This document shows positions 1 to 37,464 of a stretch of 37,464 nucleotides of DNA, piece after piece; position 1 is the stretch's first letter, and every line of letters starts with the position of its first letter. The stretch is from Bacteroidota bacterium (GTDB lineage Bacteria > Bacteroidota > Bacteroidia > UKL13-3). A model generated the notes under the pieces. That model did not search any database, was not told the origin of the DNA, and saw only the letters and a program-made list of their open reading frames with translations. A program made the position numbers and the translations under genes. The stretch covers positions 1-37,464 of the forward strand of contig JAIXWI010000040.1 in NCBI GenBank assembly GCA_027491355.1. The letters run 5' to 3'.

Positions 1-3000
1 ACAACAGATTTAAAGTGGAACAATCCCATTACAATGACGTCAAGTGGCGCAACATTTAAACCACTTTACAATGTTGCACAAAGAAATGTACAAGGACCTA
101 AAAGAGATAGTTTTATGTTTTGTTGGACCCCTCCAGCAGATAAAGCTACCAGCTTACCTCATTATTTCATTGTTACTGCAAAAGATAGAATGTGTCCTGT
201 ACCAGCAAGGTCAAGTAGGTCTTTTGGTATTACGGTAGGCAAAATTCCGCAAGCAGTCATTAACAAAGTAGACAAACGATGTGGTAATTACGAATTCTCT
301 TTTGCCATTACCAACAACATGACAGTCAACAATACATATACGCAGTTTAGGGTAGAAACGGCCCCAAATTCTGATAATTATGTAAATTACCCTGTTGGTA
401 CAACACCAACCACCTCACCTCCTCCAGCAACACCTCCAGCTTCTGCACTCATAAGACACAAGTTTACAAGATCGGGTTGGCACAAAATTCGTCTGAGATT
501 GACAAATGTTGCGCCCCCTAATCAAGATTGTCCGAACGACAGAATAGTTGACTCTGTTTTTATACCTGAATTGGTGAAGGTTAGTGTTCGTGATACTTTT
601 AACTGTTTCGGTGTGCCTGTAAAAGTTCAAGCCAATTCAAAAGGAGGTACGCCATTTGCAGGATTTCCAGGTTTCTACAGGTACTACTACTATTTAGGAG
701 ACATGACATCTCTTAATTTGGTTAATAAAAACGTTGCATCTCCAGGTGGAACATTGGCCGACTCAAATGCGTTTTTAAATCCAACCAATGCTGGTAACAC
801 AACAAAATATAAGATAGTAGTAGCAGACAATTTTGGATGTAGAGATTCCGTTCCATTATCAATCTTTACCCGTAACTTGCCAAAACGAGAGTTGCCTAAT
901 TCAATTAGAATTTGCTCTGGAGCAAGTGATACGCTCAATGCAGGAACTAGTGATGAAACAGTAGGAAACTGGACTTGGAGAAAATCCCCTGCCTTCCCTG
1001 TATTGAAAGACTCCCTGTCTCAATTTATTTTCCCTTCAGATAGTGGAAGGTACTATGTAAGAAAAATAGATACCTGGGGTTGTTTAAGAATAGATTCTTC
1101 AGATATTTTTGTAAACAAAGTGGTTCCTGTTTTTGCAGGCAGAAATGATACCATTTGCTTCAAAGATCCACCATTGGTTTTAAGAGCAATTGGTACCACT
1201 GCAGCAATTGATAGTTTCCAGTGGAGTAAAATGCCAATTACCCTTGATAGTACCGTTATTTCTAGGGCAGATACTTTGGCAGTAACTCCAGATAAAACAT
1301 CATCTTACAGGGTAAAAGGTTTTATCACTTATCAAGGAGTAACCTGTTCAAATGTAGACACCATTATAGTTGCAGTAAATCCGCTACCTGTTATTGAACC
1401 CATTTCACCTGTTATCTTGTGTAAAACATCTTTCAGTTCTATTATTTTACCAAGAGTAGAGGCAACCAATGCAATTGATGTACAGAATATTTGGACTTAC
1501 CCACTGAACCCTACTGCTATTTCAGGTGGTGACCAATTGAATACAAACAGACTCATGAATTTACCGTCAGAGTCTGACCTGTATCCATATGGAAACTATA
1601 TCAACCTAGAAATAAAAGACAAAAACAAATGTTCAATCCGAGATTCTCTACTAGTTGCAATTTTCCCTGTACCAAGAGCAGATGCTGGTGTTAGCAGAAT
1701 TATTTGTGACAATCAAGCCACCAGGGTACTTACTTTACCTGTAAGGGTTGCTACTTCTAATGCAGAATCATGGACAGGAAGAGGGGTTGTGAAAACCTCA
1801 GCTTTGAATACCTATGGCTTTGACATTGATGCACCAGACATCAAGTTTGCACCTGATACAAACATTTTAACTTACACTTCTAAGGTTCAGTTCTTCCCTA
1901 CAATGGAAGTTGTTCTAAATCCAGACATCAAGGGAGTTTATGTAAACTCACCTCCAAATGGTTGCCCAGCTATGGATACCACTGTTTATGTGGTTATCAA
2001 AACACCAATTTTGAATCCAGGGGTAGAGCCTTTTATTTGTTTATCGAATGGTGTGTTTGATTTACAAAAAGAAATCAAACAAAGAGACACAACAACCAAC
2101 AGTTATTGGGAGTTTGCTCCTTCAGACATTGCATACAGGCCAGCGCTTACCCAAAGAAGGTATTTTGATCCTGGAAATTCGGTAATTAGTTCACCTGCAA
2201 ATCCTTTAACCGTTCCTACACAATTCAAGTTGTTGTATAAAAATGATGCAACAGGTTGTTTGGTAGAAAAACCAATGAATGTAACGGTAACACCTAATCC
2301 TGATGTTAAACTGATTGTTTCAGATTCAGCAGTTTGTATCAACGATGCGATTGCAAATTTTACATTGTACTCATCTATTTCAAATGCTGAACCTGCAGAT
2401 ATCAGTGGTACAACATTGACAGCAAATCCAAATAATATCAATCAATCTATCCAAGTTTCTACTGGAAAGGCAATATTGGATTTATCTAAAAGAGACGTAA
2501 CAGCAGGCTTCTATAAATTGTATTTCAATTATGTAGACCCAATTACGGGTTGTAGCAATGCGGATACGAATCAAATTCGAATTCAATCACCACCTGAAAT
2601 TGAATTGCCTTCAGATCAAATACTGTGTGAATACAATGCAGATTTATTTACAATAGTTCCAGTGAAGAGCCCACTGAATCCACCATATAGCATTGCTTGG
2701 ACAACACCTGATGGAACCCCAGCCAATATAGTACCAGGACCATCAGGTATGACATATACTACAAGCACCCAAGATAAAATCAATAAAAAAGTAACCTTCA
2801 GGGCTAGCTCTCAGTTTAACAACTTTAACTTGCCAATTGGTACCAATACCTTTGAAGATGCTTGTGCAAGTTACCCTGCATTTGATGAAATGGTTTACAA
2901 CATTAAGCCTAAACCATTTGCAGACTTTAGCTATCCTCCAGGTGTTTGTGTTGATCCTGGTCAATTAGATGCTACGTTTACGGCTTTTCCTACGAACGTA

Positions 3001-3774
3001 ACCAGTCCTAAGTATTTTTGGTTTGAAGGAGCAGTTTCTAGCACACCACTTAACAGTAATCCTGCCACAGACAATATTTTTAGTAAGACCTATACAAAAG
3101 CAGGTAAAACAAATGTGTTTTTGATGGTTGAACAAGATGGATGTTATGACACTGCCTCACATGTGGTTGAAACATATCCTACCCCAATTGCTGAGTTTTC
3201 GCACTTGCCTTACACTACTACCATTGCTAATCCATATTACAGTTTTAACAATGAAAGCAATCCAAACTCTGGATTGTATCCAAGTTTGTTTTATACATGG
3301 AATTTTGGCAAAGGAAAACCAGCCAATGCATCTGATTACAACGCGGTGAGTCCACAAAATGTTCAATTCCCGCCTGACACTGCAAACCATTATGTTACAT
3401 TAGTAGCTAGAAACGAATGGGGTTGTGCGGATACGGTTACTTATTCTGTAAAAGTTGAACCAGATATTACCGTATTCATACCTTCAGCGTTTTATCCTAA
3501 CAGTAATGTAGATTGTAAGCCAGTTTCATTCCAAGACGATTGTAACAAAACATTTAAAATTGTAGCGGACGGAATTGAATCAATTGATATCATGGTGTTC
3601 GACAGATGGGGACAAATGGTTTTCAGAACCAATGATGTAAAAATTGGTTGGAATGGAACTGACATGAAAACAAATCAAGATTGTCAACAAGATGCCTATA
3701 TATATCAAGTAAATGCAACTAGCTCTGGTGGTAAAAAATACAGCTATTCAGGCTCAGTTATCTTGTTTAGGTAA
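1..3774 (+). CDS. Giant T9SS type-B sorted surface protein, 5' partial
   Basis: The frame is open from base 1 (TTDLKWNNPIT precedes the first ATG at 34), so the gene starts outside the window and only its last 1,257 codons are seen. The protein is a chain of Ig/PKD-like beta-sandwich units rich in Thr, Pro and Asn, with repeated motifs such as 'ICSG', 'DTICFKDPP' and 'VCVDPGQLD', each opening a unit with a Cys. A PKD-like unit ('YTWNFGKG', 'HYVTLVARNEWGCADTVTY') lies just before the C-terminus. The last ~95 residues are a CHU_C / gliding motility-associated C-terminal domain: 'VFIPSAFYPNSN', 'IMVFDRWGQMVF', 'GWNGTDMK', 'DAYIYQVNA'. In known family members this domain is a type-B T9SS signal, so export across the outer membrane and surface attachment or release is expected. 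No enzyme motif is visible. A role in adhesion, matrix or gliding is inference. Confidence 0.85.
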   Translation, partial: TTDLKWNNPITMTSSGATFKPLYNVAQRNVQGPKRDSFMFCWTPPADKATSLPHYFIVTAKDRMCPVPARSSRSFGITVGKIPQAVINKVDKRCGNYEFSFAITNNMTVNNTYTQFRVETAPNSDNYVNYPVGTTPTTSPPPATPPASALIRHKFTRSGWHKIRLRLTNVAPPNQDCPNDRIVDSVFIPELVKVSVRDTFNCFGVPVKVQANSKGGTPFAGFPGFYRYYYYLGDMTSLNLVNKNVASPGGTLADSNAFLNPTNAGNTTKYKIVVADNFGCRDSVPLSIFTRNLPKRELPNSIRICSGASDTLNAGTSDETVGNWTWRKSPAFPVLKDSLSQFIFPSDSGRYYVRKIDTWGCLRIDSSDIFVNKVVPVFAGRNDTICFKDPPLVLRAIGTTAAIDSFQWSKMPITLDSTVISRADTLAVTPDKTSSYRVKGFITYQGVTCSNVDTIIVAVNPLPVIEPISPVILCKTSFSSIILPRVEATNAIDVQNIWTYPLNPTAISGGDQLNTNRLMNLPSESDLYPYGNYINLEIKDKNKCSIRDSLLVAIFPVPRADAGVSRIICDNQATRVLTLPVRVATSNAESWTGRGVVKTSALNTYGFDIDAPDIKFAPDTNILTYTSKVQFFPTMEVVLNPDIKGVYVNSPPNGCPAMDTTVYVVIKTPILNPGVEPFICLSNGVFDLQKEIKQRDTTTNSYWEFAPSDIAYRPALTQRRYFDPGNSVISSPANPLTVPTQFKLLYKNDATGCLVEKPMNVTVTPNPDVKLIVSDSAVCINDAIANFTLYSSISNAEPADISGTTLTANPNNINQSIQVSTGKAILDLSKRDVTAGFYKLYFNYVDPITGCSNADTNQIRIQSPPEIELPSDQILCEYNADLFTIVPVKSPLNPPYSIAWTTPDGTPANIVPGPSGMTYTTSTQDKINKKVTFRASSQFNNFNLPIGTNTFEDACASYPAFDEMVYNIKPKPFADFSYPPGVCVDPGQLDATFTAFPTNVTSPKYFWFEGAVSSTPLNSNPATDNIFSKTYTKAGKTNVFLMVEQDGCYDTASHVVETYPTPIAEFSHLPYTTTIANPYYSFNNESNPNSGLYPSLFYTWNFGKGKPANASDYNAVSPQNVQFPPDTANHYVTLVARNEWGCADTVTYSVKVEPDITVFIPSAFYPNSNVDCKPVSFQDDCNKTFKIVADGIESIDIMVFDRWGQMVFRTNDVKIGWNGTDMKTNQDCQQDAYIYQVNATSSGGKKYSYSGSVILFR

Positions 3775-3793
3775 ACAGGGAATGAACCCAAAC

Positions 3794-3830
3794 AAAAAGG
3801 GCGGCTTCACTTTGTGAAGCCGCCCTTTTT
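3794..3830. terminator. Bidirectional intrinsic terminator
   Basis: A perfect 17-bp inverted repeat (arms 3794-3810 and 3814-3830, loop TTT) has a GC-rich core (GGGCGGCTTCAC) flanked by A5 on the left and T5 on the right, so it reads as a Rho-independent terminator on both strands. It lies between the convergent stops at 3774 and 3846 and serves both genes. Confidence 0.9.
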
Positions 3831-3845
3831 GTTGGTTCGAATGGC

Positions 3846-5219
3846 CTATTCTAATTCAATTTTTTCTTCTTCTTTAATTTGCGCAAAACCACCCCAAACA
3901 TTTTTAACGTTAGTAAAACCATGTTTTTTAAATAAACTGGCAGCCACCATACTTCTGTATCCTCCTGCACAATGCACCAGACATTCTGCATGTTTATCAA
4001 GTGCTTCTACTTCTTGTTGTAACAGATCAAGCGGTATGTTTTTTGCTTTTTTAACATGTTTGTCCTTAAATTCAGAAGGCTTTCTTACATCTATAATCAT
4101 TGCATTTGGATTGTGTTTTGCATCTAATGCAAATTCTTCTGATGAAATAGAAATGACCATGTCGTATTTTTTGCCAGCATCTTTCCAGGTATCAAAACCA
4201 CCTGTTAGAAAACCCAAAATTTGATCAAACCCAACTCTGGTTAAACGTGTAATGGTTTCCTCTTCGGTTTCAGGTTTACAAACCAATAAAATGGGTTGAT
4301 GCAAATCAATGATAGTGGCTGCCCAAATTGCAAATTGACCATTTAAGCCGAAGTTTATAGAACCTGGTACAAAGCCTAATTCAAAGAAATCAGGAATGCG
4401 ACTATCTATAACAATTGCCCCTTTTGATAGGTGGTTTTCAAAATCAGCAACAGACAGAGGGCTAAGTCCTTTTTTTACAACCTCATCGTATTCAGAGTAT
4501 CCATTTTTATTCAATGCCGCATCTTTGAAAAAATAAGCAGGAGCAGGGCTTATTCCAGCACACACAGCCTCTATAAATGCTGATTTATCGGTTATTTTCA
4601 ATGCATAGTTATTGGCCTTTTGTTGACCAATTGTACTGCTTGTTTCCTTGCCGATATTTTTACCACAGGCAGAACCAGCTCCATGCGCAGGATAAACTAC
4701 CACATCATCAGGCAATACAATGAGTTTTTTTAATGATTCAAACATCATAGCCGCCAACTCTTCTTTGCTCATTATACCATCTAATAAATCGGGTCTACCA
4801 ACATCTCCTACAAACAAGGTATCTCCGGTAAATACAGCCTGTTGTTTTCCATTTTCATCTGTCAACAGAAAGCAAGAACTTTCTAGAGTATGTCCTGGGG
4901 TATGCAAAACTTTTACAGTAATTTTTCCAATTTTAAATTCATCTCCATCATTGGCAACAGTTACTTTAAAACCGGTTTTAGTATTTGGCCCATAAACAAT
5001 TTCAGCACCCGTATGTGCAGCTAAATCTAAATGACCGCTAACAAAATCTGCATGAAAATGTGTTTCAAAAACATATTTTATTTTAGCACCATTTGCATGT
5101 GCTTTTTCTATATAGCCATGGAAATCTCTTAAAGGATCAATAATGGCTGCTTCTCCATCACTTTCAATGTAATAGGCCGCTTGTGCTAGGCAGTTCGTAT
5201 AAATTTGTTCTATAATCAT
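3846..5219 (-). CDS. MBL-fold persulfide dioxygenase with two rhodanese domains (CstB-like)
   Basis: 457 aa from the ATG at 5219. An in-frame TTG two codons upstream (5225) is less likely. The N-terminal metallo-beta-lactamase fold (about 1-240) has the ETHE1-type motifs THFHADF (H54, H56, D58), HTPGH (H110), GDTLFVGDVGRPDL (D133) and PAHGAGSACG (H179), the non-heme iron site of persulfide dioxygenases. Two rhodanese domains follow. The first (about 255-345) has VCKPETEEET where an active-site loop would be and looks degenerate. The second (about 358-450) has a complete HCAGGYRS loop with Cys417. The order dioxygenase, pseudo-rhodanese, rhodanese matches the known CstB architecture for persulfide/sulfide detoxification to sulfite and thiosulfate. 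The stop of tsaB lies 2 nt upstream, so the two are cotranscribed. Substrate is inferred from the family. Confidence 0.88.
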   Translation of the reverse strand: MIIEQIYTNCLAQAAYYIESDGEAAIIDPLRDFHGYIEKAHANGAKIKYVFETHFHADFVSGHLDLAAHTGAEIVYGPNTKTGFKVTVANDGDEFKIGKITVKVLHTPGHTLESSCFLLTDENGKQQAVFTGDTLFVGDVGRPDLLDGIMSKEELAAMMFESLKKLIVLPDDVVVYPAHGAGSACGKNIGKETSSTIGQQKANNYALKITDKSAFIEAVCAGISPAPAYFFKDAALNKNGYSEYDEVVKKGLSPLSVADFENHLSKGAIVIDSRIPDFFELGFVPGSINFGLNGQFAIWAATIIDLHQPILLVCKPETEEETITRLTRVGFDQILGFLTGGFDTWKDAGKKYDMVISISSEEFALDAKHNPNAMIIDVRKPSEFKDKHVKKAKNIPLDLLQQEVEALDKHAECLVHCAGGYRSMVAASLFKKHGFTNVKNVWGGFAQIKEEEKIELE

Positions 5220-5221
5220 GT

Positions 5222-5911
5222 TCAAAATAATTTCTTAGGTGTGGTTCCAATAAAATCTTTCAGGTAAAAAGGTTCAATATAAGCAATATCTGCAACCCTG
5301 TTTTCCTGGTAATGTGTAAATGCAATTTTAGCCATTCCCTTAACAGATGCATATAATGAATGGAGGTAAACTAAATGAGCGGACTTGCAATGATTCTTAA
5401 ATTTTTCAGCCCCAGAACCAAAAACATAACAAGTATCAACAGCTAGGTATTTTTGGTAGCTAGATGCGTCTAGAATAACTGGTGAAACGGGTTCAATGAT
5501 TTGTAGGGCTGCATTCCAAACACCAGAATAAACTTCCATTCTTCTTGCATCAAGTTGAGGAATTAAGTAGCCGTTACCATTAAAATCAGGATGCTTGCTT
5601 GCTTGATAGGCCATGGCATCAAGGGTGCCAATTGCAATGAGCGGTATATCCAATGCAAAACAATATCCTTTAGCGGCAGACAATCCAACCCTCAGACCAG
5701 TATAGCTTCCAGGGCCAATACTAATAGCAACTGCATCAATTTGATTCAATTCAAGCTGCACTTTCTGTAAAACTTTAGCTACCAAAACCTGTAATTGTGC
5801 CGCATGTTCATTCTTAATAAAAAGCTCTTCCATACCAACCAATTCTCCATTGGTTGAAATACCTACAGAACACACATCTGTTGCCGTTTCTATTAATAAA
5901 ATACTTGTCAT
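5222..5911 (-). CDS. tsaB: tRNA threonylcarbamoyladenosine biosynthesis protein TsaB
   Basis: 229 aa from the ATG at 5911. A TTG at 5923 extends the frame by four residues but lies inside the candidate -7 box. The ASKHA-fold N-terminus ILLIETATDVCSVGI, the NEHAAQL segment and AISIGPGSYTGLRVGLSAAK are diagnostic of TsaB (YeaZ), the non-catalytic partner of TsaD in the complex that makes t6A at position 37 of ANN-decoding tRNAs. Length fits the family. TsaD, TsaE and TsaC are not in the window. It is followed 2 nt later by the CstB-like gene and is divergent from recJ. Confidence 0.92.
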   Translation of the reverse strand: MTSILLIETATDVCSVGISTNGELVGMEELFIKNEHAAQLQVLVAKVLQKVQLELNQIDAVAISIGPGSYTGLRVGLSAAKGYCFALDIPLIAIGTLDAMAYQASKHPDFNGNGYLIPQLDARRMEVYSGVWNAALQIIEPVSPVILDASSYQKYLAVDTCYVFGSGAEKFKNHCKSAHLVYLHSLYASVKGMAKIAFTHYQENRVADIAYIEPFYLKDFIGTTPKKLF

Positions 5912-5938
5912 TTTGGAACTCAAAGGTAGTTACTTTTG
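5905..5938 (+). promoter_or_regulatory. Candidate promoter for recJ
   Basis: TTG (5905-5907), a 23-bp spacer and TACTTTTG (5931-5938) fit the Bacteroidota TTG-N17-23-TAnnTTTG pattern. It lies about 98 bp before the recJ ATG, giving a leader of roughly 90 nt. Its -7 box is 2 bp from the opposite-strand tsaB box. Confidence 0.35.
5921..5928 (-). promoter_or_regulatory. Candidate -7 box for tsaB
   Basis: Minus-strand TACCTTTG fits the Bacteroidota TAnnTTTG consensus and ends 9 nt before the tsaB ATG, implying a nearly leaderless mRNA. No TTG (-33) lies at 17-23 bp. Only the half-site is supported. Confidence 0.35.
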
Positions 5939-6035
5939 AATTGAATTTGCATTTCTGGAAAGTCTTAAAATTTTCCTATTGTATTTTAAAATTTCTAGCA
6001 TCAAGGGATTTTGATTATCTTGCAGGGCTATTAAA

Positions 6036-7742
6036 ATGACAAAACGCTGGCTTCCAAAAATATTACCCGAGAAAAACCTAGTTGAACAACTATCAAAGTT
6101 GATTAACTTGAATAAGGTGCTAACTGGCATTCTGATTCAAAGGGGTATAGCTAGCTTTGAAATTGCCAAAAAATTTTTCAGACCTCAACTGTCAGACTTG
6201 TACGACCCCTTTATCATGAAAGGGATGGATGGTGCCATTTTAAGAATAGAAGAAGCCATTCAGAAAAACCAAAAAATTCTAATTTATGGTGATTATGATG
6301 TAGATGGAACAACAGCAGTATCTACTGTTTATTCTTTCTTTTCTAAGAGATACAATAACCTTGATTATTATATTCCAGATCGTTACACAGAAGGTTATGG
6401 CATCAGTTTTATGTCCATTGATTGGGCAAGAAACAATGCGTTCTCCCTTATCATTGCATTGGATTGTGGAATCAAATCAATTGATAAGGTTAATTATGCC
6501 AAAGACCAAGGAATAGATTTTATCATTTGCGATCACCATTTACCTGGTGATGAAATACCTGATGCTGTTGCGGTATTGAATCCCAAACAAAAAGATTGTC
6601 CTTATCCGTTTAAGGAATTATCGGGATGTGGAATTGGTTTTAAGCTGATTCAGGCATATGCTCAGAAACACCAGATTTCATTCAAAGAGGTAGAAAAATA
6701 CCTTGATTTGGCAGCGGTAAGTATTGCTTCTGATTTGGTTCCCATTTTAGATGAGAATAGAATCTTAGCATATTATGGCTTAAAAAGATTAAAAGACAAT
6801 CCTAACAATGGGTTGAAAGCCCTCCTTGAAGAATACCCACTAAAACCAGAATACAGTGTCAATGATATTGTGTTTTTTATAGGTCCAAGAATCAATGCTG
6901 CTGGTAGAATTGCTGATGCAAAAGAATCTGTTCGTTTAATGACCTCACCTGATGCTGCTGATGCAAAAAGAATTGCATTTTTGGTAAATCAACACAACAA
7001 TGAAAGGCGCACTTTTGATCAATCAATTACAGAGCATGCTTTTGAATTAATTGAAAAAGATCCACTTTTTGCTGAAAGAAAAAGCACTGTTTTGTTTCAC
7101 AATGAGTGGCATAAAGGCGTAATAGGTATTGTTGCATCCCGTCTCATTGAAAAGTATTACAGACCTACAATTGTTTTAACAGAATCAAATGGTATGGCAA
7201 CTGGAAGTGCAAGATCTGTTGAAGGGTTTGATTTGTACAGTGCCATAGAGTCTTGTAGCGATTTGTTGGATCAATATGGTGGTCATACCCATGCTGCCGG
7301 ACTTACCTTAAAGTTAGAGAATCTGAGTTCTTTCAAGGAAAGATTTGAGCGAGTGGTAGCCGAAAACATTGAACACAGAAGTTTAACTCCAGAAATTGAG
7401 TACGATATGGAGATAGATTTGCGAACCATTACGCCAAAGTTTTTCAATGTACTCAAACAGTTTTCACCTTTTGGACCGGGCAATCAAAACCCTGTTTTCA
7501 TGAGTAAACATGTATGGGATGTAGGTGATGTTACTAAAGTAGGTAACAACCATTTAAAACTCAGTTTAACTCAAGAAAATGGTGGTAGAATTTTCAAGGC
7601 CATCGCATTTGGATTGGGTGAGCATTATGAAAAAGTGGCCCAAGGCATTTCATTTGACATTTGTTATACCATTGAAGAAAACCACTTCAACGGACATGTC
7701 AACATTCAGTTGAACATCAAAGACATTTTATTTAAATCTTAA
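6036..7742 (+). CDS. recJ: Single-stranded-DNA-specific exonuclease RecJ
   Basis: 568 aa, typical length. RecJ is the 5'-3' ssDNA exonuclease of recombination and mismatch repair, working in the cytoplasm with a two-metal DHH active site. Visible motifs are YGDYDVDG (about 84-91), ALDCG, the DHH signature CDHHLPGDE (D166-H167-H168), LNPKQ, SGCGIGFK and VSIASDLVP in the DHH domain. DHHA1 motifs are GVIGIVASRLIEKYYRPTIV and GGHTHAAG, followed by the C-terminal OB-like domain with FGPGNQNPVF. It converges on kmo with only 7 nt between stops and no visible terminator. Confidence 0.95.
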   Translation: MTKRWLPKILPEKNLVEQLSKLINLNKVLTGILIQRGIASFEIAKKFFRPQLSDLYDPFIMKGMDGAILRIEEAIQKNQKILIYGDYDVDGTTAVSTVYSFFSKRYNNLDYYIPDRYTEGYGISFMSIDWARNNAFSLIIALDCGIKSIDKVNYAKDQGIDFIICDHHLPGDEIPDAVAVLNPKQKDCPYPFKELSGCGIGFKLIQAYAQKHQISFKEVEKYLDLAAVSIASDLVPILDENRILAYYGLKRLKDNPNNGLKALLEEYPLKPEYSVNDIVFFIGPRINAAGRIADAKESVRLMTSPDAADAKRIAFLVNQHNNERRTFDQSITEHAFELIEKDPLFAERKSTVLFHNEWHKGVIGIVASRLIEKYYRPTIVLTESNGMATGSARSVEGFDLYSAIESCSDLLDQYGGHTHAAGLTLKLENLSSFKERFERVVAENIEHRSLTPEIEYDMEIDLRTITPKFFNVLKQFSPFGPGNQNPVFMSKHVWDVGDVTKVGNNHLKLSLTQENGGRIFKAIAFGLGEHYEKVAQGISFDICYTIEENHFNGHVNIQLNIKDILFKS

Positions 7743-7749
7743 CACCCTT

Positions 7750-9087
7750 CTAGTCTAGCAAGTGCCAAAGCTTTTCCATGTAAGTGGCATCTGCAATCTT
7801 AGATTCTGCACCATTTGCAATTATTTGCTCTAACAACATATCGTTTTTCTTTCCTTGTTCCAAAGCATAGCTGTATGGACTTAAACTGAAGGTTGTAAGT
7901 TCATATTGTGATTTGAATTTATCTGGGTACAAATCAGACAATTCATGTTCTATGTGTTTTTTATGTAAGAAATGTTTGTCGCCAACTTTGTCAGCCATTT
8001 CGTAATAATTTTGTACTGCAAGCTCTGAAATGGCATCAGCATTGGGTTTGCGTAGTTTTTGGTATGCATCAAAAATCTTTTCCCAATCATCACCATATGC
8101 TTCTATGCACTCATCTAATACCACACAATCTTCAAAACTGCAATTCATTCCTTGTCCATAAAAAGGTACGATGGCATGTGCAGCATCACCCAATAGCGCT
8201 AACTTGTCTTTGCGCACCCATGGGTAACAACGAACCGTAACCAAGCTAGAGGTTGGATTGTTAAAGAAATCCTCAACTAAAGTAGGCATCATTGGAACTG
8301 CATCAGCAAAATGGGTGCTGAAAAATTGAACAACATCAGCTTCAGTTTTCAAACCAGAGAAACCAAATTCACCCTCAAAAGGCATAAACAATGTGCAAGT
8401 GAAGTCGCCAGCAGGATTGGGAAGTGCTATCATCATAAAGGATCCTCTTGGCCAAATATGCAAAGCATTTTTTTCCATTTGGAATTGATTCATTCCTGCC
8501 GCAGGTATGACTAATTCTTTGTATCCAACGTGTAAATAAGATTGCGAATAATTGAATCGGTCGGTTATTTGCATTCTACCTCTGGTAGCGGCAAAGGCTC
8601 CATCTGTACCAATTATGTGATCGGCAGTAAAAGTTTGTAAACTTCCATCAGCCATTTCAAACGTAGCCATGCAATTATCCATGTCAACATCTGTACATTT
8701 TGCATTGAAATACAAATGAATGTTTGGGTATTTTTCGGTTAGTTCTATTAGTTTCAAATTCAATCTGCCTCTAGAAACGGAATTGATGGCTTGTCCATCT
8801 TTTCCATAAGGCTGATAGTTCAGTTCGCCAGCCTTACTGTGCATCATTCTACCAGGCATAGGAATGGCATCTTGCAAAATTTCTTCGTCTAATCCAATTT
8901 TCTTTAAGGCGTTCAAGCCCCTTGTAGAAAGTGCTAGGTTGATAGATCTACCCGCATAAATTTTTGCTGTTCTTAAATCAGGTCTGCGTTCAAACAAATG
9001 AACATCAAATCCTCTTTTAGCAAGGTATATCGATAAAAGTGAACCTGATAATCCTCCTCCGATGATGCTGATTTTTTTTGCTTTCAT
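7750..9087 (-). CDS. kmo: Kynurenine 3-monooxygenase
   Basis: 445 aa. This FAD-dependent aromatic hydroxylase converts L-kynurenine to 3-hydroxykynurenine with NADPH and O2. It has the Rossmann GGGLSG (10-15) with FERRPD ending the second strand, the KMO-type GRSINLALSTRGL (46-58), and the second FAD motif GDAAHAIVPFYGQGMN (300-315). The C-terminus (about 385-445) lacks the strongly hydrophobic tail of mitochondrial KMO, in line with a soluble bacterial enzyme. kynU ends 46 nt upstream on the same strand and makes the next enzyme, so an operon is likely. The product pathway is 3-hydroxyanthranilate, then quinolinate and NAD. The next enzyme, HaaO, is not in the window. Confidence 0.95.
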   Translation of the reverse strand: MKAKKISIIGGGLSGSLLSIYLAKRGFDVHLFERRPDLRTAKIYAGRSINLALSTRGLNALKKIGLDEEILQDAIPMPGRMMHSKAGELNYQPYGKDGQAINSVSRGRLNLKLIELTEKYPNIHLYFNAKCTDVDMDNCMATFEMADGSLQTFTADHIIGTDGAFAATRGRMQITDRFNYSQSYLHVGYKELVIPAAGMNQFQMEKNALHIWPRGSFMMIALPNPAGDFTCTLFMPFEGEFGFSGLKTEADVVQFFSTHFADAVPMMPTLVEDFFNNPTSSLVTVRCYPWVRKDKLALLGDAAHAIVPFYGQGMNCSFEDCVVLDECIEAYGDDWEKIFDAYQKLRKPNADAISELAVQNYYEMADKVGDKHFLHKKHIEHELSDLYPDKFKSQYELTTFSLSPYSYALEQGKKNDMLLEQIIANGAESKIADATYMEKLWHLLD

Positions 9088-9133
9088 GATATGCGAACTT
9101 ATAATTTTACTTTACCAATTGTTATGATAGAAA

Positions 9134-10396
9134 TCAATTTTTGAAATAGTTGTCTAAAGCTTGTCCTATTAGGTATACCTCTTCAAATTGGTTGTACAAG
9201 GGAACTGGGCTCATTCTTATGACATTGGGCTCTCTCCAATCTGGCATGATTTGATTGTCCTCTAAATAATCGAACAATTTTTTACCATTTTCTTTGACAA
9301 TAATCGAAAGTTGGCAACCCCTGTCTTTGGCGTTGCTTGGCGTGATGATGGTTAAATGCTCTTTGAACTGACTCAAAATAAATTCGAGGTATGCTGTTAG
9401 TAGTTCACTCTTTTTGCGAAGATTTTCTATGCCTGCAGCAACAAAAATATCTAGTGAGGCATTGTGAATAGCCATTGGAAAGATTTGGGCATTGCTCAAT
9501 TGCCAACCAGCTGCACCCTCCATAGGAATGAAACCTTTTTTCATGAGGAACCTACTTTTTTCATCATGCCCCCACCAACCAGCAAACCTAGGTAGGTTTG
9601 GATTATTTGCATGTCTTTCGTGTACAAAAACACCACTGGTTCCACCTGGTCCAGAGTTCAAATATTTGTAAGAACACCAAACAGCAAAGTCAACATTCCA
9701 ATGGTGCAATTCTAAGTGTAGGTTACCTGCCGCATGAGCCAAGTCAAAGCCCGCTACTGCACCTGCCGCATGTGTTGCCTCAGTAATGGCTTTCATGTCA
9801 AAGGCTTGTCCGGTTAAATAGTTAACACCGCCCATCATAACAATGGCCAGTTCGTTTTTGTGAAGAGCAATGGCTGCTAGAATGTCTTCAGTTCTCAGGG
9901 TGTGTTCACCTTCCCTCGGAAATAACTCTACAATGGCCTCATTGGGTTCAAACCCATGAAACTTGGCTTGCGATTCCATTGCATATTGGTCTGATGGAAA
10001 GGCATTGCCCTCCATGATAATTTTATACCTTTTTGGCGTGGGCCTATAAAAACTTACCATCATCAGGTGTAAATTGGCAGTAAGGTTATTCATAATTACC
10101 ACTTCTATTGGTTTTGCTCCAACAACTTTTGCAGCTTTTTCAGTTAAAAAATGGTGGTAATACATCCAAGGGTTTTTACCTTTGAAATGTCCTTCTACAC
10201 CAAGTTTAGCCCAATCTTCAAGTTCTTGATTAACGGCATTTTGAACAGTCTTAGGCTGCAAACCCAATGAATTACCACATAAATAAATTTGTTTTTTTCC
10301 GTCTAATGTAGGTATGTGAAACTGGTTACGGAAACCTGACAATGGATCTTGTTGGTCGAGGTTTTTTGCAAATTCGCGGGTGTTTTGAAAAATCAT
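9134..10396 (-). CDS. kynU: Kynureninase
   Basis: 420 aa, full length. This PLP-dependent fold-type I hydrolase cleaves 3-hydroxykynurenine (or kynurenine) to 3-hydroxyanthranilate (or anthranilate) plus alanine. It has the N-terminal YLCGNSLGLQPK motif, FPSDQYAMESQ, the cofactor-binding GFDLAHAAGN (D218, H221), and the Schiff-base lysine in WCSYKYLNSGPGG (K244). It is first of the kmo/kynU pair, and its product order relative to kmo fits NAD synthesis rather than simple anthranilate release, although both are possible. The DUF2452 gene ends 57 nt upstream on the same strand. Confidence 0.96.
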   Translation of the reverse strand: MIFQNTREFAKNLDQQDPLSGFRNQFHIPTLDGKKQIYLCGNSLGLQPKTVQNAVNQELEDWAKLGVEGHFKGKNPWMYYHHFLTEKAAKVVGAKPIEVVIMNNLTANLHLMMVSFYRPTPKRYKIIMEGNAFPSDQYAMESQAKFHGFEPNEAIVELFPREGEHTLRTEDILAAIALHKNELAIVMMGGVNYLTGQAFDMKAITEATHAAGAVAGFDLAHAAGNLHLELHHWNVDFAVWCSYKYLNSGPGGTSGVFVHERHANNPNLPRFAGWWGHDEKSRFLMKKGFIPMEGAAGWQLSNAQIFPMAIHNASLDIFVAAGIENLRKKSELLTAYLEFILSQFKEHLTIITPSNAKDRGCQLSIIVKENGKKLFDYLEDNQIMPDWREPNVIRMSPVPLYNQFEEVYLIGQALDNYFKN

Positions 10397-10453
10397 ATCA
10401 GAAATTAATGGACAATTTTACACAAAATTGCGCGAATACTTAAAAAGGAATGC

Positions 10454-10882
10454 TTATTTAACCAAATCCCAACTATGGTCTCCTAGTAATTTTACGCTTG
10501 CAACATGGTTGCCAATTGGTTTGCTTCGTCCCCATTCTTGGGGTCCAATGAGAGATAATTTATAATGGTCATCGATTTCATAAACATGGTATACTTGACC
10601 AATAACAGGTGTGAAACGCATGTCCGATTGGTAAATTTTTTCAGAGACCGTCAAACGTTGTTCTATTTCTCGAACCTGCTGCATGATTAAATCAGCTTGT
10701 TTTTTTAGCATTCCAATTTCTTGGTTGGCATAGTGATGCATGGCCTCTACAGCATTTGCTTTAATTTTATTTTTGTCTTCTGGTCTAATAACCGGAGCGC
10801 CAATACTGAGTGGTATTGGAGACAAAGAATTTGGTCCAATATAACTGCCATCCTCGTTGTAAAACTCTTTTTCTGTTGCCAT
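10454..10882 (-). CDS. DUF2452 family protein
   Basis: 142 aa, no signal peptide or membrane segment. The N-terminal half has PNSLSPIPLSIGAP and then an amphipathic helix of about 55 residues (EAMHHYANQEIGMLKKQADLI onward) with coiled-coil character. The C-terminal half is a compact beta-rich unit: FTPVIGQVYHVYE, LSLIGPQEWG, HVASVKLLGDHSW. This pattern matches DUF2452, the family of eukaryotic C1orf50, for which I know no biochemical function. It lies 57 nt before kynU on the same strand and may share its transcript. The assignment is from memory of the family pattern and is not proof of orthology. Confidence 0.7.
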   Translation of the reverse strand: MATEKEFYNEDGSYIGPNSLSPIPLSIGAPVIRPEDKNKIKANAVEAMHHYANQEIGMLKKQADLIMQQVREIEQRLTVSEKIYQSDMRFTPVIGQVYHVYEIDDHYKLSLIGPQEWGRSKPIGNHVASVKLLGDHSWDLVK

Positions 10883-10997
10883 GTATTGTTAAAAACCAAT
10901 AATATTCCAAAAGGTTTGGATTGGCTATAATTTTAAGTTCAAACCCAAAGAATCAAACAGAATTATAAAAAGAAAAACTATACAAGCAATAAATGGT

Positions 10998-11005
10998 TAA
11001 ATTTG
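10998..11005 (+). promoter_or_regulatory. Candidate -7 box for ispH
   Basis: TAAATTTG matches TAnnTTTG and lies 18 bp before the ispH ATG at 11024. No TTG is found at the -33 spacing. It overlaps the in-frame upstream TTG at 11003, which argues against that codon as the start. Confidence 0.3.
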
Positions 11006-11023
11006 TTAAATAAGTTAGCATTT

Positions 11024-11866
11024 ATGCAAGTTCAAGTTGAAATTGATGAACAATCAGGTTTTTGTTTCGGTGTGGTCTTTGCTATTCAGATGGCCGAGGA
11101 TATATTAAATGAAGAAGGCCATTTATATTGTTTAGGAGATATTGTTCACAATGATGAGGAAGTGGCAAGGCTCAAAGCAAAAGGACTTGAAATCATTGAC
11201 CATGATAAGTTCAAAACACTTACCAAAGTAAAAGTGTTGATTCGTGCACATGGAGAACCTCCTGAAACATATCAGTTGGCCCTTGACAATCAAATAGAGT
11301 TGGTAGATGCAAGTTGTCCGGTAGTATTGAAACTACAAAATCGTGTCAGAGAAGCAGCCAACGACGAAGAACAAATTATTATTTATGGCAAACACGGCCA
11401 TGCCGAAGTAAAGGGTTTATTGGGTCAGACCAGGGGCAATGCCATTGTTATTGAAAAGTTTGAAGAGCTAGACCAGTATACATTACCTAACAAGGTGCAG
11501 TTATACAGCCAAACCACCAAACGAACAAAAAATTTATATGCCCTTAAACAATTGTTAGAAGACAAAGGTATTCAAGTAGATTTCAATGATACGCTTTGCA
11601 GACAGGTAAGCAACAGAGACATTCAACTCCGCGATTTTTCAAAAAAATACGATGTAGTTGTTTTTGTAGCAGGGGTTAAATCTTCGAATGGTAAAGTGTT
11701 GTATGATGTATGCAAAGACAACAATCCGCGCACGCATTTTATCAGTCATGAAAATGAATTAGACAAAGCTTGGTTCAATACAGGAGAAAATGTTGGAATA
11801 TGTGGTGCAACATCAACTCCTCAATGGCAAATGGAAAAAGTTCAAGCTGCAATTTTAGCATTATGA
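11024..11866 (+). CDS. ispH: 4-hydroxy-3-methylbut-2-enyl diphosphate reductase
   Basis: 280 aa from the ATG at 11024. An upstream TTG (11003) would add seven residues absent in homologs. IspH is the last step of the MEP isoprenoid pathway: a [4Fe-4S] enzyme that reduces HMBPP to IPP and DMAPP. The three cluster cysteines are present: C14 (SGFCFGV), C98 (DASCPVV) and C192 (DTLCRQVSNRD). Substrate-binding residues are seen in VHND (H42), AHGEPP (H76), GHAEVKG (H126) and GATSTPQW near the end. Its TGA overlaps the ATG of the next gene (ATGA), so translation of the peroxidase is probably coupled. Confidence 0.96.
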   Translation: MQVQVEIDEQSGFCFGVVFAIQMAEDILNEEGHLYCLGDIVHNDEEVARLKAKGLEIIDHDKFKTLTKVKVLIRAHGEPPETYQLALDNQIELVDASCPVVLKLQNRVREAANDEEQIIIYGKHGHAEVKGLLGQTRGNAIVIEKFEELDQYTLPNKVQLYSQTTKRTKNLYALKQLLEDKGIQVDFNDTLCRQVSNRDIQLRDFSKKYDVVVFVAGVKSSNGKVLYDVCKDNNPRTHFISHENELDKAWFNTGENVGICGATSTPQWQMEKVQAAILAL

Positions 11867-12426
11867 AAAACACCTTCAAATACATTTTAACAGCACTGGT
11901 TTTATTACCTGTTGTTTATGCTTTTTCTTTTATGCCTAACAGTAAAACAGAAAAACACTTTCACCAATTTAAAATACAATCTTTAACAGGCGGCAAAACC
12001 ATTGATATGGCCCAATTGAAAGGCAAGTATGTTTTGTGTGTGAATGTGGCCAGTTACTGTGGTTATACCAAACAATATACAGCCTTAATTAATTTACAAA
12101 AACGCTACGCTTCAAAATTGGTTGTTTTAGGTTTTCCTTGTAACCAATTTGGCGAGCAAGAACCTGGAACACCTTCTGAAATCAGTAGTTTTTGTAAAAA
12201 AACTTATGGTGTAAATTTCATGCTTACAGAAAAAATTGATGTAAAAGGAAGTGCGCAACACCCCATTTACAAATGGCTTACTGATGCAAAATTGAACTTA
12301 AAAGAAAGCCATGAAGTAAAATGGAATTTCAATAAATTTTTGATTGACCCTTCAGGCAATTGGCTTGCTTATTTTCCTTCTTCAACAGACCCATTGGACG
12401 AAGCAATTATCCAATATTTGAAGTAG
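11863..12426 (+). CDS. Exported Cys-type glutathione peroxidase
   Basis: 187 aa. The ATG overlaps the ispH stop by 4 nt (ATGA). The frame stays open further upstream but there it runs antiparallel to nothing but ispH sense sequence, so those codons are not used. Residues 1-21 form an N-terminal hydrophobic segment (KYILTALVLLPVVYAF) with a Lys before it, so the protein is exported or membrane-anchored. The core matches glutathione/thioredoxin peroxidases: NVASYCGYTKQY (peroxidatic C66, Cys replacing Sec), LGFPCNQFGEQEPG, and KWNFNKFL with the Trp154-Asn155 of the catalytic tetrad. It reduces hydroperoxides. Bacterial Cys-GPx proteins usually take electrons from thioredoxin, so the electron donor in the periplasm is unclear. 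Its stop abuts the stop of comF. Confidence 0.9.
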   Translation: MKNTFKYILTALVLLPVVYAFSFMPNSKTEKHFHQFKIQSLTGGKTIDMAQLKGKYVLCVNVASYCGYTKQYTALINLQKRYASKLVVLGFPCNQFGEQEPGTPSEISSFCKKTYGVNFMLTEKIDVKGSAQHPIYKWLTDAKLNLKESHEVKWNFNKFLIDPSGNWLAYFPSSTDPLDEAIIQYLK

Positions 12427-13113
12427 TTAAGGAGCAAAGGCCAAGGCTGCAATACTTATTTTACAATTTGTATGTTGTTGCAAAGTCTTTGCTAAACTTT
12501 CAATGGTTGCCCCCGTTGTTATTACATCATCAACCAGTAAAAAATGATGATGTTGAGATATTTCAAGCAATGGCATGTCTATTTCATAAATATCCAGTAC
12601 ATTCTCCCAGCGCTCTATTCTAGATTTAGCCGTTTGAGTGCTGGTGTGAACCTTTCGTTTTACACAAGAACTTATGTTCTGAATTTGTGTAACAGCAGCA
12701 ATTCCTTGAACTATAAGTTCGCTTTGGTTGAAACCTCTTTTCTTAGCTCTTTTGGGATGCAATGGAACTGCAATAATTCCATTCACACCAAGCTGTTTGA
12801 GTTCTTCTTTTATTTGATTTCCATAGCTTTTACCCAAATCTATTGCCAGTTGTTTGTTCCCTTTGTATTTGATTGCTTGAATGATGCTTTTAGTCAATCC
12901 TGCTTTTTTGTAAATTAAGAAGGCAAAAGCTTGTTCAATACTTACCCTTCCCCAGAAGGTTTTTGCTAGAGGATTGCTAACCTGATGATGAAAATTAGCC
13001 AATGGCAACTCTATTTGGCAATTCAAACACAGGTGTTGTTCTTGTTCCAATAACACCTTACTGCACCCAATACATCCAATAGGAAACAAGACTTGCATGA
13101 AAGCTTTGATCAT
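12427..13113 (-). CDS. comF: ComF family phosphoribosyltransferase-like protein
   Basis: 228 aa from the ATG at 13113. A TTG at 13134 is possible. An N-terminal four-Cys zinc module (C14, C17, C29, C32: CIGC...CLNC) and a PRTase fold with VPLHPKRAKKRGFNQSE and the PRPP-binding loop FLLVDDVITTGAT (about 191-203) define the ComF/GntX family. ComF acts in handling of ssDNA during natural transformation in Gram-positives, while in Bacteroidota its role is unproven. It follows the peptidase gene by about 50 nt on the same strand and is probably cotranscribed. It meets the peroxidase gene tail to tail with no spacer. Confidence 0.88.
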   Translation of the reverse strand: MIKAFMQVLFPIGCIGCSKVLLEQEQHLCLNCQIELPLANFHHQVSNPLAKTFWGRVSIEQAFAFLIYKKAGLTKSIIQAIKYKGNKQLAIDLGKSYGNQIKEELKQLGVNGIIAVPLHPKRAKKRGFNQSELIVQGIAAVTQIQNISSCVKRKVHTSTQTAKSRIERWENVLDIYEIDMPLLEISQHHHFLLVDDVITTGATIESLAKTLQQHTNCKISIAALAFAP

Positions 13114-13165
13114 GCCATAAAGATCTATGTTCAATGCATATGGTTTTCCTTAAAAACTAGCTTAA

Positions 13166-15313
13166 TTATTCAATCTTTTTGTAACCAGCACCTAAATTCC
13201 ACAAAATAAAACTCCACATATCGGTGGCATCATCAATTAATTTTGTGGTAGGTTTTCCAGCGCCATGCCCTGCTTTGCTATCTATACGAATCAATACAGG
13301 ATTTCCATTGGTAGCTTGGTTTGCTTGTAATGTACCAGCAAACTTAAATGAATGGGCTGGCACTACTCTGTCGTCGTGGTCTGCTGTCATGATAAGTGTT
13401 GCCGGATAATTTACCCCCTTTTTTACATTGTGGAGTGGAGAATATTTGATTAAATAATTGAATTGTGATTCGTTTTCACTGCTGCCGTATTCAACAGCCC
13501 ATCCCCATCCAATTGTAAATTTGTGGTAGCGCAGCATGTCTAATACGCCTACAGCAGGTATAGCAACCTTGAACAAAGTAGGTTCTTGTGTCATACAGGC
13601 ACCGACTAAAAGTCCTCCATTTGACCCACCATGTATAGCAAGTTTTTCACTTGAAGTATATTTATTTGCTATTAAATATTTTGCAGCAGCAATAAAATCA
13701 TCGAATACAGTTTGTTTTTTGGCCAACATTCCAGCTTGATGCCAAGCTTCTCCATATTCACCACCACCTCTTAAATTGGCAACAGCATAAATACCGCCCT
13801 GTTCCAAAAAGGCCATTCTTGATATTGAAAAACCAGGGGTTAGGTTGATATTGAAACCGCCATAACCATATAACAAGGTTGGGTTATTTCCATCAAGTTT
13901 GAGTCCTTTTTTGCTGATGATGAATAATGGTATTTTAACCCCATCCTTTGAAGGATAAAAAACTTGTTTGGTTTCAAAATCAGAGGTGTTTAAGTTGATA
14001 GTTGTTTTTTTAAACAATGTGCTCGTTCCATTTTCAACGTTATAATGGTAGATTTCTCCTGGGTTGGTAAAAGAACTAAATGAATAGAAGGCTTCTTGGT
14101 CTGTTTTTTTACCTGAAATTCCTGATGTAGTGCCAATTTCTGGTAATGGAATTTCATGTTCAAGTACACCCGAATAACTGTATTGAAATAAACGGGAACT
14201 GGCATCTTTTAAAAATGTAGCAAACAATTTTCCACCACAAGTACTTACTTGTTCTAATAAATTTTCTGATGCGGCTATAATGGTTTTCCAGTTGGATGGA
14301 GATGGATTCAATGGATCTACCTGAACCAATTGGTATGTTGGCGCATTGTAATCTGTGAGTACCAACAATTGGTTGTCTACATTGTCTATAACCGAGTAGT
14401 TATGAGTAAATCCTTTGAACAATAGGTTGAATTTGTTTTCATTTTTGTTGAGATCTTGAAACCAAATTTCTGAACCTGATGTTCCTTCAGAACAATTGAT
14501 TAAGAGATAGCGTTCGTCTTCTGTAACTGCTGCATTGAAATACCTCAATGGATGCAATTTGTCTTCATAAATTAGCACATCTTCTGATTGGCTTTTTCCC
14601 ATTTCATGGTAGTAAATTTTCATGAATTCATTTTGTCCGCTGAATGCTTTTCCTGCTTTAGGCTCATCGTATCGGCTGTAGTAAAAACCGTTACCTCTCC
14701 AAACAGCATTGCTAAATTTTACCCATTGAATTTGATCTTTAAGTCTGTTACCATTTTTTGTTTCAATGACAATTATTTCGTTCCAATCGCTGCCACTTTT
14801 GGCAATACTAACAGCCATGAATTGATGGTCTTTACTAAACGTAATTCCAGACAAGGAAGTGGTACCGTCTGCTGACAGTTTATTTGGGTCTAGGAACAAT
14901 TGTGCCTTGCCATTTAAACCAGTTTGTTTGTACAATACACTTTGATTTTGTAATCCATCATTTTTAAAAAAGTACAAGTCATTGCCTTCTTTAAAAGGCG
15001 TTCCAAGCCTTTCATAGTTCCAAATCTTAGCCAACCTGTCTTTGATATTTGATTTAAAAGGTATTTGATTTAAAAAATCTTGTGTACAATTGTTTTGTTG
15101 AACAACCCATTCTTTTACTTTCTGGGCAGTATCTGCTTCAAGCCATCTGTATGGGTCTGCTATTGGGTGACCAAAATAATTATCAATAACGGAGTCTGTT
15201 TGAGATACTGGATATGGCATAGCTTGAATTACCTTTTGATTGTTAGTTGATTGTTGACATGCAATTGCTGAAAAGCCAATGATGAGCATGAAAAAAGTCT
15301 TAAATGGTGTCAT
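13166..15313 (-). CDS. Prolyl oligopeptidase (S9A) lipoprotein
   Basis: 715 aa. The N-terminus is a lipoprotein signal: FFMLIIGFSAIAC with the lipobox Cys at 19. Residues about 30-460 form the seven-bladed propeller that gates small peptides, preceded by the S9A entry motif HPIADPYRWLE. Residues about 460-715 are the alpha/beta-hydrolase domain with LYGYGGFN, ANLRGGGEYGE and the nucleophile motif HGGSNGGLLVG (S564). D647 (ADHDDRVVP) and H683 (KAGHGAGKP) complete the triad. It cleaves short peptides after proline and is lipid-anchored, so it acts in the periplasm or on the outer membrane. The minus-strand start is opposite to the EamA-like gene. Confidence 0.94.
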   Translation of the reverse strand: MTPFKTFFMLIIGFSAIACQQSTNNQKVIQAMPYPVSQTDSVIDNYFGHPIADPYRWLEADTAQKVKEWVVQQNNCTQDFLNQIPFKSNIKDRLAKIWNYERLGTPFKEGNDLYFFKNDGLQNQSVLYKQTGLNGKAQLFLDPNKLSADGTTSLSGITFSKDHQFMAVSIAKSGSDWNEIIVIETKNGNRLKDQIQWVKFSNAVWRGNGFYYSRYDEPKAGKAFSGQNEFMKIYYHEMGKSQSEDVLIYEDKLHPLRYFNAAVTEDERYLLINCSEGTSGSEIWFQDLNKNENKFNLLFKGFTHNYSVIDNVDNQLLVLTDYNAPTYQLVQVDPLNPSPSNWKTIIAASENLLEQVSTCGGKLFATFLKDASSRLFQYSYSGVLEHEIPLPEIGTTSGISGKKTDQEAFYSFSSFTNPGEIYHYNVENGTSTLFKKTTINLNTSDFETKQVFYPSKDGVKIPLFIISKKGLKLDGNNPTLLYGYGGFNINLTPGFSISRMAFLEQGGIYAVANLRGGGEYGEAWHQAGMLAKKQTVFDDFIAAAKYLIANKYTSSEKLAIHGGSNGGLLVGACMTQEPTLFKVAIPAVGVLDMLRYHKFTIGWGWAVEYGSSENESQFNYLIKYSPLHNVKKGVNYPATLIMTADHDDRVVPAHSFKFAGTLQANQATNGNPVLIRIDSKAGHGAGKPTTKLIDDATDMWSFILWNLGAGYKKIE

Positions 15314-15419
15314 TTTTCAAAAATATTGTATGCTTTTCATACTGCAAAGTAAATGTAATTATTAAGCAGCTTGGGTTCAAACAGCAAGTTGTTTTATAAG
15401 GTTTTATTAAGCATACTAA

Positions 15420-15452
15420 TTGTTCAGAAGACAAATATCTTTGTTACTTTTG
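15420..15452 (+). promoter_or_regulatory. Promoter for EamA-like permease
   Basis: TTG (15420-15422), 22 bp, TACTTTTG (15445-15452). A second overlapping -7 match, TATCTTTG, lies at 15436-15443. Transcription from here would give a leader of about 20 nt to the ATG at 15479 and excludes the upstream TTG (15371) as start. Confidence 0.45.
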
Positions 15453-15478
15453 CTAACAATCATTTCTTCCTACCCAAT

Positions 15479-16324
15479 ATGCTCATTCAATTCTATGAAT
15501 TATCTGGTTTTGTTTTCATCATTTTTATTTTATTAGAAGTTTTAATAAGAAGGTACAGTGTTCAAACCAATACAATTTTATTTTTATACAAACGCAGCGT
15601 CTTAACCCTTGTTTTTGCTTTTGCATGGCTCATGGCATCTGGTACATATAGGGAATACCCTCATGCCAGTCATTTAATAAAAGTTTTTGAATGTGCTATT
15701 TTAATGGCATTAGGATTAATAGGGTTTATTGAGGCCAATAAGTATCTATCTCTTGCAAATGTTTTAACAATTCAAATGTTAGGCATTTCAATCAGGTTGC
15801 TGTTTATAGAGAATCAGCAGTTCAATATGTTTGTATTTTTGAGTCTGATATTGAGTGCCATTGGTATACTCATTCATTTTAGCTTACCTGAGAATAGGAT
15901 TGGGGTGTTTTGGGCTGTTTTGAGCACATTGGGCTGGACGTTTGGATACCAATCTTTGTTCATTCCACTCAAAGCAATTGGAGCCCCTTGGAGTTTAGTT
16001 TTTGTAGAAACTATCATATTTATACTGAGTGTTTTGATTTTGTTTTTCAGGAAACAAGCCTTTCACATAACAAATACAATAGCAGACATAGAGGCTTCAA
16101 CTGTTATCATTGCATTGTTAAGTACAATCAGTGTTTTGGTATTGGCATATGGTGCAAAGTTTTTCCCAATGGATTCTCTAACTCCGGTATACCTGTGTAT
16201 ATATCCAATTTCAATAATAGTGGTAAGGGTTATTTTTAATGAAATTATATTGACCAAAGAGTGGATTGGAAATGGGCTAATAGTTACAGGCGTGTTTTGT
16301 GCATATATTTTCCGTAATTTTTAA
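15479..16324 (+). CDS. EamA/DMT-like permease, about ten membrane segments
   Basis: 281 aa from the ATG at 15479, chosen because the promoter lies downstream of the only longer start. The protein is nearly all hydrophobic helices separated by short loops (FVFIIFILLEVL, VLTLVFAFAWLMA, FVFLSLILSAIGILIHF, LVFVETIIFILSVLILFF, VIIALLSTISVLVLAYG, YPISIIVVRVIF, GNGLIVTGVFCAYIF). The size, the two-fold halves and the final segment 'EIILTKEWIGNGLIVTGV' resemble EamA drug/metabolite transporters. Substrate cannot be told. It is divergent from the prolyl oligopeptidase, and a TlpA-like gene follows 51 nt later. Confidence 0.7.
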   Translation: MLIQFYELSGFVFIIFILLEVLIRRYSVQTNTILFLYKRSVLTLVFAFAWLMASGTYREYPHASHLIKVFECAILMALGLIGFIEANKYLSLANVLTIQMLGISIRLLFIENQQFNMFVFLSLILSAIGILIHFSLPENRIGVFWAVLSTLGWTFGYQSLFIPLKAIGAPWSLVFVETIIFILSVLILFFRKQAFHITNTIADIEASTVIIALLSTISVLVLAYGAKFFPMDSLTPVYLCIYPISIIVVRVIFNEIILTKEWIGNGLIVTGVFCAYIFRNF

Positions 16325-16344
16325 ATTCATAGCTCATTTAAAAT

Positions 16345-16352
16345 TATTTTTG
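16345..16352 (+). promoter_or_regulatory. Candidate -7 box for TlpA-like gene
   Basis: TATTTTTG fits TAnnTTTG and lies 23 bp before the ATG at 16376. No TTG lies at 17-23 bp upstream. Read-through from the permease gene is equally possible. Confidence 0.3.
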
Positions 16353-16375
16353 AACGTTTACCAAACATAAAATTA

Positions 16376-17764
16376 ATGAAGCCTATTATAAAATTTGTTA
16401 CACTTTGTATACTTTTTTCCTTCAAATTATCAGCCCAAACTATAAAAGGGAGAATGCCTGTATTGGCCGGTCAGACAGTAAAGTTAGAGGGCTTTAAAGG
16501 TTTTAAAAGCTATACGGTGGCAACTACTGCTTTTGCAGAAAATGGTTCTTTTGAACTCAGGTTCTCTTCTAGTGACTATGGTATGGCATACCTGGTTGTT
16601 AAAGGTCAAAAACCCTTTTTAGTTCTGCTTGCAGATGAATCCATAGAGTTGACGGGTGATGGTTTTAACAATCCTCAAGAGGTACAAATATTAACAGGTA
16701 AATTAAACCAACTTTTTGCTCAATATGCTAATGAACACCCAAAAAGAGAGCAGGCGCTGAGTGCTTGGATTTACCTTGAAAATATTTACGGCAGCGATAC
16801 AGTTTTTAAGAACAAGGGACAACAATTCATTCAAATTCAATCTGAAATTACGCGCATTCAAAAAGAAGATGAAATGTTTTTAACATCACTCCCAATAAAT
16901 TCTTATTTACGTTGGTTTTTACCTGTAAGAAAAATAGTCAGCAATGTATCAACCATAGCCCAACAAAGGGTTCAAGAAATACCTTTTACTTTGTCTTTTT
17001 TTCGCTCATTGGATTATTCAGATAACAGGCTCTACAAAAGTGGTTTGTTAAAGGATGCTTTAGAAGGAAATTTTTGGTTAATAGAAAACAGTGGTCAACC
17101 ATTAGATTCTGTTAATGCAGAAATGAAAAGAGCCATTGACGCTATAGTTGGCTCTTTACTCAAGGACGAAATGAAGTTGAATGAAATCACTGATTACCTT
17201 TTTGATTTATTGGAAAGGCAGAGTTTGTTTCAGGCTTCTGAGTATTTGGCTTTGAAAGTTTTGAATGAAAAGAGTTGTACACTCAATAACGATTTGGCAA
17301 AACAATTGGAGACCTACCGTGCCATGAAAAAAGGCAATACAGCACCCGATATTGTTTTCCCATCAAACGCTTTTTACCCAGTAGGAAAACCGGTTAAAAA
17401 ACTATCTGAACTAACAAGCAAATACACTGTGGTTGTTTTTGGTGCAAGTTGGTGTCCAAAATGTAAAGAGGAGTTGCCTGCAATTGCCAAGCATTATGCC
17501 AATTGGAAAGCCAATGGTGTTGAAGTTGTGTTTGTGTCATTGGATGATAACAAGGAACAATTTACAGGTTTTTCAAAAGATTTTCCTTTTATCAGTGTTT
17601 GTGATTTTAAAAAGTGGAACAGCCCAATTGCAAATGATTATTATGTATTTGGAACGCCAACCATTTATCTATTAGATCAAAATAGAGAAATTTTGTTGCG
17701 TCCAATTTCTGTTCAACAAATGGATGCTTGGGTTGATTGGTTTTTAGTGAAAGCCAACAAATAG
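16376..17764 (+). CDS. Exported TlpA-like thioredoxin-fold protein
   Basis: 462 aa. Signal peptide 1-20 (FVTLCILFSFKLSA/QT). Residues about 21-100 are a beta-rich domain like the DUF4369-type N-terminus of Bacteroidota TlpA proteins (IKGRMPVLAGQTVKLEGF). About 105-315 is a helical linker domain. Residues about 322-460 are a thioredoxin fold with the redox motif WCPKC (C360, C363), preceded by VVVFGAS and followed by the cis-Pro loop FGTPTIYLLD. It probably reduces or oxidises periplasmic disulfides, for instance in cytochrome c maturation or oxidative defence. The exact partner is unknown. It converges on the GH-A hydrolase with 23 nt between stops. Confidence 0.85.
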   Translation: MKPIIKFVTLCILFSFKLSAQTIKGRMPVLAGQTVKLEGFKGFKSYTVATTAFAENGSFELRFSSSDYGMAYLVVKGQKPFLVLLADESIELTGDGFNNPQEVQILTGKLNQLFAQYANEHPKREQALSAWIYLENIYGSDTVFKNKGQQFIQIQSEITRIQKEDEMFLTSLPINSYLRWFLPVRKIVSNVSTIAQQRVQEIPFTLSFFRSLDYSDNRLYKSGLLKDALEGNFWLIENSGQPLDSVNAEMKRAIDAIVGSLLKDEMKLNEITDYLFDLLERQSLFQASEYLALKVLNEKSCTLNNDLAKQLETYRAMKKGNTAPDIVFPSNAFYPVGKPVKKLSELTSKYTVVVFGASWCPKCKEELPAIAKHYANWKANGVEVVFVSLDDNKEQFTGFSKDFPFISVCDFKKWNSPIANDYYVFGTPTIYLLDQNREILLRPISVQQMDAWVDWFLVKANK

Positions 17765-17787
17765 TAATTGGGTAGGAATTCTTTTTG

Positions 17788-19062
17788 CTACTCAACCAAA
17801 AATGGAAAGTTGGCGTAAGCAACCTGATTGTAAGTGTCTTTGATGTATACAAAAAGCCTGTATGGACCGCTGTTGAAAGGAGCTTTCATTTGGAAGTTTG
17901 TTTCGTTTAATTGTTTCAATTTAATTGCAATGGCCTCAGGTTTTAATTCGGCATCACCACCACTTTTGGTATATATGCTCTCAGGAAGCAATTCCCATTT
18001 TACTTCGAAGTTATTCAAGGGCTTATTGGTAACAAGTTGTATGTTTAACTTTTTACCTTTTGGGATGCTACAATTTTCAGAAGGATTGAGCCCATTTAGT
18101 GTAAATGCTTGAATTTGTACAATAGGGTTTTGGGCTTGTTTTCCTGTCCAAATATTTTCAAGTACTTGCACACTCTCTGTTTTGTTGTTGTCTACAAATA
18201 AGCCATACCAAGTTGGAGTTGTTTCTTGTTTTTGACCCCATAAAAAAGCAAAGGAACCCATACATTGCAAGCTGTCTGCAGCTATTTTGTGCAGGTATCT
18301 GTTTCTAAAAACTTTTGCTTTTTCAGTGGATGATTGTTCTATAGGGCTGCCCCAGCTAGTTTTAGGTACTTCCCAGTGCCCGTTTGGCCCCCATTCAGTA
18401 ACTAAGTAAGGCTTTTGCCAACCGTATAATTTAATTTGATCGGGGAGTGTTTCTATATCACCGTATGTATTTACTCCCAGTATGTCAATACTAGGACAAT
18501 GCTTTTGAATCAATTTTACCTCTGCCACATCAATTCCAGCTGTAACAACACATGTTGGATGGTTTGGATCTTCTGTATGAATCATGGCAGCAATTTTTTC
18601 TACAGCTTTCCAAACATCGTAATTGGTATATGCCAAATCTACTTCATTTCCTACACCCCAAAGTAGCAATGCAGGGTGATTTTTATAGGCATTGACAATA
18701 CTTTTAAATTGAGCCAATTGGTCTTCACAGGCCCATGAATCACTGTAATCAAATCCATGTCTTTCAGGAACCATCCAAAGTCCAAGCATGACGGTTAACC
18801 CTCTTTTTTGGGCATCGTCTAAAACTGTTTTTGCATGTTCAGGCCCCCATAAACGAATGGTATTAGCCCCAGTTTGAACAGCTTCATCTAAAAAAACTTC
18901 GCCCCCTACACCTTTTACATAGTATGGTTTATCGGCTCTTGTGAGTTGGTACCCCAATGCAGGCGTATAACGTATAGCTACTTTAATTGGTTGGGCTTGC
19001 ATTGGAAAGTGAATGAACAATACCCAACAAATGACCTGTAAAAGAAGTTTAAACTTATTCAT
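17788..19062 (-). CDS. Clan GH-A glycoside hydrolase, possibly GH158-like endo-beta-1,3-glucanase
   Basis: 424 aa from the ATG at 19062, which overlaps the GH16 stop by 8 nt (ATGAATAA). A TTG at 19089 is less likely. Signal peptide 1-24 (LLLQVICWVLFIHFPMQAQ). A (beta/alpha)8 barrel spans about 25-310: KGVGGEVF, GANTIRLWGPE, LWGVGNEVD with acid/base E140, LVTEWGPNGHW with nucleophile E223, and AFLWGQKQE. Residues about 312-424 form an Ig-like beta domain. This resembles proteins labelled 'GH2 TIM-barrel'. The length, the C-terminal Ig-like domain and the spacing of the two Glu also fit GH158 as I recall it, an endo-beta-1,3-glucanase family. It has no T9SS tail and is probably periplasmic. It is last in the six-gene operon behind GH16. 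Family number is inference; the hydrolase fold is well supported. Confidence 0.8.
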   Translation of the reverse strand: MNKFKLLLQVICWVLFIHFPMQAQPIKVAIRYTPALGYQLTRADKPYYVKGVGGEVFLDEAVQTGANTIRLWGPEHAKTVLDDAQKRGLTVMLGLWMVPERHGFDYSDSWACEDQLAQFKSIVNAYKNHPALLLWGVGNEVDLAYTNYDVWKAVEKIAAMIHTEDPNHPTCVVTAGIDVAEVKLIQKHCPSIDILGVNTYGDIETLPDQIKLYGWQKPYLVTEWGPNGHWEVPKTSWGSPIEQSSTEKAKVFRNRYLHKIAADSLQCMGSFAFLWGQKQETTPTWYGLFVDNNKTESVQVLENIWTGKQAQNPIVQIQAFTLNGLNPSENCSIPKGKKLNIQLVTNKPLNNFEVKWELLPESIYTKSGGDAELKPEAIAIKLKQLNETNFQMKAPFNSGPYRLFVYIKDTYNQVAYANFPFLVE

Positions 19063-20869
19063 GAAGCTTTTGAATTTTTTTGAAAACAATTTGATTTTGC
19101 GTAATTATTTTGAGTAAGTAAAAGCCTTCAGGAATGCTGGCTAACTCATCTACATAATTTTGCTTGTTGCGATTTTCAAAATAAATTTTTCCATCTAATC
19201 CATACATTGAAATTGATTCAACAAATTGTTCGTTTGAAAATGAAAAAATAGTAGAAAACGGATTTGGATATATGGCTAATGGCTGCGTGTATTTTTGAAT
19301 ATCACCTAATGAATTGCTTCCATTGCAGGGCGATAACTCTAGTGCAATATCATCTATGTAATAAACATCTGTACTGTTACTATTGGGGGCAAATAATATT
19401 ACCAATTGGTCTATGTCTTGTGCAGGTGTACTTACATCTGGCTTTAAAATTAAACTGAATGTCAATTCTTCCCAAGCCCTTGTTTTAGTTGTGATGGCTT
19501 GTAACACACTTCTTCTTCCAGAGGGATAGTCTTTGGTAGCTTTGGCTCTGTTTTCAAAGTTTAAATTGATACTAGTGCCAATAGGTGCTGTTGTATACAC
19601 TTTCATTTTCAGCTTTAATGTTCCATTTTCAAAAGGAAGGGTATTGTTAATGGATTTTGCTTGTATATACAACACATCATAAGCAATGTTTCCGTTTCTG
19701 TAATACCTGTTGCAGAACATACTTGAATTCATACTGTCTTTGGATGGGTTTGTAACGGATGCTCTATAAGTTCCTGTACCTCCAACCCAATAAAAATTTC
19801 TTATACTTTCAGCATCATCAATGATGCCATAACAACTATCTGGTTTAACAATGACTGTTTTGTAAAGCGTTTTGCTCTTGCCATCGTAATTAATAGTTAC
19901 ATTGATACTGTCTGTTTGTTGTCCCCAATTCACCTGTACGCTATTGGTACCATTGCCACTTAAAATTGAAGCACTTGTAGGTACTTCCCAACGGTAAGTT
20001 GCACCGTTTAAGTTGGGTACATAAAAAGTACTTTGCCAAGCGTTTTTCATAAGTACGGAGGGTCCTGAAATAATTGTGTTTTCAAGGTTTTGATACACCC
20101 TTACATAATCAACTACAAAATAGGCTGAATCAGGTGTTGTTGCATCTGGATAACCTAAAAAATTACCGCCTACGGCTAAATTAATCAACCAATGAAAGTT
20201 GCGGTCAAAGGGCCAACTAAAATCTTTCACCATAGACCTGTCTTTGCTTGCATACAATACCCCATCAACGTACCACCTGATGCTGTCTTTTGTCCAATCT
20301 AAACTAAATTCATGGAAGCTATCAGTAAAATTACCTTGGCTCAACGTATAGCTAGATGTGGCGTATTTATTATTGGGTGCATATGCTCCATAATGTATGG
20401 TACCATATATGGTTTTTGGCTCTTGACCTTTACCCTCTAACAAATCAATCTCCCCACTCAGTGGCCATGTTCCCCAATAAGCATCAGATGGTAAAAACCA
20501 AACAGCTGGCCAATAGCCTCGGCCTATGGGTAACTTTGCGCTTACTTTTATAGTGCCACATGTAAAATCAAATTTGTTGAGGCTTCTGATTCTTCCCGAG
20601 CTATAGGTTGAATTCCCTGTTTTTTCTTTTTTAGCTTTGATATTTAGGTATCCGTTTTTTACCTCTATTGCTTCTTTTTTGTACCATTCTAGTTCATTGT
20701 TCCCCCATCCGCATAAATTTGGACATCCATCTCCCAATTGTATTTCCCAGTTATTAGAATCGAGCGTATTGCCATTGAATTCATCAGCCCATCTTAAAAA
20801 TGATTGTGCATGAGTTTGCAGACCGCCTCCAATACAAAACAATAGCGCAATTCGAGTGATTAATTTCAT
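19055..20869 (-). CDS. GH16 beta-glucanase (laminarinase type) with CBM-like domain and T9SS tail
   Basis: 604 aa. Signal peptide 1-21. The GH16 domain (about 25-262) contains WADEFNGNTLD, GWGNNELEWY, PAVWFLPSD and the catalytic SGEIDLLEGKG with nucleophile E140 and acid/base E145; the extra residue in EIDLLE is the beta-bulge form typical of beta-1,3-glucanases. Next come an Ig-like unit (about 267-342), a jelly-roll module ending VYYIDDIALEL (about 345-513) and a YPNP-type T9SS type-A sorting domain (about 530-604, YPNPFSTIFSF ... FYLLKI). The enzyme should be secreted and surface-bound, cutting laminarin-like beta-1,3-(1,4)-glucans. Its ATG follows the upstream stop by 1 nt, and its end overlaps the hydrolase gene. 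Confidence 0.93.
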   Translation of the reverse strand: MKLITRIALLFCIGGGLQTHAQSFLRWADEFNGNTLDSNNWEIQLGDGCPNLCGWGNNELEWYKKEAIEVKNGYLNIKAKKEKTGNSTYSSGRIRSLNKFDFTCGTIKVSAKLPIGRGYWPAVWFLPSDAYWGTWPLSGEIDLLEGKGQEPKTIYGTIHYGAYAPNNKYATSSYTLSQGNFTDSFHEFSLDWTKDSIRWYVDGVLYASKDRSMVKDFSWPFDRNFHWLINLAVGGNFLGYPDATTPDSAYFVVDYVRVYQNLENTIISGPSVLMKNAWQSTFYVPNLNGATYRWEVPTSASILSGNGTNSVQVNWGQQTDSINVTINYDGKSKTLYKTVIVKPDSCYGIIDDAESIRNFYWVGGTGTYRASVTNPSKDSMNSSMFCNRYYRNGNIAYDVLYIQAKSINNTLPFENGTLKLKMKVYTTAPIGTSINLNFENRAKATKDYPSGRRSVLQAITTKTRAWEELTFSLILKPDVSTPAQDIDQLVILFAPNSNSTDVYYIDDIALELSPCNGSNSLGDIQKYTQPLAIYPNPFSTIFSFSNEQFVESISMYGLDGKIYFENRNKQNYVDELASIPEGFYLLKIITQNQIVFKKIQKLHE

Positions 20870-20870
20870 G

Positions 20871-22031
20871 TTATTTGTATTTTTTAATTTGGATATTCCC
20901 TAAAAACACTTCTCCATTTTTATTGAATACACAAATCAATTGTTTAAAATATTTGGTCTGAAAATTTACTTTTTCGAATGGGAAAGCCGTCAATGGAATG
21001 TTAAATGTTTCCCAACCTAAAGAGTCTTTTGTGAGGTATTGTTCACTTAAGTTTATAGATGTTTTTTGACCTTTAAATGATTCAAAACCCAATGCAATTG
21101 TATTTGGATTTCCTTTTACGGTTAGTTCCAAGTATAAATTTTGTAAAGAGTCGGCAAAGCTTGTAGCCTCCCAGTTCTCCCAAGTCATGCCAATTTCGTT
21201 GCTAGTAGGATTATTATCAGCGTCGAATTTTTTTACATGAATGCAAGGTTTCCCATTCAACAGAAGTGTAGTATCAACAACAATGGTTCTGTTTGCAAAC
21301 ACTCCAAAACCCCAATAATTGGCTTCATTGCCATCAAATATTGTTACTGGCAAAATACGGGTTATGGTTTCTCCGTATTTATTTTTAATTGTGTTTGTAC
21401 TTTTTTGTCGTATCAGTTCTATGTTATCAATTAAAAAGTCGCCCGAACCCTGTAATTCAATGTTCAAACTTTTGATAAAACTAAAATCACATTTTGTAGA
21501 ATTGTTGTCATTAAAAAGAGACAGCGGTATGGAGACTTTTTGCCAATTCTCATTGATTGGATAAGCACTCAAATGACTTGATTTTAGAACTGCCGCCGCC
21601 TGTTTTCCGTTGTAATCTTCTAATAAAAAAATCAGTGTTGGAATGAAAGCATTGCCTTGTATACTTCTTAGATCAAAACTCAAGCTCCCATTTTCTATCC
21701 ATTCGGATACATCTTTGGCAGCATAGCCGTTCCATCCAATTCCCATACCCAACCATGGGCAATTTTCTGTTTTGTTCCATTGAATGCGTAAACAACTTTT
21801 ACCAGTTTTTGCAAGTGAGTCAAATTTAGAAATGTTTTTGCAATTGGCTTTTTCTAAGCCCCAAATATCAGTGACATTTTCATCAAAAATAGCTTCTGAT
21901 TGGGTTTGGATTGTTTGTTTGTCAGAGTAAGTATTACCCCATTCATCAACCAGTTCTATGGTGTGTACTGAAATGCCACAGTTCCAATAAAACAAGCTTA
22001 ACAATAAACAATATGTAAGCAATTTATTCAT
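20871..22031 (-). CDS. Exported protein with two tandem carbohydrate-binding-like domains
   Basis: 386 aa from the ATG at 22031, which shares its A with the upstream TGA (TGATG). A TTG at 22067 is less likely. N-terminal signal-like segment (LLTYCLLLSLFYWNCGI). C19 is not in a good lipobox, so lipidation is doubtful. Two related jelly-roll units follow. Unit one (about 45-207) has IFDENVTDIWGLEKA, WQKVSIPLSLF and FLIDNIELI. Unit two (about 229-385) has IFDGNEANYWGFGVF, WETFNIPLTAF and VFLGNIQIKKY. The 'W-x-x-IPL' and final 'DNIEL' strands resemble galactose-binding-like/ExoP-type CBMs. No catalytic residues are seen. Position between the lipoprotein and GH16 suggests glucan capture. No family name can be given with confidence. 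Confidence 0.75.
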   Translation of the reverse strand: MNKLLTYCLLLSLFYWNCGISVHTIELVDEWGNTYSDKQTIQTQSEAIFDENVTDIWGLEKANCKNISKFDSLAKTGKSCLRIQWNKTENCPWLGMGIGWNGYAAKDVSEWIENGSLSFDLRSIQGNAFIPTLIFLLEDYNGKQAAAVLKSSHLSAYPINENWQKVSIPLSLFNDNNSTKCDFSFIKSLNIELQGSGDFLIDNIELIRQKSTNTIKNKYGETITRILPVTIFDGNEANYWGFGVFANRTIVVDTTLLLNGKPCIHVKKFDADNNPTSNEIGMTWENWEATSFADSLQNLYLELTVKGNPNTIALGFESFKGQKTSINLSEQYLTKDSLGWETFNIPLTAFPFEKVNFQTKYFKQLICVFNKNGEVFLGNIQIKKYK

Positions 22032-23071
22032 CAAGGTTGGAATGGCACATTGTATGTAAATGAACAAAAATCAATACCTGCTCTGGTATTGCCAGAAGTT
22101 CCTGCTTTTGCAAGCAATAAAAATTGAGTTGCTATAATTCTGTCTGGGTCTTTTTTGCCTGTACGGTCTACATTTCCAAAACCACCAGAGGTGGAAATTT
22201 TTGTTGCGGAATACGGAAAACTGATCAGCTTCCAACCTGTCCAATTGATGGCAATTCTATAATTGTAAGTGCCCTCTTCTGCAGCTTCGTAGATACCGTT
22301 TTTATTGTCATCTTCTTGAAACTCTATGCTCAATTCGGCTTTGTTATCGCCCCATCCGTATACATATGCATTGAAATATATTTTTTCAGGATTTTCAGTG
22401 GCAAAATTGAAGTACAATCCATTTGAATCAGATTGACTGATTTTAGTAGCCAAGTTCATACCACATAAAAATAAACTGGCAGTAGGGCCATGGTTACCTG
22501 CTAAAACATAATACCTACTTTTTTCAGCAGGCGCAATTCCTTGGAAGTTAACTGCAGTACTATTATAACTTTGTTGACCCTCACTAAATGTATTGTAAGG
22601 TCTTTGTGGACTCTCAAAATCATCTATGAGGATGTTTACTTCAGGTGTGGGCCTGATACCAGTAATGGTAATTGTATCTGAATAAAGGGTGTCTTTTAAT
22701 TGACTAAAAAAAAGACGGGCATAACAAGGTTCATTTCTTCTGAAAAATGGTGCAAACGTTATGGTGCCATTCCAATCAATAGGGTTACTGATTAAATCTT
22801 TTTCATTGCCTGTAAACACTTTTTTAGCACCACTATTGATACCAATAATCTCAACTGTCCAATTTGCTCTGATAGAAAGTTTGGCAGTAAAATACAGGCG
22901 TTCGTTTTTAGAGAAATCAACTGTTTTTTGACTTGCTCTCAAAGGACTAATCACCTTAAAATCTCCAAAAATATCTATTAATTCTGGGCCTTCCATGGCT
23001 GCTTCTTTTTTACAGGAAACAATACCCATTATCAAAAACATGCCACACAGAAATTTAAAGTAATTTTTCAT
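22031..23071 (-). CDS. Surface lipoprotein with C-terminal binding-like domain
   Basis: 346 aa from the ATG at 23071, 1 nt after the upstream TAA (TAA-T-ATG). The longer TTG start at 23140 lies within the preceding gene. The lipoprotein signal is FLCGMFLIMGIVSCKKE with lipobox Cys20. The following KKE fits lipoprotein anchoring, while outer-membrane versus surface placement is uncertain. Residues about 30-140 form an Ig-like domain (SIRANWTVEIIG, WNGTITFAPFF). Residues about 147-346 form a beta-sandwich starting ILIDDFESPQRPYN, with an acidic loop DDNKNGIYEAAEEG that looks like a Ca2+ site, and the strand WTGWKLISFPYS. By position this may be the surface glycan-binding lipoprotein of the locus, standing in for SusD/SGBP. 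I do not recognise a named family. Confidence 0.75.
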   Translation of the reverse strand: MKNYFKFLCGMFLIMGIVSCKKEAAMEGPELIDIFGDFKVISPLRASQKTVDFSKNERLYFTAKLSIRANWTVEIIGINSGAKKVFTGNEKDLISNPIDWNGTITFAPFFRRNEPCYARLFFSQLKDTLYSDTITITGIRPTPEVNILIDDFESPQRPYNTFSEGQQSYNSTAVNFQGIAPAEKSRYYVLAGNHGPTASLFLCGMNLATKISQSDSNGLYFNFATENPEKIYFNAYVYGWGDNKAELSIEFQEDDNKNGIYEAAEEGTYNYRIAINWTGWKLISFPYSATKISTSGGFGNVDRTGKKDPDRIIATQFLLLAKAGTSGNTRAGIDFCSFTYNVPFQP

Positions 23072-23072
23072 A

Positions 23073-24794
23073 TTAAAAGAACAGGTTATAAATGACTGCA
23101 AATCGGTGTAAAGTATAGTTTTTTTCAATATCCAAACCATTGTCTCTACTGGCTTGTTGGTATTGAATTTTTAAACAGGTATTGGCTCCAAATTGGTAGT
23201 TTAAACCACCAATGTAGATGCGCTCTTTGAGCTGAGTTTTGTAAGCTGAAAAGAAGTCTATATCGTTTACCGTGTTTCTGTTGGCAATGAATTCATTGCC
23301 TGAAGCACTGAATAAAATAGCAGCTAGTTCAATTGAAAGTTCATCAAACAACACATAGTTCATACCAGCTTTAATGAATTCGGAGTTTAAGTGGATGCCA
23401 TCAATGGTTTTATTTCCAGCTCTGTGCGTTTCTTGTTTTTTGTAACTCAACTCTAAATCAAATTTCTTTTTACCTCCATACAGTTCATTGAGTTGAATTT
23501 TTGCTTGCGCTCTTAATTCGTTGAATTGCCTTAGTTGGGTGGTTCCTTGTCCGGTAATTTCTTGTTCATTCAGGTAACTTACTTTTAACTGTACACAATC
23601 ATGGAATGGGTGTTTCCATGAAACAGATGCGGTTAATCCTTGTCTGTTTGGTGTAGCAATTCCATAGGGCCTGATGTTTTCGTATTGGGGGTCAAAATAG
23701 CTCAATTGAGGATTTAATTGGGTATTTAAAAAGCCAGGGTCAGTCATGATTTCAATCAAACCGGCAGGCCTTGGTATTTCTCTATTGGTATAATACGGAA
23801 ATTGTGCAGCAATTTGGTCCCAATTGATTCTCCTACTTTGGCTTCCCATGCTTCTGAAACTAGTAGTAGTATAATTCATACCCAATTCAACGGAAATTTT
23901 GCGAGTATTGTTTTTTAGTGCAATTGTTCCGTTCATACTGTTTCCTTCGGGTGTTTTAACCTGAGTTTGGTATTCGTTGTAATTAACCAAAGATTTTCCC
24001 ATTTCAATATCTACTCCTAGAAGCCAATTGGCCCATTGGTATTCATCTTTTAAAGTAATTGTGTGCACACTGTTTTTGAAATGGCTATTGCTAAACATTG
24101 CTGTGTTTTGAACATCAAATGTTTGTGCCATATGATAAGCTACCTGTAGGTGGTTCAATGATTTTGTAGCAACGGTAAAACCACTAAAAAGCCTATCAGG
24201 AACACTGAAATAATCGGTCTGTTTGTTTTTGGTAATTAAGCCAGAAACTTTTACCTGGTTAATGTATTTTTTAAAATCAAATGCTATGTTGGCTTGTGCA
24301 CCTTGTTGTCTCCAAGAGTTGTTGCCATAGAACTTATCGTAATGATTAATTTCTTGAAATAACTGCAATGCTTTCACTTGGTTTTCTCCGGCCTCTTCAG
24401 TAAAGTTATACAAGGTTAAGGGGGTCATTTTTGTGTTTAAATCACCCACTTGAAAGGCTATTTTTTTAAAGAGCAATCCCCTTAAATACAATTCTCTTAA
24501 TTGATAATTAATTCCTGCCCCCCAAAATCCGTTTAAGTCATTTTCAACCCTTGTTGTAGCCTTTATTTCAGTATTTTCATTTGGTCTAATATGGAAACCC
24601 AAATCAAACAGCGCATAACCGCTTTGTTGCTTTCTGGGATTGGTTGTGTCTTGCCTCAAAATATTTCCTTCGATGCCGCTGTTAATCATGTTGAACCTGC
24701 CAGCTCCGTAAAAGTCAATTTTCTTTTCCTGAGCAAACACAAGGTTTGTCAGTAGTAGCAAGACAACAAGAATATTTTTAGTTTTTCTGTTCAT
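23073..24794 (-). CDS. Predicted outer-membrane beta-barrel protein
   Basis: 573 aa from the ATG at 24794, 1 nt after the upstream TAA (TAA-C-ATG). Signal peptide NILVVLLLLTNLVFA/QE. The rest is alternating amphipathic strands with aromatic girdles (ELYLRGLLFKKIAFQVGD, LLGVDIEMGKSLV, KISVELGMNYTT, LTASVSWKHPF, AGMNYVLFDELSIEL, RIYIGGLNYQFG) and ends HRFAVIYNLFF with the C-terminal Phe of barrel proteins. There is no plug, TonB box or CarboxypepD-like domain, so it is not SusC. It may form a glycan or oligosaccharide channel or act in assembly of the secreted GH16. Family unknown. Confidence 0.75.
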   Translation of the reverse strand: MNRKTKNILVVLLLLTNLVFAQEKKIDFYGAGRFNMINSGIEGNILRQDTTNPRKQQSGYALFDLGFHIRPNENTEIKATTRVENDLNGFWGAGINYQLRELYLRGLLFKKIAFQVGDLNTKMTPLTLYNFTEEAGENQVKALQLFQEINHYDKFYGNNSWRQQGAQANIAFDFKKYINQVKVSGLITKNKQTDYFSVPDRLFSGFTVATKSLNHLQVAYHMAQTFDVQNTAMFSNSHFKNSVHTITLKDEYQWANWLLGVDIEMGKSLVNYNEYQTQVKTPEGNSMNGTIALKNNTRKISVELGMNYTTTSFRSMGSQSRRINWDQIAAQFPYYTNREIPRPAGLIEIMTDPGFLNTQLNPQLSYFDPQYENIRPYGIATPNRQGLTASVSWKHPFHDCVQLKVSYLNEQEITGQGTTQLRQFNELRAQAKIQLNELYGGKKKFDLELSYKKQETHRAGNKTIDGIHLNSEFIKAGMNYVLFDELSIELAAILFSASGNEFIANRNTVNDIDFFSAYKTQLKERIYIGGLNYQFGANTCLKIQYQQASRDNGLDIEKNYTLHRFAVIYNLFF

Positions 24795-24795
24795 G

Positions 24796-26790
24796 TTAGA
24801 AAAATAATTTAAGTTCAATGCTCGACTCTGTTCCTTCAATATGGTCTTTGGTAAAACTTTGGTCCTTTTGACTGAATATGCGGTGCCTCATGTACATATT
24901 CATGTTGTCATTCAGTTTGATGTCTAAACCTAAACCATACATTGTTGACTGTTGGTTGACTGGATTGTTCAACACACTTCCAAGTTTACCGTCGTTGTTG
25001 TCGCCTTTGTTCATTTGGTTGTTGCCAACAATTCGTTCGTAACCAAAACTAGTAATCAAACCAACCCCATTTTTAATTTGAAAAATACCATCCAATTCAT
25101 GGTAATGTGTTTGTAGGTAAGCCCTTTTGTTCAATATCGGAATCACTGATAAAAAATTTTGAGCTGAACCGAACGAACCAACGTACAATAAATACCCGGG
25201 TATTCTACCCAATTGAAACCTTTGTTTGAGTTGAATTTGAAGCATGTTATAACCTGTTAATCCCTTGGTCATTCCGTTTGCGTTTGTATCGGTAATTTGA
25301 ACAGTTTGAGAGAAACCTCTGAAATATGAAGTCCAATTGTTGTATGCGCCAATATTGGTGGTAAAGGGTGCAAATCTTGAAAATGGCAAAGCATTGATTT
25401 TATGGCCGAATGCCAATTCATTGCCTATTTGTTCTATTTCTTGGCTAAGCATATTCCCAAAGTTGAATTTAGTGTTGCTTCCTAAATTGATCCAACTGTT
25501 TAAACTCAGTCCTTTTCTGTTATTACTAACCTGCCCTACATCTGTAATGGATCCTGAGAAATTACTGATACCACCACTGTTGGCTGTTACAGCTCCTCCT
25601 TGTTCAAGCGCACTGCTACTTAATACTGTTGTATTGCTACTTAAGAAGTTGCCGTAGTAGTTCACAAAATTTGGACTTAGATAAAAGGCCTCCAATTCAA
25701 CAGGAACCATGAGCCATTTTTTAGGAGTTTTGATTTTTAAGCGAATGGCATTGCCCCAGCCTTTTTTTTGTATTTCAGAATAGAGTTGTCCTCTTCCCAA
25801 TTCGGCTGCTATTTCTAAGCCATCTTTTTCATAATCATAAGAAAAGGTTTGAAGTTGAATGCCTGCTTCTTCTTTTGCCATTGAATCGGGGTATACTTTA
25901 TAATCCATAAATTGTAAACCCAATACGTGGTTGTTTAATTTTTTTCGCAAACGGCCACCAAGTGTATATGATGGAATTTTACTACCTATGATTGCTTGTG
26001 CGGGTGTTGTGCCGTACAACAACCTAAACGATAAGTTGCCCGGAATATCGCTACCATCAACTAACAAACCTTTGAAAGGCTGCATGCCAAATCGCATGTC
26101 TCTGCTAATGTTGCCGTATTCAAAATAATTAGATGCGCGCTCATGGGCTATGGCATTTCCTTCCCAAGGCCACCTTTCAAAAAGACTGAATCTTTGGTAA
26201 CCAATGAAACTACTAAATACCATCCCACTCATGTCTATCCAGTTGATACCCCCCATGTGTGCCGTGTATTTTCCATAAGCAGTCTGAAAACTACCTGTCA
26301 GGTTAATACCTAAGTTTAAATTGATATTGCTGCTACCAGGTTGACCTGAAAAATTGTGATAGAGTGCATAATCCATTCCAACATAAGTTTTAGAAGTTGC
26401 CTGTACGCCAATGTTCATGAGCATCAAGGGTGGATCGCGGTATACATCACCTGTGCCTAAAATATAGGCAGGAGCATTGGCATAAGGATTACCGGGAATT
26501 ACAGTAAATGCCTCCTTTAAGTTCCTATTGATACCAAAAAAACGGTAATAGCCATTTATTTGTATTTTTTTTAAGGGCATACCCTTGAAAGGACTTGAGG
26601 CAATGGGGCCTTGCAGCTCCAAAGAATCTTGGACCTGTGCATTTACATTGATGCTGATTGAAATAACAATCAAGTAAATAATGAAGGCGAATTTGATGAA
26701 TGGCTTTTTCAGAAGCTGATATTTTTTAATTCGAAAAACAATTTCGGAGCAATTTGTCAAATTCTTACACTTTTTTGCCCCAACTTGCAT
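24796..26790 (-). CDS. Predicted outer-membrane beta-barrel protein, first gene of the operon
   Basis: 664 aa from the ATG at 26790. The hydrophobic signal core (FAFIIYLIVISISINVNA/QV) begins only at about residue 33, so the n-region is unusually long. A shorter non-ATG start could exist but none is clear. Barrel strands are visible throughout (IQINGYYRFFGINR, KTYVGMDYALYHNFSG, LNLGINLTGSFQTAYG, YTLGGRLRKKLNNHVLGLQF, MYGLGLDIKLNDNMNMYMRH), ending SSIELKLFF. Loops contain Gly/Ser/Asn runs. No TonB box, plug or enzyme motif. It heads the six-gene unit and is divergent from the regulator, so its promoter is in 26791-26913. Its function is probably outer-membrane transport; this is inference. Confidence 0.75.
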   Translation of the reverse strand: MQVGAKKCKNLTNCSEIVFRIKKYQLLKKPFIKFAFIIYLIVISISINVNAQVQDSLELQGPIASSPFKGMPLKKIQINGYYRFFGINRNLKEAFTVIPGNPYANAPAYILGTGDVYRDPPLMLMNIGVQATSKTYVGMDYALYHNFSGQPGSSNINLNLGINLTGSFQTAYGKYTAHMGGINWIDMSGMVFSSFIGYQRFSLFERWPWEGNAIAHERASNYFEYGNISRDMRFGMQPFKGLLVDGSDIPGNLSFRLLYGTTPAQAIIGSKIPSYTLGGRLRKKLNNHVLGLQFMDYKVYPDSMAKEEAGIQLQTFSYDYEKDGLEIAAELGRGQLYSEIQKKGWGNAIRLKIKTPKKWLMVPVELEAFYLSPNFVNYYGNFLSSNTTVLSSSALEQGGAVTANSGGISNFSGSITDVGQVSNNRKGLSLNSWINLGSNTKFNFGNMLSQEIEQIGNELAFGHKINALPFSRFAPFTTNIGAYNNWTSYFRGFSQTVQITDTNANGMTKGLTGYNMLQIQLKQRFQLGRIPGYLLYVGSFGSAQNFLSVIPILNKRAYLQTHYHELDGIFQIKNGVGLITSFGYERIVGNNQMNKGDNNDGKLGSVLNNPVNQQSTMYGLGLDIKLNDNMNMYMRHRIFSQKDQSFTKDHIEGTESSIELKLFF

Positions 26791-26913
26791 ACTACACAGA
26801 TTATGTACCTACATCATTGGTACTACAAAAAAAATCAAGTTGCTGAAAATAAAAAGCTTAAACCTGATAATAAAATGTATATTACAATCCAATTCTTATA
26901 AAATTCAATAGGG

Positions 26914-29793
26914 ATGCGTTTAAAAAAATCATTCATTGGTTTGTTATTGGGCTGTTTTTTTATGGCAAATCAATTGCTATATGCAGCATTGGTTCAAACC
27001 AATCCTATGGTTTTTAATTATCCAAAATCTGTCACAACAGCTGGTACACAAACTTGGGATATCACACATGCTTCCAATGGCCTAATGTTCTTTGCTAATA
27101 ACGATGGTTTGCTGGTTTTTGATGGCAAAGATTTTACTAAATACCCATTGCCAGCTAAATCTATCTTGCGTTCCATTTATTACGATTCTTTGACACAAAG
27201 GGTGTATGCAGGTGGTCAAAACGAAATTGGATTTTATGCATTTAACAACAATGGTAAGCTCAATTTTACTTCTCTTGCGCATTTATTGCCAAATACACTG
27301 AAAGGTTTTGAAGATGTTTGGTCAATTAAGCCACATGCTGGAAAAGTTTATTTTCAAACCAGCAGCCAATTGTTTGTATACAGCGGTGGTCGAATACAGT
27401 TAATGAAAATAGGCTCAAGACCACTGGAAAACAGTTATCAATTTAACCAAAAACTGTATATAACCGATATTGATGGAACCATTTATACAATTGATAACCA
27501 GAATAGTGCAAGTATTCTAGCTTTAAAAACAGGTTTACAAATTTCTTCTATTTTACCATTTAAGCAAAATGAGTTGTTACTGTGCACCTTTAAAGAAGGT
27601 TTGTTTACATTCAAGGATAACCAGATTCAAAAATTACCTGTTAATGATGCTGCACTAAAAAATGCCAGTGTTTACAAGGCCATTCCATATCAGGATCATT
27701 TTTTACTGGCCACCAACCGTTCGGGTGTGTTTTTTTTGAACGAAGCGGGTGTTCCATATAAAAACCTCAATTTGAAAGAAGGCTTGCAAAACAACAATGT
27801 GCTCTCTGTGCATGTTGATCCAAATTTGAATGTATGGTTAGGTTTAAACAATGGCATAGACCTGGTTAGGCTCAACTACCCTTATGGTCATATCCTTCCG
27901 GATGATTTGTTAAAAGGCACAGGTTACGCTATGGTTGAATTTGGGGATGCCTATTATTTTGGAACAAACAACGGATTATACTACCGTGCAAAGAATAACT
28001 TTTCTTCAGATGCCTATACGTTGGTTGCCAATTCTGAGGGTCAGGTTTGGTCTATACAAGTCATAAACGGGAAGTTATTTATGTGTCATCATGAGGGTCT
28101 TTTTGAGGTAACTCAGATGCGTGCACAAAAGATTCTAGACTGTAGAGGGGCATGGAAAATAAAAGCGTTATCAAAATATCCCGGAAATTTTATTTTAGGT
28201 ACTTACAGTGGAATCAGCCTTTTAAAATGGGAAAACGCTTCGCTCATTCCTCAACAAATCTATACAAGGTTTAAAGAGTCGAGCCGTTTTCTAGAAGAAG
28301 ATGGTGATGGCAATATTTGGGTGGGTCATCCTTACAAAGGCATATACCAATTAAAGTTAAGTGCTGATTTATCAAGCATTTTGAATGTTAAATTGTACGG
28401 CAAGAAGCAAGGATTACCAGCAGAAACAGAAAATTATGTTTTTAACACCGACCTTGGTCTTACCTTCAATACCCCATCTGGAATATACAGTTACAATGAA
28501 CAAACCGACAGATTTGAATTGGCTAAACTTCCCCAAGATTTCATAGATTCCAAGTTGGTTTATAAACGTTTTATCAATGGTAGTAATGGTAATATTTGGT
28601 ACATAACCACAAGCGAAATAGGTTGCTTCAAGCCTACTTATAATGGCGTTAATTATGGTTACTCTAAAATTAAATTGCCACTTTTAGAGCAAAATTTGGT
28701 TGGAGGTTTCGAGTTTTTATACGAGACAGGCAACCATGAAGTATTTATTGGCACTGAAATTGGTTTTGTTACCATTGATTTAAAAAAATTGAACCAGTTT
28801 TCTGATTTTAAGCCGCAAATTATGTTTACTTCTATTCATAGTTTATCACATCCTGACTCGGTTTATTTCAATTTTTTAAGTAACCCACTTACTGCTGTTG
28901 TATTAGAAGACAAATCGCTTGAAATTAATTTTAGTTCACCCAATGGTTATTGTTACAAAGACCTTGTTTTTACTACCTATTTAGAATCATGGGATAAGTC
29001 TTGGACTCCATGGAAAAGTGCTCAATCAAGAGAGTTTAGCAGGTTATCATATGGAACTTATCATTTTCATGTAAAAGCAAAATACATGGGAAAAGAAGGA
29101 GCAGATACTGTATTAACGATTGTTATCAAAGCACCTTGGTATTGGTCAATGGTAGCTAAAATTGCCTATATCTTTGTGTTGTTGGTTTTAGTGATTTTCA
29201 TTGGATTCTTTCCGCAACGCTTGGTATGGAAAAAGGCTACCAGAATCATAGCAGAAAAGGAAGACCAATACAAAAACCAAACAGCCTTGTTGACCCGTGA
29301 AAAGGAACTGCAAGAAAAGGAGTTGATTCAATTAAAGAACCAACAATTGGAACGCGAATTAGAACACCAAGCGCGCGAACTAGCCTCATCAACCATGCAC
29401 ATTGTTCAAAAAAGTGAAATGTTGTTGAGCATCAAAGAGAAGCTCAGAAGAATAGCTCAAGTGAGCAACGATCCTAAAATCAAACCTGAATTGTCTGAGC
29501 TCATTAAAAACATTGACAAAGATGCGTTGATTGACAAAGAATGGGAAAAATTTGAGGTTTACTTTAATAGCATTCATGATCGGTTTACTAAAATACTCAA
29601 AGAAAAGTTTCCTCAACTCAATGCCAATGACATTAAGATGTGTGCGTATTTACGAATGAACTTGTCTTCAAAGGAAATTGCTTCTATTTTAAATATTTCA
29701 GTGCGTGGTGTAGAAATAAGTAGGTACCGACTCAGGAAGAAAATGAATTTAGTCAGTGGCATTAACTTAACAACCTATTTATCTGATTTGTAA
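26914..29793 (+). CDS. One-component transmembrane regulator: beta-propeller, Y_Y_Y, LuxR-type HTH
   Basis: 959 aa. Signal peptide 1-25. Residues about 40-650 are a Reg_prop-type beta-propeller, with blade motifs such as NNNVLSVHVDPNLNVWLGLNNGID and DGDGNIWVGHPYKGIYQL (given here in parts). Residues 668-738 are a Y_Y_Y (triple tyrosine) domain. A single TM spans 748-767 (IAYIFVLLVLVIFIGFF). A coiled coil spans about 775-845, and the LuxR-type HTH about 899-945 (DIKMCAYLRMNLSSKEIASIL, RGVEISRYRLRKKM). There is no histidine kinase or receiver, unlike hybrid two-component systems of glycan loci. Signal binding outside would thus act directly on DNA, as in SusR-like proteins. It is divergent from the six-gene operon, its likely target. 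Confidence 0.9.
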   Translation: MRLKKSFIGLLLGCFFMANQLLYAALVQTNPMVFNYPKSVTTAGTQTWDITHASNGLMFFANNDGLLVFDGKDFTKYPLPAKSILRSIYYDSLTQRVYAGGQNEIGFYAFNNNGKLNFTSLAHLLPNTLKGFEDVWSIKPHAGKVYFQTSSQLFVYSGGRIQLMKIGSRPLENSYQFNQKLYITDIDGTIYTIDNQNSASILALKTGLQISSILPFKQNELLLCTFKEGLFTFKDNQIQKLPVNDAALKNASVYKAIPYQDHFLLATNRSGVFFLNEAGVPYKNLNLKEGLQNNNVLSVHVDPNLNVWLGLNNGIDLVRLNYPYGHILPDDLLKGTGYAMVEFGDAYYFGTNNGLYYRAKNNFSSDAYTLVANSEGQVWSIQVINGKLFMCHHEGLFEVTQMRAQKILDCRGAWKIKALSKYPGNFILGTYSGISLLKWENASLIPQQIYTRFKESSRFLEEDGDGNIWVGHPYKGIYQLKLSADLSSILNVKLYGKKQGLPAETENYVFNTDLGLTFNTPSGIYSYNEQTDRFELAKLPQDFIDSKLVYKRFINGSNGNIWYITTSEIGCFKPTYNGVNYGYSKIKLPLLEQNLVGGFEFLYETGNHEVFIGTEIGFVTIDLKKLNQFSDFKPQIMFTSIHSLSHPDSVYFNFLSNPLTAVVLEDKSLEINFSSPNGYCYKDLVFTTYLESWDKSWTPWKSAQSREFSRLSYGTYHFHVKAKYMGKEGADTVLTIVIKAPWYWSMVAKIAYIFVLLVLVIFIGFFPQRLVWKKATRIIAEKEDQYKNQTALLTREKELQEKELIQLKNQQLERELEHQARELASSTMHIVQKSEMLLSIKEKLRRIAQVSNDPKIKPELSELIKNIDKDALIDKEWEKFEVYFNSIHDRFTKILKEKFPQLNANDIKMCAYLRMNLSSKEIASILNISVRGVEISRYRLRKKMNLVSGINLTTYLSDL

Positions 29794-29796
29794 AAT

Positions 29797-29825
29797 AAAA
29801 AAGGCCGGAATATCCGGCCCTTTTT
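29797..29825. terminator. Bidirectional intrinsic terminator
   Basis: A 7-bp GC-rich stem (GGCCGGA 29803-29809 with TCCGGCC 29813-29819, loop ATA) with A6 on the left and T5 on the right serves both the regulator gene and the convergent 29843-32404 gene. Confidence 0.87.
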
Positions 29826-29842
29826 AACTTATTACAAACAAC

Positions 29843-32404
29843 TTAATCAACAATGAAAGGTATTGTCTTTACTTGATTTTCTGATTCTACTTTCAAGAAA
29901 TACATTCCTTTGTTCAATGTTTTGATTTGAATTGGATACAAAGTTTCAGATCCATTTGTAGTGTTGTTTTCTACCAGCTGAACCTGACCAATTGTATTGT
30001 AAATGGCTATTTTGCTGTTTTTACCTAAACCTTGTTCTGTTTGTATGTACAATACTTCGTTTGCAGGATTTGGATATACTCTCATTGTTCTATTTGCAAT
30101 ATCAGTCAATCCGGTTGCATCGCATATAGTACAAGTGTTCCAGCAATAAGCTCCTACAGTCATTTCAGCTTCACCATTAACATCAATGAATCTGTTGGTG
30201 TAATTTCCAACCGTTTTTGTGCATGGATCTGATGAACTGAAAGACTCTTGGTCTTCCCAATTTCCAATAGTGAATTTGAAATCATATGAACCGCTATCAA
30301 GATTCAGTGTAGTTGCATAAATATTGTTTCCAATGCTATCCATTTTTGTACAATCACCACACCAACCGTTAAAAGTTCCATTTAAGGTTACACCTTTGCT
30401 CATATCGCCCACATAATTTTTCATGTTAACTTTGAAGGTTACTTTGGTTTTAGGCAAAGAGCTGGCACAATCCGTACAACTCTCCCAACAAACCAAAGGC
30501 AAGGTGTCGTTTTCTTTGTTTGCCAACAGGTATCTATTTGTGTAACCAGATTTTGTTGTTGTGCAAGAAGAGCCCTCTTTTAAAATTTCTTGTCTTACCC
30601 AGTTTCCTACTACATACTTGTAGTCATAAGACGAATCTTTATCTAGTAATAAAGTAACTGTCCAAATATTAGTGTTTGGAATTTTTGTCATTGGTGTACA
30701 AGCACCACACCAGCCATTGAAAGAACCATTTAAGGTAATTGTATCAGTATCTGCAGGCTTGTTTTTAGACATATCTACTCTAAAGGTCACAAAAGTTTTG
30801 GTAGATGGTGCACCTGATCCACCAAATGCAATGTCATCGAAATAATATGTTTTTTCACCAGCTATTGCACCTGTAACTCCAAAATTAAAGAATACAGATA
30901 GTTTTTGATAAGTATTGGAATAGTTAATGGGTGCTGTTCCGTTTGCGTGGTTTGCAAAATCAAATTCTAAAGTTTCCCATTCGTTTGTTTTGGTAGTTTT
31001 AGCCTCTGTTTCTACACTAATTTGACCATTGTTAGGGTCTTCAGCTTTCATGCGAACCGAAATTCCAGCATCAGGTGAATAAACGCGCATGGTCATTTTA
31101 CTTTCACCGCTTACAAAAGGAATTGCCTTTGTAAAACCTAGTGCAGTTCCTACTGTAGTACCAGCCCATAACTCAGCACCAGCCCCTTTAATGACTTTAG
31201 CAACCATGTTGTTTCCTTGGTTTGGATCGGCAGCAATGCTGCTTGTGTTGCCACCAAAGTCAATCATGGTATAATCTGTGTTTACCTTGTCAAATGTAAC
31301 AGGTAATGAAATTTGTTCGATGGTTGGTGTTACAAATTTGATATCATCTAAGAAGTATGTTTTTTCACCGGCAGTAGCACCTGTAGTTCCAAAATTGAAG
31401 AAAATAGATAGTTTTTTATAAGTGTATGCTAAATTAATGGGAGCTGTTCCTGTTGATTGTTTTGCAAAGTCGAATTCTAGTGTTTCCCATGCATTTGATT
31501 TGCTTGTTATTACGTCAGTTTCAACACTTTTGTTAGCATCGTTAGGGTCTTCAACCTTTAATTTAACCACAATGCCGCTATCTGGTGAGAAAACTTTCGT
31601 TGATAGCTTTGTTAAACTGTTGGTAAAAGGAATTGCACTTGAAAACCCAGCATTTGTTCCTACTGTAGTGCCAGCCCATAATTCAGCACCAGCCCCTTTG
31701 ATAATTTTACAAACCATGTTTCCTTGACTGGTTGGATCAACAGCTAAACTACTGGTGTTTCCACCAAAATCAATCATGGTGTAATCAACCGTATTGTTGT
31801 CAAAAGTTACAGGTAAGTTAATTTGACTTAATGCAGCAGGTACAAAACGAATATCATCACAGTAATAAATCTTTTCACCAGCTGTAGATCCAGTTACTCC
31901 AAAATTGAAGAAAATAGACATTTTCTTGTAGCTGTATCCAAAGTTGATAACTGCTGTTCCAGAAGATTGGTTAGCAAAGTCAAATTCAATGGTTTCCCAT
32001 GAATTACTTTGAGTAGTTCTTTGATCTGTTTCAACACTTTTACCAGCATCATTTGGGTCTTCTACTTTGAGCTTGACTACAATGCCACTGTCTGGAGAGT
32101 AAACTTTAACAGAAATTTTTGTTGAACCTTGCGCAAAAGGAATTGCCGAAGTAAAACCAGCATTTCCACCGATAGTTGTTCCAGCCCATAATTCAGCGCC
32201 GTTTGTTTTAGTAAATTTAGCTACTTTGTTAGTTGCATCTGTAGGGTCTGTTGCTACAGTGCTTGAATTCCCTCCAAAGTCTGCTAAAGTGTAAGTTAAA
32301 TTGGGATTGTCAAACGTAACAGGAAGTTCAATTTGTTGTGCAAAAGACAAGCTTGGAGCCACAAGCATAATCAACGCACAAATAACATGTGTAATTTGTT
32401 TCAT
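29843..32404 (-). CDS. T9SS-sorted protein with three CBM-like repeats and two starch-binding-like modules
   Basis: 853 aa. Signal peptide 1-23. Three repeats start with LPVTFD at residues 27, 197 and 367, exactly 170 residues apart, each containing DFGGN, GAELWAGTT, VYSPD(S/A)GI, EDPN, WETLEFDFA and ending IFFNFG ... GEKTYY-DDI. These are jelly-roll sugar-binding-like units that often accompany GH16 laminarinases in Bacteroidota. Two modules of about 113 residues (537-648, 653-763) resemble CBM20/48-type sheets (LNGSFNGWCG, LNGTFNGWCG) and share conserved Cys (WCGACT, CWESCTDC; WCGDCT, CWNTCTIC), probably disulfide-bonded. A YPNP T9SS type-A tail spans 772-853. No hydrolase motif, so a binding or adhesion protein. 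It converges on the regulator and may belong to the same regulon. Confidence 0.85.
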   Translation of the reverse strand: MKQITHVICALIMLVAPSLSFAQQIELPVTFDNPNLTYTLADFGGNSSTVATDPTDATNKVAKFTKTNGAELWAGTTIGGNAGFTSAIPFAQGSTKISVKVYSPDSGIVVKLKVEDPNDAGKSVETDQRTTQSNSWETIEFDFANQSSGTAVINFGYSYKKMSIFFNFGVTGSTAGEKIYYCDDIRFVPAALSQINLPVTFDNNTVDYTMIDFGGNTSSLAVDPTSQGNMVCKIIKGAGAELWAGTTVGTNAGFSSAIPFTNSLTKLSTKVFSPDSGIVVKLKVEDPNDANKSVETDVITSKSNAWETLEFDFAKQSTGTAPINLAYTYKKLSIFFNFGTTGATAGEKTYFLDDIKFVTPTIEQISLPVTFDKVNTDYTMIDFGGNTSSIAADPNQGNNMVAKVIKGAGAELWAGTTVGTALGFTKAIPFVSGESKMTMRVYSPDAGISVRMKAEDPNNGQISVETEAKTTKTNEWETLEFDFANHANGTAPINYSNTYQKLSVFFNFGVTGAIAGEKTYYFDDIAFGGSGAPSTKTFVTFRVDMSKNKPADTDTITLNGSFNGWCGACTPMTKIPNTNIWTVTLLLDKDSSYDYKYVVGNWVRQEILKEGSSCTTTKSGYTNRYLLANKENDTLPLVCWESCTDCASSLPKTKVTFKVNMKNYVGDMSKGVTLNGTFNGWCGDCTKMDSIGNNIYATTLNLDSGSYDFKFTIGNWEDQESFSSSDPCTKTVGNYTNRFIDVNGEAEMTVGAYCWNTCTICDATGLTDIANRTMRVYPNPANEVLYIQTEQGLGKNSKIAIYNTIGQVQLVENNTTNGSETLYPIQIKTLNKGMYFLKVESENQVKTIPFIVD
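30809..32338 (-). repeat. Three tandem 510-bp coding repeats
   Basis: In-frame repeat units of 170 codons begin near 32326, 31816 and 31306 within the 853-aa protein gene. Units two and three are closest at the protein level (GAGAELWAGTTVGT identical). The equal unit length points to duplication by recombination rather than independent domain gain. Confidence 0.85.
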
Positions 32405-32436
32405 TTGTATTTGAATTAAGTTTTGTGAATTTAACG

Positions 32437-32470
32437 CAAAAGGTAAAATTTGGTTTTTTTAGCCACCCAA
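32437..32470 (-). promoter_or_regulatory. Promoter for the CBM-repeat protein
   Basis: On the minus strand: TTG (32470-32468), 22-bp spacer, TACCTTTTG (32445-32437), one T longer than the TAnnTTTG consensus. The expected leader is about 27 nt to the ATG at 32404. Confidence 0.42.
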
Positions 32471-32503
32471 CTCTACTTTCACTTTGTAAATCAAAACAGT
32501 AAA

Positions 32504-32525
32504 CCACTACTACACCACTACTACA
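32504..32525. promoter_or_regulatory. Perfect 11-bp tandem direct repeat, possible operator
   Basis: CCACTACTACA occurs at 32504-32514 and again at 32515-32525 with no spacer. It lies 33 bp upstream of the -33 element of the minus-strand promoter, where an activator would bind. The period of 11 bp places both copies on one DNA face. The core TACTACA also occurs twice in the divergent region of the glucan operon. Confidence 0.4.
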
Positions 32526-32755
32526 TAATTATTTAATTATAAGAATATCAAGTATTTATTAAATTAAATGTCCTAATGAATTTTCCATTTCTTTTGGGAT
32601 TACAGGTCAACTTTTTTCAAAAACAAGCATTCAATTTAAGCTTTCTATTCACTTTTGCTTTCTTGCATTAGTTCCTTATTTGAATTTAGAAATGTACTTG
32701 TAAGCTACTGTTTTGATTTTGAATCAGTTTCTATTTTTTATCAATTTCTTATTTT

Positions 32756-32763
32756 TATATTTG
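32756..32763 (+). promoter_or_regulatory. Candidate -7 box for LamG-Kelch gene
   Basis: TATATTTG matches TAnnTTTG and gives a leader of about 37 nt to the ATG at 32806. No TTG at the expected -33 spacing. Confidence 0.38.
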
Positions 32764-32805
32764 ATTGGCAATATTTTCAAATCTCAACCCATCATTCGTT
32801 TATAA

Positions 32806-35295
32806 ATGAAACTAAAATTACAATTATTGTTTTGCTTCCTGTTTTTTGGATTCAATATTTTTTCTCAAAACATCCCTTCTTATGTTCCCACAAACGGCTT
32901 AGTGGGTTGGTGGCCATTCAATGGCAATGCCAATGACGAAAGTGGGAATGGGAATCATGGTACGGTTACTAATTCAATTTTAAATTCAGATAGATTTTCA
33001 AATCTCAACAAAAGCTTTGATTTTAACCATACAGGTTCAAGAATTAATATTTCATCTAACGCCAATTTATTTCCAGATACATTAAGCATTTCTGCTTGGT
33101 TTAAACTTTCATCAGGAGTAATAATGAGATCAGGAGATGCCTCATTAGATAGTTGGAAAGGGTGGGTGATAGCACCATGGTTAACGATTATTGGTGATTC
33201 TGTACAATTAGCATATTGGGATCATGGTGGAGGCACCTACAGAGTGTATGAATTTAGAACAACAAAATATTTTAAAATAAATAGTTGGAATCATTTATGT
33301 TTAGTTCGAACGCCTAGTACTTTAAAAGTATATTTGAATGGACAAATTGCTGGAAGCTTAGTTAACTTACTTCCCTATGATAAACCAACTGCAACTCCAT
33401 TAATTTTTGGAAACAATCATTTACCAATTGACGATTATGCAAAAGGTTCACTAGACGACATAGCAATCTTCAACCGCGCATTAACGCAAAAAGAAATTAC
33501 GGCTTTGTATACTGGTGTAGTTACCAATGATATTGTGTCTAGTTCAGATGCTAACGGCAGCATAAGCCCCTTAGGCTTAAGTACTTTGAATTCAAGTTCA
33601 AGCCAAACTTATACTTTCACACCCAACTCAGGCTATTGGATAGACAGTGTCATTGTAAATGGTGTTCAAGTTCCAACAGCCAGTTCTTATACATTTAACA
33701 ATGTTACAAGTGACCAAAGCATACGTGTGACGTATAGGAGCTTGGCGGCGGCTTTAGCCGCCGCCAACATCTGCTCAAACGACACCATCGTTTCAACAGT
33801 TAATTTACCAGCCCTTAGCAATGTCAGAGCCACTAATTATTATTCTAATATTTACTTGTTTAACCAAAACAATACAAGCAATGCTTTTAAGTACAATGTG
33901 AATGACAGAAAATACACCGCCATTGCAAACAAACCAAGCCCGTGTATAGAATGTGGAGTAGCAGAAGCCAATGGCAAAGTGTATTGCTTCAATACCAATG
34001 GCACATCAGAAGCCTATGATATTGCTAGCAATACTTGGCAAACTCAAATTAACCAACCGAATAGTTCAAGCAGCAGTGTGTATGCAGCCAGTATCAATCA
34101 CAAAATATATGTATTGGGTTATTTCAACAACCAAAATACTTTCCACCAATACAATCCTCAAACAAATAGCTATACAACTTTTAACAGTCCAATTACAAGC
34201 ACCAACCAAAGCAGGTTGGTAGCCTTCAACAATAAGCTCTATAAAATTGGAGGAACAGACAATAACAACCAGCCAACAGCTAGTGTAGAGGTTTACAATC
34301 CAAGCAACAATACCTGGACTGCTATGCCTGATTTACCAGAAGCATTGAGCCAAGTAGGAGCAACCCATTACGACAACAAATTGTATGTATTTGGCGGTAA
34401 ACAAATCAACAATACCAACTCAAACAAAGTGTATGTATTTGACTTTACAAGCAATGCATGGTATGCACAAAGCAACACGCAAAACACCAACAGAACCAAT
34501 ATAGAAGCCAAAACAGCTAATAATATGGTTTTCTTGTTTGGAGGTGCTGATCCCACCAACACCCAAAGCAACCAAGCCCAAAGGTATTTCTGCAAAGACC
34601 AATTGTGTAGTTGTAAATGGGCAGAGTATGTATGTAATGGAGAATCAAGCAATAATCCTTGCACAAGCAACAGCACTTACAGACCAGGTACCGTATTTTG
34701 TAATGGCATACCAACAACAGTAGTGGATGTGACCAACCCAATTACTGGTAGAACTTGGATGGATAGGAACTTAGGTGCAACCAGGGCTGCAACAAGCAGC
34801 ACAGATGCAGCAGCGTATGGTGATTTATACCAATGGGGTCGAGCAGCAGATGGACACCAATGTAGGAATTCAGATACCTTGAGGATTTTGAGCACAACTG
34901 ATCAACCTGGTCATGGACATTTTATATTGTCATCAATAGTAACTGAAGACTGGCGTTCAACTCCAAACAATCAATTGTGGCAAGGTGAGAGTGGCACCAA
35001 CAATCCTTGTCCAATAGGTTATCGATTGCCAACTTATTATGAACTAGAAGCTGAAAGATTGAGTTGGACTCAAAATTCAAGTTTTGGAGCCATTGCATCT
35101 CCTTTGAAACTTCCTAATTCAGGATACCGTGACCAAAACAACGGGCAAGTTTATGATGAAGGTAACAGTGTTTATTACTGGAGTAGTTCTACTAGCAATA
35201 CTTATTCATGGAATTTATTCCTTTTTGACAGTGGTGCTTATCTTTTCGATTTCAGTAGACCCTTTGGTTACTCTGTTCGTTGCATTAAAGACTAA
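32806..35295 (+). CDS. Secreted LamG - Kelch - FISUMP protein
   Basis: 829 aa. Signal peptide 1-20 (FCFLFFGFNIFS/QN). Residues 22-236 form a LamG/concanavalin-like domain opening GLVGWWPFNGNANDESGNGN and closing GSLDDIAIFNRALTQKEI. About 238-311 is a small 'bacterial repeat' domain (YTFTPNSGYWIDSVIVNG). Residues 313-321 (LAAALAAAN) are encoded by a GC-rich palindrome. About 330-595 is a Kelch-type propeller (YDIASNTWQTQ, VEVYNPSNNTWTAMPDL, VYVFDFTSNAWYAQ). About 640-829 is a FISUMP (Fibrobacter succinogenes major paralogous) domain: ITGRTWMDRNLGATR, DLYQWGRAADG, CPIGYRLPT, YYWSSS, YSVRCIKD. No typical T9SS tail is seen. Extracellular sugar or protein binding is inferred. A close paralog follows after 52 bp. 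Confidence 0.87.
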   Translation: MKLKLQLLFCFLFFGFNIFSQNIPSYVPTNGLVGWWPFNGNANDESGNGNHGTVTNSILNSDRFSNLNKSFDFNHTGSRINISSNANLFPDTLSISAWFKLSSGVIMRSGDASLDSWKGWVIAPWLTIIGDSVQLAYWDHGGGTYRVYEFRTTKYFKINSWNHLCLVRTPSTLKVYLNGQIAGSLVNLLPYDKPTATPLIFGNNHLPIDDYAKGSLDDIAIFNRALTQKEITALYTGVVTNDIVSSSDANGSISPLGLSTLNSSSSQTYTFTPNSGYWIDSVIVNGVQVPTASSYTFNNVTSDQSIRVTYRSLAAALAAANICSNDTIVSTVNLPALSNVRATNYYSNIYLFNQNNTSNAFKYNVNDRKYTAIANKPSPCIECGVAEANGKVYCFNTNGTSEAYDIASNTWQTQINQPNSSSSSVYAASINHKIYVLGYFNNQNTFHQYNPQTNSYTTFNSPITSTNQSRLVAFNNKLYKIGGTDNNNQPTASVEVYNPSNNTWTAMPDLPEALSQVGATHYDNKLYVFGGKQINNTNSNKVYVFDFTSNAWYAQSNTQNTNRTNIEAKTANNMVFLFGGADPTNTQSNQAQRYFCKDQLCSCKWAEYVCNGESSNNPCTSNSTYRPGTVFCNGIPTTVVDVTNPITGRTWMDRNLGATRAATSSTDAAAYGDLYQWGRAADGHQCRNSDTLRILSTTDQPGHGHFILSSIVTEDWRSTPNNQLWQGESGTNNPCPIGYRLPTYYELEAERLSWTQNSSFGAIASPLKLPNSGYRDQNNGQVYDEGNSVYYWSSSTSNTYSWNLFLFDSGAYLFDFSRPFGYSVRCIKD
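32821..32960 (+). repeat. 140-bp repeat, copy 1 (pair with 35363-35502)
   Basis: It aligns without gaps to 35363-35502 (offset 2,542 bp) with 5 mismatches by my count. It encodes the end of the signal peptide and the start of the LamG domain. A third partial copy is at 36329-36417. Confidence 0.9.
33655..33959 (+). repeat. 305-bp paralogous segment, copy 1 (pair with 37160-37464)
   Basis: It aligns without gaps to 37160-37464 (offset 3,505 bp) with many scattered, mostly synonymous differences. It spans the end of the bacterial-repeat domain, the palindrome and the start of the Kelch domain. The pair continues beyond the window end. Confidence 0.85.
33742..33767. repeat. In-frame GC-rich palindrome, copy 1 (loop TT)
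   Basis: Perfect 12-bp arms (TTGGCGGCGGCT 33742-33753; AGCCGCCGCCAA 33756-33767) around TT. It sits between the bacterial-repeat and Kelch domains. GC is far above the surrounding sequence. There is no T-tract after it, so it is not an intrinsic terminator. Copy 2 at 37247 is its exact reverse complement. Confidence 0.92.
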
Positions 35296-35307
35296 AACTT
35301 ACATTTG
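35280..35307 (+). promoter_or_regulatory. Promoter for the second LamG gene
   Basis: TTG (35280-35282, inside the end of the upstream gene), 17-bp spacer, TACATTTG (35300-35307). The leader is about 35 nt to the ATG at 35348, much like that of the first paralog, so the two genes are probably transcribed separately. Confidence 0.45.
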
Positions 35308-35347
35308 TAAAATTTATATTATTACCCAATAACATCACATAAATTTC

Positions 35348-37464
35348 ATGAAACAACATTTACAATTATTGATTTGCTTCCTGTTTTTTGGATTCAATGT
35401 TTTTTCTCAAAACATCCCTTTTTATGTTCCCACAAACGGCTTAGTGGGTTGGTGGCCATTCAATGGCAATGCCAATGATGAAAGTGGAAATGGGAATCAT
35501 GGGGTGCTTCAAGGTGGTGTTACTTCTACAACTGATAGGTTTGGGCAAAACAATGCCTTTTTATTTAATGGTAGTCTTGTTAATCCATGTTATATCTATG
35601 GTTCAGCATCAACTTTTCCTGTAAATGATAGGACAGTTTCTTTATGGTTTTATGCAACTGATATTGGAACTACTTTTGCTGGTAGATCTTTATTAGGTTA
35701 TGGAGGTGATTATTGTGGTCAATCATGGCTTGAAATTATAGATAATTATGATAAGGCACCATTGAACTGTATTGAAGTGCAAGGACATTGCAGGAATCAA
35801 GAAGTGTACTATGATTATGGAATTAATCACCCAAACTCAAACTGGCATCACCTAGTAATTACAACTAATCAAAACATTGGAACTAATATTTATTTAGATG
35901 GTTTAATTGTTAAAAATTTAAATGTATATGTAAACCAAACAATCGTATCTGGTAAAATTTTTGTTTTTGGTGGAGCAGTTACTCAAAGTGGTTTGGGTTT
36001 TCATTATGATGGTAATGCTTATCCATTTAAAGGCAAACTCGACGACATTGCCATTTATAACCGTGCTTTAACGCAAGCTGAAATTACTGCTTTATATAAT
36101 GGCCCATCTTATACCATTACTGCAAGTTCAGGAAGCAATGGTAGCATTTCAACCTCAGGAATTACCACATTGAATGCAACAGCAACTCAACGCTATACTT
36201 TTACTCCAAATACTGGATATTTAGTTGACAGTGTCATCGTTGATGGCACAAAAGTGGATTCATTACAAGGCTATACTTTTAGTAATGTATCAGCACACCA
36301 TAGCATCCGTGTTACATTCAAAGCTTTGAACATCCCTTCTTATGTTCCCACTAATGGTTTAGTGGGTTGGTGGCCATTCAATGGCAATGCCAATGATGAA
36401 AGTGGGAATGGGAATCAACCAACTTTTTTGAAGGGTATTACCTTTTCAAAAGATAAAATGGGATATCAAAACAAAGCAATTTTTTTGAACGATTCATCTT
36501 TCATTAGATTTAATTCATTAAAGAATGCTTTCAACACAAAATTAGAAGGTAAAATCCCATTAACCATTTCATTTTGGGCACAAACAAGCTATCAATTGAC
36601 TAATGGAATTTTATCAATAAACGCTGATACAAGCTTACCTATAGGTCACCCAAATACTGGACATGTTTTTGAAATTGATATAAATTCTACACAGGCTTGT
36701 TATGCTGTTGGGCCTTCTTTTAGAGCGGTTTCACATGTAGGAACAGCAAATTTTTCAAATGCAATAGATTCTACTTGGCACCATTACACATTAGTATTTG
36801 GAAGTGAAAATAATTTCATGCATAAGAATATCAAATTTTATGTAGATGGTCAATTATATTCAAATCTGGGATGTGCTCACAATTGGTATTATTGGGAATA
36901 CTATCTGCCTAAAATGGAACTATTTATTGGTGCCAATGTTGCAAGCGCAATCAATGGCTCACTCGATGATATTGCAATCTATGACCGCGTATTGACACAT
37001 TCTGAAATTCTAGCACTGTATAACGGAGCATTTTATATTACTGCCAGTTCAGGTGCAAACGGCACCATTAACCCATCAGGAAGCACCTCTGTAAATTCAG
37101 GTAGTAACCAAACATATATTTTTACCCCCAACTCAGGTTACTTGATTGACAGTGTTTTTGTAAACGGCGTTCAAGTACCAACTGCTAGTTCTTATACTTT
37201 TAACAATGTAACAAGTAATCAAACTATTCGCGTAACCTATAGGAGTTTGGCGGCGGCTAAAGCCGCCGCCAATATCTGCTCAAACGACACCCTTGTTTCA
37301 ACAGTAAACTTACCAGCATTCAGCAATGTCAGAGCCACCACTTACTATTCTAACATTTACTTGTTTAACCAAAACAATACAAACAATGCACATAAGTACA
37401 ATGTAAATGACAGAAAATATAGTGCTATAGCAAACAAACCAACAGCATGTATTGAATGTGGCGT
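35348..37464 (+). CDS. Secreted double-LamG - Kelch protein, 3' partial
   Basis: ATG at 35348. I followed the frame to the window end without a stop (705 full codons). Signal peptide FLFFGFNVFS/QN, nearly identical to the upstream paralog. Two units of 918 bp (starting 35411 and 36329) each hold a LamG domain (GLVGWWPFNGNANDESGNGN ... LDDIAIYNRALTQAEI; LDDIAIYDRVLTHSEI) and a bacterial-repeat domain (YTFTPNTGYLVDSVIVDG; YIFTPNSGYLIDSVFVNG). The second is followed by the palindrome (LAAAKAAAN) and the beginning of a Kelch domain. The protein thus has one more LamG unit than its neighbour. A C-terminal FISUMP is likely by paralogy but not seen. Extracellular binding is inferred. Confidence 0.88.
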   Translation, partial: MKQHLQLLICFLFFGFNVFSQNIPFYVPTNGLVGWWPFNGNANDESGNGNHGVLQGGVTSTTDRFGQNNAFLFNGSLVNPCYIYGSASTFPVNDRTVSLWFYATDIGTTFAGRSLLGYGGDYCGQSWLEIIDNYDKAPLNCIEVQGHCRNQEVYYDYGINHPNSNWHHLVITTNQNIGTNIYLDGLIVKNLNVYVNQTIVSGKIFVFGGAVTQSGLGFHYDGNAYPFKGKLDDIAIYNRALTQAEITALYNGPSYTITASSGSNGSISTSGITTLNATATQRYTFTPNTGYLVDSVIVDGTKVDSLQGYTFSNVSAHHSIRVTFKALNIPSYVPTNGLVGWWPFNGNANDESGNGNQPTFLKGITFSKDKMGYQNKAIFLNDSSFIRFNSLKNAFNTKLEGKIPLTISFWAQTSYQLTNGILSINADTSLPIGHPNTGHVFEIDINSTQACYAVGPSFRAVSHVGTANFSNAIDSTWHHYTLVFGSENNFMHKNIKFYVDGQLYSNLGCAHNWYYWEYYLPKMELFIGANVASAINGSLDDIAIYDRVLTHSEILALYNGAFYITASSGANGTINPSGSTSVNSGSNQTYIFTPNSGYLIDSVFVNGVQVPTASSYTFNNVTSNQTIRVTYRSLAAAKAAANICSNDTLVSTVNLPAFSNVRATTYYSNIYLFNQNNTNNAHKYNVNDRKYSAIANKPTACIECG
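35363..35502 (+). repeat. 140-bp repeat, copy 2
   Basis: Partner of 32821-32960. It covers the signal peptide and the LamG start of the second paralog. Confidence 0.9.
36329..36417 (+). repeat. 89-bp repeat, internal third copy of LamG start
   Basis: It begins AACATCCCTTCTTATG, as at 32869 and 35411, and repeats the LamG opening inside the second gene. Here the bacterial-repeat domain joins LamG directly without a palindrome. Confidence 0.88.
37160..37464 (+). repeat. 305-bp paralogous segment, copy 2
   Basis: Partner of 33655-33959; cut by the window end. Confidence 0.85.
37247..37272. repeat. In-frame GC-rich palindrome, copy 2 (loop AA)
   Basis: Same 12-bp arms as copy 1 (37247-37258 and 37261-37272), but the 2-bp spacer is AA, so the whole element is the reverse complement of copy 1. 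It encodes LAAAKAAAN instead of LAAALAAAN. Both orientations keep the frame open. Confidence 0.92.

Follow-up and report, generated by a model that had tools for sequence, protein, structure and literature searches.

Organisation of the locus

The window, that is the whole stretch of 37,464 nucleotides that was analysed, contains a compact minus-strand operon of six genes, a divergent regulatory gene and a further secreted-protein gene, together with two occurrences of a candidate operator:

17788..19062, minus strand: GH158 (clan GH-A) beta-1,3-glucanase with signal peptide and without T9SS tail (PDB match and motifs)
19055..20869, minus strand: GH16 laminarinase-type endo-beta-1,3-glucanase carrying PKD_6 and a T9SS type A sorting tail (domain and PDB matches)
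20871..22031, minus strand: glycan-binding protein, double CBM30-like, corresponding in position to CHU_1279 (CBM30 match)
22031..23071, minus strand: surface lipoprotein, third member of the invariant core (lipobox Cys and Gly-Pro motif; no Pfam family)
23073..24794, minus strand: barrel B, plug-less outer-membrane beta-barrel, porin-like (OprD/Occ, AlgE, chitoporin), ~573 aa, ~22 predicted strands
24796..26790, minus strand: barrel A, first gene of the operon, plug-less outer-membrane beta-barrel (664-aa ORF)
26809..26827, minus strand: candidate operator TGTAGTACCAATGATGTAG preceding barrel A (11-bp direct repeat)
26914..29793, plus strand: one-component sensor-regulator with Reg_prop propeller, Y_Y_Y, transmembrane segment and LuxR-type HTH (domain matches)
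29843..32404, minus strand: 853-aa secreted protein with three CBM4/9-like repeats, two CBM48/AMPK-CBM-like domains and T9SS tail (domains; shared operator)
32507..32525, minus strand: candidate operator TGTAGTAGTGGTGTAGTAG, ~103 bp before the 853-aa CBM gene

The first-pass annotation had described six minus-strand genes divergent from a regulator, and all the ORFs, including that of the regulator on the plus strand, were recovered in place. The junctions, computed from the ORF coordinates with the signal-peptide starts 24794, 23071, 22031, 20869 and 19062, are again +1, +1, -1, +1 and -8 nt. The six genes and the regulator thus stand as described; the extent given for the locus, however, left out the 853-aa CBM gene, which is a predicted member of the same regulon since it shares the operator with the operon. 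The true start of barrel A probably lies downstream of 26790, because this ATG falls within an upstream element that is conserved in relatives, where it does not serve as a start but reads ATG-stop. Neither SusC nor SusD occurs within the window. The genome from which it derives (99.99% complete) has a single PF07980 SusD, which lies on another contig (C34) as part of its one SusC/SusD pair.

Enzymes and binding proteins

The gene types originally assigned, namely barrel, barrel, lipoprotein, double CBM, GH16-T9SS and GH-A, agree with the domain searches, which also refine them. The GH16 enzyme matches PF00722 at 2e-19, in addition to PKD_6 and the T9SS tail, is closest to laminarinases in a PDB sequence search (3azx, 2e-55) and retains an intact catalytic motif EIDLLE at residue 140. 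The 'GH-A hydrolase' belongs to GH158 (PDB 9oro, E 1e-90 by sequence search), with the clan GH-A motifs GNE and TEWG intact. Most relatives keep in the operon a GH3 gene, of 746 aa, which is missing from the window's genus. The double CBM protein matches CBM30 at 1.3e-18 over two stretches, while the lipoprotein, in which an invariant lipobox Cys is followed by a conserved Gly-Pro motif, gave no Pfam, NCBIfam or PDB sequence match and nothing credible in a PDB profile search.

The two barrels

Neither barrel matched any Pfam, NCBIfam or PDB sequence, and PDB profile searches again gave nothing credible; the Plug and TonB_dep_Rec models found no match in barrel A, in barrel B or in the relatives of either. 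Structure prediction, which the first-pass annotation had proposed for both, returned plug-less beta-barrels, and in the model of barrel B the strands start shortly after the signal peptide. Since the model of barrel A is poor (pLDDT 65) and the Foldseek TM-scores are low, the term 'porin-like' informs little beyond 'barrel', and no single porin family stood out in the structure-comparison lists (Foldseek/VIA).

The two proteins have no detectable relationship to each other. They nevertheless match the identical 6 of 395 phylum genomes, as well as identical genomes within their own order, and the two trees agree (Mantel r 0.87, 0/500 permutations). A plasmid search with both barrels gave no match. 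The concern that they might belong to housekeeping families was not borne out: they are patchily distributed, always paired and situated beside glycan enzymes.

Distribution and absence of SusC/SusD

Of the 64 genomes of the window's own order, 27 have the core of barrel A, barrel B and lipoprotein, which also occurs in many other families of the Bacteroidota. The gene order, whose recurrence without adjacent susCD had been posed as a question, is repeated in ~20 loci of the order and ~40 others, across families and two classes; a lack of conserved synteny, which would have counted against the original reading, is thus not what we find. In no locus that was read does susC or susD stand in the same operon, and SusC, SusD and TBDT models gave no match in 43 further loci. 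Only in the genome G395 does a susCD unit come within 15 kb, and there it is encoded on the other strand, past the regulator and the CBM gene; TBDT plug domains near barrel A occur only in this genome and in G406, in both cases outside the operon. The gene set is therefore real and widely conserved, its recurrence in dozens of genomes being more than chance. In one order all 10 of 10 genomes carry the module, and SusD, as judged by PF07980 only, is absent from 8 of 8 tested, each of which holds one to several module copies.

These data bear on the suggestion that the locus is a canonical laminarin PUL from which the susCD pair has disappeared and which now relies on the single SusCD of the genome. 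Such a pair does exist, and GH16, GH158 and GH3 are a common enzyme set in SusCD laminarin PULs. Yet the identical SusCD-free order in dozens of genomes spread over several families and two classes, the eight module-bearing genomes without PF07980 SusD and the association of the core with other enzyme sets make this reading highly improbable.

The core is indeed modular, in that the clades of barrel A separate according to the accompanying enzymes. Divergent copies sit with GH9 (cellulose), GH18 and NagB (chitin) or GH13 and GH97 (starch); the automatic label 'starch' given to one locus (L140) was rejected, as it has GH158. An SSS symporter lies in the locus of one relative (G045), and an MFS gene adjoins that of another (G416). 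That the operon might build or remodel an endogenous beta-glucan, as in exopolysaccharide export, finds some encouragement in the resemblance of barrel B to the exporter barrel AlgE, one of its closest folds. We regard this as scarcely credible, given that the operons examined showed no glycosyltransferase, that the 746-aa gene of the relatives is a GH3, and that the enzymes comprise endo-hydrolases, beta-glucosidase (GH3), chitinase, GH9 and amylase, with NagB and sugar symporters adjoining.

The regulator and its candidate operator

The regulator matches GerE (1e-5) together with Y_Y_Y and Reg_prop, gives no kinase or receiver domain match, and in NCBIfam has a weak match to the BT3442 family only. 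The operator consensus is TGWWGTAG-N3-TGWWGTAG, an 11-bp direct repeat, which is found upstream of system genes in 22 of 22 loci with this regulator and in 0 of 45 without it; one further contig, ending before the regulator position, also bears the repeat. The repeat and the Reg_prop/LuxR regulator therefore go together, and it is plausible that the latter binds the former. In loci without a LuxR-type regulator, genes of 240-260 aa were considered as ECF sigma factors, an assignment that was rejected in favour of a Nudix type: Pfam identifies the L130 protein as an NrtR/AraR-type Nudix regulator, and inspection by eye placed the others with it. A divergent relative, L058, has an adjacent ECF gene and both kinds.

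A proposed route for beta-1,3-glucan

We consider it probable that this is a utilization locus for beta-1,3-glucan of the laminarin type, from algae or fungi, in which two plug-less barrels and a surface lipoprotein stand in for SusC/SusD. From the domains, GH16 and the 853-aa CBM protein, both with T9SS tails, would cut and hold the glucan at the cell surface, whereupon the lipoprotein and the double CBM30-like protein may catch the freed oligosaccharides and hand them to the barrels, through which they would enter the periplasm independently of a TonB plug. There GH158, to judge from its signals, and GH3 in most relatives could complete cleavage, the sugar then crossing into the cell by a symporter such as the SSS or MFS proteins encoded at some relatives' loci. 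The membrane regulator would detect the sugar and bind the TGWWGTAG repeat that precedes both the operon and the CBM gene. The first-pass proposal of beta-1,3-glucan capture and uptake by a different outer-membrane route is supported, the role of the barrels as that route being one that we infer.

Uptake could also be performed by another receptor, because all genomes tested possess TonB-dependent receptors, often in numbers (that of the window has 19 plug domains). The barrels might serve as a platform by which surface enzymes and binders are anchored, presented or exported, with the sugars entering by general porins or an unlinked TonB-dependent receptor. A 22-strand barrel without a plug is a large hole unless a partner fills it, and in Cytophaga hutchinsonii loss of CHU_1276 or CHU_1277 reduces cell-associated beta-glucosidase activity (PMC5553014). 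On the other hand, the GH16 enzyme and the CBM protein already have an export route of their own by virtue of their T9SS tails; anchoring needs one barrel, yet two unrelated ones are kept strictly paired; the barrel clades follow enzyme class; and CHU_1276 is described as taking part in glucose uptake. We accordingly judge a platform unlikely.

Returning to the barrels as importer, a wider generalisation, which we would place a little short of an even chance, is that Bacteroidota possess, besides SusC/SusD and unrelated to it, another general importer of polysaccharides, in which two plug-less barrels and a lipoprotein act as one machine with beta-1,3-glucan, cellulose, chitin and starch versions, and which has wholly replaced SusCD in at least one order.

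Significance

SusCD is regarded as the hallmark of polysaccharide use in Bacteroidota, and it is what PUL finders search for; because the widespread module lacks it, organisms that use laminarin, chitin, cellulose or starch are being missed. The related sets found beside enzymes for cellulose, chitin and starch suggest that this is a second, general route of polysaccharide use, and the SusCD-independent uptake of cellulose products by C. hutchinsonii can now be approached by comparison among dozens of relatives, starting from a defined core and a candidate operator.

Comparison with known systems

With the canonical Bacteroidota PUL the locus shares linked GHs, surface binders and a regulator, but not the adjacent susC/susD pair. 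The likeness to the Bacteroides laminarin PULs extends to the enzyme set (GH16/GH158/GH3), the job and the two surface glycan-binding lipoproteins, whereas in place of SusC, SusD and the TonB plug there are two different barrels. A TonB-dependent transporter has an N-terminal plug inside a 22-strand barrel, a domain that both barrels lack. OprD/Occ, chitoporin, LamB and AlgE are likewise plug-less and rank with the solved structures closest in fold to barrel B (Z ~14-17), but have 16-18 strands against the ~22 predicted and no sequence match to it; unlike them, barrel B belongs to an obligate pair with a surface lipoprotein. Sensors of the SusR-like/HTCS type share the Reg_prop propeller, Y_Y_Y, membrane segment, a DNA-binding domain and the divergent position relative to the operon with our regulator, which differs in having no kinase or receiver match and an HTH of LuxR type.

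The closest parallel is the 'atypical PUL' chu_1276-1280 of C. hutchinsonii, a type also found in C. aurantiaca and Sporocytophaga myxococcoides, which is required for cellulose use while SusC/SusD is not, and which encodes in order two OM proteins, a two-beta-sandwich SGBP, a 375-aa two-CBM SGBP-B-like protein and an endoglucanase (PMC12016534), the last, CHU_1280, being a GH9 (PMC6247017). The order of barrel, barrel, SGBP lipoprotein, two-CBM protein and endo-glucanase is the same in the window. In contrast, the window has GH16 and GH158 beta-1,3-glucanases instead of GH9, a CBM30-type binder, and a Reg_prop/LuxR regulator with operator instead of an ECF sigma factor. An indirect link of the barrels themselves to CHU_1276 and CHU_1277 is offered by gene order and by three bridge loci (L131, L134 and L136), in which homologous barrels (352-359 bits for A, 413-424 for B) and a homologous lipoprotein precede a 380-aa two-domain protein and then GH9. 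The aromatic residues of the 380-aa protein of L134 (Y89/F92/F180 and Y255/F258/F349) correspond to those of CHU_1279 (W89/F92/F180 and Y253/F256/F343). With this published precedent for cellulose, the original description as an undescribed system was too strong; the locus is rather a previously unreported version of a barely described system type.

Composition and distribution of the glucan locus

The glucan locus, six genes on the minus strand plus a regulator that diverges from them, lies where the first-pass annotation had placed it, and its junctions of +1, +1, -1, +1 and -8 nt were reproduced when recomputed from signal-peptide starts. The last gene of the operon, previously called a GH-A hydrolase, encodes a GH158 enzyme (structure-sequence matches 9oro, E 1e-90, and 6pal, 3e-70). 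The GH16 protein is laminarinase-like (3azx, 2e-55) and carries a T9SS tail at its C-terminal end (TIGR04183), while the double-CBM protein contains two CBM30 matches and weakly matches structures 1wmx and 2c24. Barrel A, barrel B and the lipoprotein have no sequence match in Pfam, NCBIfam or PDB.

We read 25 loci in relatives, most of about 20 kb, and then 43 more. The core of barrel A, barrel B and lipoprotein is kept in nearly all loci of the window's order, and in most of them it is followed by a CBM30-type protein, GH3, GH16 and GH158. The operons of the window's genus (window, L042, L057) and of L046 lack the GH3 gene, which in most relatives lies between CBM30 and GH16 (e.g. locus L045:3978-6212; window junction 20869-20871). 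Within the order, 27 of 64 genomes have barrel A, as do about 48/395 genomes of the window's own class (profile search), 10/245 of a second class and 6/395 phylum genomes (single-sequence search). Barrel B was found in the same six phylum genomes and in the same genomes of the order, one barrel A genome lying outside that draw. The two barrel trees are congruent (Mantel r 0.87, 0/500 permutations), and relatedness between barrels A and B is not detectable (hhalign probability 7%).

In the loci read, this gene order recurs with no SusC/SusD found in the operon. In the first 25, models for SusC, SusD and TonB-dependent transporters (TBDT) match only genomes G395, where a separate susC-susD unit begins on the opposite strand ~1 kb past the CBM gene, and G406, which carries an 871-aa TBDT on the far side of its GH158 gene. 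The 43 further loci gave no match to these models. For both sets the models, each built from one or two sequences (one SusC, two SusDs, one TBDT), provide an incomplete test. The window's genome (2.44 Mb, 99.99% complete) has a single PF07980 SusD, beside a 1026-aa plug protein on contig C34, far from the locus contig.

A repeat associated with the regulator

Alignment of upstream regions revealed a conserved element. For the pattern TGTAGTANYRATGNWGTAG, 0.52 matches at up to 3 mismatches are expected in the window.

26770-26805: further conserved block
26809-26827 (-): TGTAGTANYRATGNWGTAG pattern, 0 mismatches, before barrel A
26914-29793 (+): regulator gene
29843-32404 (-): 853-aa CBM/T9SS protein gene
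32507-32525 (-): TGTAGTANYRATGNWGTAG pattern, one mismatch, before the CBM/T9SS gene
32806-35295 and 35348-37462: tandem paralogues

The looser form TGWWGTA-N4-TGWWGTA is present in 22/22 loci with the regulator gene and in 0/45 without it (68 loci), the one further match being in L051, on a contig that stops short of the regulator; every match lies 60-161 bp upstream of a system gene. Because the pattern was built from own-order loci and loosened after four others had been seen, its cleanest test is provided by L062, L111 and L112, in which the operon starts with the GH16 gene rather than barrel A, and the repeat precedes that GH16. Loci lacking the Reg_prop/LuxR regulator carry others (NrtR/AraR-type Nudix, LacI or ECF); thus the transport core is steady and the regulator is swapped. 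The block past the repeat, like GTAGTATGNNAGTTGGGG, recurs in nearly all own-order loci and is possibly a third half-site, a leader or a start region. The tandem paralogues, Laminin_G_3/Kelch/Fib_succ_major-type proteins with near-identical stretches, each contain the same GGCGGCGGC-type palindrome (33744 and 37249).

Barrel models and a possible uptake route

AlphaFold models of both barrels, a check proposed earlier, were made with 21-row alignments and are plug-less (pLDDT 78 for barrel B, 65 for barrel A). Barrel B is modelled with about 22 strands, the first at residue 41, and in VIA-align its top matches are OprD/Occ porins, AlgE and chitoporin (Z 15-17, rmsd 4.5-6 A, about 300 residues); barrel A matches general porins, FimD and, lower down, a SusC barrel (Z 13-15). 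Since TM-scores are low, we claim only that both are predicted plug-less outer-membrane barrels.

What the analysis establishes is the gene set, how far it is conserved, the pairing of the barrels, the modularity and the link between operator and regulator. Functionally, we infer a route in which a T9SS enzyme would cut glucan at the surface, lipoproteins would capture the sugar, the barrels would let it through, GH158 (with GH3 in relatives) would finish it in the periplasm, and inner-membrane symport would come last. Symporter genes occur in relatives: SSS in the operon of G045, MFS by that of G416.

A modular family

Divergent barrel copies accompany other enzymes (Pfam): GH18 chitinase in L129 and L142, with NagB also in L129; GH9 in L131 and L134; T9SS-tailed GH13 and GH97 in L135. 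With substrates read from enzyme families, the barrel A tree (62 loci) has beta-1,3-glucan loci and five loci with enzymes not resolved on one side, and supported groups of GH9, chitin and starch copies on the other. These latter copies come from one order (G682, G734, G759, G614, G781, G803, G652, G709; loci L123, L124, L126, L129, L131-L137, L142-L144), in which the module is present in 10/10 genomes, mostly multi-copy, and SusD, searched by PF07980 only, was not found in the eight genomes tested. This order offers a natural setting in which to study how SusCD may be replaced. At L135:2144-12550, the barrel module and the neighbouring GH13 amylase and GH97 genes form a candidate SusCD-free starch locus. 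Separately, L128:4373-19108 is a GH158-type barrel locus flanked, by eye, by several sulfatase-like genes, perhaps for sulfated glucan.

Comparison with the Cytophaga hutchinsonii cluster

In C. hutchinsonii, where SusC/SusD are dispensable, chu_1276-chu_1280 is an 'atypical PUL' for cellulose, comprising a pair of outer-membrane proteins, an SGBP with two sandwiches, an SGBP-B-like protein of 375 aa with two CBMs, and an endoglucanase (PMC12016534); CHU_1280 belongs to GH9 (PMC6247017). We compared the window with this cluster, its proteins taken from published description, through the GH9-type bridge loci L131, L134 and L136. Their barrel A (about 350 bits), barrel B (410-420) and lipoprotein (200-210) are homologous to those of the window, their fourth gene encodes a 380-aa two-domain protein and their fifth a GH9. 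The fourth-gene aromatics (Y89, F92, F180, Y255, F258 and F349, L134 numbering) resemble the published W89, F92, F180, Y253, F256 and F343. On these likenesses, the window's locus would work like the C. hutchinsonii cluster and is very probably related to it. It had been proposed as an undescribed system; given the published cluster and this probable kinship, it is instead a variant of an already known type, and it differs from the cellulose version in its beta-1,3-glucanases.
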